64,000 nucleotides of DNA, from contig JAFEMH010004907.1 in NCBI GenBank assembly GCA_022495995.1, positions 1 through 64,000 of the forward strand, read 5' to 3'. The position numbers were made by a program, and so were the translations under genes. The notes under the pieces were generated by a model that saw nothing but the letters and a program-made list of their open reading frames with translations, did not search any database and had not been told where the DNA came from. Source of the DNA: Adenophora triphylla var. japonica (lineage: Eukaryota > Streptophyta > Magnoliopsida > Asterales > Campanulaceae). Shown in pieces: positions 1-64,000 of this stretch. How positions within the stretch are numbered: position 1 is the stretch's first letter; the number at the start of each line of letters is the position of its first letter.

Positions 1-255
1 TGATAAGTGACTATTATATAGTCATTTATCCCAAATTTTATATACTTTTACTTAAATAAATCATCATTTTTATTTAGTTTTAAGTACTTTTTACTTACTT
101 TTTCACATTTATTAGATTTTAAGCCTTTGGTATGTTTTATACTTTTTAGACAGGTTTTAGGGCCTTTTTATGTCAAAAGGGTGCTTGGGTGTTTTAAAGA
201 TAAAAGACATGGAGGAGCACCAAGCAAAATGGACACACAAAGCTAAACTCAGGTG

Positions 256-484
256 GAGCGGCCGTGCAGCTAGTAGTGGAGCGGCCGTGCACTTAAGGCC
301 ATGACAGGCCATTTTTGGCCCCAAAACCATGGAGTGGGCAGATACCGATGGCGGCCTTGGCCGTGCCAACCTCGGAGCGGCCATGCAGCTAACTTCGGAG
401 CGGCCGTGCAAGTCTTCCAAGTTCAAATTCAAAACTGGCGCCAAGGGTGCATGGCCGTGCAAAACCCTTGACACGGCCGTGCAA
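256..484 (+). repeat. Cluster of GCGGCCGTGCA words in the LTR
   Basis: About seven copies of (G)AGCGGCCGTGCA or one-base variants occur within 230 bp just upstream of the TATA-like box, at about 256, 279, 374, 398, 446 and 471. They recur in the 3' LTR (8043-8271) and in an internal cluster at 4540-4650. Position upstream of the presumed promoter suggests a regulatory role, which is inference. Confidence 0.8.
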
Positions 485-547
485 GGACGTGACTGCAGAC
501 TAAAAGGCACTTTTTGGAAGCACCTTCTTGGAGAGTCCCCTCCCCCT

Positions 548-555
548 TATAAAAA
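548..555 (+). promoter_or_regulatory. TATA-like box of Athila 1 LTR
   Basis: TATAAAAA follows a C-rich stretch and is conserved in the 3' LTR at 8334-8341. It is the best candidate for the core promoter of the element. Confidence 0.6.
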
Positions 556-1596
556 GACCCTTTGTAATCAGTCTTGGATACAGATATATACAGAATTTTA
601 CTGATATTCCATAGTATAGTGATTAGAGATTAAACACAAATACTTGTGAGATCAATTTCCGAAGAATATTTGAAGATCAAAGCTCATGTTTTTGTTCTTG
701 AAGTACTTTGGAGAAAAGCAATAAAGTGAAGCATTATTTTCCAGCCATTTGCCTTCTATTTTCATCATAAGTCTTCTTACTCGATCCTTTATTTTCAATT
801 GCTTATATGTTCTAGATGGCTAGTGAGTAAATCCCCCTTGTTCTTGGGGTTGAAAATTCAAAAGCATAAATGTTCATCATCTAAAAAATGAAAAGTCTTG
901 TCTTCTATCTTCATCTAAACAATTTCTCTATATTATTCTCTAAATGCCTTACATTTTGGAGACGTCCAATTTGTATGATTCAGTCAATTGAGAGATGGAC
1001 CTAGTGGAGAATCTCGATTGACGGAACCATATAAAGAAACTAGGTTCCATTGATCACGAAAGTAGTTCAACGGCCTAGGGATGTTTCTTTAATGGAAAGT
1101 ATGTTGACTCTCGTTCTTAATGGATTCTTACTAATTATGGTCAGCTAGAGATAAGCCGGAATGCCCATTTGTGACAGGGCGGGGGTGACATAAACGGAAA
1201 TCTCAAACAGTTAGGACATAATTAGTGAAGAATACAAACGCTACTCTCTTAACCCGAAGTAGCGTAGGCTTAACATACCATCCTTGATTTATATGAAAAC
1301 CAATATTTCTAAGACAATGACAATTTGATGAACAAATGTTATGTGTATGATTTTCAATCCCGAGAATGCTTTATTTTATAAGAGTTTTATTAAAGTATAT
1401 TCTGTTTATGTTCTTTCCATTTTCAAAATCAAACTTTATCTCCCCCCAATCTTTTCTATAATTCTAAAGACAAAAATATTTCCAAAATAAACTCTGTCTC
1501 TGTGGGATCGACCCGTACTTGCACCCGCTATATTACAATAGCCCGTGCGCTTGCTGATATTAAATAAACCGTTAGGTTAACACCCTAACAAGTTTT

Positions 1597-1614
1597 TGAC
1601 GCCGTTGCCGGGGA
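1597..1614 (+). promoter_or_regulatory. Primer-binding site, tRNA-Asp type
   Basis: TGACGCCGTTGCCGGGGA lies six bases after the LTR end. It matches the complement of the plant tRNA-Asp 3' end with one change (TGGCGCC to TGACGCC). The perfect form is present in the second Athila-like element at 22458-22475. Confidence 0.85.
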
Positions 1615-1836
1615 CAACGGTTTATTTTAAGTTTTTGTCTTTACTAAATAATTTTTCATTTTTTTTTGTTTTGTTTTGCTTTTACTTCCGATAAATTGTT
1701 GCGTTTAATCTCTCTTTAAGTGATTTTCTCTTAATGTATGAAACGGGCTCGGACATTCCTTGAAAATTTTGATCCGGAACCCGAATGAAGCTTTCACGAG
1801 AGACTAAGAAGATTTAAAGAGACCTTAAGGAAACAT

Positions 1837-2681
1837 ATGGCGAAAGGAGAACCGCAAACACCGGCTAGGACCCTACGGGACTTTGTTAATCCAAGTACCC
1901 CGGGAACTAGATCCCCTATTGTTGTGCCGAATGCCGAAGAGGCAGACTTTGAGATAAAGCCGCAGCTCTTGCATATGGTTATGAATAACCAATATAGCGG
2001 CACCGCTTTCGAAGATCCTCATCTCCACATCCAAACATTCCTTGAATATTGTGATACCACACGTATTCAAAATATTACCCCGAAAGCGATTCGGATGCGC
2101 CTTTTTCCTTTCTCTCTTAAGGATAAGGCGAAACAATGGTTGAATTCGGTCCCCCAAAATTCATTGACAACATGGGACCAAATTCAAGAAGCATTCCTTG
2201 GTCGATTTTTTCCACCAAGCAAAACTACCCAAATACACACGAAGATCACTAACTTCGGTCAAACGGATAGTGAGACTTTGTATGATGCATGGGAACGGTT
2301 CAAGGAACTTCTCAAAAATGTGCCCCCACCACGGGCTTGAAAAGTGGTTGATTGTTCACACATTCTACAACGGTCTCATATTCAAGACAAGAGAGACCAT
2401 TGATGCCGCTGCAGGAGGAGCAATGATGAACAAAGGAGTCGATGAGGCATATGACCTTATCAAGAACATTGCATTGAACCATTATCAATGGTCAAATGAG
2501 AGGGAGCAACAACAAGGTACGCCCGGTAAATATAATGTTGATGCAGTTACTCTTCTCTCTTCTAAGGTTGACATGCTTTTGAAAAAATTTGAAAATCTTA
2601 ATGTCAATCCCGTAGCTAGTGTAAATGTGTTATGTGAATTATGTGGGTCTAACTCACATAATACGGATAACTGCGTTACTT
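1837..2681 (+). pseudogene. gag of Athila 1, frameshifted
   Basis: This encodes the capsid and nucleocapsid part of the element. The first frame (1837-2340) carries the retrotransposon gag region (hydrophobic blocks around LFPFSLKDKAKQWL, FLGRFFP and DAWERFKELL). It then stops, and the protein continues in the frame of 2198-2683 from about 2320 (CPHHGLEKWLIVHTFYNGL). The C-rich run at 2321-2326 is the likely indel. The continuation ends with a zinc knuckle CELCGSNSHNTDNC (CX2CX4HX4C) and then a stop. Without the frameshift the product would be about 280 residues and would probably have run on into the protease at 2722. The start at 1837 is the first ATG after the leader. Confidence 0.85.
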
Positions 2682-2721
2682 GACATTACCTCTAATGATC
2701 AAGTGAACTTTGTAAATTCTT

Positions 2722-4278
2722 TTGAACAAAAGTTGGGGGATGTATTCTAATACATACAATCCCGAGTGGAGGAATCACCCCAACTTTTCCTATAAGAATA
2801 ACAAGGTTCTTAACCCGCAGCCATCTACACAACCCCCGGGATTTGCACCTAAGAATTTCAATAACAATGCAAGCACCTTCCCCCCTAAATCTAAATTGGA
2901 TCTTATAATGGATTTCGTAGTGGAAAATAAAAATTCCCAAGAAAAGATCAATAATGAATTTAGGGAATGCTTTAAACTTCTCAATGCTAGGTTGGATAAC
3001 TTAGCAACGCATAAGAAGATGCTAGAGACTCAACAAGCTCAACAGGCTACCCCAATAAATAGGCCACAAGGGAGTCTTCCCGGCCAACCTCAAAGGCCAA
3101 ATGAGCAAGTTAACATGATAAAAACTAGGGATGAGCAAGAAAAGATAGATGAATGCCCTAGAAATATCAATCATTGTCCAATCCCTTCGATGATTGAGAC
3201 TAGTTCGGGGATAGAATCCCCTAGAAAGGAAGACAAGGATTATGATGAATTCCTTGTAAACCTAGATGCCATTAATGTCAACATTCCATATTTCATAAAA
3301 CATGAAGATATGCCTTTAGCCGTTAAACCTTTGAAAAAATTAATTTTTGAAAAAGAAAGGCTAGAAAAAAATGAAAATGTTATGTTGGCGGAGGAAGTGG
3401 GTGCTGTTTTGCAAAATAAAAATCCTCCGAAATTAAATGATCCTGGTACATTCACCATTTCTTGTTGTGTTGGCAGAATAAACATTGATAACGCTGTCCT
3501 TGACTTAGGAGCTAGCGTAAGTATTATGTCATTATCGGTTAGCGAGAAACTTGGTATAGGGGAACTCAAACCCACAACCATAACTCTCCAATTGGCAGAC
3601 CGTTCCGTTCAATACCCCGTTGGCATTATGAAAAACTTGCCATGTCGAGTAGGGAACTTGATCATCCCTGTCGATTTTGTAATCCTAGATATGGCGGAAG
3701 ACCATCATATTCCCGTCATTCTAGGAAGGCCATTTCTTGCCACTGCGGGGGCAATCATAGATGTAAAAAATGGCACCTTTTCCCTAAATGTGTGGAAAGA
3801 AAGGGTCGAGTTTAGTATGCATAGGTCAGATCTCAAAGATCCCTATTTCGAGGCCTACACCCCTAATGAAGAAAATTGGACCCCAAGTGAAGAAACCTAC
3901 ACCCCAAGTGAAGAAAATTGGATTCCAAGTGAAGAAGATTTGATGGGTGAGGAACCGCAATCAAAGGAAGGAATGAAAAATGATCCCATAGATGTTGAAC
4001 CTTTGATTTGCAATGATAATAATGATTTAGATATTTCTGCATGTCCCAAAACTAACAATGCAGTGGAAAAGTCAAAAAGAGCAAAGAAGGAGGTCACTTC
4101 GAATTTTCGAAGATGCAAATACTATAGGTCGCTTGTTCTACCCAAGAAATCGGGATGGAAGAAATGTCTACCGCAAAAGATACTTATTACTCCGGAAGGG
4201 TTGCATTGGCAAGTTGTCAATGACAAAAGGCCAACCAAATATCACCCATCTCCTACTACCGGAAAGGGATCAAGCTAA
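2722..4278 (+). CDS. Gag C-terminal linker plus aspartic protease of Athila 1 (518 aa)
   Basis: This is the protease part of the polyprotein, which would process Gag. Residues 1-230 are a low-complexity Gln/Asn/Pro-rich linker. The protease core follows, with active-site motif D261-L-G-A-S, the ADRSVQYPVGI strand and LGRPF near residue 333. After about residue 385 there is a short tandem repeat of the type YTPSEENW, and the ORF ends at a stop with no RT following. The upstream gag frame stops at 2681, so the ATG at 2722 may not be the natural start. In a complete Athila the RT would follow in the same polyprotein. Here about 790 bp of noncoding sequence with a microsatellite leads instead to the next ORF. 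Confidence 0.85.
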   Translation: MNKSWGMYSNTYNPEWRNHPNFSYKNNKVLNPQPSTQPPGFAPKNFNNNASTFPPKSKLDLIMDFVVENKNSQEKINNEFRECFKLLNARLDNLATHKKMLETQQAQQATPINRPQGSLPGQPQRPNEQVNMIKTRDEQEKIDECPRNINHCPIPSMIETSSGIESPRKEDKDYDEFLVNLDAINVNIPYFIKHEDMPLAVKPLKKLIFEKERLEKNENVMLAEEVGAVLQNKNPPKLNDPGTFTISCCVGRINIDNAVLDLGASVSIMSLSVSEKLGIGELKPTTITLQLADRSVQYPVGIMKNLPCRVGNLIIPVDFVILDMAEDHHIPVILGRPFLATAGAIIDVKNGTFSLNVWKERVEFSMHRSDLKDPYFEAYTPNEENWTPSEETYTPSEENWIPSEEDLMGEEPQSKEGMKNDPIDVEPLICNDNNDLDISACPKTNNAVEKSKRAKKEVTSNFRRCKYYRSLVLPKKSGWKKCLPQKILITPEGLHWQVVNDKRPTKYHPSPTTGKGSS

Positions 4279-4373
4279 GGACCTAAAACAAGCATCATCG
4301 GGATGGTAACCGATGGATTATTTTTGCTTTATTTTATTTATATTTTACTTTAATTTTATTTTATTTTATTTCA

Positions 4374-4375
<2 letters not shown>

Positions 4376-4465
<90 letters not shown>
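4376..4465. repeat. (ATT)n microsatellite
   Basis: About 30 uninterrupted ATT/TTA units lie where pol would be expected in an autonomous Athila. The region from 4279 to 5071 otherwise holds T-rich sequence, the CG-rich word cluster and a pyrimidine-rich leader. Confidence 0.95.
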
Positions 4466-4533
4466 GTGCTAACTTTGTTTTGTAGGTATACAAAAAAATA
4501 AGAGAAAAAGAAAAAATTAAAAGTGGTGAATAT

Positions 4534-4650
4534 TGGTTAGCACGGCCGTGCAGCACATATTGGAGCGGCCGTGCAGTTCATATCGAGTCAGGAAGAGTTG
4601 ACTCAGCAAAAGGGAGCGGCCATGCAAAACCCTTGACACGGCCGTGCACA
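4534..4650 (+). repeat. Internal cluster of LTR-like GGCCGTGCA words
   Basis: Four CGGCC(G/A)TGCA words are present. The segment GGCCATGCAAAACCCTTGAC plus the following CACGGCCGTGCA (4617-4648) closely matches LTR positions 451-484. It is therefore a fragment of LTR-type sequence inside the element, about 420 bp upstream of the 436-aa ORF. Confidence 0.8.
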
Positions 4651-5071
4651 TCGTCTGGGGAGTTGCGTCATTTTAGTCAAAAAGACGTGTCTTTCTTCCT
4701 CCTACCTCATTCACTTCATCTTCTTCAACTCTCCATCAATTCCTCCGCCTCACCCACTTTAAAAATCCACTTCTCCACCATTTTAACTCACAATACAACC
4801 CTCAATCCTCCTCAAATCCACTAGTCAATCATTTCTCTCCAACCAAAATCATCCCAAAACCCCCCTAAAACCCCAATTCCGAAAAATTCAAGAAACCCTT
4901 CACCCATTTCATAAATCCTAAGAGGTTACTCCGAATTAAGGTGCAAGGAATAAGCTTTTGGGTGTCTAGTGGCTGTTTAACAAAGATTTCAAGCTTTTCA
5001 AACACAGATCCGGGAAATCTACTTTCTTTTTACTCTAGCTGAGTTTTTGGGTATTTTTCTGCAAATTTTTA

Positions 5072-6382
5072 ATGGAAGGAAGAAAGGGAAAAGGAAAGGC
5101 TACTAATAGGGGTTCGAAAAGGTCCCTAAAGGAACCATCTCCTACCCCTAATCTGAACGCAACACTCAATGATTTGGGTATTGAGTTTAGAGAACCTTTC
5201 GAAGTGGCTAGATTTACCGCCCTTCCTCAAAAGAGGATCAGGCCAACCCAATTCCCAGATATTCCTGCCCTCAAAGCCTTAGATGTTTATTCCAATATAA
5301 GAAGGTTACACACCGGGTTTGGTTATGGTGATTTTCTCGATTTGGATGCAAAAACCTATGAAAGGATTACTTTGGAGTTCTTGTGCACTATGAGGAAGGA
5401 ATTTACAACAGAAATTTGTGGAGATACGGGGGAGTCATATCAATTGATACATTTGTATTTTAGGCTTGGTGGAGAGGAGTTTCACCTCACTTCCTTTGAC
5501 ATAAATAGAATTTTAGGTTGGCCCGCTTACACCAATTATGAAACCGATTTTCCCATTGAGTTTAGGGAGAATGTGTTTTGGGAGCAAATAACCGGAATCC
5601 CATCCTTCAAATCTAGAACCGCAAAAGCCTCGTCTATTATCCATCCTGTTCTTTGGCTTATGCATAGGTTCTATGCTTGTACCATTTTTGCAAGGGAAGA
5701 TAAGGGTACGGTGAATAAGAAGGAGTTGTTTTTGTTATGGTCTTTGGTGAGGGCTCATAGGAGGGTGAATTTGAGCCATTTCTTGATAGAGTTGTTTAGT
5801 GACATTGTCTCTCCAACTTTCAATGGGGAGATTCATATTGGTGGTATTGTTACTTTGTTTGTTAACCATTTTCGGCGTGTGATGCCCGCCAATGAGGTTG
5901 CGGTTTCGGGTTCGACAAAGTTGGATATTCCAACCCTACGAATAATGCAAATGATTTCGGATAGAGGATGTGGGGAATACAATTGGTTGGTAGGGCCGGG
6001 TAAAATTCCCTACATTGTTTTGCCTAGTCCCATCCTCCCCGTTGCCCGAACTCATCAATTTCAAACTTGGATCTTTCCTAATTCTATGATCCAAGGGGAG
6101 GGCCAATCAAGCCAAGCAAACCAAGAGGAGGAAGAAGAAGAAGAAGGAGAGCAACACCATCCTAACCCACCCCAATTACCGCCGGATTTCAATGATAGGT
6201 TTGACCGGATCGAGCTTCAAAACAATCAAATAATGACTCGGTTCGACACTTTCAACAATGAATTTCATTACTTTCGAAATGATATACAAAATCGTGTGGG
6301 TATGATTCAAAGGCAAGTGAACACCATCTTCAACTATGGAGTCAACAATTGGGACGACTTTCCTCAACCACCACCATCTTAG
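5072..6382 (+). CDS. Athila ORF-1-like protein (436 aa), intact
   Basis: The protein resembles the family of Athila ORF-1 / putative plant transposon proteins that lie downstream in Athila elements. Its function is unknown, and the position has been called envelope-like. Residues 1-30 are basic (RKGKGKATNRGSKRS). Residues 70-300 form the conserved body, with an RLGGEEFHLTSFDINRILGWP-type core near residues 130-155. Around residue 355 there is a run of seven Glu, then a C-terminal segment likely to form a coiled coil and a Pro-rich end. I see no signal peptide or clear membrane segment, which argues against a true envelope. The frame is uninterrupted although gag is broken. Confidence 0.75.
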   Translation: MEGRKGKGKATNRGSKRSLKEPSPTPNLNATLNDLGIEFREPFEVARFTALPQKRIRPTQFPDIPALKALDVYSNIRRLHTGFGYGDFLDLDAKTYERITLEFLCTMRKEFTTEICGDTGESYQLIHLYFRLGGEEFHLTSFDINRILGWPAYTNYETDFPIEFRENVFWEQITGIPSFKSRTAKASSIIHPVLWLMHRFYACTIFAREDKGTVNKKELFLLWSLVRAHRRVNLSHFLIELFSDIVSPTFNGEIHIGGIVTLFVNHFRRVMPANEVAVSGSTKLDIPTLRIMQMISDRGCGEYNWLVGPGKIPYIVLPSPILPVARTHQFQTWIFPNSMIQGEGQSSQANQEEEEEEEGEQHHPNPPQLPPDFNDRFDRIELQNNQIMTRFDTFNNEFHYFRNDIQNRVGMIQRQVNTIFNYGVNNWDDFPQPPPS

Positions 6383-7786
6383 TAAGTTTCTCTTACCCTC
6401 CCGAAATTGACATTGTTCCTTGAAACATTGAGGACAATGTTCATTTCAAGTGTGGGGGGTATACCTATCTCTATTTTCTTATACCTATCTTTATTTTATT
6501 TTCTTTTCGCTTTCTAGTTTAGAATTTACTTGCTTTTTAGACTAAATTTAATTGCTTTCTAGTGTAATTTTTTCTTTTAGTTGCATTTTTATTTTTATGC
6601 ATGTATAGTATATAAAAAAAAAGTAATAATTCCTATGATGATCCATAATCATTATTTCTATGCCTGCCATTTGCCTTAGAATAATGCCTATTGTCTTTCT
6701 TCTCATATTTTTTTATAAACTTAGAAATTTATAAAGGAGAAAAATTTAGGGATATTTTTTTAGAAATAATTGAAAGCCTCATAAGTTAGTATAGCAAAAT
6801 ATAGGGTTTCATCAAGAAAAAAACATTTGATTAGAAGGAATCTTTAGCAATCTACACTTGGTTATTCTTATGAAAAATATATTGAAAATATTTCTTTAAG
6901 ATTGTACATTTTACATTTTATTAAATGTTTATTCCCTTATTAGAAGCACCCTTTGTTTTGCATCACTTGAATCACACCTCTTCATCAAAATTCCATCTCT
7001 CCATTTCTACAAATCAAATCAAAGTTAGACATTTTTATCTTATTGCTAAAAGAGTGACTTAGTCACCAAGCCTTAAAAAGCAAAAAGAAACCTATTACTT
7101 CCTAAGTAACTCGGGGCACGACGTTCGCTGCGACGATGCTTCCTTGCCAAGTGGGAGTAATATCCAAAAGTATTCTTGATCTAAGTATTAGGAACATGGG
7201 GTTCGCAGCCACAATGTCTCCTACTTGAAAGGATCAAAAATAACTAAGGTCTTTTGCAAAAATATAACACGTACAAAAATAAGATAAATTTGTTGAAACT
7301 TTGATGAGATTTTTCCACTATCATCATCCATTTTTTCGCCCTTGTGATTCAAGAATGCAATACAATTCTTCGGAAACTTCTAGTTTGTGAATAAATGTTT
7401 ATACTTTTCCTTGTACATTTTAAAGAAATAAATTCATTTCTCTCAAAAATCACTCTAAAGAGTGAAAATTTCTCTTTTGCCAAGAAATGATCTAAGATTT
7501 ATCCTTCTAACATGTTTTACTTGATCATATTCTATATATGCTATATTAGGTTATTGTCTTACAAATTATCTCTTTAAAAATATCCACAAAATACCCCTTT
7601 CTAATAATTTTTAAAGGTATACAAAATATGAACTAGAAAGATGAAGGCATTATCCAAAAGGCATTTAAAGGCTTGCTACTTTATTTTCTGAGGGATCATT
7701 TTTGCTTTTCTTTTCTTTTTCTCCCTTTCTGTATTTTCATCTTAAAATTGCTTGGGAACAAGCAAAAGCTTAAGTGTGAGGGAGTT
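6383..7786 (+). other. 3' noncoding region and polypurine tract of Athila 1
   Basis: This stretch has no gene. Soon after the ORF stop lies the motif GAGGACAATGTTCATTTCAA followed by GTGTGGGGGG (about 6431-6460), which is common downstream of coding regions in Athila-type elements. Two related blocks around 7107-7165 and 7180-7230 share GTTCGC(T/A)GC(G/C)AC(G/A)ATG. The segment ends with AAGTGTGAGGGAGTT directly before the 3' LTR (about 7772-7786), the presumed polypurine tract. Confidence 0.7.
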
Positions 7787-9375
7787 TGATAAGTGACTAT
7801 TATATAGTCATTTATCCCAAGTTTTATATACTTTTACTTAAATAAATCATCATTTTTTATTTAGTTTTAAGTACTTTTTACTTACTTTTTCACATTTATT
7901 AGATTTTACGCCTTTGGTATGTTTTATACTTTTTAGACAGGTTTTAGGGCCTTTTTATGTCAAAAGGGTGCTTGGGTGTTTTAAAGATAAAAGACATGGA
8001 GGAGCACCAAGCAAAATGGACACACAAAGCTAAACTCAGGTGGAGCGACCGTGCAGCTAGTAGTGGAGCGGCCGTGCACTTAAGGCCATGACAGGCCATT
8101 TTTGGCCCCAAAACCATGGAGTGGCCGAGCAATGAACTGGCCTTGGCCGTGCCAACCTCGGAGCGGCCGTGCAGCTAACTTCGGAGCGGCCGTGCAAGTC
8201 TTCCAAGTTCAAATTCAAAACTGGCGCCAAGGGTGCACGGCCGTGCAAAACCCTTGACACGGCCGTGCAAGGACGTGACTGCAGACTAAAAGGCACCTTT
8301 TGGAAACACCTTCTTGAAGAGTCCCCTCCCCCTTATAAAAAGACCCTTTGTAATCAGTCATGGACACAGATATATACAGAATTTTACTGATATTCCATAG
8401 TATAGTGATTAGAGATTAAACACAAATACTTGTGAGATCAATTTCCGAAGAATATTTGAAGATCAAAGTTCATGTTTTTGTTCTTGAAGTACTTTGGAGA
8501 AAAGCAATAAAGTGAAGCATTATTTTCCAGCCATTTGCCTTCTATTTTCATCATAAGTCTTCTTACTCTATCCTTTATTTTCAATTGCTTATATGTTCTA
8601 GATGGCTAGTGAGTAAATCCCCCTTGTTCTTGGGGTTGAAAACTCAAAAGCATACATGTTCATTATCTAAAAAATGAAAAGTCTTGTCTTCTATCTTCAT
8701 CTAAACAATTTCTCTATATTATTCTCTAAATGCCTTACATTTTGGAGACGTCCAATTTGTATGATTCAGTCAATTGAGAGATGGACCTAGCGGAGAATCT
8801 CGATTGACGGAACCATATAAAGAAACTAGGTTCCATTGATCACAAAAGTAGTTCAACGACCTAGGGATGTTCCTTTAATGGAAAGTATGTTGACTCCCGT
8901 TCTTAATGGATTCTTACTAATTATGGTCAGCTAGAGATAAGCCGGAATGCCCGTTTGTGACAGGGCGGGGGTAACATAAACGGAAATCTCAAACAGTTAG
9001 GACATAATTAGTGAAGAATACAAACGCTACTGTCTTAACCTGAAGTAGCGTAGGCTTAACATACCATCCTTGATTTATATGAAAACCTATATTTCTAAGA
9101 CAATGACAATTTGATGAACAAATGTTATGTGTATGATTTCCAATCCCGAGAATCCTTTATTTTATAAGAGTTTTATTAAAGTATATTCTGTTTATGTTCT
9201 TTCCATTTTCAAAATCAAACTTTATCTCCCCCAATCTTTTCTATAATTTTAAAGACAAAAATATTTCCAAAATAAACCTTGTCTCTGTGGGATCGACCCG
9301 TACTTGCACCCGCTATATTACAATAGCCCGTGCGCTTGCGGATATTAAATAAACCGTTAGGTTAACACCCCAAAA
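7787..9375 (+). repeat. 3' LTR of Athila 1
   Basis: It repeats 1-1590 with about 3% differences. The end reads CACCCCAAAA instead of CACCCTAACA, so the terminal CA is mutated or short and the exact edge is uncertain by a few bases. Tat-A sequence (CTCAGCTCAGAGC) begins immediately after. Confidence 0.93.
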
Positions 9376-9524
9376 CTCAGCTCAGAGCAACCTGTTCAGA
9401 AGGGACCAAGCCTGATGTCAGTGTCCTGACCCGATCGAATCAAATACATACATTACCACCTAAGGCCACTAAAAAGCCGACGGAGCCAGAACTGCAACCC
9501 GGCCTGCCCGAGAACACAAGTTCC

Positions 9525-10103
9525 GTGAAGGAGGACCCAAGCCTCACTCAGCTCAAGAAGAACCAGGCGAACATTTCCCTTTGGTCCCTGCTCACATCTT
9601 CATATCCTCACAAGCTCAAGCTAGAGGAAAGTTTGGCCCGCACCATGGTCCCCGAGGACGCCACCCCAAACGAAGTAATTCAGATCGGCAACATCCACTA
9701 CGGCAACATCATCACCTTCACAGATTTGGACCTGCCAAAATTTGTGGCTAATCACAATGAGCCGCTCTACATCACAGTTCAGCTGGAAGAGCGTCGCCTT
9801 CCCCGTGTGTTAGTAGACGGAGGTTCCGGAATGAATCTCTTGCCCGCCAAGATGATGGACCTGCTTGACATCAAGCCCACAGATCTGAAGCCTTCAGTCT
9901 ACACTGTCAAGGCCTATGACTCCACTTTCCGCACAGTTCTCGAGGTTGCTACTCTAAATATCTGGTTCGGCAAGCGGATGATTCCCACCGAATTCCAAGT
10001 GTTGGACATTCCTATCACTTTCACAGCCATCTTGGGGCGACCCTGGCTACATCAAATAAATGGCGTGGCATCCACCCTTCACCAGTGTATCAAGTTCATA
10101 TAA
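9525..10103 (+). pseudogene. Tat-A aspartic protease (PR-b)
   Basis: The retroviral-type protease region of the polyprotein. The active-site stretch is LVDGGSGMNLLP (D-G-G in place of the usual D-T/S-G), followed by VKAYDSTFRTV, FQVLDIPITF and ILGRPWLH. It ends in ASTLHQCIKF and then a TAA stop. Upstream sequence 9376-9524 is the polyprotein linker and has no clean start, so the ATG at 9525 is only the first in the open frame. A closely related module is at about 59040-59420 in Tat-B. Confidence 0.8.
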
Positions 10104-10172
10104 GGCAACGAGTTAACCACAGTCTACGGCGACAGCGTCACCACCGAGGGGACCAGCACCAACGGCATTCCA

Positions 10173-10505
10173 GTGTTAGAGATCAATCATGATGACGACA
10201 TGGCATTAACTGGATTCACTTTGGAGACCTCCAAGATCCAAATATGCAATGTGGACCTTCCACTGTTTCAAGACAAAATCCCTCCCGCCATGAAGATGAT
10301 GAAACTCATGAACTTCATCCCAGGACTGGGGCTCGGCAAAAGGTTACAAGACCAACACCAAGTCATCGAAGTCAAGGACCACACCACGGTCCAGGGGCTC
10401 GGTTATGTGCCAACACCAGCTGATATCAAAGAAAACAAAAGGCACGCCCGCACCAAGGCAGCAGCCCGCAAAAGGGGAACCTCCAACGGCACACCCAACC
10501 TCTGA
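10173..10505 (+). pseudogene. Tat-A G-patch-like domain between protease and RT
   Basis: The 110-residue frame contains MKLMNFIPGLGLGKRLQ at residues 46-62 and ends in GLGYVPT, the spacing of glycines expected of a G-patch RNA-binding domain. G-patch domains are known between protease and RT in some plant Ty3/gypsy lineages. A basic tail (HARTKAAARKRG) follows before the stop at 10503. The stop after the protease breaks the link to the upstream frame. Tat-B keeps the equivalent at about 58670-58860. Confidence 0.65.
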
Positions 10506-10547
10506 CCTTACAGTGTCGACCTCGCTCACTACTTCATCAAGGGAACC

Positions 10548-10650
10548 GACAGCAGAACTGAGGGAACCGACAGCAGAACTAAGGGAACCGACAACAGAAC
10601 TGAGGGGACCGACAGCGAAACTGACAGCAGAACTGAGGGGACCAAAAGTG
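10548..10650 (+). repeat. Short coding repeat (ELREPTA) in Tat-A linker
   Basis: Four to five copies of a 21-base unit of type GGGAACCGACAGCAGAACTGA encode the repeated peptide ELREPTA/ELRGPTA. A longer version of the same repeat is present in Tat-B at about 58480-58615, so copy number varies between elements. Confidence 0.8.
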
Positions 10651-10706
10651 GAACTGATGAAGATGAGAAAGAAGCAAGGAAAGTCAGCACAGAGACTGCG
10701 GAAAGG

Positions 10707-11210
10707 ATGGAAAAGCTAGCACGGGACCTCAAGCGTTTCAGAGGACTTAAGGCTAATCCGATAAGGGGAGCGTTCTTCGACATCACAACTCTACCTGGAC
10801 CAATTGCCACCACAGTCCAGCATGAGTACACATTCAAAGGAATCCCAGACATAGAAGAGCAACTCGAGACACTCTTCATGGGAAACAAACTGTTCGGGTC
10901 AGCCGCCAAGGCCACATTCGAGACAGTAACTCCAAAGCAGAAGGAACCAGAATTCATAGAAGACGCTCTCAGTGGACCAGCTCTGGCTGTAGTCTTTTTG
11001 AAGAAGTCATGGAGGTGCCAAACCCGATTGACCTGGGCTCCAAAGACAAAGATGATCGCCATGATCGGGACAGCGAAGGCTGCCTCTCGACCCCCGAACC
11101 CTCATCAAGCATCCAGCAATGCCACTGAAAAACTGGGTAACTTTCACCGGACCAAGGGCAAGCCAGACAGAAATGGAAGACAAGCTTGGCCTGCACCCAC
11201 ATCTCCCTAA
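10707..11210 (+). pseudogene. Tat-A linker between G-patch and RT
   Basis: An open frame of 167 codons (ARDLKRFRGLKANPIRGAFF...) with no domain I recognise. It probably belongs to the polyprotein between G-patch and RT. Its C-terminal part from about residue 95 is likely out of frame, because the Tat-B equivalent and the next RT frame (from 11119) overlap it. Confidence 0.4.
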
Positions 11211-11559
11211 ACCTGGTCTCAAACCCTCTGAGTCAGTTCTTGTTAAAGTCCAGTCCTATGAGTCGTCCAACGGCCTTACGCCGGAAGACTATGATAATGT
11301 AGCCAACAATGTATTTTCGTTCGCATTTAATGAAAAGTCTGACCTTTCGAAGTATCCCCTCATTGCCACTTTAACAACTGATAAGTTAACAAACAACTTA
11401 AAAGACGTTAATAATGACTCACTTGATAAAGAAACAGACACATTAAATGAGCAATACTTTAAAGAAGTTCTCAAGCGTGTAGTAGACCAAGAGGACAATC
11501 AGGCCCAAGCTGCCGAAGAGGTTATGACTAAAGTGAACCTGGGGTCAATGCAAGAGCCT

Positions 11560-12410
11560 AAAGAGACACAAGTGGGCAGTTTCTTTGCCGGTGCAGAAAA
11601 GGAAGCCCTGACAGATCTCCTAAAAGAGAATGTTGATGTGTTCGCCTGGTCATATCAGGACATGCCAGGACTCGATCCCTCAATCGTAGAGCACAGAATT
11701 CCCCTGGATCTAGAATCCAAGCCTATCAAGCAGAAATTGCGCAAGATCAAGCCAGAGTGGTCCTTGCAAGTAAAAGAAGAAATTGAGAAAATGCTCCGCG
11801 TCGGTTTCATCAGAGTAATTGAGTACCCGACCTGGCTCTCCAACATCGTGACGGTCACCAAGGCCAATGGAAAGGTCAGATGCTATGTGGATTTCCGAGA
11901 TCTCAACAAGGCCAGCCCTAAGGATGATTTCCCACTACCCAACATCGACATGCTAGTCGACACCACGCCAAATTTTGAGGTAAAGTCCTTCATGGATGGG
12001 TTTGCCAGATACAATCAGATCAAAATGTCCGAGGAAGATCAAGCCAAGACTTCTTTCACCACTCGTGGGGGACATACTGCTACACGGTCATGCTGTTCGG
12101 TCTGAAGAACGTTGGGGCTACTTACCAGCGGGCTGCAACAGCCCTCTTCCACGACATGATTCACAAGGAAATCGAAGTGTATGTTGACGACATAATCATC
12201 CACTCTAAAGGATCAGACATGCAAAGACATGACGATCTCGAGAAAAGTTCTTCAACCGTACTCGTAAAAGCACTCCATGAGATTGAACCCTGCGAAGTGC
12301 ACCTTCGACATCAAGCGAGGCAAAGTACCGGGGTACATGGTTACGAAGAGGTATCGAAGCCGATCCCAAGAAAATCAAGGCCATCATCGACATGAAGCCG
12401 CCTGCACACT
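11560..12410 (+). pseudogene. Tat-A reverse transcriptase, frameshifted
   Basis: This would copy element RNA into DNA. The frame from 11119 carries the N-terminal palm and fingers: DVFAWSYQDMPGLDP, IKQKLRKIKPEW, GFIRVIEYPTWLSNIV and YVDFRDLNKASPKDDFPLP. It then breaks near 12070 and continues in the 12090 frame with FGLKNVGATYQRA and the catalytic YVDD (12180-12191). From about 12220 several indels scramble the thumb region. Ty3/gypsy type is shown by DFRDLN, FGL(K)NA(G)ATYQR and YVDD. The 11119-11560 part is a polyprotein linker. Confidence 0.9.
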
Positions 12411-12487
12411 AACGTAAGTGAAAAGTTTTATGGGAAGACTTCAAGACATCGGCCGCTTCATCAACCGGTGACATCTCTCGCGAGCCA

Positions 12488-12985
12488 ATGTTCAAGCTGA
12501 TGAAGGAAAATGCCGACGTCAAATGGGACTCGGAGTGCCAGACAGCTTTCGAGAAAATCAAAACATACTTGGTGAATCCCCCAATTCTGTGCCCGCCACA
12601 TAAAGACAAGCCACTTCTCCTGTACCTGACAGTGACAGATACGTCAATCGGAGCAATATTGGCACAAGAACAGAAAGATTCCAAAGTTGAGCATGCAATC
12701 TACTTCGTAAGCCGAAAGCTTCAAGGAAGTGAACTCAGCTACTCAGCATTAGAGAAAACTTATACCGCCTTAGTATGGGTAGTCGGGAAACTGAAACACT
12801 ACATGCAGTCACATTCAGTGCTCCTAATCTCCAAGATGGACCCCGTCCGATATCTCTTCGACAAGCCATCCCTATCAATGAGACTAGCCAAGTGATCATT
12901 CTTCCTGGCTGAGTTCGACATCAAGTACATGGTCAAAAAATCAACAAAGGGCAGAGTAATGGCAAATCAGCTGGCAGACTTCCCA
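12488..12985 (+). pseudogene. Tat-A RT-coupled RNase H
   Basis: The gypsy-type RNase H that degrades the RNA strand. The open frame 12488-12895 shows the connection (ECQTAFEKIKTYLVNPPIL), then TDTSIGAILAQ, IYFVSRKL, ELSYSALEKTYTALV and LLISKMDPVRYLF. A stop at 12893 interrupts it, and AEFDIKYM...KGRVMANQLADF continues to about 12985. Confidence 0.85.
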
Positions 12986-13017
12986 AGCAGTGAACTAAGG
13001 GTCCTGATCCGCAATTT

Positions 13018-13461
13018 TTGGATGACGGAATCTTTTCACTCGACAGCGCAAACCGCTGGCAACTCTTCTTCGACGGAGCAGCCAACAAGAAGGGAAATGG
13101 TATTGGAATGCTCCTGGTCAATCCCAAAGACGAGCACACTCCCATAGCCATCAAACTGAATTTTGAAACAACCAATAATGCAGCAGAGTATGAAGCTTGC
13201 GCAGCCGATCTAGAAGCCGCTCTCGAGCGCAACATCTCAGAACTGGAAGTGTACGGAGACTCAGCATTGATCATCAATCAAGTGTCCAACAAATGGAAGA
13301 CGATAGATTCTGGCCTCCAGAAGTACCACACGTACATGGAGGAGCTCATTGCTCAGTTCAAGGACATCTCTTTCCATTATTTGCCAAGAGACAGGAACCG
13401 CTTCGCAGATGCCCTGGCTACCCTCGCATCTCTTGTCGAATTCCCGAAGGGAAATCAGTAA
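13018..13461 (+). CDS. Tat-A second (archaeal-type) RNase H, 147 aa
   Basis: An additional RNase H domain typical of the Tat clade and located between the RT-coupled RNase H and integrase. The frame is intact. Catalytic candidates are D19 (FFDGAAN), E57 (NAAEYEA), D81 (VYGDS) and D131 (NRFADALATLA), the DEDD pattern of RNase HI. It ends in a stop at 13459. The ATG used lies at the polyprotein junction, so it is probably not a natural start. Confidence 0.85.
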   Translation: MDDGIFSLDSANRWQLFFDGAANKKGNGIGMLLVNPKDEHTPIAIKLNFETTNNAAEYEACAADLEAALERNISELEVYGDSALIINQVSNKWKTIDSGLQKYHTYMEELIAQFKDISFHYLPRDRNRFADALATLASLVEFPKGNQ

Positions 13462-13619
13462 AACCCCTCAGAATAGGCAGACGGGAAACACTCGCTTATT
13501 GCTGTGAGATCGAAGTTAAAAATGAACCGATCGACGAACCCTGGTACAATCAAATCTACCAGTACCTCTAAAACGGAGAAGCTTCCTTCACAAGTAAAGA
13601 TGGAAAATACAAAGAAGGG

Positions 13620-14594
13620 ATCAAAGCCAAAAACATGATGGCACTAAAACGCCTGGCATCCCATTTCGTCATTTTGGGGGGTATGTTGTACTAGAAGGGC
13701 CACCTAGGGCCACTCCTTCAGTGTGTAAATAAAGAAAAAGCCAGTGAGCTAATGAACGAAGTTCACAACGGAACCTGCGGTCCGCACATGAACGCCAGAG
13801 CATTGACACAGATCATCCTCCGTATGGGATACTATTGAGTATCAATGGAAACAGACTGCATCCAGTTCGTCAGAAGCTGCGACAAATGTCAATGGTTCTC
13901 CAACCTCAATCACATCCCTCCTCACGAACTCTATTGCATGACTACACTATGGCATTTCGCCACATGGGGAATCGACGTCATCGGCAAAATCACTCTGCCA
14001 GGGAGCAATGGTCACGAGTTCATATTAGTCGCAGTCGACTACTTCACCAAGTGGGTAGAAGCCTTATCATACAAGGTACTGAATTCTAAAAAGGTGGCCG
14101 AGTTCATCAAAGAGAACATCATGTGCAGATACGGGGTGCCCAACGAGATTATATCCGACAATGGGACCCACTTTAAAGGAGATTGTGACCAACTGTTGAC
14201 CGAGTTCAGAGTTACATGCCACAAGTCTTCTCCCTACAGACCATAAACTAATGCTGCAGTAGAGGCAGCAAACAAGACTCTCGCAATGATAATCAGAAAA
14301 ATGACCATCAGAGGTCGGGATTGGCCCGAGAAGCTACATCTAGCGCTCTGGGGATACAGAACATCTGTCAGAACCGCCACAGGGGAGACTCCTTTCGCAC
14401 TTACATACGGAATGGAAGCAATATTACCAGTGGAATTGGAAATTCCATCCCTCTGAGTTCTCTTGGAAAACGGGATCAATGAAGTCGAATGGCTTCAGAG
14501 CCATCACGACGAACTTGCTCTACTCGACGAGCGCAGATTGAAATCCATGGAGCATACTCGTGCCTACCAAAGCAGAATGGCACGAGTTGGTGAA
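13620..14594 (+). pseudogene. Tat-A integrase, broken
   Basis: The integrase that inserts the cDNA. The zinc-binding part is scattered over frames (HNGTCGPHMNARAL, then FVRSCDKCQW). The catalytic core follows: TWGIDVIG (first Asp), ISDNGTHF (second Asp) and AVEAANK (Glu). Stops fall at 13836, at 14244 (the CAA of PQTNG has become TAA) and at 14455. The C-terminal part ENGINEVEWLQSHHDELALLDERRL runs to 14580, where homology to Tat-B stops at the shared GGCACGAG. Confidence 0.88.
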
Positions 14595-14707
14595 TGAACC
14601 GGGTAAACAACTCTTATGTTCTTGTGTGTGATTGTTTCTTTCTTGTACGTGTGGGTGTGTTGATTTCTTTGTTTTGATTGCAACGGGGGAGCACCAATTT
14701 CACAACA
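14588..14707. other. Filler between Tat-A integrase and truncated copia LTR
   Basis: These 120 bp match neither Tat-B after the integrase nor the complete copia LTR. They are T-rich and read like the R/U5 end of some LTR (AACCGGGTAAACAACTCTT, then a T/G-rich run), but I cannot assign them. Their location at a deletion junction suggests sequence picked up during repair or a remnant of another insertion. Confidence 0.5.
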
Positions 14708-15679
14708 ATGTCTACCCAAATAATGCAACGTAAGAGTTCACGTTTCCAATGGTACACTTCCATTTCTCCCTTTGTCTTACGATGTTATATTGAACACAAG
14801 TCATGGTCCTCGTCAACTTGTCTTTGTTCAATGCTTTCTCGATTCTTGAGTATAATGATAATTCCAATTACATTGGGGTACGGCCATACACTTTCATCAT
14901 TATCACTCATCGAGGGGCCCAAGCTAAACATCTCTCTTTGAGGGACAAATTCCATCTTGACTTATCATCCTTCCCAACATGATTCCGATCAAGCCAAAGC
15001 TAGCCTTTATAGATATCGTGTTAAGATATCGTTTGACTAAAATCAAACATGACTTTCATCATATGTAAGGTCATGATAATCTCAGGTCTAGGGACTAAAT
15101 GAAGTAACCTTATGAGATTTAATTATGACATTTGACCATGACATAAATCTCATGCGGGTCAAGTCCAGTCACTTGTTCTCTAACAAGTACCCATAATTTC
15201 AATGTGCATCTCTATGCATATAATCATCGTATGATTATCCATTGACAATTATACTAATTATTCTCTTAATAATTAGGGACGGAGATTATTACAAACAAAT
15301 ATACAAAACATATATAATAATCAAATTATAAACATCTCATATAATAATAAATACTCCCTCCGTCCCATGATAATATATAAACTTTCTTTTTTGGGCGTCC
15401 CACAATAATATATACATTCCTAAAATGAAAAAGAATCTTTACTATTCCCTCCACTCATTCTCTCTCCTACATTATTTTAATACTCACATCACCATTATAA
15501 TTTACTATTCTCTCCACTCATTCTCTCTCCTATTTTATTTTCACACTCACCACACTTTCAATATAATATTTCCTCCTTAATTTCCGTGCAAAACCCAAAA
15601 GTCTATAAAAATGTGGGACGGAGGGAGTAATGTCAACACATAAGTCTATCAATCAAAGGCCTAGGGCATAACACTAACA
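14708..15679 (-). repeat. Truncated 3' LTR of copia, with MITE
   Basis: After removing the MITE and its TA duplication, 696 bp remain. They match 26344-27039 of the other LTR exactly in length. The last 661 bp (sense) of the LTR are missing. Confidence 0.93.
15354..15627. mobile_element. Stowaway-type MITE (274 bp)
   Basis: Terminal inverted repeats CTCCCTCCGTCCC and GGGACGGAGGGAG are flanked by TA duplications (15352-15353 and 15628-15629). The other copia LTR shows the empty site with a single TA near 26987. There is no coding capacity. It would have been moved by a Tc1/mariner-type transposase acting in trans. Confidence 0.96.
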
Positions 15680-15692
15680 GTCTCCCACTTGC
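15680..15692 (-). promoter_or_regulatory. Copia polypurine tract
   Basis: On the minus strand this reads GCAAGTGGGAGAC directly before the 3' LTR start TGTTAGTG, as expected for the plus-strand primer. Confidence 0.8.
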
Positions 15693-15693
15693 A

Positions 15694-17505
15694 CTAGGCC
15701 CATTCTCCCATGTATCGAATACCCATGGACCTAACATGACCATCATGCTTAGCTTGCAGGAGAGCCTTAGTTAATGGGTCCGCCACGTTGTCATCAGTGT
15801 CTACTCTGCATATTTTTATGTCTTCCCTCTCACATATCTCTCAGATAATGTGAAAACGTTGAAGTATGTGTTTGGATCTTTGGTGTGACCTTGGTTCCTT
15901 TGCTTGTGCAATGGCACCATTGTTGTCACAGTAAAGTTCAATAGGATCTTTGATGCTTGGAACGACTTCCAAATCACTAATGAAATTTTTGATCCAAACG
16001 GCTTCCTTAGCTGCATCAGATGCCGCTATGTACTCAGCTTCGGTTGTAGAATCAGCGATGGTACTTTGCTTGGAACTTTTCCAACTCACAGTGCCTCCAT
16101 TCAGCGTAAACAAAATCCAGACTGAGATCTGAAATCATCCTTGTCGGTTTGGAAGCTAGCATCTGTATAGCCTTTCACTACAAGATCTTCTTCCATTCCT
16201 CCAAAGACCAAGAATACATCCTTAGTTCTTCGTAAGTACTTGAGGATATTCTTGACTGCTATCCAATGTGGTTCACCGGGATCCGATTGATACCTACTCG
16301 TCATGCTTAGAGCACACGAAACATAGGGTCTAGTACATAACATAGCATACATGATAGACCCAATTGCCGAAGCATATGAAATACCATTCATTCTTTTTCG
16401 CTCATCATTAGTCTTAGAACTTTGATTCTTGCTAAGAGATATACCATGTAACATTGTCAAGTTTCCTCTTTTAGAATTTTCCATTTGGAATCTTCTAAGA
16501 ATCTTGTCAATGTAAGTACTTTGACTTAAACCAATCATCATCTTGGATCTATCTCTATAGATCTTAATACCAAGGATATATGCAGCTTCGCCCATATCTT
16601 TCATTGAAAAGCACTTTCCCAACCAAGACTTGACAGTCTGTAGTGCAGGAATGTCATTTTCAATGAGTAAGATATCATCGACATACAACACCAAAAAAAG
16701 TGCTACGCTCCTACTAATTTTCTTGTATACACAAGGTTCATCTTCGTTCTTGATAAAGCCAAACTCCTTGATTGCTTCATCAAAACGTAGATTCCAACTC
16801 CTAGAAGCTTGCTTTAATCCATAAATGGATTTCTGCAACTTACACACCTTGTTAGAATTTTCTGGATTGACAAAACCTTCAGGTTGTATCATGTATACAT
16901 CCTCAAGTAACTTCCCATTAAGGAAAGTTGTTTTGACATCCATTTGACATATCTCATAGTCATAATATGCGGCTATGGCAATTAAAATTCTAATAGACTT
17001 AAGCATAGCTACAGGCGAAAAGGTTTCATCATAGTCGATTCCATGAATCTGCCTATATCCCTTAGCCACGAGCCTAGCCTTATAGGTGTGCACCTTCCCA
17101 TCCATGTCGGTCTTCTTCTTGAAGACCCATTTGCACCCTATGGTTTTTACACCTTCGGGTGGATCAATCAAGTTCCAAACTTGATTATCAGCCATGGATT
17201 GTAATTCGGACTTCATGGCCTCTTGCCATTTTTTCAAATCAGGATCGGACATCGCCTCTTGATAGAAAGTAGGTTCATCGTTTTCGATTAACTCCACTTC
17301 ATCATTTTCCGTAACGAGAAATCCATATCTCTCGGGTTCGGATCGTGATCTACCACTTCGGCGAAGAACTTGTGTATCTTGAACCGGTTCCACAACTACT
17401 TGTGAACTTGGTTCAGTCTCTACCATAGATTCAATGTTGTTTTCGGGTTCTCGAATTTCTTCGAGATCTATTTTACTCCCATTGGTTCCTTTACGAAGAA
17501 ACTCC
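15694..17505 (-). pseudogene. Copia reverse transcriptase and RNase H
   Basis: C-terminal half of the copia polyprotein, separated from integrase only by an in-frame TAA at 17508-17510. The frame 17426-16101 has the RT: GCKWVFKKK near residue 98, ARLVAKGY near 117, QMDVKTTFLNG (residues 161-171), LKQASRSWN and YVDD at residues 248-251. A single-base frameshift near 16105 moves to the frame 16113-15841 with the RNase H motifs SGFVFTLNGG (interrupted), TEAEYIAAS and LYCDNNGA. One more stop lies near 15839. The reading then runs through DNVADPLTKAL to the natural stop at 15694-15696. The TTFLNG sequence has Thr where Ala is usual. Confidence 0.93.
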
Positions 17506-17507
17506 TT

Positions 17508-19058
17508 TTATAAGAAAGTACCATTTCGAGCAACAAACACTTTGTTCTCGTTTCGGTTGTAGAAATAGTATCCTTTGGTTTCTTTAGGATAACCCATGAA
17601 AACACATTTATCAGACTTAGGTGCTAGCTTGTCAGAAGTTAACTTCTTGACATATGCATCGTAACCCCAAATCTTCATGAAAGACAAACTAGGTTTTCTT
17701 CCATGCCACATCTCATATGGGGTCCTTTGAACCGATTTGTTAGGAACTCTGTTTATAGTGAAAGCAGCAGTTTCTAGTGCATGTCCCCAAAAGGATAAAG
17801 GAAGCTCAACTTGACTCATCATAGAACGAACCATGTCCAACAAAGTTCTATTCCTCCTCTCAGACACACCATTCCATTGTGGTGTTCCAGGTGGAGAGAG
17901 TTCTGAAACGATTCCACAACTCTTAAGATGACTGTCAAATTCTTGGCTCAAATATTCACCAGCTCGATCGGATCGAAGTACTTTATTAGTTTTGCCAAGT
18001 TGGTTTTGCACCTCATTTTGAAATATTCGAAATATCTCAAACAATTCACTTTTATGTTTCATTAGATAAACATATCCAAATCTACTATAATCATCAGTGA
18101 ATGTTATGAAGTACCGAAATCCTTCCTTAGCATCGCTACTCATAGGCCCACATACATCGGTATGTATGAGTCCTAATAAGTCGCCCGCCCTTTCACCAGT
18201 TTTGGTAAATGGGTCCTTGGTCATCTTGCCAAGTAAACAAGATTCGCATGTCTCATAAGATTCATAATCATGTGAGTCTAAAAATCCATCTTTGTGGAGT
18301 TTAGAAATGTGTTTCTCGTTTATATAGCCAAGACGACAATGCCATAAGTAAGTGTGGTTTACATCATTGGGTTTAGATCTCTTGTTAATGTTATAGACAT
18401 CATTATCACGATTTTCAACATCAAGGATATAAAGGTCATTGAATGAAATAGCAGTACAATAATGCATATCACTCTTGTAAATGGAAAACTTCTTATCACA
18501 TATAAGAAAACTAAAACCTTCATTATCCAAACATGAAATTGAAATAATATTCCTACTTAAAGCTAGAACGTAATAACAATTGTTCAAAACAAGTATTAGT
18601 CCACTAGGTAAAGTAACTTCATAAGTTCCTACGGCTAATGCAGCAACTCTTGCTCCATTCCCCACACGTAGGTCCACTTCACCTTCCTTAAGCATCATTC
18701 TGTTCTTTAGACCCTGCACATTTAGACAAATGTGAGTTCCACATCCGGTATCCAATACCCAAGAACTAGAAGTAGATAGGAATATATCTTTAACAAAGAT
18801 ACCTGAAGTCGAAGCAACTCCTTTGCTCTTCTTCAGTGCTTCCTTGTATTTTGCGCAGTTTCTCCTCCAATGTCCAATCTCATTGCAATGGAAGCAGACT
18901 ACGTCCTCTTGGGACTTGGGCTTAGCCTCTTTAGGCTTGGAAGCCTCTTTGGGTTTGGCAACATTTGCCTTAGGATTAGCAACCTTTGTCTTTCCCTTAC
19001 CCTTGAAACCCTTCCCCTTGTTAACCATCAGCACCTTGGTCGGTTTTCTTCTCGACAA
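17508..19058 (-). pseudogene. Copia nucleocapsid, protease and integrase (516 aa)
   Basis: Zinc knuckle C55-X2-C58-X4-H63-X4-C68 (CFHCNEIGHWRRNC), protease active site D103-T-G, the GAG-pre-integrase region near residue 239, and an integrase core with D301, D364 and E400 (D-X62-D-X35-E). The HH-CC zinc site has LWH at residue 240 and C271/C274, but the second His (normally RLGH) is Tyr245, which may disable zinc binding. The frame ends at a TAA (17508-17510) inside the polyprotein; the next codons continue in the same frame. Its start at 19058 overlaps the gag frame and reflects a frameshift there. Confidence 0.93.
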
Positions 19059-19661
19059 TATTGGTTTCCGCAGTGTTCAATATTTGAACTAACTCGGAAA
19101 GGTTTTTATTCATTCCACCCATGTTATAGTGCATTTTGAAATTACTAAAACTTTTGGGTAATGAATTCAATATTATGTCGGTAGCCAACTCTTGGCTAAT
19201 TGGAAAGTCGAGCCTTTCAAGATGCTCAATGTGGCCCTTCAACTTAAGAGCATGGGGACCAACAGCTTGTCCTTCACTCATCTTGCATGAGGTCAAGACC
19301 TTAACTGTGTTGTACCTTTCTTGCCTAGCTTGTACTTGGAACATTTCCATCAGTCGATTGTTTAGATCAACTGTCCCCAAGTGCTCAAGATCCTTCTGAA
19401 GGTTCTTGCACATGGCGGAGAGCATGAGGCAACCAACATTTGTAGAGTCACGCTTGTGCTTCAGATATTGGTCCTTCACTGCCCTAGTAGCATTGGCAGC
19501 AGGTTCAGGTGAAATAGGTTCCTCGAGAACGCATGCTTTTCCTCTTGCCTGAGAACAATTCTCACGCTACGGATCCAATCCATATAGTTTGTACCATTCT
19601 CTTCCAACTTCTCCTTCTCAAGGAGAGATCGCAGTGACAGGTGATTATTGTTTGATGCCAT
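19021..19661 (-). pseudogene. Copia gag N-terminal region, frameshifted
   Basis: Starts with ATG at 19661 (MASNNNHLSLRSLLEKEKLE). It carries the gag-polyprotein region with NYMDWIRSVRIVL near residue 25. A one-base shift near 19540 moves into the frame 19479-19021 (DQYLKHKRDS, HIEHLERLDFP, ILNSLPKSFSNFKMHYN, LSELVQILNTAE). A second shift near 19040 leads into the next frame. This builds the virus-like particle. Lesions are few, in keeping with a recent insertion. Confidence 0.9.
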
Positions 19662-20817
19662 TTATTCTACAAAAAGATATACATAAAATATGAACACATA
19701 TAAGTAAACATATCATATGAGAAGTATAATGCATTTGCATGAAATGCTCCCACTAAATTATACACCTTCAAATGCAAATAAGCATAATATACATTTAATG
19801 GGATAAGATCCAACTTTAATTTAATTTCAAGTTTGCTATGGCAAATCGCTCAAAACTAAATTAATTAGGTAGAAACATCAATCATATCACATATATGACT
19901 CTTAGATCTTTTATGAGATTTATTCAAGACATCATATGTCTAGGCATATTTTAATCTCATCTTATGCCTTGGGTCCAAAACCATTTTGATAACCCAATTA
20001 AGTCCATTCACTTTAAACGTATAGGAACCACCATTTCCTCATCTTGCTCGCATTCGAATAGAATCAAAGTACCTTGCTATGGCAAGCCCACCCAAAACTA
20101 TCCGAATGGTCTCAAGTGTTTTAATCATGAATTGGCATAAAGAACTTAAAAGTTAAATGAAGGTTCTTTAAAGTAGATTATAAGCATATCAGAAAAGATA
20201 GTCATAACTGTGCACCAGGTAAGTTCCCAGGAAGATAGGTGAGTCACAAGGACTACTTAAGTACCAAATCTCTCCTTCGTCAGAACTTTCCTAGACATGC
20301 ACAATCAGAAATCAGCTCTGATTTGACAACATAATCACTACCTTTTATAAACAATCAATTTCCTTTTAGATTTTGCGTTAATATGACTTGTTTCCATAAA
20401 TAATCATAAACCAAAATCTTAATGTTTCAATCTAAACATTCAGGAAATCATAACATAATGTTTCAACTAAACATCTAAGATTCTTAATATATAAGAACAC
20501 ATAATTCAAACATCGCAACAATTAATAAAATCACATTTTAATTAACTAATCATGCATAATCAATGAATTAATCTAGCATAGCCCTATAAAATTGATTTCC
20601 ATAAATCTATAGCATCCAGATTAATACATGAACACATCAGATTGTAAACACATTCATAGATTAGCACGATTGTTCAACAAACTGATTCTGCCCAGATTGG
20701 GCTAGAAGTGTCGCGTGACAGAAGCAGGTTCTGTCGCGTGACAGAAGATGACATTTTTTCAGATTTCCATAATTCAATTAATTCTAAATCACAGAGCAAT
20801 TAAATCATGCAAACGAC
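19662..20817 (-). other. Copia 5' leader, proximal part
   Basis: Noncoding, AT-rich leader between gag and the nested element. It contains two exact copies of CTGTCGCGTGACAGAAG-type words within 40 bp near 20706-20747 (one preceded by AGTG, one by TTCT). I find no ORF here. The distal part of the leader continues at 25515-25669. Confidence 0.75.
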
Positions 20818-22451
20818 TGATGGATGTGTATTTACCCATCCAAATGATGCACTTTTAGGCTTTCTTTGTGTTCGATTCCCGAGTTTTATGTATATTTGAT
20901 ATGGTTTGTGAGTATTTATTGAGTACAGGGTATAGAGCTGATTAAAGGTGGATTTTATGGCTAAAAAGTGCAAAAGGAATAAAGTGGAGCGGAGCAGAGA
21001 AGGGCAATAGTGAAATAAACGAGCTCTAAGGACTAAATGGGAAATATTGGAAAATTCAGGGACTAAATTGGAAATATGGAATTTTTGGACGAATTTAATT
21101 TATAAAAATTCGTGGGTTAAAATGAAAATAAAATCTCAAAGAGCGAAGCGCAAAAGAAGTCATTATAGTGGTTAAAGTACGACGAGAAAATCGCGGGACG
21201 AAACGAATAACAAAGGGTATCAATTTAGGGCCAAGGTTGGCCAAGCATGCTAGGGCCATTGCAAGGCATTTGGGGCCAAGGTTGGAAGATTTATAGGCCA
21301 TGGCTGAGAGTGGCCTAGGAAAGGTGGCCGGCCAGGAGGAAATTGAAGCTAGCAGTGGCCAAGGCTTGAGAAACACGGCCAAAGTTGCTGCCAACTAGGG
21401 CGACCGCGCCAATCAACAAGGGCGGCCGCGCTACAACCAAGGAAACGCCGGCCAAGTTTCTGTGCACTAGGGCTGGCGCTCTAACATCAATTGCGGCCGC
21501 GCTCCACCCGTAAAGCAGAAACAGTTTTACAGCAACAGGTTTACGTATCAATTGAAGGGTATTCACGTCTTTTCTCACCTTGGCCCATGATTTTTAACCT
21601 AGTCCCTATTTATAAGTCACAGCCACACGGCAGTTTTGGGAGGATATCATATATTATATTATTAGAGTTTTTATTATTTTGTTTTTCTTTAACAATTCAA
21701 TTGTGGAGAAGAACAATTCCGAATTCAGGTTTTTATTTTTTTGTAAATTATGAATAGCTAAATTTCTTAGATTTGTAGATTGGTTGGATCTTTATCCGGA
21801 TTTCTATGCAATAGTATTTTAATTCTTTCTATTTAATTCCTTCTAGTTCATTAATAGATTTTAATTTCTTGTTCTTAGATTCGAGACGTATGTTAAGATA
21901 CGAAATCATCATTGAATAATTGGGTATTTATTGAGCCATTAATTTGGGATTTTGATCCATAGACCATTATTGATTGAATAACTTTAATCGGGGCCGTAAT
22001 AAAACTGATCAAAGTTAGGTTATTTTATTCTGATGTTCTTAATGTATTCTTGGCATATTGTGAAACCGTAATAGACACTACAATATTAAAAAGAGTATTT
22101 AGGATTGTAATCCGGCCACATAACCGTGTCGATCCTAGCAAAAGTGAATGAACCCTAGAAGTTGAGTTGATGTTTTATAAGTAAAATTTTGCATAGAATG
22201 ATGGTGAAGTGAAATCCAATCTATGAATCTCTGGTCATAATTTGTTTTCTCGTTTATTTAGTTTTTGTTGTTTAATTTATGCTTTTAGTTCTCAATCAAA
22301 TCTATAAACTTTGGTTACTAAATTCACTGCGTTTACTTTACTTGTTTACCAACGAGTCTCTGTGGATTCGACCCCTGCAATTGCATACTGCTACACCGGT
22401 AGTGAGTATACTTGCTCGGTTTTTATTACAAGAGGGAGTTTTCCTCCATCA
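20818..22451 (+). repeat. 5' LTR of Athila 2 (1634 bp)
   Basis: Bounded by TGATGGATG and CCTCCATCA and followed by AGTTTT plus the primer site. It contains GCGACCGCGCC (21400-21410), GCGGCCGCGCT (21422-21432) and GCGGCCGCGCTCC (21493-21505), upstream of a TATA-like TATTTATA (21607-21614). The first ~110 bp include short repeats around 'GGACTAAA(T)TGGAAATAT'. Confidence 0.95.
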
Positions 22452-22457
22452 AGTTTT

Positions 22458-22475
22458 TGGCGCCGTTGCCGGGGA
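22458..22475 (+). promoter_or_regulatory. Primer-binding site of Athila 2 (tRNA-Asp)
   Basis: TGGCGCCGTTGCCGGGGA is a perfect complement of the plant tRNA-Asp 3' end, six bases after the LTR. Confidence 0.92.
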
Positions 22476-22509
22476 CTTGTTGCAAGTAAACAAGTAGGTT
22501 AGGTAGTGA

Positions 22510-23745
22510 ATGCAAGGTCGTCGTTCTTTGAAGCCTACATTGGTGCCATTGAATGACAACATAAATAGACTTAATAAAGCTAAAGGCACTAAACTTCTTG
22601 AGGAAGCATTTGAGGGGGATCCCCTCTTTAATCCCCTTTTCTCGGATTCAGACACTGAATCAGAACCCTCCACCACCGAGGTAGAGGAAGAGAAAGCCGA
22701 GATGGCAGAACCACCGGCACAAACAATGAATGATTTCCTTAGACCTCGGGTAGACACATCTACCTCTTGCATAGTGCTGTCCGATGCAGCCAAAAATCTA
22801 GAGGTCAAAGGACAATACTTTGCCATGTTGCCAAGCTTTCACGGATTGCCTGGTGAGGATGCACTTACGTTCCTTAAAGAATATATTATTGTTGTTTCTC
22901 AATTTTTGTTAAGACAGGGAGTGACTGAGGAGCAAATTAGACTGAAGTGCTTTCCTTACACTCTTAAGGGAGTGGCTAAAACATGGTTGATGATGCTTGC
23001 ACCGAGCAGCATCAGTACTTGGGCAGAATTGCAAGATGTGTTCCTTAAAAGATATTACCCACATCATCTGTTGGCTAGTTTTAGACAGAAGTTGATGACA
23101 TTTTCCCAAGATGTGGGGGAGACCTTTCATGAGGCATGGGAAAGATTTAATACAATGTTAATACAGTTTCCCCACCACAACTTCACACTACCCTCACTGA
23201 ACCAAGCCTTTTATGATGGCTTGAATGACAATGGTCAATCAATGGTTGACAATGCTGCTGGAGGCTTGATAGGAGCCAAGACCCCGGATGAGACTAAAGC
23301 TTTATACGAGATGTTGAGTGCTAATTCTCAACAAAAGAGTTTGAGGGGTAGAACAAGGGTGGTATTGGATTTGACTGCTACTGATAATCTTTCCAAGCAA
23401 ATTGCAGTCTTAAGTAGTAAATTTGATAAATTGACTGCCTGTGGCACTTCTGCTGGTGCCAATGTTATTACTGATTATTGTGCAAATTGTGGTTTATCAT
23501 CTCATGTTACTAATATGTGTTCAAGTGCAGCAAATTTCTCTTATCATACTGAACAGGCACATGCTTTCAATGGATACGGACAAAGGCCACCACCCCAAGG
23601 CAACCCATATGGTAACTACAATCCATGGGGTGGCCATCATAATCAGCAAGTGAAACCCCTTCATGTGCCACCACCTGGACAACATGGTAGTGCACCTTGG
23701 GAGATGGCAGTTCAGCAGTTAAGGATGGAGATGCAAAGAAAGTAA
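22510..23745 (+). CDS. gag of Athila 2 (411 aa), intact
   Basis: Structural Gag protein. Residues 1-70 are variable and acidic (SDSDTESEPSTTEVEEEKAE). Residues about 95-260 form the retrotransposon gag domain (FPYTLKGVAKTWL, LKRYYPHHL, FHEAWERFN and FYDGLND). A zinc knuckle CANCGLSSHVTNMC (CX2CX4HX4C) lies near residue 322. A Pro/Gly/Asn-rich tail follows. The frame is undamaged from the ATG 34 bp after the primer site to the stop. It could in principle be expressed and supply particles, but no RT is encoded in this copy. Confidence 0.9.
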   Translation: MQGRRSLKPTLVPLNDNINRLNKAKGTKLLEEAFEGDPLFNPLFSDSDTESEPSTTEVEEEKAEMAEPPAQTMNDFLRPRVDTSTSCIVLSDAAKNLEVKGQYFAMLPSFHGLPGEDALTFLKEYIIVVSQFLLRQGVTEEQIRLKCFPYTLKGVAKTWLMMLAPSSISTWAELQDVFLKRYYPHHLLASFRQKLMTFSQDVGETFHEAWERFNTMLIQFPHHNFTLPSLNQAFYDGLNDNGQSMVDNAAGGLIGAKTPDETKALYEMLSANSQQKSLRGRTRVVLDLTATDNLSKQIAVLSSKFDKLTACGTSAGANVITDYCANCGLSSHVTNMCSSAANFSYHTEQAHAFNGYGQRPPPQGNPYGNYNPWGGHHNQQVKPLHVPPPGQHGSAPWEMAVQQLRMEMQRK

Positions 23746-23773
23746 TGTAAATACGTATGCCGCGTTTGAAAAG

Positions 23774-24836
23774 ATGTGGCACACAAGTAGAGCAACTTGT
23801 GAAGGTTGCCCAAGAGTTGATGAAAGAGAAGAACCCACCTCGAGCAAGCAAAGTCAATCACAACAAAGGTGGGATGAAAGTGAGGAAATTGAGGAGGTAT
23901 TTCTTTCTTCCCTTGATAATTTTGAATGTGATAATAGTGATAATGTTAGTGAGGAAGAGGATGAGATGGGGGAGGTTCAATATGTATTTTCTGCATTAAA
24001 TTTAGAAACCCCTTCCCCCCAATGTTGTGAAAACCATACCCCAGAGAGGTGTGGAGTTTGAAAAGATTAAACATGTTCAAAAAGACCCCGGGTGTTTCAC
24101 TATCCCAATTTCGTTAGGGGGTCAAAATTTTAAAGGTTTGTTGGATCTTGGGGCAAGTGTCAATGTGATGCCCTTTCATGTTTTTAGAAGTTTGGGGGTA
24201 TGTGAGTTGAAACCACCCATGAGAGACTTGCAATTGGCGGATCTCTCAATTAAAAGACCCTTAGGGGTTATTGAAGGGGTGTTGGTTAAAATTGATAAAA
24301 TCATTATCCCCATTGACTTTTATGTGATGTGTATGGAGGGATCAAGTGAGGAACAACTGAAAACTCCCATTCTGCTTGGGAGACCATTTATGTTTGACAC
24401 TAAGGCCATCATTGATGTGTGTCAAGGGGTGGTGTCCTTGAGAGGTATGGGGGAAGAATGCAAGTTTTGTATGCTTGAAAATGATAAGAAACCCTCCCCC
24501 AAAGATGGTTTTGTAGGAGCCATAACTGATGTTCCAATTTTTAAAGATGATGTGAATGGATGTGAGAAAAGTGGGGATAATGCGGACGTTTGTCCCGTGG
24601 CTAGTAACACTAAAGCCGACCAATACTCTAGGAGTAACGGGTCGTATCACTCCCCACACGACTTCCATAAAGAGTCGATTCCATCACATTTACCACAAGG
24701 GCCTTCAAATTCGAGAGTTAGTGAGGAGAGTTATAGTGATTTATCTGATTCTATATTTTTAAATATTTTTGTGCATGATAACTCTCTTGATCTTGGTTGT
24801 GAGAATGGTGTTCTGCAGGTTGCAGAAAAAGATTGA
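23774..24836 (+). pseudogene. Athila 2 linker and aspartic protease
   Basis: An acidic linker in the frame 23774-24061 (EEIEEVFLSSLDNFECDNSDN) passes by a small frameshift near 24030 into the frame 24027-24836. This second frame has active-site D40-L-G-A-S followed by VNVMPFHVF, LQLADLSIKRPLGV, LLGRPFM and DVCQGVVSL. After the protease the frame goes on about 120 residues with no recognisable domain and stops at 24834. The RT expected next is absent. Confidence 0.85.
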
Positions 24837-24924
24837 GTTTGGGGGTGGAAACCCCAATAAAAAGAAAAGAAAGAGGGGTAAGCACAAGCGTAAAGTTTCA
24901 AAAATAAATGTGGCTTCACCCCTA

Positions 24925-25509
24925 CTTGTTCTTAGATTCGAGACGTATGTTAAGATACGAAATCATCATTGAATAATTGGGTATTTATTGAGCCATTAAT
25001 TTGGGATTTTGATCCATAGACCATTATTGATTGAATAACTTTAATCGGGGCCGTAATAGAAACTGATCAAAGTTAGGTTATTTTATTCTAATGTTCTTAA
25101 TGTATTCTTGGCATATTGTGAAACCGTAATAGACACTACAATATTAAAAAGAGTATTTAGGATTGTAATCCGGCCACATAACTGTGTCGATCCTAGCAAA
25201 AGTGAATGAACCCTAGAAGTTGAGTTGATGTTTTATAAGTAAAATTTTGCATAGAATGATGGTGAAGTGAAATCCAATCTATGAATCTCTGCTCATAATC
25301 TGTTTTCTCGTTTATTTAGTTTTTGTTATTTAATTTATGCTTTTAGTTCTCAATCAAATCTATAAACTTTGGTTACTAAATTCACTGCGTTTACTTTACT
25401 TGTTTACCAACGAGTCTCTGTGGATTCGACCCCTGCAATTGCATACTGCTACACCGGTAGTGAGTACACTTGCTCGGTTTTTATTACAAGAGGGAGTTTT
25501 CCTCCATCA
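24925..25509 (+). repeat. Truncated 3' LTR of Athila 2
   Basis: Corresponds to 21868-22451 of the 5' LTR with one extra base. Homology starts abruptly at CTTGTTCTTAG, and no polypurine tract precedes it. The first 1050 bp of the LTR are deleted together with the rest of the internal region. Confidence 0.95.
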
Positions 25510-25669
25510 ACGACTTTTAACAGATTTAATTCAATATCATTAGAACACGAATTAGGCATATTGTTATAAAAACAATTAATCTATCGCATACAAAATATGC
25601 AAAAGAACATATAAACGATTTTATATTACTTTTCTAGCATGTTAATTCAAACTTAATCATACGAACGGG

Positions 25670-25681
25670 GCTCTGATACCA
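25670..25681 (-). promoter_or_regulatory. Copia primer-binding site (initiator Met-tRNA)
   Basis: On the minus strand it reads TGGTATCAGAGC, one base after the 5' LTR end CCCAACA. This is the standard copia primer site. Confidence 0.95.
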
Positions 25682-25682
25682 C

Positions 25683-27039
25683 TGTTGGGTTTTACGGGTT
25701 CATGCGCAGCGGAATAAAGCATCAAATAACATAAAACCCAAGGAGCCTAGGATCCGTTCTATATAATTAACTTGAAAAACTATGAGATAGATGTAACCAA
25801 CCTTGAACACTTTCCGTTCTTGAGCTATCGAACGATTTGATTATGTGATTTCGAATCACAAACTTCGTTCTTCAACTTACTTGAACTCTAGGCCTTGATC
25901 GTTGAACGAGCGAAGACCCTCTTTCGGTATCCACACCTTTGAATGAATCCAAGAACAATTTCTTGAAGATTGCTAGATCCTATAAACCTTTGAATAATAT
26001 TGAGAATATGTTTGTGAATTTCTTTTGAGAATTTCGGCTAACATTCTAGGGTTGACAGACGTTCATATTTATACTACATTAGTATAGAATATGAGTCCTA
26101 ATCAAATTAGGAAAGGATTCTGTCAAACCGCCTCTGGGCCTGTTGTGTCGCACGACCATACACAGCACATGGCATGTTGTGTCGCACGGCCAAACAAGGC
26201 TGATGAGGAATTTCTCAATCATTCTTCCAATGGTTTAATCAAATTCATTCTAGTTGTGTGTGACCCAATAGGATTACATTATGTGGCAATGAGTTCGATC
26301 ATATCGACCCCCATAAGACATAAGCGGACTCTAGCAAGCCATTATGTCTACCCAAATAATGCAACGTAAGAGTTCACGTTTTCAATGGTACACTTCCATA
26401 TCTCCCTTTATCTCACGATGTTATATTGAACACAAGTCAAGGTCCTCGTCAACTTGTCTTTGTTCAATGCTTTCTCGATTCTTGAGTATAATGATAATTC
26501 CAATCACATTGGGGTACGGTCATACACTTTCATCATTATCACTCATCGAGGGGCCCAAGCTAAACATCTCTCTTTGAGGGACAAATTCCATCTTGACTTA
26601 TCATCCTTCCCAACATGATTCCGATCATGCCAAAGATAGCCTTTATAGATATCGTGTTAAGATATCGTTTGACTAAAATCAAACATGACTTTCATCATAT
26701 GTAAGGTCATGATAATCTCAGGTCTAGGGACTAAATGAAGTAACCTTATGAGATTTAATTATGACATTTGACCATGACATAAATCTCATGCGGGTCAAGT
26801 CCAGTCACTTGTTCTCTAACAAGTACCCATAATTTCAATGTGCATCTCTATGCATATAATCATCGTATGATTATCCATTGACAATTATACTAATTATTCT
26901 CTTAATAATTAGGGACGAAGATTATTATAAACAAATATACAAAACATATATAATAATCAAATTATAAACATCTCATATAATAGTAAATAATGTCAACACA
27001 TAAGTCTATCAATCATAGGCCTAGGGCATAACACTAACA
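25683..27039 (-). repeat. 5' LTR of copia (1357 bp), complete
   Basis: In sense it begins TGTTAGTGTTATG at 27039 and ends CCCAACA at 25683. A TATA-like TATAAATA lies on the minus strand at 26066-26073. Two copies of TTGTGTCGCACG(A/G)CC occur near 26144-26190, just upstream of the TATA in sense orientation. The target duplication on the right would begin at 27040 (CCTGC), but the other end of the element is truncated. Confidence 0.94.
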
Positions 27040-27055
27040 CCTGCTCCAGCCCGTA

Positions 27056-27979
27056 CTATCGCAGCACCAAGGATGGAATGTAGAAAGCAGTCTGGGATAA
27101 CCCCGGCACTCTGACAACCAGAAGACCCTCCTGAGCGGTCCGACAAGTTTGCAGCTTCCAATGAGGAACCCACCATCGTAAGTGATGCGTGCGGAGTCTG
27201 GCCATCCAGAGCTCCAGTTCAGCCTGATCGCCCCCTATCACCAGATGACGTCGAGAAAAGGACCAAGGGTCACAAGACACTAGCACCTCGGGCACCATCT
27301 GCAATTGCTCCCTCAACCATATAGTTAGCATAGTGGGACTCCCTCCCCACATGTATCGGCTGCCGGTCGCCATGCGACCTATGCCCAGGAACGTCTCGCC
27401 CAGGATCAAAGGCACGATGTCTCCCCCGTTCCGGCACTGCCTCACCAGGTCTAGTACACTGTGATGGCACACACCCAGGGACGTGAATGTGAACAAAGTA
27501 GCAATCACGTACAGAGCAAACGCGTCCCACACAAAAACGCTCCCCTCAACACCGGCAAATTTATCGGGCAGCCCCGAAATGTCGACATAATATGTGTTCA
27601 GTATTAGCATCCCGTATGCTTCTTCAGCTGAGATACCAAGCAAAGACACCAACTTCTCAACGGTGGCCATGCCGCCCGTCAAGGGAAGAACTAGCTGTTC
27701 CGTCTCAGGTCCTCCTAATACGGCCCGAAAATCTTCAAAGGTGGGCATAATCTCGTTGTACGAAAAGCTGTACATGTGCCTCCGTACGTCCCAGAAATGA
27801 GCCGCAGCTCTCAAAAGATCACAATCCGGTATGAGCTCCTTCAAAGCCCAAACGGATTTCATCCCGTAACAACCCTCGAAAAAACCCTTGCTTTGCCTCG
27901 TGTGGTGCCATACCCACGATTGGAAATTGTCCAAGTATCGCTCTTGCATCTGAGACGATAGCCTAGGAAATGGAGCCAT
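27056..27979 (-). pseudogene. Antisense PMD2 gene of Tat-A (plant-mobile-domain/DUF7745-like), 3' truncated
   Basis: Opposite in direction to Tat-A pol. From the ATG at 27979 (MAPFPRLSSQMQERYLDNF) it reads about 308 residues with no stop. The core LLRAAAHFWDVRRHMYSFSY followed by NEIMPTFEDFRAVLG is the signature of the plant mobile domain / DUF7745 group. The later part WRRHHLRWWVPHWKLQTC-like region is also kept in Tat-B. An upstream in-frame extension to 28195 exists, but Tat-B supports the 27979 start (its ATG at 52420 gives MAPF). The copia insertion cuts it at 27040, and a frameshift gives a stop at 27056. Family role: plant mobile domains occur in nuclear regulators and in transposons; the role here is unknown. 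Confidence 0.75.
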
Positions 27980-28504
27980 GAGAAGAGCAAAGAAAACCTT
28001 CAAGAATTTAAGAGAGAAATGCAGTGTTGGATCAAAAGCAAACGTGCTGTTTTCACAATTGCAAAAACTGAACTGCAATTTAAAACAACTGAAATTGAAT
28101 CCCTCCCACGGACTGTTTTCAAGTTGACTGGTCAACTCGAACCCAGCTGCCTCAGTTTGGAAACATTTCCAAACCATATCCAGTTCAAGCCTCATTTAAA
28201 CTACGTGCACCCATGGTTTAAATCAACCACGCCAACACCACTTCCGCCCCTGCTCGTGCAACAAAGGCAATTAATTAAATAACAGTGCATATAGACATAA
28301 ATTTTGACCAGTTCGAATTTTTGTGCATGTTTCATTATTATTTATTTTTGATCAACCTACTTGCTTATTTGCCAAAAATAAAAGTAGGTAATCACTAAAT
28401 AAATGTGCAAAATACAAGGTTTCGCCTCAAAGGCCCTTTCAAGTACAATTCAAATTGTTTGGACAATACACACATTTTGTCTAAAAATAAATCAAGAAAG
28501 AGGA

Positions 28505-31266
28505 CTACTCAAAGTCCTGCTCGTCATCCGAGCACTCGAAATACTGTCCCGCAGTAGCCGAATCCACCGAGGACAGGTAAAATCCAAATTTCTCAAGGCG
28601 GAAATACGAGAAAGGCTGCCTCTGCGCACGTGTCCCCGAGGACTCTCCCTGTTCGTGCCCCGAGAAAGAAGAGTGACGAGCTTCGAATCCCGCCGTCTCA
28701 CCGGAGAATTGGCCGAACCCCTTGGTAAAGTCTGCCCCACCAGCCGTGGAGGCAGACGAGTCTCTCGCTGCAGAAGGCCTAGATGGCATCGGCTCATGCA
28801 CAGCCGCACTCCTCCGGGAATTACACCGCAGGAACTCCACGAGTCTCCTGGCATAGTTGGCCCACCCATCCAAACGTCTCACGGCCTGGTTGTACGTACG
28901 ACCAGACACCTGCAAATCAGGAAATCCGTTAAAAGACAAACAGATAGCACAGATGCAACATTTGCAGAATGCTACTATCAAGTACGTAAAATCAAAACAC
29001 TCACCGAAGCATTGGGATCCACTCGTATTCGAGGCCTCGTCTCCTCCGGAATAGGGATCACCAACCGCCCGCGAGAACCATCAAGCCCTCATACGCCGCC
29101 CGAGCGAGGGAGCGGGTAGTCCCGGGGATATGCAGGGGCCCCTCGCCTCCTCGTGCAAAGACTGCGGCTCTCGCCCTCGTCCTCAGAAGATGTCATAGTC
29201 GGAACCCTCTATGATAAACTCGGTATAGAACACGCCCGTCCGTACCGCTCCGCATCCTCCATCGCACGCCAAAGGATACTGCATGTGTGGAGGCGGGTCC
29301 ATCGGAACCAAAGGAAGGGACCCCGGACCATGCTGATAGGTCACCCTCTCTCCCAAGTACATCGCGTCACAATAAAGTCCCACCAGCAGCTTCCACCGAC
29401 GTGTGACCTCCCTAGCAGACTGGACCACAAAAACATTAATCTGGTTCCAACAAGTCAGCTGGATCCGCCCGAAAAACTCTCAGCTCATGGCCAGAGACAC
29501 CTCCTCGTAAGTCAGTCGAGTACCCTCCCTTGACGTTGCCGGCTTCTTCGCCGCCTTCTGCCAAATCAACATGGCAGGGAACAAGGACTTATACTCCTCC
29601 TTGGTCTCCCACCTCTGCGGGTGGAACACCTCCAAAAATCACACCTGTCAAGCACATGGAAAGTTATGTCAGCTACAAAGCAGATACATACGAGTACAAA
29701 ATGAGACAAGGAAGAGAAAAAGACGGGAACTTACATCCAAAGTGAACACAAAGCAGCATAAGGTGTTCTCCTCGCCCCGCGAGAACCTATCCAAAGCATG
29801 GTAGAGCTCGCCGCCCAAACCTCCCCCATGCAAACCCTCTCACGGCATCCAGATCAGTCAGCGAGCCGAGCAGAGGAAAGTGACATGCCGTATCAGCGGT
29901 AGGGAATAGGGTAGCTGACAAAGCAAACCATAAGAACCCTCGAGCCAGACGCACTGCGGTCATCCTCGGAGGCCCCTCCAAATATGCATTAATACCCCTC
30001 CTCAGATGAGCCTCCATCGGCCCATACCGATTACCCAAGCCCCTGGCATCGGTAATATCAAAACCCAGCAGATCCGACAACTGCCCCGGGGTGTAGCCAT
30101 CCACCCACACAAGTGTGTTGCCCCAGAATGGCAACCCCGTAATAGCCGCAAAGTCGCGGAGTCACGGGCCTCCCCACCTGAAGTGAAACGTGTGGGTCGT
30201 GTCCCACCAGTACTCGCTCAGGGCAACGTGCAAGACCCTCGCCCTCTGCGTCGAAGCCACCGCGGCTACTGCGCTGATGAATCCAGCCAAACCGGAGTCA
30301 ACCACAAACTAATGTGGACTCCTCTCTCCGTCCCGAGCATCGTCTGGGATATCTCCCACAGCGCTCTAACTACCTCAAAGGCTCCCCTGCTCTTCAAGTT
30401 ACGGACATTAACCGGCCCTCGCCCCTGCAGGTGAACACGGCAAAAGTACGTTAATACAGAAACAACATCTACAGAATGTACAAACGCATATCGAAATGAT
30501 GAAACACAGAAACGGTTCAGTTTCAAAAACCCGTTCATTAACGGTTCATTTTCCTAAAATATGTCCATCCCAGTTGGAATATTAACGGTCCAAAATCCCA
30601 AAAAGGTGCAAAACATTTCGAAAAATCCGTCGAACCCGAAACTTTCAAAACATTTCGAAAAATCCGTCGAACCCGAAACTTTCAAAACATTTCGAAAAAT
30701 CCGTCGAACTCGGAACTTTCAAAACCTTTCGAAAACTCCGTCGAATTCGGAACTTTCAAAACATTTCGAAAAATCCGTCGAATTCGGAACTTTCAAAACA
30801 TTTCGAAAAATCCGTCGAATTCGGAACTTTCAAAACATTTCGAACATTTCGAAAAATTACTCCGTCCCAAATTAAACTTACTTTAATTTCGGAAAACACC
30901 CCTAGACATGGAATTTTGCAACCAAAATTTTTATGTTATCTACCCATGATGTCAATTGAACTAAACTCTAGTCAATTTCGACAAAGGCACATAGCAAAGT
31001 CAAAAGCCCCAATTCGGGCACCAAGAACCCTAACTCATTTCTAATCAAATTCCTAAAATTTAAAGAATGCACATTCTGAAAATTAACGGAATTTAGAGGA
31101 TGTTTACCTGTCTTTCGATCCCTTCCTTGGATTTGTGAGTGTCCCGAGCCGGATAAAACTCCGTTGGATCCACGGGAAGAGCGGTGGTTCGAATGGTCCT
31201 CACCAACCTCGCTTTTTCGTTGTCGATCCTCCTATGACGAGCCCTTGGTTCCAAACCGGCATCCAT
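28505..31266 (-). pseudogene. Antisense PMD1 gene of Tat-A, four predicted exons
   Basis: Predicted exons on minus: 31266-31108 (159 nt, MDAGLEPRARHRR), 30424-29735, 29644-29006 and 28909-28505 (stop). Introns start GTAAAC, GTAAGT and GTGAGT and end CTGCAG, GACAG and TGCAG. The Tat-B copy has a 159-nt exon 1 and introns of 94 and 96 bp against 90 and 96 bp here. Exon 2 encodes EYWWDTTHTFHFRWG, DFAAITGLPFWGN and ARGFLWFALSATLFP, which resemble a plant mobile domain (WD..THTF.F..GE, I.GLP, LFP). The C-terminus ends in an acidic FECSDDEQDFE. At least one in-frame stop in exon 2 (near 30171) and shifts in exon 3 make this copy nonfunctional. Splicing is inferred from sequence only. Confidence 0.65.
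30605..30850. repeat. 37-bp minisatellite in intron 1 of PMD1 (Tat-A)
   Basis: Six 37-bp units built on ATTTCGAAAAATCCGTCGAA lie between predicted exons 1 and 2. The equivalent in Tat-B (49625-49825) has five units, alternating 36 and 39 bp. Confidence 0.9.
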
Positions 31267-31529
31267 GATGATTTTCCCTCAAAGATTTCGAACAAAACTC
31301 GCGAAATGAGAAGAATTTTTCTCTCCTTTCTCTCTTTTCCTCGCCTGAAAGTATGGAGAAATGGACCAGTTTGCGTCGGCCTGTTCCTGATTTGAACCTG
31401 GTCAAATCCCGCCTCCCACGGACTCTTTTTACCGAAAAGATTCCTTGCCACTTTGGCCCCTCAGCTTTCCACAATTTCATTTTTACCCCTTTTGGCCCCC
31501 AAAAGTGTAAAATTTCCCCAAGTTAGACC

Positions 31530-31890
31530 TTTCTAACACCCCGTCTCCAGATGTTAAATTTTTCGTTAGTTTTCACTAACGTTCGTCTCCAGACGTTAAA
31601 TTTCAAACCGTCTTCGAACGTTAAATCACGTTTTCGTCTCCAGACGTTAAATTTCCTGCTAGTTTTCACTAACGTTTCGTCTCCAGACGTTAAATCTCAA
31701 ACCGTCTTCGGACGTTAAATCACATTCCCGTCTCCAGACGTTAAATTTCCCGTTAGTTTTCACTAACGTTTCGTCTCCAAACGTTAAATCCCAAACCATC
31801 TTCGGACGTTAAATCACAATTCCGTCTCCAGATGTTAAATTTCCCGTTAGTTTTCACTAACGTTCGTCTCCAGACGTTAAATCCCAATCC
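31530..31890. repeat. Tandem array CGTCTCCAGACGTTAAAT (Tat-A)
   Basis: Nine or so units contain CGTCTCCAGACGTTAAAT and TTAGTTTTCACTAACG. AACGT/ACGTT half-sites recur in both directions, so single units can fold back. The same unit occurs in Tat-B at 48580-48910. Confidence 0.9.
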
Positions 31891-32384
31891 GCACTTCTCG
31901 GATCAAGGTAAGCCCGCACAACAATCCTCTCGCCATCTTCGTAAGTCTCATTGGTTTTCACCAACATTTACTTCCCCGGCCGTCATCATAAGCCCGACCA
32001 TCCCAATTTAGCGGCCATCGAGGTAAGCCCGCACAACAATCCCTCTTCAGCCATCATTGTAAGCCCGAACATTCCTCCCCAGCAGGATCCTAAGACCATC
32101 CGTCTAAGAAGAAACGTCAATCAATCCCCCCAATTCCTAACTGGCTTTATTAGAACTCTGGGCACTTTTCCCCAGCAATGTGTCAGTCTCTCCCGAGACC
32201 ACATCCCGTTCCTAACCCCGTCATTAGAACGTCAATCCTTCCGTGTTGTTATAACATCCATTTGACGCGAACGTTCCCGTCATTAGAACGTCAATCCTTC
32301 CGTGTTGTCATAAGTCCAGCACCCAAGGCACGAACGCCTTACAAAATCAATCTCAAGGCACGAACGTCTTCATCTCAGGACAAA

Positions 32385-32975
32385 CAAATCCTCGTAATCT
32401 CGGTCTGAGGTGCCACACGCCCTCGAAAGTATCAGTAATCTCGGTCTGAGGCACCACACGCCCTCGTATGTTTCAGTAACCTCGGTCTTAGGCGCCACAC
32501 GCCCTCAAAAGTATCAGTAATCTCGGTCTGAGGCACCACACGCCCTCGTATGTTTCAGTAACCTCGGTCTGAGGTGCCACACGCCCTCAAAAGTATCAGT
32601 AATCTCGGTCTGAGGCGCCACACGCCCTCGAAAGTATCAGTAATCTCGGTCTGAGGTGCCACACGTCCTCGTATGTTTCAGTAATCTCGGTCTGAGGCAC
32701 CACATGCCCTCGAAAGTATCAGTAATCTCGGTCTGAGGTGCCACACGCCCTCGAAAGTATCAGTAATCTCAATCTGAGGCGCCACACGCCCTCGTATGTT
32801 TCGCAATCTGCCTCGAGGCGCCACACGCCTCGAATGTTTCAAGAATCTCGCCCGAGGCGCCACACGCCCTCGAATGTCCTCGTAATCTCGGTCTGAGGCG
32901 CCACACGCCCTCGAAGGTTTCAGTAATCTCGGTCTGAGGCGCCACACGCCCTCGAAAGTTTCAGTAATCTTAGGT
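32385..32975. repeat. 41-bp tandem array (Tat-A)
   Basis: About 14 units of a 41-bp repeat containing AATCTCGGTCTGAGGCGCCA followed by CACGCCCTCGAA. It lies about 0.3 kb before the 3' LTR. Tat-B has only a remnant near 47550-47575. The open frames seen here on either strand are repeat translations. Confidence 0.9.
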
Positions 32976-33065
32976 TCAGACGCCTCACAATAGTCTCCAT
33001 TCAGGTTCAGACGCCCCACAATGGTCTCACTTAGGTTCAGACGCCTCACAACAGTCTCGCTTAGG
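32970..33065. repeat. Short array TTAGGTTCAGACGCC
   Basis: Three units of about 30 bp (TTAGGTTCAGACGCCTCACA with variants) immediately follow the 41-bp array. Tat-B has related text (AGACTGTTAGGAGGCGTCT) near 47450-47535. Confidence 0.8.
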
Positions 33066-33251
33066 TCAAGGTCCCCACGCGCGGTCCTTGCACCTATGAA
33101 CTACGATCGGCTTGATTCCCGCTCGGGATACGTAGGAATCCTTCCGCTAATGGTCCAGCCAGCTGACCTCTCAGGTCTCTTCAAGTAAGGCATCCCTTGA
33201 TTTGGATCCTTATCTTTTTCAACGACCCCACTTCCTTCGAAAATGATGTCG

Positions 33252-33264
33252 CTGAGGGGCTAAC
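33252..33264 (+). promoter_or_regulatory. Tat-A polypurine tract
   Basis: CTGAGGGGCTAAC directly precedes the LTR start TGTAAGTACCC. Tat-B has the complement (GTTAGCCCCTC) next to its LTR at 47242. Confidence 0.75.
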
Positions 33265-35420
33265 TGTAAGTACCCAAATCCGGATCGTCAAAATCCGTTA
33301 AAAGTTAACCAGAATCCGTTAACTGGCCCGCTCCAAGTTAACCGAAACCCGTTAAGCTCCCCGTTCTCAAGCCAACAAGATGTCCCGGGACTGCCCCGTG
33401 CATCCCAACGTCAAAGCGTACTCAACACACGTCGTCACACGTAAAAGTACAGCTTTTCCTGAAAAATGCACTTTCCAGCACTTTTCGGGGGCGTTTCGGA
33501 CATTTTTCGGACAGTTATTTAAAAAATGGACAAAACCGAGAATAATGGCACAAAAATCCATGCCCTGGTGAGTCACAGGGGCACGTGGCACGCATGCCAT
33601 AGCCCCCTAGCCAACATCAATCAGATTTCAGAGTGAAAAGACCAAAATACCCCTGAGATGTTGTCACAGTCCGTCCGAATCTTTTTGTGCAAAACAGATT
33701 GCCAAGAAGTCATTCCAATTTCAAAAATCCCACAAAACCCCCTGAAATTCAGGTTAAGTCCGTCCGGACTCTTTTGCAAATTTACCCTATAAATACAGAG
33801 GGCTGTCAAACATTTGAGAGGAGGAAAAAATCATCCATTTTTCACCACAGCCACGGCCCAAACCCTTTTCACCCTCTCCCGAGCCCCGTTTTGCCTCGAT
33901 TTGTGTGAAAACTTCGTATTTCAACCAAACACGAACCAAACAACCTCAAAACACCGTTCCAAACACTAAATCGTATCCCGTATATGCCTCCCGAGCCAAA
34001 AGAGTCAACCCCTAGCCATAGGTAACACTCTCTCTCCCTAAACACTCGTTCCATCTCGGTTTACGCGCCAGTCGCTACAACCGTTTTGGACGAAAGTCAT
34101 TAAAATGTAGACGTCACCGTCAACGGGGTCCGATACGATTTAGTCCAAGATCCTCTTCTCATCCCGTAAGAGAAGTAATCTCGGGTTAAAACGGCATTCC
34201 GGCCCCGTTCCTTTACTTTTAATGTCATTTACAATTCCGGATCGTTCGATCCGTTGAACATCATTTACTTTACGCAACTTTATAGTCCGAACCATTTGGT
34301 TTGTGATAGTCATTTAACGGTCGGGATCGTTTGATCCGTTGAATGCTATTTACTTAATGCACCTTTAAAATCCAGGTCCTTTGATTCCGTTGATAACGCA
34401 TTTTAAATAATGTCATTTACAAGTCTGAGCCATTTGGCTCATGATAGTATTTACTTATCAAAGTCCGAGTCGCAAAACGATTTGTTGATCGCATATCATT
34501 TAATGCTTTTTTCCTGTAAAATCGCTAACAATGTAATGCCCGGTTCAAAACCGGAGTTCGACATTCGAACTCTCTTTCAAAACGCGCAAAATGACGTTTG
34601 GCATCCAAACGATCATCTTCAAACTCAAAATCTGACATTTGACATTCAAATCTCATTTAATGCTTTTTTCCCGTAAAATCGCTAACAATGAAATGCCCGG
34701 CTCAAAACCGGAGTTCGACATTCGAACTCTCTTTCAAAACGCGCAAAGTGACATTTGGTATCCAAATGATCATCTTTAAACTCAAAAAATCCAACGTTTG
34801 ACATTCAAACGCTCCTTTCTTAAAATTCAACATTTGACACTTAAGTTAACAGTTCAAAATCATCACTCGCACCACTTTTTCCTAAAAACACCAAAACCGA
34901 CGTTTGTCATTCAAACGCTCGCCTTTTCCAAAAAGAATTACAAAATCAACGTTTGACGTTCAAACCAAGATTAAGCTAGTCATTCAAGCCCCCATTTTCA
35001 AAATGTAAACAGACACACACACACACACATATTCGAGAAAAGTAGAAAGACTCGTCATACGAGGCGTTTCGGGTGATCTCAAAATACTCTTCCCGAAACG
35101 TAACGTGACCTCCGAACCTAACAATCTCTGGTACTAAAAAAGCCTTTTCCTTGTTTTCGCTACCAATAAAAATGACACCCCGTTTCAAAGCCTTTTTCTA
35201 AGTTTTTGCTACCAATAAAAACGACACCCCGTTTCAAAGCCTTTTTCTATGTTTTTGCTACCAATAAAAATGACACCCATTTTCACTAAGCCGTTTTTCA
35301 ACGTTTGGGCTCAAAATACAAAATCGCGTGGCGACTCCTCTCCTTCCCGAAAAAGAGGTCTCAAACACCAATCCGCGAAAGACAACCGCGTTCGCCGCGC
35401 GCGAATCCCGGGTAATTTCA
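33265..35420 (+). repeat. 3' LTR of Tat-A (2156 bp)
   Basis: Begins TGTAAGTACCCAAATC and ends GGGTAATTTCA. The inverted counterpart is 45247-47241. It has a TATA box TATAAATA at 33788-33795, repeated blocks around (ATT)CAAACG with AACGTTTGAC (34540-34970), an (AC)n run near 35010-35024, and three copies of a block with TTTTTGCTACCAATAAAAA (35150-35275). The flank starts CTCGG, the possible target duplication; the other end is outside the window. Confidence 0.92.
33788..33795 (+). promoter_or_regulatory. TATA box of Tat-A LTR
   Basis: TATAAATA, conserved in Tat-B as the complement at 46714-46721. Confidence 0.65.
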
Positions 35421-36186
35421 CTCGGCTATGCCGAGGAGTAAGTGTTGCTCTACCTCGGCTTAAAAGAATATGAATGGGCTCTTACATGTCATGAGGCGCT
35501 TCATTTTCTGTCGGTTAATTCGTACAATGATGAATGGGTATATAAGCCAAAACCCAATTCGTTTCTACTCTTTTATCACCCTTTGTATTTGAGAGAGAAA
35601 CTATAAGCTTCAAAATCGCCAGCACGCTCTTGATTTCTTGGTCAAATCTGTTCATTTGTGCTTGATTTCGTACACCTTTTCTTTATCAATATTCGATTTT
35701 AAGGTATAATTTCTTCCTTTCCCTCTATTTTCTGCATATTTGTTTCGAATTTCTGGGTTTTGGTACTGTTCTTGGTGGGTTCTTCTAGAATCCGTCATTG
35801 TTGTACTTGTTTGAAGCTTTATTATTGAACAATCTTGTGTCTTGCTCGTCCCTAAAGATGGCGAGTACGTGGATAAGTAACCCAAATGCCCTCTACTGTT
35901 ACCATACCCAAAATCTTAGAATTTATCAAAGGACTGACGGGTCATGGATGATGTTGAGTTTGAACGAGATAGGGGAGATTTTGATGAGGTACCAATCTCC
36001 TAGAACCGACATCGGTTATCCTAGTCGGTTTAGGATAGACCGAATTGATCTTGAGTCTCCCAACGTTGTGCTATTCCAAGTTTGGTCTGAGATAATCAAC
36101 CACATCAATTTGTATTACTTGAAGTCCTACCATTTGGAGAGTCCTCCATTTTTGGGTAAGGGTCCCTCCTCGATTTTAATTTATAG
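35421..36186 (+). repeat. Partial copy of promoter plus first exon of the 37386-40333 gene
   Basis: Nearly identical to 37386-38155. It contains the CTCGGCTATGCCGAGG start, TATATAAG (35539-35546), a leader with a likely intron donor, and an ORF from 35858 (MASTWISNPNAL...). The copy departs from its partner after TTTTAATTTATAGGA and is cut on the left by the Tat-A LTR, which evidently inserted in it. Confidence 0.85.
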
Positions 36187-36610
36187 GACGAGGTGGTTAT
36201 TAAACTAAACCAAATTAGCACTTTGTTTATATTTATTTTTTTAGTTGGCAATACTAATGAAAATATTTAATTGTAGACTATAATTAACAGATGGAACCGG
36301 ATCGAAACATACCAATGGAACTTGTTCTATAATGTATTGGTATGGTCCTGATCTTAAATTTATACAAAATGGAAAAATTGTACCGGTCCTGATTTCCTAA
36401 AATTTTGATAAAAGTCGGATCAATTCGGACCAATTATGTAAAATATTTTTTTTAAATGAAAATGTTTTTCGAAAAATGGCATGATCTTGTTTTCTGTTGT
36501 TTGGTAAATATTTGAAAAATGTTTTTCGGAAAACATTATCCGGCGTTTGGTAATGTTTTTCGGAAAACATTATTCGACATTTGGTAATGTTTTTCGGAAA
36601 GCATTAATCA
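36187..36610. other. AT-rich spacer with a GTTTTTCGGAAAACATT array
   Basis: No gene is visible. Three to four units of about 33 bp (TTTGGTAATGTTTTTCGGAA plus AACATT) lie at 36500-36605. Each contains a short palindrome (TTTTTCGGAAAA). Confidence 0.7.
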
Positions 36611-37385
36611 TATTTTTCTGACAACCTATTTGATGATGCCAAAAACGTTCGGATCAGCCCAAATTCAGCGACAGGTTGTATCTAGTATATGATTGAATAG
36701 CCTGAAAAATAAAAACAAACACATAAACTAAGTCGGGACTTCACCAGCGAATCTCCTCCGGCGTGAGAGTAATTATTTGTGTTTAGAGAGAGAAATCAAT
36801 TGACAAGAGTTTGTATTCAAAAGATGCGTTACCAAAATAATGTGAATTATGGCTTGTATATATAGGCATAGTATTGTGTAATCCATATTTAATAGGAATT
36901 CGTGTGAGAGGTGGTTATAATCCTAGTGGGATTATAACTGTTCACAGTCCTTATTTGAGTAGGATTAGATGATATATTATGCATGTGCGCCTTGGAGGAG
37001 AGTTTCTCGTCATATATGGCCTGATCGGCCTAACGTGAGCCGAGGAAAAGATTTGTGAAGGATGGGGAAACCCATTTCCTTATTTTGTAGACAACCGAGG
37101 AGGTGCTCCTCATATTTAAAGGAGGCCTTGCTCGGCCTATATGATTATGCCTTGTCGGCATCCAGTTTTGTTGGGCCTTGATCATTATTCTCTCTATTAT
37201 GTATAGGTCGATATAGTGGGAAATGACGAGAAGGCACGACGAGCAAAGGTAGGGAAAGCCCACTCCCTTTGTCGTATTTGAGACTTATATGGATTATATT
37301 TTGGGCTCAATCCATTGGGCTTTGCTCGGCTTGATCCACGTTCGTACCTCGGTTTATACCTTTCAGTGGCCCCCTACTTCCTAGC
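36611..37385. other. Sequence upstream of the second promoter copy
   Basis: 775 bp with no coding frame of note. It is rich in the words CTCGGC and GCCGAGG, which also mark the promoter copies and the downstream repeats at 40690 and 43330-43430. It may be the 5' part of the same transposon or an LTR, but I find no paired terminal repeat in the window. Confidence 0.4.
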
Positions 37386-40333
37386 TCGGCTATGCCGAGG
37401 AGTAAGTGTTGCTCTACCTCGGCTTAAACGAATATGAATGGGCTCATACGTGTCATGAGGCACTTCATTTTCCGCCGGTTAATTCGTACAATGATGAATA
37501 GGTATATAAGCCAAAACCCAATTCGTTTCTACTATTTTATCACCCTTTGTATTTGAGAGAGAAACTATAAGATTCAAAATCGCCAGCACGCTCTTGATTT
37601 CTTGGTCAAATCTGTTCATTTGTGCTTGATTTCGTACACCTTTTCTTTATCAATATTCGATTTTAAGGTATAATTTCTTCCTTCCCCTCTATTTTCTGCA
37701 TATTTATTTCGAATTTTCTGGGGTTTGGTACTATTCTTGGTGGGTTCTTCTAGAATCCGTCATTGTTATACTTGTTTGAAGCTTTATTATTGAACAATCT
37801 TGTGTCTTGCTCGTCCCTAAAGATGGCGAGTACGTGGATAAGTAACCCAAATGCCCTCTACTGTTACCATACCCAAAATCTAAGAATTTATCATAGGACT
37901 GACGGGCCATGGATGATGTTGAGTTTGAACGAGATAGGGGAGATTTTGACGAGGTACCAATCTCCTAGAATCGACGTCGGCTATCCTAGTCGGTTTAGGA
38001 TAGACCAACTTGATCTTGAGTCTCCCAACATTGTGCTATTCCAAGTTTGGTCTGAGATAATCAACCACATCAATTTGTATTACTTGAAGTCCTACCATTT
38101 GGAGAGTCCTCCATTGTTGGGTAAGGGTCCCTCCTCGGTTTTAATTTATAGGAAGAGGAGGGATATTCTTCCTCTTTCTCATCTTCCATTTGACTTGGCC
38201 AAGTAATGACCCTTAATTATTATTTTTTGTACAGCCATGACGGGAAGAGGAAGTGGTGATGCTCGTCCTACCGGTCCCTCGACTTCGAGGAGGATTGTAG
38301 ACGCGTTTACTGAGGGAGCCCGATCTGGAGGCCGGGTGGATCAGGCCGAGGTAGGACTTATCAGGGGAACCCATGATAGAGGAACTCCATTTTAGGTATG
38401 GGGTATCGAGGGAGAGTACCGACTTAGTAACTTCCCCGGTGTTCCCCTCAAGACCGAGAAAGCCGTAGTTGACTTTTACTACAGTCTGAATCACGTCCAT
38501 TTCTATTATAAACAGTTTCAATTGGGCCAACGTCTTCCCTTGGACCCCTTCATAAACAAATTCCTTGAGGATATGCAAGCCGTACCGGCTATGCTAGGTG
38601 CCAACGACGTGAGGTTCCTCACCGGCTTTATTGTCCTTTATCATAGCTTAGGCTTTTGAGCCTTGTCAGTCTGCGTTTTACCATTTTTATACCGTGAGTT
38701 ACAAGGAGGATACGAGGCTTGTGGTTATAAGGAGCGACCCAAACCAACCAAAAATTATCTACCCCATGTCGAGTAAGGTATCCGGGTGGAATAACCACGT
38801 CGTTAGGGTGGAGAGCTGACAAGGCTGGGAGTTTCCCTCTCCCTCGAAGTACCCACGTGTGCCCGAGAAGGTATGGAGGCCTGAGTGGAGTGCCCAATTT
38901 ATTGAGAGACTAAGGGAGTTCGCCGAGGTAGGAACTTTATGTTGATTCACTTTGGAGACAGATCAGAGATATTACGTTCAAGTCGGGGTCATGCCAGGCC
39001 CCTTGAACGGCCTAGAGCTTATGGTTCCAGTTGTGAGGGGGAACAGATTTCCTAACTGGAGGGTGCATCCCAGTCTGGTATTCCATGATGAATGTGATGT
39101 CAGAAGTTATATAAAGACAGATGTTTTACTGAGGATGGCGTCGTCGGCTGTAAATATCTTCCTTCCCCGTATTTCGTACTTGTATAATTTTTATTTTTGC
39201 TTTTGTATTTCCCCATAATTTTACTAACTGTTCTTTCTCGTCCTTGTAGATCTTACAGCCGAGCAAGAAAGGAAGATGTCGGAAGAACTACTTGACCCCA
39301 TGCATTGATGAAGTTGAGGAGGAGGACGTCTCGTTCTTCGGCTCAAACCAAGCGACGAGTTGACATTGTTCACCGTCAAGCTATATTATCCACTAAGGAT
39401 GCTGGGACGTTGCCCTTGAAACCGGTGGGGGTTCCGCTGCCTGCATCGAGGAAGGAAATGATGGGCAAGATGCCCAGGTCAAAGAGGGACAGAGTTCCCA
39501 AGCTCTAACTTTTGATGCCAAGGAGGCGATAAAGCAAGCCGGTCCATCTGAGACTGTGGAGGCTGAAGCCGGTGAAAGAAGCTCTGCCCAAAAATGGCCA
39601 AGGGTGGACACTGTGTAGGAGGAACCTCCCTACAAGAGAATTGTTGAATCTTCCTCCAAGGAGGTCACTGTTCGGCACGTGAAAACGTATGCTAAAGCCC
39701 GAGCAGGTAGCCAAGAAGTTAGCCGTCTACCCAACAATCAGGGGTTTAGATGTGCTGGCCAGGAAGGGCCCTAAGCTGAGGCTAGGCCGGAGTGTGGTAC
39801 ATCGTGCAATGGACGAGGATTTGCTCGAACACTTCGCAGAAGCCAAGCCGACCAGGAACACCTTGCCAATAGAAAGGGCCTCCTTATAAGTGAGGTAACC
39901 TTCTCGTCATAACTTTCTTTTCCTTCTCGGTTTTATCATACTTGTAATCTCTTGCTAATAAATTATGTTTTCTTTGTTGTAGCTTGCCACAATGACTGCC
40001 TACGAGGCAATAAAGAGCAAAGCGGCCGACGAGCACGAACAGAAGCTTGAACGACAGATTGAGAAGAATCGGGCCAATCTGGCCAAGGCCGTAGAGCTCC
40101 TTAATTCATTGAGGACCGAGGTAGACGAGCAGAAGGCGTCCAGGGCAGAGGCCGAGAAGGCTACAGAGGCGGACAAGGAGGCTCAGGCCAAAGTCGAGGA
40201 AGCCAACAAAGCTGAAATTGAGAAGGAGACCGAGGAAGGAGTTCAGGCCGAGGAGGTTCAAACTGAGCAGATTATGATTATTTCTGAAGCCGAAGCTAAC
40301 CAAGATGAGCTATTCACCAATGATCAGGCTTAG
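37386..40333 (+). pseudogene. Decayed multi-exon transposon-type gene (putative gypsy-type transposon domain, coiled coil)
   Basis: TATATAAG near 37503 precedes a leader and an ORF at 37823-38206 (MASTWISNPNALYCYHTQNL). Further pieces follow in several frames: LNHVHFYYKQFQLGQRLP and VRFLTGFIVLYHSLGF (38480-38660), then DTRLVVIRSDPNQPK-like text, and a basic segment (39305-39508). A last exon at 39992-40333 (MTAYEAIKSKAADEHEQKLE) is 113 residues of strongly helical Glu/Lys/Ala sequence, typical of a coiled coil. Exon borders with GT/AG are plausible near 38207, 39247 and 39980. The body resembles proteins annotated as putative gypsy-type transposon (N-terminal domain plus coiled coil). Frameshifts and stops (38393, 38657) argue against function. 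A diverged host gene is the alternative. Confidence 0.5.
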
Positions 40334-40734
40334 AACGTTTCTGTTTTGTTTTTTTTTTTTTGTAATAGAATAGGGCCTTTTTACTTTAACTTTCATATCA
40401 ATATAATGCCCTTTCTTCGTTCTCCTTCGTCTTGCTTTAATATGAATTGTCTCTGATTTGAATGTTTATTGTGTTGTACATATGTTATATATTCATTTGT
40501 TGAGTATTTGTACAAGTGCAACCTAACTTAGGAAGCCGAGGAAGTCCTTCTCGTCATTCATGTTCAATTTGTTTACACCAAGGAAGTTGGTTTGTTCTTA
40601 AATCACTTGGTGAATTTGCAAGTTATCATTAGAACGAGGGAGGTTCCTCGACATGAAACTTGAGTTATATTTGATTTTATCTCTATAGGCCGAAGAAGGT
40701 TGCTCGGCTATAGGTCTTAGATAATTTGTTGATA
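40334..40734. other. Spacer downstream of the decayed gene
   Basis: No gene. A T-run at 40347-40360 and AATAT(A)AT words could serve as 3' end signals of the preceding gene. Near 40685-40725 there is one unit of the GCCGA(G/A)GAAGGT(C/T)G...TAGGT repeat that recurs after the LINE. Confidence 0.6.
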
Positions 40735-40736
40735 CT

Positions 40737-43147
40737 TTGGAGGAGGTAGTGCAACGAGTACCTAGTGGTGAGAAATTAGTGATTGGTGGTGATCTGAACG
40801 GGCATGTGGGGTCTAGTCGATATGGCTTTGAGAGCATACATGGAGGTTTTGGTTTTGGGGAGAGGAATGAAGCAGGAAATAGTATCCTGGACTTTGCGTT
40901 GGCATATGACTTGAGTATAATGAACACTTGGTTCAAGAAGAGAGAATCTCACTTAGTGTCCTATAGGAGTGGAGGTAATGCGAGTCAGATTGACTTCTTC
41001 TTGGTAAGAAATACTTGTAGAAAGAGTTATACAGATTGCAAGGCTATTCCGGGTGAGAGCAAAGCAACTCAACATAGAATGGTGGTACTTGATTTTCGAA
41101 GTAAGAGAATTTCGAGGAAGAGAAAACCACAGGTAGACCCTAGAATCAAGTGGTGGAGACTTCAAGGGGAGAATCAACAGAAATTTGTAGCTAAGATGGT
41201 CGATACAGGTATTTGGTCGGATAATATGGAGGATATGGATATAGATTCGATTTGGACTAAGATGGTACATACCATAAAGGAGGTGGCGAAAGAAGTCCTT
41301 GGAGAATCTAGAGGAAATGGGCCACCAAGTAAGGACACATCATGGTGGAATGAGGAAGTAAAACAAGCAATAAAGGGCAAGAGATAATACTACAAATTAT
41401 TGGGAAAATGTAGGAGCGATGAGAACTATGAGAAATATAAGGAAGCTAGAAGAGATGCTAAGAAAGCAATAAGAGACGCAAGAGCAAAGGTGAATCAGAA
41501 ACTTTATGATAAGTTTGATACAAAAGAAGGGGAAAAGGACATCTACAGACTCGCTCGTATGAGGGATAAGAGGACACGAGATATTGGGACGGTTAAATGT
41601 GTGAAGGATGTAGACCAAAGAGTTCTAGTCGGGGATAAAGAGATAAAAGATAGATGGAGTTCGTACTTTGATACCTTGTTCAATGGCGATCAAGAGCAGG
41701 ATATTGGAGATTTAAATATCTCTTCGAGTATGGTTAATCGAGATTTTATGCGGAGAATTCAAAAGAGTGAAGTGGAAATGGCAATGAAAGAGATGAGATT
41801 GAAGAAAGCTGTAGGACCGGATGGTATGCCAATTGAGGTTTGGAGATGTTTCAGGAAGAGGGGGATAGATTGGTTAACAACTATATTTAACAAGATATGG
41901 AGAGTTAACACAATGCCATTGGAGTGGCGAAAGAGTACTCTGATCCCTTTGTATAAGAACAAAGGTGATGTCCAAGATTGTGCCAACTATCGGGGGATCA
42001 AACTAATGAGCCATACTATGAAACTTTGGGAAAGAGTGATTGCACAAAGGCTGAGAAAAATTGTGGATATTTCGAAGAATCAATTTGGGTTTATGCCGGG
42101 AAGATCGACTATGGAGGCAATATATCTTATGAGACAAACCATGAAGAAATATCGGGATCAAAAGAAAGATTTGCATATGGTTTTCATTGATTTGGAGAAG
42201 GCATATGATAAAGTGCCAAGTGAGGTACTTTGGTGGGCATTAGCAAAGAAGGGTGTTTCAAATAAATATATTGATATTATCAAGGACATGTATAATGGAG
42301 TTAGTACTTTTGTACAGACTAGTGTTGGGAAGACTGAAGAGTTTCCTATAAAGATTGGAGTGCATCAAGGTTCCGCACTTAGCCCCTTTCTTTTTGCTTT
42401 GATAATGGACGAATTGACGAGATCAGTTCAAGATGATATACCAAAGTGTATGTTGTTCGCAGATGATATTGTGCTGACTGATGAGACAAGAGAGGGTGTG
42501 AAAAGTAAATTGAAGTTGTGGAGACACACTTTGGAATCTCGAGGTTTTCGATTAAGCAGAAGCAAGACTGAATATTTGGAGTGTAAGTTTAGCAGAGTTG
42601 GAAGTAGGGAGGCAGGAGCGGTCACATTTGATGGAATGCCCAATAGATTAAAGCAGGTTGGTTGAAGTGGAAGAGTGCCACAGGGTTTCTATATGATCGC
42701 GGAATGCCCAATAGATTAAAGGGAAAATTCTACCGCACGGCAATTAGGCCGGCATTGCTTTACGGCACCGAATGTTGGGCCGTGAAACAGTGTCACGTGC
42801 ATAAGATGAATGTGGCGGAGATGCGTATGCTTCGATGGATGTGCGGTCATACAAGAAAGGATCGATTGGGAAATGAGGTGATCAGAGGTAAAGTAGGAGT
42901 TGCGCCCATTGAGGATAAAATGAGGGAAAATCGTCTAAGGTGATTTGAACATGTGAGAAGGAGACTGAGTGATGTACCGGTTAGGAGGCCGGATCAGTGG
43001 AGAAATGATAAAATGGCGAGGGGTAGGGGAAGACCCAAACAAACTTGGATTAGAGTAATTGAAAATGATATGAGTATACTTGGAGTGGATGAAAGTATGG
43101 TGTTGAAGAGGCCGGAGTGGAGGGCAAAAATCCATTTGGGGGGTTGA
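40737..43147 (+). pseudogene. RTE LINE endonuclease-reverse transcriptase
   Basis: Endonuclease remnants: GEKLVIGGDLNGHVG, GFGFGERNEAG and ASQIDFFLVR. An in-frame stop at 41385-41387 interrupts the linker. The same frame continues with RT motifs KAVGPDGMPIEVW, YRGIKLMSHTMKLWERVI, QFGFMPGRST, VFIDLEKAYDKVP, GVHQGSALSPFLFALIMDEL and the catalytic FADD (FADDIVL, about 42458). At about 42640-42660 a deletion has removed the conserved stretch before GWLKWKSATG, shifting the frame. The C-terminal part YRTAIRPALLYGTECWAVK and MLRWMCGHTRKDR runs to 43147 with one more stop at 42941. Confidence 0.9.
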
Positions 43148-43250
43148 ATTTTATTTTTATTTTTATTTTTATTTTTTTTTTATTATTATTATTTTTTTAA
43201 AAAAAAAAAAATTTTAATTTTTAAATTTTTTTTCAACAACCTTTTTTCAC
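43148..43250. repeat. Low-complexity A/T tract in LINE 3' region
   Basis: Runs of ATTTTT, ATT and A/T homopolymer separate the RT stop from the conserved 3' end of the LINE. Confidence 0.85.
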
Positions 43251-43325
43251 GATGACATATGAGGATTCATGTTAGCCGACCCCAAATTATTTTGGGACTA
43301 AGGCTTTGTTGTTGTTGTTGTTGTA

Positions 43326-43437
43326 TGCAGAGGAAAGTCGTTCGGTCATAGGTATTAGGTAATTTTTAAGGTTCTACCTCATTATGCCGAGGAAGGTCGT
43401 TCGGTAATAGGTATTAAGTAATTTTTAATGTTTTACC
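43326..43437. repeat. Two tandem units of GAGGAA(A/G)GTCGTTCGGT...
   Basis: Two units of about 63 bp (GAGGAAGGTCGTTCGGTAAT, then AGGTATTAAGTAATTTTTAA) lie right after the LINE. A further unit lies just before it (40685-40725), so the LINE inserted into a short array that probably belongs to the decayed element on its left. Confidence 0.75.
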
Positions 43438-45246
43438 TGTCACGACTCAAAATATAGGCATTATTTATGATGTGCATTTTATATTATAGTTCCTTATTTA
43501 ATTTATATGATATACTAGTTGTGTTAATAATTTATTTTATGTTAAGATAGATGAGTGAAAGTAAATTTTAATTCATTATATGTAATGAGGTGCTTGATTT
43601 CAAAGTATGAAAACTAGGTGAGTTTAAAATAATGGTTTAACTTACTGAGGGGCAAAAATGTAAATGGTAATGTATATCCTCTTTATGTGGGTGAAAGCCC
43701 CATACCATTTCTATTATCTTCTTCTCTGATGCAATTGAAGACTCCATTGTTGAACCCAGCCAAGTTTCTCTTTTAAAATTCACCATAAATTATATCCTTA
43801 CCCTTTCTTCAAAGTAATTGCACCAAAATGATGAGTGGAGCTTGAGGATTTCATCTACCCAACCAAGAACACTTTCCATTGTTATATTCAATTGAGGCAA
43901 GTTGTTATGTTTCCCTTCTATGCATGCTCATATAGATATGTTACAATTGATTGAAGTGTAATTGTTATTTGTGAAACCTAGTCAAGTTAATTGTAGGGTT
44001 TGCTAATTTGGGTGTTTAGTAGAATTGGGAACTTTCATTGAATTGAAATGGGTAAATGATTGTTGGGTGAAGATTGTAACATTCCTTTTTAAATTAAAGA
44101 GTTGGGTTGTATTGGGTAAACTATAATGAAGGAATTAGGGAGTTTTGTAGTTTGGATTGTGAACAATGGTGCCATCAAAGTGTTAGAACTTTTGGGTTGG
44201 AAGTCTGAATTTTTTGCTCACGATTCGTACACTGAAACAAAGCTTGACATTCGGAGCGGCCGCGCTCCAGCTAGAGCAGTCGCGCTCATCAAAGGAAAAT
44301 TGGCAAAAACTCTAGGGCACTGAGGGCGGCCGCGCTCCAGGCCACGGCGGCCGCGCCCGGCCCCCTCGTTCCCAAACCTTTGTTTCCTAAACTATTCTTA
44401 CTTAATTACTTAGACTATTTTAACCTCATAGCACACCTTAATTATAGTATAAGACAACAGTAACATTTTAATGCCGAAGATGCGTGGATTGAATCATGTA
44501 TTGGTAGCCTTGGTGCTAAATATGGCGAATACTTTATGATGTTGCTATTTTATAAATGCTTGGGTGGAGTATGTATCCCTACTTTGGATCATACATTATT
44601 TTGTTAAACAAATATGCTATTATTGTGTTTAACTAGTTAAAGTCCAGCTGGTACTTGGTTGTCGGGCAATGTTATGAAATTATAATGGCACCGAGCCAAG
44701 TTCATTATAATACATACATTGGTAACCCAGATTTTACCCTCCATTGGTCATGGATTGGATTAGTGAACTGGCATCTTCTTTATGGAGATGGTTCTAGTTA
44801 CTGCAATCCTGGGATACGACTGAGTGTCGGAGTCCCTATGATATTGATTTGGTTATGGTTCCGGAATCGCTTCATCAACTGCTGCTGCTGCTCAGAGTTG
44901 GATGACCCTTGTGTTTAAACCTTGGCTAGTATCCTTCTAAGTGTTAAATTAATGCACTTGGGTGATGTTATAAGTTGATTCTTCTTTTGTATCATAAGTG
45001 TTAATTATATGAACTATGAATGCTTTACATGCAATGCATGTCATCTTGTTGCATATATAACAGCTTGTTGAGATTTATCTCACCCCGTCCCTTTTAATGT
45101 TTTAGGCAGGAGCGAGCCAAGGGTATAGGTCCGATTGAGACTTGAGGAGGACGCCAGTTTAAGTTGTTATTTTGGGGTAAGAGTTTAGTGGTTACATTAT
45201 GTAAATGTAAACCAAGGGATAGTACACCCAAGTTTGTTATGTAATC
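43438..45246. mobile_element. LTR-like fragment interrupted by Tat-B
   Basis: Starts TGTCACGACTCAAAATATAGG-like (first bases TGTCACGACTC), a common plant LTR start, and runs 1.8 kb without a gene until Tat-B begins. It contains GCGGCCGCGCTCC at 44256-44268 and 44326-44338 and GCGGCCGCGC at 44347-44356. The matching other end lies outside the window or is deleted. The orientation and family are uncertain; the short ORFs inside (e.g. 44126-44323) look random. Confidence 0.5.
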
Positions 45247-47241
45247 TGAAATTACCCGATCTTTTTCGCGCGCGGGGGCGCGGCGGAAAAGGCTGTTGTC
45301 TTTCGCGGGGGGTTGGTGTATGAGACCTCGCTTCACGGGAAGGAGCAGAATGAGGAGTCGCCACGCGGTTTTGTATTTTGAGCCCAAACGTTGAGAAACG
45401 GCTATTGCGAAAATGGTATCGTTTTTATTGGTAGCAAAAACTTAGGAAAAGGCTTTGAAAACGGGGATCATTTTTATTGGCAGCAAAAACGAGTAAAAAG
45501 CTTTTTTTTAGTACCAGAGATTGTTAGGTTCGGAGGTCAGGTTACGTTTCGGGTAGAGTATGACGAGATCGCCCGAAACGCCTCGCATGACGAGTCTTTC
45601 TACCTTTCTCGAAATCGTGTGTGTGTGTGTGTGTCTTTTGAAATGGGGGCTTGAATGACAAGATTAATCTTGGTTTGAGTGACAAACATTGATTAGGTGA
45701 CTTTGTTTGAAAAGACGAGCGTTTGCGTGGCAAACGTCGGTTTTGAGTTCGAAATGAGCGTTTGCGTGGCAAACGTCGATTTTGAGTTTGAAATGAGCGT
45801 TTGCGTGGCAAACGTCGATTTTGAGTTTGAAATGAGTCATTGTTAACGATTTTTACGAGAAAAATGCGTATTAAATGATTTTAAGTGTCAAATGGCGGCT
45901 TTGAGTTTGAAGATGAGCATTCGGAGGCCGAACGTCATTTCGCGCATTTTGAAAGAGAGTTCGACGGACGAACTCCGGTTTTGAACCGGGCATTACATTG
46001 TTAACGATTTTTACGGGAAAAATGCGTATTAAATGATATGCGATCAACGAATCGGGTTGCGACTCGGACTTTTGAAAAGTAAATACTATCACAATCCAAA
46101 CGGATCGGACTTGTAAATGACAGTATTTAAAGCGGTGTCAACGGAATCAAACGATCCGGAATCGTAAATGACGATCAACGAGGCCAAACGGCTCGGAATT
46201 GTAAATGACGATCAACGAGGCCAAATGGCTCGGAATTGTAAATGACGATCAACGAGGCCAAACGGCTCGGAATTGTAAATGACGTGAAAGTAAACGGAAC
46301 GGGGTCGGAACGCCGTTTTAACCCGTGATTACTTCTCTTACGGAAAGAGAAGAGGATCGAGGGGCTAAAACGTATCGGACCCCGTTAGACGGAGGCGTCT
46401 ACATTTTGACAATGACGTTCGAAACAGTTATAGCGACTGGCGCGTAAACCGAGACGGAACGGAAGATTCAGAGAGAGGGAGTTATACCTATGGCTAGGGT
46501 CGACTCCGTTGGCTCGGGAGGTGTGCACGGGACACGGAAAGTTATTCGAAAGGTTGTTTCGAAGTTGTAGGGTGCGTATTTGATCGAAATACGAAGGTTT
46601 CACGCGAATCGAGACAAAATGGGAGCTCGGAAGGGGTGGAAACCAGTTTGGACCGTGGGGTATGTGAGTTTTTGGTGTTTTTTCATCCTCCTTTGCCTTT
46701 GACAAAGAACTTCTATTTATAGGGTGAAAATTGCGGTAGGAGTCCGGCACGACTTGGACCGAATTTCGGGGTTTTGGGAATTTTGGAAATGCTGGGACTT
46801 GTTGGCAATTTCAGAAAATTGCACAAAGGAGTCCCCGGACTTGGCTTGCAAACCAGGGGCATTTTGGTCTTTTCCCTCGAATTTGATTGAAGGGTGATGT
46901 GTGGGCGGTGGCATGGGCGCCACGTGCCCCCTCCGAGTCACCGGCTTCATGGGAATTTGTTCCCGGTCCCGGTTTTGTCCGTTTTTAAAATAACAAATCC
47001 GAAATGTCCGAAACGCCCGAAAAGTGCCGGAAAATGCGTTTTTCGTGGAAATCCATACTTTTACGTGAGATGTCACGTGATGAGTACGGTTTGACGTCGG
47101 GATGCACGGGCAAGCCCGGACGCCTCTGCTGGCACAAAGAACGGGGAGTTTAACGAGTTCCGGTTAACCTGGAGCGGGCCAGTTAACGGATTTCGGTTAA
47201 CTTTCTGACGGATTTGGACGATCCGGATTTGGGTACTTACA
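45247..47241 (-). repeat. 3' LTR of Tat-B (1995 bp)
   Basis: On plus it starts TGAAATTACCC and ends GGGTACTTACA, the inverse of the Tat-A LTR ends. It shares the GT/AC run, the AACG-type repeated blocks (here GAGCGTTTGCGTGGCAAACG three times at 45716-45810), the 46140-46285 repeats (AAATGACGATCAACGAGGCC) and the TATA at 46714-46721. Confidence 0.92.
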
Positions 47242-47439
47242 GTTAGCCCCTCGGCGACGTCACTTTCGAAGGAAGTGGGGTCGTCGAAAAGATAAGGATC
47301 CAAATCGGGATGCCTTACTTTGAAAGAGACCTGGGCGGTCAGCTGGCTGGACCCTTAGCGAAAAGGATTCCTACGTATCCCGAGCGGGAATCAAGCCGAT
47401 CGTAGTTCGAAAAGGGGCAAGGGCCGCGCATGGGGACCT

Positions 47440-48185
47440 TGACCTGAGCGAGACTGTTAGGAGGCGTCTAAACCTGGATAAGACCATTCGCGAGGTACCT
47501 GTACCTGAATGGAGACTGTTAGGAGGCGTCTGAACCTGGGGCTTCTGAAACCTTCGAGGGCGTGTGGTGCCTCAAACCGGAGTTGCGATGCTAACGAGGG
47601 CGTTCGTGCCTTGGGTGCTGGGCTTATTGCTGTTGCCAGTTTTATCCTGCTGGGGATGAGCGTTCGGGCCTACCTGGATGGCCGAAGAGGGATTGTTGTG
47701 CGGGCTTATTGCGGCTGCCGCTGAAGTGGAACGGTCGGGCTTACGACTGGCGGCGGGAGAAGTTGCAAGGCGTTCGTACCTTGGGGTTCGGGCTTATTGC
47801 CGATTGCCGAAGATGACCTGTTTGCAAGGCGTTCGTACCTTGGAGTTTGGGCTTATTGCGATTGCCGAAGAGACGGTTTGCAAGGCGTTCGTACACTTAG
47901 GGTTCGGAGCTTATTGCGGATTCTTAGGAGAGATGGCTTTGCAAGGCGTTCGTACCTTGGGGTTCGGGCTTATTGCTTTGTTGCCGAAAGAGACCCATTT
48001 GCAAGGCGTTCGTACCTTGGGGTTCGGAGCTTATTGCAGTTCGAAGGAGGCGGTTTGCAAAGGCGTTCGTACCTTGGGGTTCGGGCTTATTGCGGTGCCG
48101 AAGGAGACTTTTGCAAGGCGTTCGTACCAGGGTTCGGGCTTATTGTGTTGCCGAAGGAAGGCTGTGAAAGGTCTTTGGTAAGAGA
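47440..48185. repeat. Array with GCAAGGCGTTCGTACCTTGG (Tat-B)
   Basis: Seven to eight units of about 55-60 bp share GCAAGGCGTTCGTACCTTGG and GGTTCGGGCTTATTGC. Tat-A has only short matches (AAGGCACGAACGCCTTAC, near 32320). Units differ mainly in a variable 15-20 bp insert. Confidence 0.88.
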
Positions 48186-48189
48186 GTGG

Positions 48190-48500
48190 AGGTCGGACCG
48201 CGAAGGTCGGGATCAACTGTTTGAAATCGGACCATGAAAGGTCGCGATTGAGGATTTGAAATCGGACCGTGAAAGGTCGCGATTGAGGATTGAAATCGGA
48301 CCGTGAGAGGTCGCGATTGAGGATTGAAATCGGACCGTGAAAGGTCGCGAATAAGAGTTTGAAATCGGACCGTGAAAGGTCGCGATTGAGGATTTGAAAT
48401 CGGACCGTGAAAGGTCGCGAATGAGAGTTTGAAATCGGACCGTGAAAGGTCGCGACTGAGGATTGAGATCGGATCGCGAAAGGTCGCGATTGAGAGTTTA
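48190..48500. repeat. Array with GAAATCGGACCGTGAAAGGT (Tat-B)
   Basis: Eight units of about 34 bp (GATTTGAAATCGGACCGTGA then AAGGTCGCGATTGAG). I find no counterpart in Tat-A. Long antisense open frames over this array are repeat translations. Confidence 0.9.
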
Positions 48501-48579
48501 ATGGTGAGGACCATTTAAATTTTAACGTCGGGAGACGAGTGAAAACTAACCGGGAAATGTCCGGAGACATGGTTTGAGC

Positions 48580-48910
48580 GTTTGAACGTCACGAGCGTCA
48601 GTGCTAATCGGGAATTTAACGTCGGGAGACGAGCGTTAGTGAAAACTAACTCGGGAATTTAACGTCCGGAGACGGCGTTAGTGAAAACTAATCGGGAATT
48701 TAACGCCTGGAGACGAGCGTTAGTGAAAACTAATCGGGAATTTAACGTCTGGAGACGGCGTTAGTGAAAACTAATCGGGAATTTAACGTCTGGAGACGAG
48801 CGTTAGTGAAAACTAATCAGGGAATTTAACGTCCTGGAGACGGCGTTAGTGAAAACTAATCGGGAATTTAACGTGCGGAGACGAGCGTTAGTGAAAACTA
48901 ACTGGGAATT
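48580..48910. repeat. Array with TTAACGTCTGGAGACG (Tat-B)
   Basis: Seven units of about 41-43 bp (GGGAATTTAACGTCTGGAGA, CGAGCGTTAGTGAAAACTAA). This is the inverted equivalent of the Tat-A array at 31530-31890. Confidence 0.9.
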
Positions 48911-49199
48911 ATCCTCGGGGATAGGGCGTTAGAAATGTCTAATCGGGAAATTCTTACACTTTCGGGGCCAAAAGTGGTAAAATTGGAATTGCCAAAAGCC
49001 GAGGGGCAAAAGGGGCAAAAATTATTGCGGTGCGCAAGAGTCCGGCCGGACTTTTACCGTTTTTCCGTAAACTTTTAAATGCCGAGGCCGGGAAGAAAAT
49101 GGTCATTTCTTCCATTGTTGCCGGCGAGAGAGGAGAGAAAAGAGAGAGAAATCCAACCCAAATTGCAAGGTTTGCTCGAATTTGTGAGGGAAAATCGCT

Positions 49200-51867
49200 A
49201 TGGAGGGTGAAGGAGGACCAATGGCTCGCCACGGAAGGACCGACGACGAAAGAACTCGATTGGTTCGGACCATTCGAACCACCACTCTTCCATTGAATCC
49301 GGCGGAGTTTTATCCGGCGAGGGACCGCCACAACTCCAAGGGAGGGATCGAAAGACACGTAAGTTCCCTACAAATTCCATTAATTTCAAGAATGTGCATT
49401 CTTTAAATGTTAGAAATTTGTTAGGAATTTACTTAGGGATTTTGGTGCCCGATTTGGGGCTTTTGACTTTGCTATGAATCGTTGTCGAAATTGACTAGGA
49501 CGTAGTTCAATTGACATCATGGGTAGATAACATAAAAATTTTGGTTGCAAAATTCCATGTCTAAATGCATTTTCCAAAATTAAAGTAGCTTTAATTCGGG
49601 ACGGAGCGAAATTTTCGAAAAATTCGAAAGAATTTGAAAGTTCCGGATTCGACGGAGTTTTCGAAATGATTTTGAAAGTTCCGGATTCGACGGAGTTTTC
49701 GAAAGATTTTGAAAGTTCCGGATTCGACGGAGTTTTCGAAATGATTTTGAAAGTTCCGGATTCGACGGAGTTTTCGAAAGATTTTGAAAGTTCCGGATTC
49801 GACGGAGTTTTCGAAATGATTTTGAATATACGTAGGAAATGAATGAGAACCGTATCTGCATTGCATCCTTTTGACATGCGTTGTTGCATTTTGTTGACGT
49901 TGCTTCGTCTTGTTTGTCTGCGAGGGGACAGGATGGTTGATACCCACAACCGTAAGAGTCGGGGTGCCTTTGAGGCGCAAGGCATTGTGGGGCCTTATCC
50001 GGACGTGGCCCGAGAGGGAGAGAGGAGTCCACGACAACGGTGATTGACTCAGGAGCCATTTGGCCCAGGTTTGCTCCAGTCTTGTATCAGGCTGCCCGGC
50101 AGTGATACTGCCGAGCGAGTCCATGTATGTCGCGAGTGGCGAAATGCCGGTGGGATCAAACCACGCTTTCCATTTCGAGATGGGGAGCGGCGGTGACTCC
50201 CACAGATTTCTTTGCCTATCAGCCCGGGTTGCCGACTTATGGCAACGCGCGGCTTGGTGTGGAGTCGATGGTTACACCCCGGAGCGGTTATGCAGGAACC
50301 TTTGGGGTTTTGATATTACCGATGCCGGGGAGCTTAGGCATTCGGTACGAGGCCGATGGAGCATCACGAGGCGGGTGTCGCCGATTATCTGGCCGGGTCC
50401 TTGAGGATGACCGCGGAGCATCCGGCTCGAGGGTTCCTTTGGTTTGCGCCGTCGCCGACCTTGTTCCCGACTTCCGACACGTCTTGTCACTTCCCTCTCG
50501 CTCGGTCGCCGATGCATCCGGATGCCGTGAGGGGTTTGCGTGGGGGAGGCTGGGCGGCCGAGCTCTACCATTCCCTGGACCCAGAGTTCTCGCTGGGGAG
50601 AGGAGCACTCATTTAGGCTGCTTTACACTGTCTTGGATGTAAGTTTACGTGCTTTTTCTTTTCCTTGCCTCTTTTATGTACTCGTATGTATACGCTTTCA
50701 GTAGGCGACATAACTTTCCATTCTCTTGGCAGTGCAGTGCTACGAGGTGTTCGATCACGAGCTTGGGACGTCGAGGCCGTGCGGGTCCCTTTGTTCCCTG
50801 CCTTGCTAGTTTAGCGAGAAGAAGGCGAAGAGGGCGGTCTCTTCGAGGGTTGGCACTCGAGTGTCGTACGAGGAGATATCTCTGGCGCCGAACCCAGAGT
50901 TCTCAGAGAGGATCCGGGCCGACTGGTGGAAGCAGTGTTTGATCATGTCGCGGTGCGAGATTTCCCGTGAGACTACACGGCGGCGGAAGCTCTGGTGGGA
51001 CTTCACCTGCGACGCCATGTATCCGGGGGGAGAGGGTGACTCCCGTCGGCGTAGGCGGTCTCTTCCATTGGCCGGCTGGATCCTCCTCTGCATTACATGC
51101 GGCATCCCCACGGGAGATGCCGATGGATGAGAGCTGGAGGGATACCTTCGGGGTGTGTACTTCATCTAGAGTACATCATGCGGGGGCCGCCTATGATGTT
51201 TTCTTGAGATGAGGGCGAGAGCCCGCGGGTGCGGCATAGGGAGGGCGAGGTCCACAGAGGTCCTCGACATTTTCTGTCCCACGAGCTAGAGCTAGCGTAC
51301 GAGGCTGGGCGGTTCGCGCGGGCGACTTGTGATCCAGCTCCCGGCGGAGCCGAGACCACGATACGGGCGGACCCCAATGCTTCGGTGAGCATCTTTTTGA
51401 TTTTACGCATTTGATAGTAGCATTACGCACATGATGCATCTGTACTTTCTGTTCGCTTTCGTGATTTTCTGGTTCGCGAGTATGCGGCCATACGTACAAT
51501 GAGGCCGTAGAGGTGGTGGGACGGAGTGAGTCCGCCTACGCCCGGGAGGCTCGTGGAGTTTATGCGGTGCGGTTCCGGAGGAGCGTGGACGTCGCGATCG
51601 GGGGCCGTCTAGGCCGAGGGGTTCGCTGCTCCCACGGTGGTGGGAGGACTTCACGCGGGGGTTTGGCCGGTTCGCGGGCGGAGCAGGCTGGATTTGGAGC
51701 TCCTTCTTACGCGCACTCGGGCGCGAGAGAGAGTCCTCGAGTTTGCGTACTCCAGGAGGCCCTTTGCCTATTCCGATTTGGAGGAGTTCGGCGAGTTCTG
51801 TTTGCGGCAATTCGGCGGCGGCGGAGCGGTACGTCGAGTGTACGGATGACAAGCGGGACTCGAGTAG
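49200..51867 (+). pseudogene. Antisense PMD1 gene of Tat-B, four predicted exons
   Basis: Predicted exons: 49200-49358 (159 nt, MEGEGGPMARHGRTDDERTR), 49925-50638, 50733-51384 and 51481-51867. Donors GTAAGT (49359), GTAAGT (50639) and GTGAGC (51385). The acceptors at 49924 and 51480 read CGAG where Tat-A has CAG. Exon 1 keeps LVRTIRTTTLPLNPAEFYPA. Exon 2 keeps ITDAG and ARGFLWFAPSPTLFPTSDTS. Exon 3 keeps VSYEEISLAPNPEFSERIRA. Several frameshifts break the frames relative to Tat-A, mostly one to two bases. Conservation of exon length and splice sites in two diverged copies supports a real spliced gene in the ancestral element. Confidence 0.6.
49620..49830. repeat. Minisatellite in PMD1 intron 1 (Tat-B)
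   Basis: Five units containing TTCCGGATTCGACGGAGTTT, spaced 36 or 39 bp apart, corresponding to the 37-bp array of Tat-A at 30605-30850. Confidence 0.9.
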
Positions 51868-52419
51868 TCCCCTTTTCTTGCTTTCTTTCTTTTTTTGTTT
51901 AGACAAAATGCATGTATTTGTCGGGAACAAATTTTGATTTGAGATGTATTTGCAAAAGGCGCCAGGTAGAGGCGGGAACTGTACTTCCATATTTATTTTG
52001 TGATCACCTTCGGTTATTTTCGGCAAATAAGCAAATAGGTTAATCAAAAATAAATAAAAAGGAGAAATGCATTAAAAATTGAACGGAGTCAAAAATTAAG
52101 CATGTATTCACTAAATTTTAATTATTTGCCTTGTTGCACGAGCCGGGCGGAAGGGATATTGTCATTTGTTAAATGAAATCGAGCGAGCACGCGAGATTTC
52201 ATAAGGGTGAACAGGGCATGGTTTGGAAATGTTTCCAACTTTAAAGCAGTAGGCTGCAGAGTTGACAAGTCAAGCTGCGGGAAGTCCCAGGACTTGGAAA
52301 TGAATTTCCCGATTCTTTAAATTGCAGGTTTCAGCTTTGCAATTTGTAAGAAGCTACCGCATTGCTTTGCTCATTAAGTGAGTTCTTTTCCATTTCTTAA
52401 GGTTTTCTTCACCTTCGAA
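51868..52419. other. Spacer between PMD1 and PMD2 in Tat-B
   Basis: About 550 bp, AT-rich in the middle, equivalent to 27980-28504 in Tat-A. It holds the presumed end of PMD1 and promoter of PMD2. CGGGCGGAAGGGATATTGTC and a TTGCACGAG block are shared between copies. No clear TATA box stands out. Confidence 0.5.
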
Positions 52420-53580
52420 ATGGCTCCTTTTAAGTTATCGTCTCGGATGCAAGAGCGATATTTGGACAACTTTCGCCGTGGGTACGGAACCAACACGAGG
52501 CGAACAAAAGGTTTTTCGAAGGTCATTGCAGGATTAAATCTGTTTGGGCTTTGAAGGAGCTCATGCGAATTGGGACCTTTTGAGAGCGGCCTGTCTCGGT
52601 TGCGGGACGTAAGAGGAATGTGTACGGCTTTTCGTACAACGAAGTCACTCCTACGTTTGAAGATTTCAGGCCATCACAGGAGGACACGAGAAGGAATAGC
52701 TAGTTCTTCCGTATGCCGGTGGCATGGCCACCATTGAGAAGCTAGTGTCTTTGTTGGGTATCTACATGGAGAAGCATACGGAGATCTTGTCTGAGATTAG
52801 TTACGTTGACATTTCGGGACCGCCAGAAAGATTTGCGGCCGAGGAGCGTCTTTGCGTGGGACGCGTTTGCTGCATGCGCGGTGCTACTGTTCACATTCAC
52901 GTCTCACAGGTGTGTGCCCATCACACAGTGTCATCTTGGACTGGTGAGGCAGTGCGGAGTGGAGAGACATCGTGCCGTTGGTCTTGGGCGAGACGTTCTG
53001 GCATAGGCCGGATGGCGGCCGTGGCCGATACATGTGGGGAGGGAGTCCCGCTATGCGGCCATGTGGTTGAGGGAGAGGCTACGAGATGATGCCCGAGGTG
53101 CCAATGTCTGTGACGCTTGGTCTTTCTCGCGGCGTCCTCTGGTGATAGGGGGTAATCGAGCCGAGCCGGAACTGCTGGATGGCCGAGACTTAGCACGCGT
53201 CACTTGCGATGGTGGGTTCCCCATTGGAAGTTACAGACTTGTAGGACCGCTCGGGAGGGTACATTGATCGTCGAGTGCCGGGCCGTCTCGAGGAACGTCT
53301 TTCTACATTCCATCATTGGTTACTGCGGCAGTACGAGTGGAAGCAGATGCACCCTTGGACCGATACGAGTTATGCTTTGCTACTTTTGAGGTGGGATCTC
53401 TGCGGATGGAGGATCCTTGTGGCCGTTGGTCACCGGTGGTGGCAATACACGTCCTTTCTGCCGCGGGGTTCTCTTTCACCGGAGAGAGGGCCTTTGATAC
53501 ATCGACGCAACGATACGGGCGACGTGCACGAAGAGTGTATGGGGGAGACACGAGATGGCTATCTTGTGGAGACGGAGTAG
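52420..53580 (+). pseudogene. Antisense PMD2 gene of Tat-B
   Basis: ATG at 52420 gives MAPFKLSSRMQERYLDNF, matching Tat-A. After about 30 codons the frame shifts repeatedly, but blocks such as ATIEKLVSLLG (52727), the PLVLGETF block, VPHWKLQTC (53210) and HHWLLRQYEWKQMHPW (53312) are readable across frames. The region after 53344 has no counterpart in Tat-A because of the copia-junction deletion. It shows that the protein once extended past the Tat-A breakpoint, with WDLCGWRILVAVGHRWWQ near 53395. A stop occurs at 53578. Confidence 0.65.
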
Positions 53581-54456
53581 CTGTTGAGTGCGGTCACACA
53601 GACAGGTTCGACATTGAGGAGGACAGGGCGAGGGCTAACCACAGGAATGCGTGCGCCATGGCTGATTATGTGGCAAGTGCCAGGGGAGGCCAATCAAAGC
53701 AGCTGCGATGATGGCTCGAAGCGAGCGGCTCGAGACGAGCTAGAGAAAGGGCTGTATTGGCGGCACGAGATTGACGGAGCGTCGAGAAAGAGTCCCCGAG
53801 CCGGGTAGAAGGCCTACCGGAATATTTCCGGCGAAGGTGAAGAACACTCGCCGGGGAAAAGGGAAAGGGAAGAAGGATGAAGGACACTAGTACGGGAAAC
53901 TAGGTTGACCTTCTTGTCCGTAGTATCCACCCATGTCATTGCGAGAGACATTAATTGATTAATGTTTTATTGTAGTTTTGCTAGCGTGTAGCGAGTCAAG
54001 AGTTGGCCGTGCTTGAACTCATCAAAGAATGTTTTAACCGTTATGAATTTGTAGGTTAAATGAAAAGAGTTTTCGAAACACAAGCAATTGATGCTTATTG
54101 TATTTTTTGTTTTTTTAGACCGAACCAAAGATGGCACCCTCGTTCCCCTTTTACAAGCGGACTAAGGGGCTCAGGTCACCGTAGTTCGACACTTTAGGTG
54201 AATTTGAGAAAACCAAGACAAAAGAAGTGCGACCTGTTTTTACGGATCATTAGCGGGAATGTATCCGGTTGGGTATTACTCTTTTAGCACTTTAATTTAG
54301 GGGGACGGTGTATGGGGAAGGTGAGTTGACTCGTGCTCTTCCTCAAACGAAGTATCTGCGGAGCTTGCTTCGTTCACGGGTTAACGAAAGGGTTTCCGTC
54401 CAAATCTGCTAACTTCGTGGCTCCTCAGGAGAAGATTCTTTGTACCACGAATGGTC
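53581..54456. other. Spacer between PMD2 and integrase in Tat-B
   Basis: No conserved domain. The first 250 bp may be the 3' part of PMD2 in another frame (LIMWQVPGEANQSS, basic text to 53808). The rest is noncoding and lies between the 3' ends of the convergent antisense gene and the pol gene. Confidence 0.4.
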
Positions 54457-55500
54457 CTATCCGTAGGCTCCCACTTTCAGAGAGGATTGGTGCGTAGGAG
54501 GTTTTCCTTTAGCACCAAGTCGCCTTCTCTCGATGTCTCGGATCTTAAATTTCTTGTCGAATGCTCGTGCCATTACGCTGCAGTAGGCTCGAGTGTGTTC
54601 CGTGGCTTTCAATCTGCGCTCGTCGAGTAGAGCAAGTTCGTCGTGACGGCTCTGTAGCCATTCGACTTCATTGACCCCGTTTTCCAAGAGGACTCGGAGG
54701 GATGGAATTTCCAATTCCACGGGTAACATTGCTTCCATTCCGTAGGTAAGTGCGAACGGAGTCTCCCTGTGGCGGTTCGGCGATGTTCGGTATCCCCGAG
54801 GGCTAGATGTAGCTTTTCGGGCCGGTCAGAGCCTGCAGTGGTCATCTTTACGATTATCATGGCGAGAGTCTTGTTGGGTTGCGCCTCTACCGCACCATTG
54901 GTTTGTGGTACGTAGGGAGAAGACCTGTGACGTGTGACTACGAATTCGGTCGGTAGTTGGTCACAATTTCCTTCGAAGTGAGTCCCATTGTCGGAGATGA
55001 TCTCATGGGCACTCCGTATCGGCACATGATATTCTCTCGGATGAACTCGGCCACCTTCCTAGAATTCAGTACCTTGTACGATCAAGCTACTACCATTTGG
55101 TGAAGTAGTCGGCTTGCGACTAAAATGAACTCGTGACCATTGCTCCCTGGAGGAGTGATCTTGCCGATGTGTCGATTCCCCATGTGGCGAAAGGCCGTAG
55201 GCGTAGTCATGCCGATGGTAGAGTTCGTGAGGAGGATGTGATTGAGGTTGGAAAACCGTTGACATTTGTCGCGACTTGGACGGCTGGATGCGATGCATTT
55301 CCATTGATATCGATAGTATCCCATACGGAGAATGATCGTGTCAATGCTCGGGCGTTCATGTGCGGACCGCGGGTTCCGTTGTGAACTTCGTTCATTAGCT
55401 CGGCTTTTTCTTTGTTTACGCGAAGGAGTGGCCCTTGGTGGCGCTTCTTGTACAGCATACCCCCCAAAATGACGAAATGGGATGCCGGGCATTTTAATGC
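54457..55500 (-). pseudogene. Tat-B integrase, heavily frameshifted
   Basis: Readable blocks in sense order: ALKCPASHFVILGGMLYKK, GPHMNARALT, HMGNRHIGKI / PPGSNGHEFILVA (first Asp region damaged), ISDNGTHFEGNCDQLPTEF (second Asp), PQTNGAVEA (Glu) and GVNEVEWLQSRHDELALLDE. Compared with Tat-A, substitutions concentrate at CAG: for example SPYRP reads SPYVP and EFRVTCH reads EFVVTRH. The end (54457-54540) extends past the Tat-A breakpoint with KKFKIRDIERRRLGAKG. Confidence 0.88.
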
Positions 55501-56165
55501 CATCATGTTTTTGGCTTTGATCCCTTCTTTGTATTTTCCATCTTCATTTGTGAAGGAAGCTTCTCCGCTTTGGAGAATGCTTGGTAAATTTGATTATACC
55601 GGGGTTCGTCGATCGTTTCTGTTTCTTTTTCGATCTCACGGCAATAGGCGGGTGTTTCCCGTCTGCCTATTACGAGGGTTTCTTGCTTTCCCTCGGGAAT
55701 TTCGAGCAAGAGGCGAGGTTGCCGGGGCGTCTGCGAAGCGGTTCTGTCTCTTGGCAAATAGTGAAAAGAGATGTCCTTGGGCGAGCAGTGAGCTCCTCCA
55801 TGTACGCGTGGTACTTTTGAAGGCGAGAATCTACCGTCTTCCATTTGTTGGATACTTGATTGATGATGTCTTGAGTCTCCATATACATCCGGCTCTGAGA
55901 TGTTGCGCTCGAGGCGGCTTCCAGGCTGCTGCACGAGGCTTCGTATTCTGTTTGCATTGTTGGTTGCTTCAAAATTCGACTTGATGGCTATGGGAGTATG
56001 CTCGTCCTTGGGATCGACAAGGAGCATTCCAATGCCATTCCCCTTCTTGTTGGCTGCCCCATCGAAGAAGAGTTGCCGGCGGTTTGCGGTGTCAAGTGAA
56101 AAGATTCCGTCGTGCAGAGTGCGGATCGGGACCCTTGGGTTCATTGCTCGGGAAGTCGGCAAGGC
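55501..56165 (-). pseudogene. Tat-B archaeal-type RNase H
   Basis: Frame 56162-55503 keeps HDGIFSLDTANRRQLFFDGA, GMLLVDPKDEHTPIAIK and the catalytic-region order. The E and second D motifs are scattered by indels (NNANRIRSL in place of NNAAEYEA). FHYLPRDRTASQTPRQP replaces the RFADALATL block. Confidence 0.85.
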
Positions 56166-57510
56166 GATGCGCCATTACTGCACCCTTTGTTGATTTTCGA
56201 CCATGTACTTGATGTCGAACTTCGGCCGGGAAGAATGACCACTTGGCTAGCCGCATTGGCGAGGGGATGGCTTGTCAAAGAGATATCGGACGGGGTCCAC
56301 TTTGGAGACCGGGAGCAGCGAATGCGGCTTGCATGTAGTGTTTCGGTTTCCCGACTACCCATACCAAGGCGGTACGGGTTTTCTACGATCTTTGATGGCG
56401 AGTTCACTTCCTTGAAGCTTTCGGCTTACGAAGTAGATTGCATGCTCAACCTTGGAATCTTTACGTTCTTGTGCCGGCATTGCCCTAGATAGACGTGTGC
56501 ATTCTTGTCGGATACGGGAGTAGTGGCTTGTCTTCGTGTGGCGGGCACGGAAATTGGGGGATTAACCAAGTAGGTCTTGATTTTCTCGAAAGGCTGTTTG
56601 GCACTCGGAGTCCCATTTGATGTCGGCATTCTTTTTCATCGGTTTGAACATGGGCTCGCGGAAGATGTCAAGCGGTTGATGAAGCGACGATGTGCGAAGT
56701 CTTCCCATGAAGCTCTTCACTTACGTCGGGGTTTGAGGCGGCTTCGTGTCGATGATGGCCTTGATTTTCACAGGATCGGCTTCGATACCTCTTTACGTAA
56801 CCATGTACCCCGAGTACCTTGCCGCGCTTGCGCCGAAGGTGCACTTTGCCGGGTTCAACCTCATGGAGTGTTTTACGAGTACGTTGAAGAACTTCCTCGA
56901 ATCCGTCATGTCTTTGCATGTCGATCCCTTGGAGTGGATGATCATGTCGTCGACATATACTTCGATTTCTTTGTGAATCATGTCATGGAAGAGGGCACAT
57001 TGCGGCCGTAGTAAGTAGCCCCGGCGTTCTTTAGACCGAGCGGCATGGCCAGTGTAACAGTATGTCCCCATGGAGTGGTGAAGGCGATCTTGGCACGATC
57101 CTCCTCGGACATCTTGATACGGTTGTATCCGGCAAACCCGTCCATGAAGGACTTTACTTCGAAATTTGCCGTGGTGTCGACCGGCATGTCGATGTTAGGC
57201 GATGGGAAATCATCCTTAGGGCTGGCCTTGTTGAGATCCAGAAAATCCACACGACATCGACCTTTCCATTGGCCTTGGTGACCGTCACGATGTTGGAGAG
57301 CCAAGTCGGGTACTCAATCACTCTGATGAAACCAACTCGGAGCATTTTCTCAATTTCTTCTTTAACTTGCAAGGACCACTCTGGCTTGATCTTGCGCGGC
57401 TTACATTTGACAGAGGCTTGGATTCGGGATCCGGGGAATTCGGTGCTCCACGATTGAGGATCGAGTCTGGCATGTCTGATATGACCGGGCGAACACGTCA
57501 ACATACTCCG
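56166..57510 (-). pseudogene. Tat-B reverse transcriptase and RNase H
   Basis: RT blocks in sense order: PRKIKPEWSLQVKEEIEKML, GFIRVIEYPTWLSNIVTVTK, LDLNKASPKDDFPSPNIDM, KSFMDGFAGYNRIKMSEED and the catalytic YVDD in EIEVYVDDMIIHSKG (about 56960). RLNPAKCTFGAS follows. The connection and RNase H follow at 56630-56200 (KQPFEKIKTYLVNPPI) in several frames. The YVDD is intact, but the frames are not continuous. Confidence 0.88.
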
Positions 57511-58490
57511 GAGGAGGCTTATCGGGGCTTCCTTTTACGCATCGGCGAAGCGCCCAGCTTGTGTCTCTTTAGGCTCTTGCAGCGACCCCGGAGTTCACTT
57601 TGGTCATAACCTCTTCGGCGGCTTGGGCCCGGTTGTCCTCTTGGTCAACTACACGCTCGAGAACTTCTTTAATGTATTGTTCGTTTAATGTGTACGCTTC
57701 TTTATCAATTGAGTTATTAACGTCTTTTAAGTTGTTTGTTAACTTATCGGTTGTTAAAGTGGCAATGAGAGGATACTCAGAAAGGTCGAGACTTTTCATT
57801 ACACAAGAACGGGAATACATGATTGGCTACAACATTATAGTCCTTCGGCGTAAGGCCGTTGGATGACTCGGAAGGGGCCCGGACTACGACAGGGAGGCTC
57901 AAAGGGTTTGAGACCGGGTTTAGGGAGATGTGGGTGCGGGCCCGGCTTGTCTTCCATTTGCACAGCTTGCCCTTGGTCAGGTGAAAGTTACCCAATTCTT
58001 CGGTGGCATTCTTTGGATGCTTGAGGAGGGTGCGGGGATCGAGAGGCTTGGCTCCTGCTTGTCCCTATCATGGCGATCATGCTTTGTTGTCGGAGCCCCG
58101 ATCGATCAAGTTGGGCAACTCCATGACTTCTTCAAACGGACTCTGTAGAGTGGTCCAGCGAGGCGTCTTCTATGAATTACGGTTCCTTCGCTTTGGATTT
58201 CTTGTCTCGAATGTGGCCTCGGCGGCGATCCGAACAACTTGTTTCCCATGGAGAGTACCTTGAGTTGCTCCTCCAAGTGCAGGATTCCCTTGAATGTGTA
58301 CTCATCTTTGGTGTGGTGGCGGTTGGTCAGGTAGAGAGTTTGTGATGTCGAGGAACGCTCCCCTTATCGGATTAGCTTTGAGTCCTCTGAAACGCTTGAG
58401 GTCCCGTGCTAATTTGTTCCATTACATGCAGTAGTCTTGGTGTTGACTATCCACTGCTTCTTTCTCATCTTCATCGGTTCCTTTGTCGGT
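57511..58490 (-). pseudogene. Tat-B linker between G-patch and RT
   Basis: Matches Tat-A 10700-11560: SLDLSEYPLIATLTTDKLTN, LNEQYIKEVLERVVDQEDN and AAEEVMTKVNSG. It has no recognisable enzymatic domain. The peptide is acidic and probably an extended linker of the polyprotein. Confidence 0.6.
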
Positions 58491-58860
58491 CCCCTCGGTT
58501 CTGCATCGGTTCATTGTCGGTCCCCTCGGTTGTCGGTTCCCTTGTCGGTCCCCTCGGTTACGCTGTCGGTTCCCTTGTTGGTTCCCTCGGTTCTGCATCG
58601 GTTCCCTTGGTGAAGTAATGAGCGAGGTCAAGGCTGTAAGGTCGGAGGTGGGTGTGCCGTTGGAGGTTCCCCTTTTGTGAGGCTGCTTTGCCTTGGTGCG
58701 GGCGAGCCTTTTGTCTTCCTTGATGTCGGCCCGGTGTTGGCACGTAGCGAAGCCCTGGACCGTGGTGTGGTCCTTGACTTCAATAACTTGGTGCGGCCTT
58801 GCGGCCTTTTGCCGAGCCCGAGTCACAGGATGAAGTTCATGAGTTTCATCATCCTCGTGG
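58480..58860 (-). pseudogene. Tat-B G-patch-like region and coding repeat
   Basis: HQVIEVKDHTTVQGFATCQH-type text (Tat-A: GLGYVPT) and the MMKLMNFIL start remain near 58700-58860, but the glycine-rich core is broken. Downstream (58480-58615) the 21-base repeat encoding REPT/RGPT is longer than in Tat-A, with units reading AACCGAGGG where Tat-A has AACTGAGGG. Confidence 0.6.
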
Positions 58861-59039
58861 CGGGAGGAATCGATCGTGAGACAGTGGAAGGTCCACGTTG
58901 CATATTTGGATCTTGGAGGTCTCGAGTGAATCCGGTTAATGGCATGTCATCATTATGCTTGATTTCCAAACTTTGGAATGTCGTTGGTCTTTGGTCCCCT
59001 CGGTGGTGACACATGTCGCCGTAGGCGTGGTTAGCTCGT

Positions 59040-59830
59040 TGCCTTGCATGAACTTGAGGCTTGGTGAAGGGTGGATGCCACGCCATTGATTTGATGCGGC
59101 CCGGGGACGCCCCAGGATGGGCTGTGAAAGTGATTGGAATGTCCAACACTTGGAATTCGGTGGGGATCACCCGCTTGCCGAACCGGATGTTAAGAGTAGC
59201 AACCCAGAGAAGCTGTACGGGAAGTAGAGTCATAGGCCTTGACGGTGTGGGCCCAGAAGGCTTAAGATGCGTGGGCTTGATGTCAAGCGAGTCCATCATC
59301 TTGGCGGGCAAGACATTCATTCCGGAACCTCCGTCTACCCGACACGCGAGGAAGACGACGCTCGTCCAGTGGGTGTGATGTAAAGCGGCTCATTGTGATC
59401 GGCCCCAAATTTTGGAAAGGTCCAAATCTGTGAAGGTGATAATGTTGCCATAGTGGATGTTACCAATCATCGAATGACTTCATGCGGGGTTGCGTCCACG
59501 GGGACCATGGTACGGGCCGAGACTTTCCTCTAGCTTGAGCTTGTGAGGATAAGAGGAGGTGAGCGAGAGACCAAGGAAATGTTCGCTGAGTCTGCTTGGT
59601 GAGTGAGGATCGGGTCCTCTTTCAAGGAACTTGCGTCTTGGTGGCCGGGGCTGGTCGCTCCGTCGGCTTTTTGGTGGCCTTAGGTGGTAATGCATGGATT
59701 TGACCCGATCGGGTTAGAACGGCCGACATCGGAGTTTGGTCCCTTACGAGCAGTGCTCGAGTTGAGCCATAGTTAGAGGAGGATTCCTCGTAGCATAGGA
59801 GCCATGCGTCTTCCCTCAACTCATTGATTG
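59040..59830 (-). pseudogene. Tat-B protease PR-b and upstream linker
   Basis: Linker VLTRSGQIHALPPKATKKPT (59750-59640) precedes MNVLPAKMMDSLDIKPTHLK (59320), TLNIRFGKRVIPTEFQVLDI and a damaged LGRPWLHQING. The active-site LVDGG lies across the 59330-59350 frameshift. It is the counterpart of Tat-A 9525-10103. Confidence 0.8.
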
Positions 59831-62190
59831 TGGATGAATTCCGGGAGCTTGGCGGCTTGACGGATTACGTCCCGGGATGCGCTTGGGTGCCTCTGCGGGG
59901 AGGTAGCCTACGGTTTGACTTGATTGTTCGAATGTCGGTGCCTGCAGTGATTGCACTGGCCGAGCGTGCGTTGCGACCCTCAGGGGAGGTTGGAGAGTTC
60001 TCGGCTCAAGCGAGCGGTCTCCTTGATCTCTTCACGGTATATCGCGTTCCTTTCCTTCTTCTTGAGCATACTCGGGCGATGCAGGTTGGAGTGCAGCGAT
60101 ACTCGTGGTTGGCTAGTTTTCCTCCACTGCAGGCCCCGAGATCAATCTTCTTGCGGCGGAGCTGCGTCGAGAGTTAATGCTGCGTTTCTTCCCATGTGAG
60201 AATAGCCGGTGCTTCCTTGAGCTGCGTGCGGCGGTCTAGGTAAACTTCCATCGGGGAGAGTTTTCTTCTCTGCTTTATGCGAGTGGCGGGTATGTCGGAA
60301 GGTGAGTACACGGCTTCCCGAACATGTTGCCCATGTGGTAGTTCTTTGTCCCGGTTGATCGTTTACGTAAACGAAGGCATGGGTGTGGAATTTCCACAGT
60401 AGTTGCTCGAGGCAATTTCCATCCTCCTCCTGTTTTTAAATAGACCTTCCTCCACGAGTTGGCCTTTCAATTTGAGTGCGGAGATGATCCGTTCCCATCC
60501 TCCCGGGACCCTTGGGAGTCCGGTTTTGTTGACTTCATGCCGGCTTGGAAGAGAATGGTTTCATCGTCTTCGTCGTCGCTTTCACGAGAGAACTTGCTTT
60601 CCTCGGGAAGGTAAGCGGCGGGATTCGTTCATTGTGTCGTTCCATCTCCTAGGTCATCGGGACCGTTGACCACCCTTGGTTGGCAAAGGGGTTGGATGAG
60701 AACGAGACGGTAGTCAGGAAGTTGCCATGGGCAAAACTCCTGAGGTCGAGCGAGTCTAGAGTGGCCTCTAGCTTTACATCTGAAAGGCACTTTGTGACAC
60801 TTTAAGGGCTTGGTCCTGTAGGTCTTTCGAGCTTGGTCTTCGTCCCAAAGACGACTTTCTTGAGCGGCTAGCTCCATGAGAGCTTTCCTTGCGAGACCTG
60901 GCGATCTCCGTAGGTGCGCATCGTCGGCTAGTGTCCCGAACCGTGATTACATTCAAATCGCCGAATGGCGGGAACACTTGGATTACATTGACGAAGGAAG
61001 TCGGGCCAGGACATTCCATGCGTCCTTCCTTGATCTCGATCACCAAGAAGTTTGCCCATATACGCTTGATTGACCCCACGGGGGTATTGGCCTGCAATGT
61101 TGACGGTCTCGTGATCTCGCTCGATCGCCAAGTCTATCAAAGCTAGCGGTCGATTGGCGGGATATCGAATCCGGGGCCGTGACGGTGGGAGCGGCGAATC
61201 GAGCGAAGCATGTTGATCTTTGAGGTGGTCATTTCTGTGTCGGAAGGCGGCTACGCCTTGCGGGAAGACTTTCCACGAGATGTTTTCGGGGTGGGCTGGT
61301 GGAAGCGTTCCCGAGGTTGATCGACTTGTAGCGGGGTGAGGAGCTTGGTCTCCTTTTGTTGCCACTTGGCCTTGGCGGCGCTTGAGGGTATAAGCTTGGC
61401 GCGGCACGGGCCGGTTGCAGCCCAGGGTGGTACTTGGAAGTAGGGATGAGCTACGAGCTCGCTTGGCCGGTGCCTCGTTTACCATGAGCGAGCGATCATC
61501 GAGGTGACCTTGGTGTGGCGAGAATCGATAACAAGGACGGGATCCTTGGCTTCATCGGGATACACGGAATAGATGATATTGACGAAGTCGTCGTCCTTCA
61601 CTTGATCGGAGGATTCCTCGTTGCGTGAATCACGTGCTTCCAATTGTCGGATAGGCATGCATGCTTGGACGTTGAGCTTGACAATTTCCATGGTATTGGA
61701 ACCTTGGTCGTAGGTGACACGATCGGAAGGAGTTCCGTCCTCAAAAGCGAGCATGTGAATGCGGAGGTGCGCTGCGGAGTGCCGCGTCCTCGACTCCGGA
61801 GAGTCCGAGATTCATCGTCATCGATCGCTCGATCCGGGTGTAGGGGCGTATTGCGTCGGGTTGCGTTCTTTGGGCGGCTAGGAAAACATCATGCTCTTCG
61901 TTGGAGAAGAGGGTGCGGCGGAGTAGTTCCTCGTGGAGGACGTCCCATACAACTTCCATGCATTCATCACGAGAATGACGGTGCTTGTTGACCTTGATCA
62001 CAAAAACCTCTTCACTGGCGGGGCCGAGAGAGTTTGTTTGGAGAATCTTGACGAATCTCGATTGGAAGGCGGGGTTTATGTGCCCGTATCATGGCGATAT
62101 TCGGCGTTTCCTTCCAATCTGCCTCCAAGTGTTGGAAACGACAGTTGAACTTGATGTATCGGGTTGCCCGAGTGCACTTTGCTCGAGTAC
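59831..62190. other. Unassigned polyprotein-like segment between two protease modules (Tat-B)
   Basis: Minus-strand open frames of 81-185 codons (e.g. 61754-61479 with DDDFVNIIYSVYPDEAKDPV; 61097-60774 with GSIKRIWANFLVIEIKEGRM and FPPFGDLNVITVRD) read as polyprotein, but I recognise no domain. The equivalent in Tat-A is left of the window. It may be a second copy of the linker/G-patch region or an extra ORF. Confidence 0.4.
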
Positions 62191-62715
62191 GTTTACATAG
62201 TTAGCATCTCCAGGACTACGAGGATTACGATGAGATTTGCCCGATAGTCCCTTGGTTGATTCGAAGGAGGTAACCCGGTGCACGAGTGCGGACACGTTTG
62301 GCTCTTGTCTCGGCTTCGTTTCCTATGAGAAGCTGTCCCCTCGGATGACTTCGAGATCTCCTGTCGGTTGATGAACTTGACACATTGATGGAGAGTGGAA
62401 GCTATGGCCTTCATGTGGTGTAGCGAGGGCGTCCCAAAAGAGGCGTGAACTCGGATGGAATGTCCATCACGTGGAATTTTCTTTGGCACCATTTGGGTTT
62501 CGAACCAAAGTTCGAGTCACTTTGTCCCCGGGATGGGACGAGGACGAGTTGTCGTAGGCCTTGATAGTCAGAGTAGACGGTATCAAATGGCTTTCATGGA
62601 TGCGGAGAGCTCGCGTCATCTTTGAGAGGGAGGACATTAACGGCGACCCGTTATCTACCAATACTCGGGGAGTGATATGGTGTTGAGTTTGAGAGTGATG
62701 TCTGAGCTTCATTGT
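62191..62715 (-). pseudogene. Tat-B first aspartic protease-like module (PR-a)
   Basis: ITPRVLVDNGSPL (active-site D-N-G), IHESHLIPSTLTIKAYDNSS, a damaged middle with KFHVMDIPSEFTPLLGRP when read across frames, and HHMKAIASTLHQCVKFI. It parallels PR-b element by element (LVDGGSGMN, VKAYDS, FQVLDIP, LGRPWLH, ASTLHQCIKFI), so this element has two protease-like modules about 3 kb apart. Which one was active cannot be judged from a decayed copy. Confidence 0.7.
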
Positions 62716-64000
62716 GCCCCAGGCGTCTCTCGGTAAGTCTTCATCACGAGAATGTGATCATGCGCCATACGGGCGGGAGTCGTAGATCTCGTCTCTATCC
62801 GTAGAAGGAGAGTCATCCGGCCATCCGTTTCTGTCTTCCTCTTGCGAGGTAAAGCCTTTCTTTGGAACCTCGGGAGTATGTTGAGGCTGCTGTGGCGGTT
62901 GCCGCCCTTGGTTAGCACATTGATCGAGTGCGATTGCCAAGGCGGACCTTGATCTTCCTTTACCGGTCCGGGCTCGGAAAGGCTGGACAAGTTGAATCTT
63001 GGGCGATCCCGCGGAGGGTTAGGCTTACGGCGCGGTAAGACTATCAAGATCGAGGTATTCCGGTGTTCCGAGTCGGAATTACGGTTTCGGTGGACTTTTC
63101 GGCTTTCCACACATGCGCTCTAGAGCTGCATGGCTGGAGGCAAGAGGGTAGGCTGGAGTACGGTACGTAGTAGTCGAACCTCCGGAGGGTTTCTCCAGTG
63201 TACCTACCTTTGGTATCTCCGGCTTCGTATCTTTCTCTCGATTCTTTGTTGAGAGGATTTCTTCTTGTTTCCTCGGAGGATTGCTCGGACGGTTTCTCGA
63301 GACTCGTACTCCGGGCGAGGCGGAGCGATCCACAAACATCGTAGGCGATGTGAACATTAGAGGAGGATCCCAGTGAAAGAGGCGGGCGGTTACGTAGCAC
63401 ACTTCTTGGGCACCCGCTCCAATGGAGTTCACGCTGTTATTATTCGGAAAGGATTCCCGGCGTATTGGGCCACGGGGCGCTCTAACTTGCCTTCTTCTAT
63501 CAAGTTACGGATTTCGTATCGTAACCCCAAACGGTTGTCGGTGGTATGGCCGTGATGCGATGGAAGGCGCGATATTTGCTCTTGTCCGCATTGGCTACGG
63601 GAACTTTGGGTTTGTAATTGGCCACGGGCTTAAGGAGACCCTCCTTGATTAGCCCTTCCGGCATCTTGCTCAATGGCATGTCCAACTTGTCGAAGTGTAC
63701 GGCGGCGCTTACGAGTAGAAGCTGTTGCTTTGCGGGGCCAGGTTTTACATTACCCATTGTCCACGATGGACGTAGTTGACGGACGTATCTTTCCCTTTGC
63801 CGAGGGCCGGTGCGGGATTGAATGCGGCTGTTGAGCGGTATACATGCGGCTGTGCGGTAGCCAACTTTTCCTTGAGATCCTTCTCGAGCGTGGCCGGCAT
63901 TGACCATGGCCGGAGATGCAGGAAGAAATTGTGGCCCGATGAGAGTTACGATGGACGGTCTCAAGCAAGACTTGAAGATCCGCATACATTCGTCTTTGGA
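62716..64000 (-). pseudogene. Tat-B gag C-terminal region
   Basis: Sense starts right of the window. Blocks FDKLDMPLSKMPEGLIKEGL and KSKYRAFHR (63600-63555) are followed by a scattered GHTTDN-type zinc-binding region, LRYEIRNLIEEGKLERPVAQ across frames (63540-63460), and Pro/Arg/Ser-rich linkers to PR-a. FDKL...EGL followed by K(Y)CAFHR..GH is the usual Tat gag C-terminus; here the first Cys of the zinc motif reads Arg. The N-terminal capsid is outside the window. Confidence 0.75.

Follow-up and report, generated by a model that had tools for sequence, protein, structure and literature searches.

Two antisense plant mobile domain genes, one apparently intron-bearing, in Tat-type retrotransposons of Adenophora triphylla var. 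japonica

The locus described here raises the question of what two antisense genes lying beyond the integrase of a plant retrotransposon encode, whether one of them is spliced, and what they might do for the element. The window, as the whole analysed stretch is hereafter called, comprises 64,000 nucleotides of Adenophora triphylla var. japonica (positions 1 to 64,000 of contig JAFEMH010004907.1, assembly GCA_022495995.1). It contains two Tat-type Ty3/gypsy elements, Tat-A and Tat-B, which are mutually inverted and each carry partial deletions; in alignment Tat-A (9376-14586 plus pieces of 27038-35400) is colinear with inverted Tat-B (59766-45278). On the forward strand of Tat-A (9376-14586), Pfam domain matches gave the order PR, a G-patch-like domain (weak match), RT (RVT_1), RNase H (RT_RNaseH_2, 12422-12892, E 1.5e-27), a second RNase H or aRH (12994-13458; RVT_3, E 2.2e-21, and RNase_H, E 9.6e-9) and integrase (rve, from 13839). 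The aRH places Tat-A in the Tat lineage, and its location between the RNase H (from 12422) and the integrase is, according to PMC6317226, what defines the angiosperm Tat clades Ogre and Retand. The Tat-B polyprotein region lies on the reverse strand (54564-59766) and, by BLAST, shares 84% identity with Tat-A 9376-14586. In Tat-A the integrase is now separated from the antisense genes by nested insertions (14587-27037), with loss of the 3' part of the nearer gene; this interval holds two LTR pairs (14708-15353/26344-26989 and 21868-22452/24925-25510) and a copia pol (16101-19566). Ogre elements are recognized by their clade in an RT-RH-INT phylogeny, a PBS to tRNA-Arg, and an intron separating the GAG-PROT and RT ORFs. 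The host element here is probably a high-copy Tat-lineage Ty3/gypsy element of the Ogre type. The 5' LTR and PBS of Tat-A and Tat-B fall outside the window, and the content of plant mobile domain (PMD) genes is at most compatible with Ogre.

Past the integrase and antisense to pol, both elements carry the same two genes, hereafter PMD1 and PMD2. That these are two PMD-type accessory genes, oriented against pol and located between the integrase and the 3' end, is nearly certain. A preliminary description of the locus had proposed such a pair in each element, and this was confirmed by the colinear alignment and by 20 genome copies fetched by their PMD1 5' end, among which all four PMD1 exons were found in 15 and the PMD2 block in 14. 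The arrangement recurs far above chance level, and integrase, aRH, RNase H and RT followed beyond PMD2 on the opposite strand in two of three extended copies.

PMD1 reads as four exons separated by three phase-0 introns. On the reverse strand of Tat-A, exon 1 (31108-31266) begins with an ATG; as the preliminary description held, it spans 159 nt in both elements, and in both its frame is open and a GT donor comes next. It is followed by intron 1 (30425-31107; 683 nt, GT...AG, GC 0.36, with 37-bp tandem repeats), exon 2 (29735-30424), which contains stops and frameshifts, with PF10536 matches in the read-through and, in two siblings, in this exon by itself, intron 2 (29645-29734; 90 nt, phase 0), which falls within the PMD domain at about profile position 176 of 347, exon 3 (29005-29644), which is broken in this copy, intron 3 (28910-29004; 95 nt, phase 0) and an open exon 4 of 134 codons plus stop (28505-28909). 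The 525 nt between PMD1 and PMD2 (27980-28504, same strand) hold one AATAAA, at 28346. PMD1-B lies on the forward strand (49200-51869) and has many indels, with exon 1 at 49200-49358, an intron 1 of about 566 nt, intron 2 at 50639-50732 (94 nt) and intron 3 at 51385-51480 (96 nt). The intron lengths first given, 90/94 and 96/96, stand except for intron 3 of Tat-A. The GT and AG borders reported at matching sites are present on all introns of both copies, although the acceptors of introns 1 and 3 in PMD1-B read CGAG, not CAG. GC content in both copies is 0.36-0.41 in introns versus 0.53-0.64 in exons. With its GT...AG borders, AT-rich introns and a frame kept over the junctions, PMD1 has the features of a U2-type gene at the sequence level. 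Stops and frameshifts occur in PMD1 of both window copies, and some may be sequence error. No TATA pattern was found upstream of PMD1 in either element. A motif common to the PMD1 and PMD2 upstream regions scored 32 in Tat-A (0/200 shuffles) and 26, in a different stretch, in Tat-B (2/200). Within intron 1, a 61-nt block identical in both elements (3/5000 shuffles) was rejected as a functional element, with 2.1% differences against 1.6% in its flanks and an exact match in 6 of 20 siblings. A sense ORF across the same intron (30586-31044) had no meaningful match and lies mostly inside the 37-bp repeat.

The exon-intron layout was kept in the 15 complete copies. Modal lengths were 159 nt for exon 1 (159 columns across the 21 rows of the copy alignment), 699 for exon 2 (6/15 copies), 648 for exon 3 (8/15), 90 for intron 2 and 95 for intron 3. 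At uncorrected alignment edges, GT was found at donors 1, 2 and 3 in 15, 15 and 14 of the 15 copies, and AG at acceptors 1, 2 and 3 in 12, 14 and 11. None of the 15 has a fully open spliced frame, each carrying at least one stop or frameshift. Intron 2 occupies exactly the site and phase of an intron in another PMD family of this genome (L050), which makes it probable that PMD1 was taken up in DNA form, with intron 2 at least already present. From such sequence features PMD1 appears likely to be truly spliced. The introns could instead be unspliced, AT-rich spacers between short separate ORFs, a reading to which the highly variable length of intron 1 (540-2574 nt among the 15 copies) and the lack of any Pfam match for exon 3 pieces by themselves would lend themselves; this is very improbable, however, given three introns all in phase 0, a sharp GC drop at their borders, an intron at the same site in another PMD family, and a read-through PMD match that crosses the intron 2 junction, whereas that of exon 2 alone stops there.

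The identity of the two proteins was judged from Pfam scores at curated cut-offs of 34.9 bits for PF10536 and 26 bits for PF24924 (DUF7745). The window copy of PMD1, read through with X, matched PF10536 at 52.5 bits (profile 12-286), and exon 2 alone of the two siblings in which it is uninterrupted scored 75.4 and 78.4 bits, ending at profile 175/176. Single pieces of the window copy gave no PF10536 match in the Pfam scan, nor did exon 3 pieces of one sibling, scanned alone, match any Pfam family. By these profile matches PMD1 is a genuine member of the plant mobile domain family. The window copy of PMD2 scored 22.8 bits for DUF7745, below cut-off, and had no PF10536 match; its relative P0005 (50% identity over 99%) exceeded both cut-offs (PF10536 36.7, DUF7745 31.3), P0007 exceeded that of DUF7745 (28.9) and fell below that of PF10536 (15), and P0006 and P0001 were below both. 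The proposed PMD/DUF7745-like identity is accordingly direct for PMD1, as PF10536, and comes for PMD2 through P0005; as far as profiles can tell, PMD2 is a diverged PMD/DUF7745-like protein. Both genes are called PMD because of these Pfam scores, and they are far diverged from one another: relatives P0002 and P0005 share 23% over 136 aa by blastp (E 0.026), and when two small alignments were compared as profiles no relation was detected. The antisense pieces scanned, which did not include exon 1 by itself, had no match to PF04195 (TRP28), and the Pfam scans of PMD1 and PMD2 returned no DNA-binding or enzymatic family. A PDB sequence search gave no match below E 0.3 and so no solved relative; two structure predictions were unusable (mean pLDDT 32.7 and 32.4), and no relatives were found in viral_contigs or genome_contigs.

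PMD2 is a single exon, 499 aa long in open loci. PMD2-A (27056-27979, reverse strand) is present where the preliminary description put it, as a truncated frame of 307 aa rather than a full gene; homology between Tat-A and Tat-B stops at 27038. PMD2-B (forward strand, 52420-53900, end approximate) has many indels and begins as described, and its end, first set at 53580, moves to about 53.9 kb: tblastn of P0005 and P0006 extends to 53854, across a basic C-terminal tail at 53792-53854. This tail is conserved in all four open loci, and the protein is likely nuclear. Complete PMD2 frames numbered 0 of 13 in the sample chosen by the PMD1 5' end (longest 287 aa). An uninterrupted 499-aa frame was present in four of seven other loci chosen by PMD2; the list from which they came was ordered by similarity to the PMD2 protein and is hence biased toward open frames. 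Counted by eye, 63 of the best-scoring 129 PMD2 matches listed, the window copy included, are free of stops.

Selection was assessed first between Tat-A and Tat-B, for which pol gave an omega of 0.21 and a dS between the two families of about 0.37. At the first alignment setting omega was 0.32 for PMD1 (CI 0.23-0.43; other two frames 0.97 and 1.00) and 0.28 for PMD2 (CI 0.18-0.43; other two frames 0.83 and 1.18), with 0.35 and 0.37, and 0.29 and 0.30, respectively, at the other two settings; in the PMD1 value, two pieces of exon 2 overlap by 39 nt, read in a different frame in each. Without CG codons the values were lower (PMD1 0.24-0.30, PMD2 0.23-0.26). On the opposite strand they were higher than in the coding frame (PMD2 0.41-1.12, PMD1 0.69-1.05), and for this reason a 238-aa sense ORF opposite PMD1 exon 4 (28403-29119), which has no Pfam match, was set aside. 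Within PMD1, constraint was weak in exon 3 (0.53, CI 0.30-0.94). In the opening part of exon 2, read in its own frame, it was not significant (0.59, CI 0.19-1.92); for the per-exon values the exon 2 start was placed one base off, and the whole-gene value uses the corrected frame. Among the four open PMD2 loci pN/pS was 0.16 over residues 1-307; over residues 308-499, which lie outside the query, it was 0.36 (other frames there 0.66 and 0.83). In young copies, shared variants were compared with a spectrum-matched null by shuffling: the ratio was 0.44 for PMD2 (0/3000), a weaker 0.67 for PMD1 (4/3000) and a neutral 0.86 for the intergenic region (1104/3000), with no constraint on PMD1 exon 4 among these variants (0.91, 618/1500). 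Single-copy variants were likewise below the null (0.75 and 0.73), so the split into shared and single variants does not cleanly separate pre- from post-insertion changes. Both proteins have been under past purifying selection. The suggested selection for spliced antisense expression goes further than the results, which show selection at the protein level together with kept splice borders; no fully open PMD1 occurred among the 15 copies. The interpretation first put forward is partly supported as a whole, the checks that could be run being mostly favourable.

Among the host PMD proteins, MAIN and MAIL1 interact and are required for transposon silencing (PMC5418596, PMC7156037, PMC8616336). In the explanation that we find reasonably probable as a whole, PMD1 and PMD2 are selected antisense accessory PMD genes, PMD1 is spliced, and the role is anti-silencing. 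Antisense-strand promoters inside the element would drive Pol II transcription of both genes, the PMD1 mRNA would be spliced, and the introns would survive the copying cycle unremoved because the genomic RNA carries them in reverse. The likeliest site of action would be the nucleus, where the proteins would compete with the host silencing factors MAIN and MAIL1, or imitate them, and the element would thereby escape silencing. Taken by itself, the anti-silencing function is tentative; published speculation is what speaks for it. A more elaborate version, which we regard as quite doubtful, makes the pair a two-protein decoy from two anciently separate PMD branches, a heteromer that would imitate or poison MAIN-MAIL1 and lift silencing, with PMD1 derived from an intron-bearing host gene and the antisense place kept since it allows a fully spliced, separately regulated gene.

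Somewhat unlikely, though possible, is that the proteins work for the cycle of the element itself, in controlling transcription, bringing the integration complex into the nucleus or choosing targets, and not in anti-silencing. This has been suggested for the antisense TRP28 proteins of Retand, the gene23 protein of Grande is nuclear (PMC11963269, PMC7264820), and the basic tail of PMD2 in every open locus would suit it, whereas the failure of the Pfam scans to return a DNA-binding or enzymatic family does not. A further reading, rather unlikely, holds that the antisense RNA is what matters, pairing with genomic RNA and feeding siRNA or phasiRNA that tunes or silences the element, with PMD coding a by-product; it has been considered where plant LTR elements carry antisense ORFs (PMC7264820), and tea has 175 phasiRNA loci at its PMD genes (PMC10673657), yet constraint specific to the coding frame in both genes would be unexpected for a pure RNA function, and the stop-free frames among the best-scoring PMD2 matches listed also argue against it. 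That the pair are captured host genes in decay, functionless for the element, is disfavoured and improbable: the disrupted frames of both window copies and all 15 PMD1 copies and the missing complete PMD2 frames in the PMD1-chosen sample stand against a pair common to families with a pol dS of about 0.37, present in 14-15 of 20 copies and with A-B omega near 0.3.

Parts of this picture are already published. Plant mobile domain proteins are encoded by Gypsy elements, and 57% of Ogre elements contain PF10536 (PMC5418596, PMC6317226); PMD1 and PMD2 are likewise element-encoded PMD proteins; the accessible text of those papers mentions neither a PMD pair per element nor PMD introns. Extra antisense ORFs in Tat-clade elements, invoked in the preliminary description, are indeed on record (PMC11963269, PMC7264820): those of Retand, Grande and RIRE2 (aORF-3R) are also antisense and sit between pol and the 3' LTR in a long, often tandem-repeated region. 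However, 97% of Retand clusters encode TRP28 (PF04195) (PMC11963269), and here PF10536 is found instead. The claim that introns can persist in a retrotransposon only if antisense was too strong, since in Ogre a sense intron lies between PROT and RT and is kept through partial splicing (PMC6317226). Both cases involve an intron inside a Tat retrotransposon, but the Ogre intron is sense and partly spliced, whereas those of PMD1 are antisense, so that splicing of the genomic RNA does not affect them. The PMD1/PMD2 pair was not described in the accessible text of the literature found on plant mobile domain, antisense and gypsy, and DUF7745 was not found in any paper by the search. The intron-bearing pair looks new, although PMD pairs or introns may already feature in Steinbauerova 2011 (Genetica), the key paper on extra ORFs in Tat elements.

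Host MAIN, MAIL1 and MAIL2 (PMD-C) share their domain family with PMD1 and PMD2, but the latter two are genes of a high-copy transposon, and PMD2 has diverged strongly. The mechanism of the PMD silencing pathway is unsolved, and whether Gypsy or genic PMD came first is undecided (Ikeda 2017, PMC5418596). An element of high copy number whose two PMD genes have been under selection, one of them with an intron at a site that another PMD family shares, offers a handle on this question of origin, in which intron positions can help to root the capture, and its proteins lend themselves to direct tests with MAIN, MAIL1 and PP7L. Antisense placement would also give a retrotransposon a way to hold on to a gene with several introns.

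Self-comparison of the window revealed plant transposons nested within one another. Among them are two partly deleted copies of a Tat-type Ty3/gypsy element in opposite orientations: Tat-A, comprising 9376-14586 and pieces of 27038-35400, is split by nested insertions, and Tat-B occupies 59766-45278 on the minus strand, inverted relative to Tat-A. BLAST identity between the copies was 84% over PR-RT-RH-aRH-INT and 71% over the region of the plant mobile domain (PMD) genes. A Pfam scan placed a second RNase H (aRH) between RH and integrase; dual RNase H is the defining mark of the Tat lineage, and this position matches that of the angiosperm clades Ogre and Retand in Neumann 2019 (PMC6317226). 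Neither gag nor a 5' LTR was recognised for either copy inside the 64-kb window. A weak G-patch domain (10104-10502; 19.0 bits, cut-off 22) was seen between the Tat-A protease and RT. An Athila-type element at 1-9373 has LTRs (1-1588 and 7787-9373) that are 97% identical and a PF03078 ATHILA ORF-1 domain within 5072-6379. A small nested element (22510-23745) carries, opposite its gag ORF, an Rfam match to snoR71, a plant C/D-box snoRNA (23077-23183, minus strand; 41.2 bits, cut-off 40). On the minus strand of 60-64 kb, past the end of A-B homology at 59766, lies broken sequence that is protease-like by eye and perhaps represents a second Tat-type element; the four pieces of it that were scanned gave no Pfam matches.

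Beyond integrase, and antisense to pol, PMD2 comes first and PMD1 next, at 27056..27979 and 28505..31266 (minus strand) in Tat-A and at 52420..~53900 and 49200..51869 (plus strand) in Tat-B. PMD1-A consists of exon 1 (159 nt), intron 1 (683 nt, with 37-bp tandem repeats inside), exon 2, intron 2 (90 nt), exon 3, intron 3 (95 nt) and exon 4. All introns are phase 0 with GT...AG borders, and their GC content is 0.36-0.40 versus 0.53-0.58 in the exons. Stops and frameshifts interrupt this copy, and its single pieces matched no Pfam family. With X in place of each lesion, exons 2 and 3 together matched the PMD profile PF10536 (52.5 bits, cut-off 34.9) over profile positions 12-286, beyond the intron 2 junction. 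Uninterrupted exon 2 alone from two sibling PMD1 copies scored 75.4 and 78.4 bits; two pieces of exon 3 from one sibling had no Pfam match. All three database matches listed were almond PMD proteins. Within intron 1, Tat-A (30903-30963) and Tat-B (49505-49565) share 61 nt without a difference in a region about 86% identical; among 20 sibling copies the conservation of this block does not exceed that of its flanks.

PMD2 is a single exon, and its copy in Tat-A encodes 307 aa with a sub-threshold match to DUF7745 (22.8 bits, cut-off 26). Since four of seven other loci of the genome have an uninterrupted frame of 499 aa, ending in a conserved basic tail, PMD2-A is truncated. Four database proteins are related to it. 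One of 497 aa (P0005), 50% identical across 99% of the query, exceeded the cut-offs of both PF10536 (36.7) and DUF7745 (31.3); another (P0007) exceeded that of DUF7745 only, and the remaining two (P0001 and P0006) fell below both.

The 2.48-Gb assembly was searched with exon 1 and the first half of intron 1. The best 40 of 2886 candidates were 96-100% identical to the Tat-A query, and the best 40 of 2789 were 99-100% identical to that of Tat-B. With PMD2-A protein, the best 129 of 59651 candidates were 86-93% identical besides the query itself; these totals are candidates rather than confirmed copies. The PMD stretch was sampled from the first 20 non-window matches listed for the Tat-A query, and the sample therefore favours copies that resemble Tat-A at the 5' end of PMD1. 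All four PMD1 exons were present in 15 of the 20 copies and the PMD2 block in 14. Modal lengths among the 15 were 159 nt for exon 1 (14/15), 699 nt for exon 2 (6/15), 648 nt for exon 3 (8/15), 90 nt for intron 2 (10/15) and 95 nt for intron 3 (8/15). None of the 15 had a fully open spliced PMD1 frame; in two, exons 1-3 when joined contained just a single stop, and exon 3 of one of these also changes frame. PMD2 frames ran 13-287 aa from the start in the 13 sampled copies with a mapped start, so that none of these 13, picked through the PMD1 5' end, was complete. Integrase, aRH, RH and RT followed PMD2 on the opposite strand in two of three extended copies, and no pol was found in the 4 kb fetched for the third.

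Base-calling or assembly error may account for some of the lesions in the window copies, given the indels in Tat-B and in Tat-A exon 3. Within 48900-51000, the GC-rich exons of Tat-B differ from three sibling loci (L063-L065) by a great number of small indels; BLAST identity was 83.6-85.9%, and the comparison with L063 had 85 gap openings and 126 mismatches across 1466 columns. This indel excess resembles sequence error or some unusual local process. The adjoining exon 1 and intron 1 were 99-100% identical to L063 and L065; the loci had been picked through this very stretch, and near-identity nonetheless continues past the query. Tat-A exon 3 had seven indel runs versus a median of one and a maximum of 17 in 15 other copies.

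Elsewhere in the genome, many PMD matches break off at about profile position 181. In one family (L050) a phase 0 GT...AG intron separates GGFLTIIQ from LWAWERL, and at the same place PMD1 siblings have CCFVFALD or CCFMFALD before VWFLEVF, with exon 2 ending at PF10536 profile 175/176. This agreement in site and phase suggests that intron 2 is an old PMD intron. A locus of the same kind (L049) has the donor and no clear AG acceptor there. Tat pol was not found within 7 kb of either locus (contigs C4461 and C6166); each has a copia gag or pol fragment beside the PMD. Uninterrupted PMD genes also exist in the genome, because eight loci (L001-L008) matched over 295-347 positions without a stop. 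Contigs C2537, C739 and C3696 each hold several long open PMD frames (464-840 aa), in clusters that look like tandemly duplicated genes.

Between Tat-A and Tat-B, dN/dS (omega) in the coding frame was 0.32 for PMD1 (400 codons, CI 0.23-0.43) and 0.28 for PMD2 (237 codons, CI 0.18-0.43), versus 0.83-1.18 in the other frames; pol gave 0.21. Two alternative alignment settings gave 0.35-0.37 and 0.29-0.30, respectively, and both values fell when CG-containing codons were left out. Within PMD1, omega was 0.28 in exon 1, 0.18 in mid exon 2, 0.53 in exon 3 and 0.27 in exon 4; the first part of exon 2, read in its own frame over 28 codons, gave a non-significant 0.59. Young copies were compared with a null that preserves the mutation spectrum. 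Shared variants gave 0.44 for PMD2 (0/3000), 0.67 for PMD1 (4/3000), 0.86 for the intergenic stretch (1104/3000) and 0.91 for PMD1 exon 4 alone (618/1500); single-copy variants gave 0.73 and 0.75 for the two genes and 1.01 for the intergenic stretch. The four open PMD2 loci gave 0.16 in the query part, a value biased by how matches were picked, and 0.36 in residues 308-499, outside the query. These ratios point clearly to constraint on PMD2; for PMD1 the signal is clear across the A-B divergence and weak in recent time.

PMD in Gypsy elements, Tat antisense ORFs and host PMDs in silencing are already known. The portions of the literature compared, a set without Steinbauerova 2011 (the main paper on Tat extra ORFs), do not describe the tandem PMD pair, its introns, the common intron site or copy-level selection. 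The architecture of the gene pair, its PMD (PMD1) and PMD/DUF7745-like (PMD2) homology and the constraint on it are established; beyond these, Pol II would transcribe the genes antisense from a start inside the element, the PMD1 transcript would be spliced, and both proteins would be nuclear. The introns would escape splicing in genomic RNA because the genes sit antisense. The PMD proteins may regulate the element itself. Alternatively, function may lie in the RNA, via siRNA, and not in protein. Interference of the PMD proteins with host PMD silencing factors is favoured here; the idea that PMDs may counter silencing appears for MULE-borne PMDs in PMC5418596 and for transposons in general in PMC8616336. 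The latter also reports that the host silencing factors MAIN and MAIL1 interact, and the two diverged PMD proteins of one element could mirror this pair, an idea that we add.
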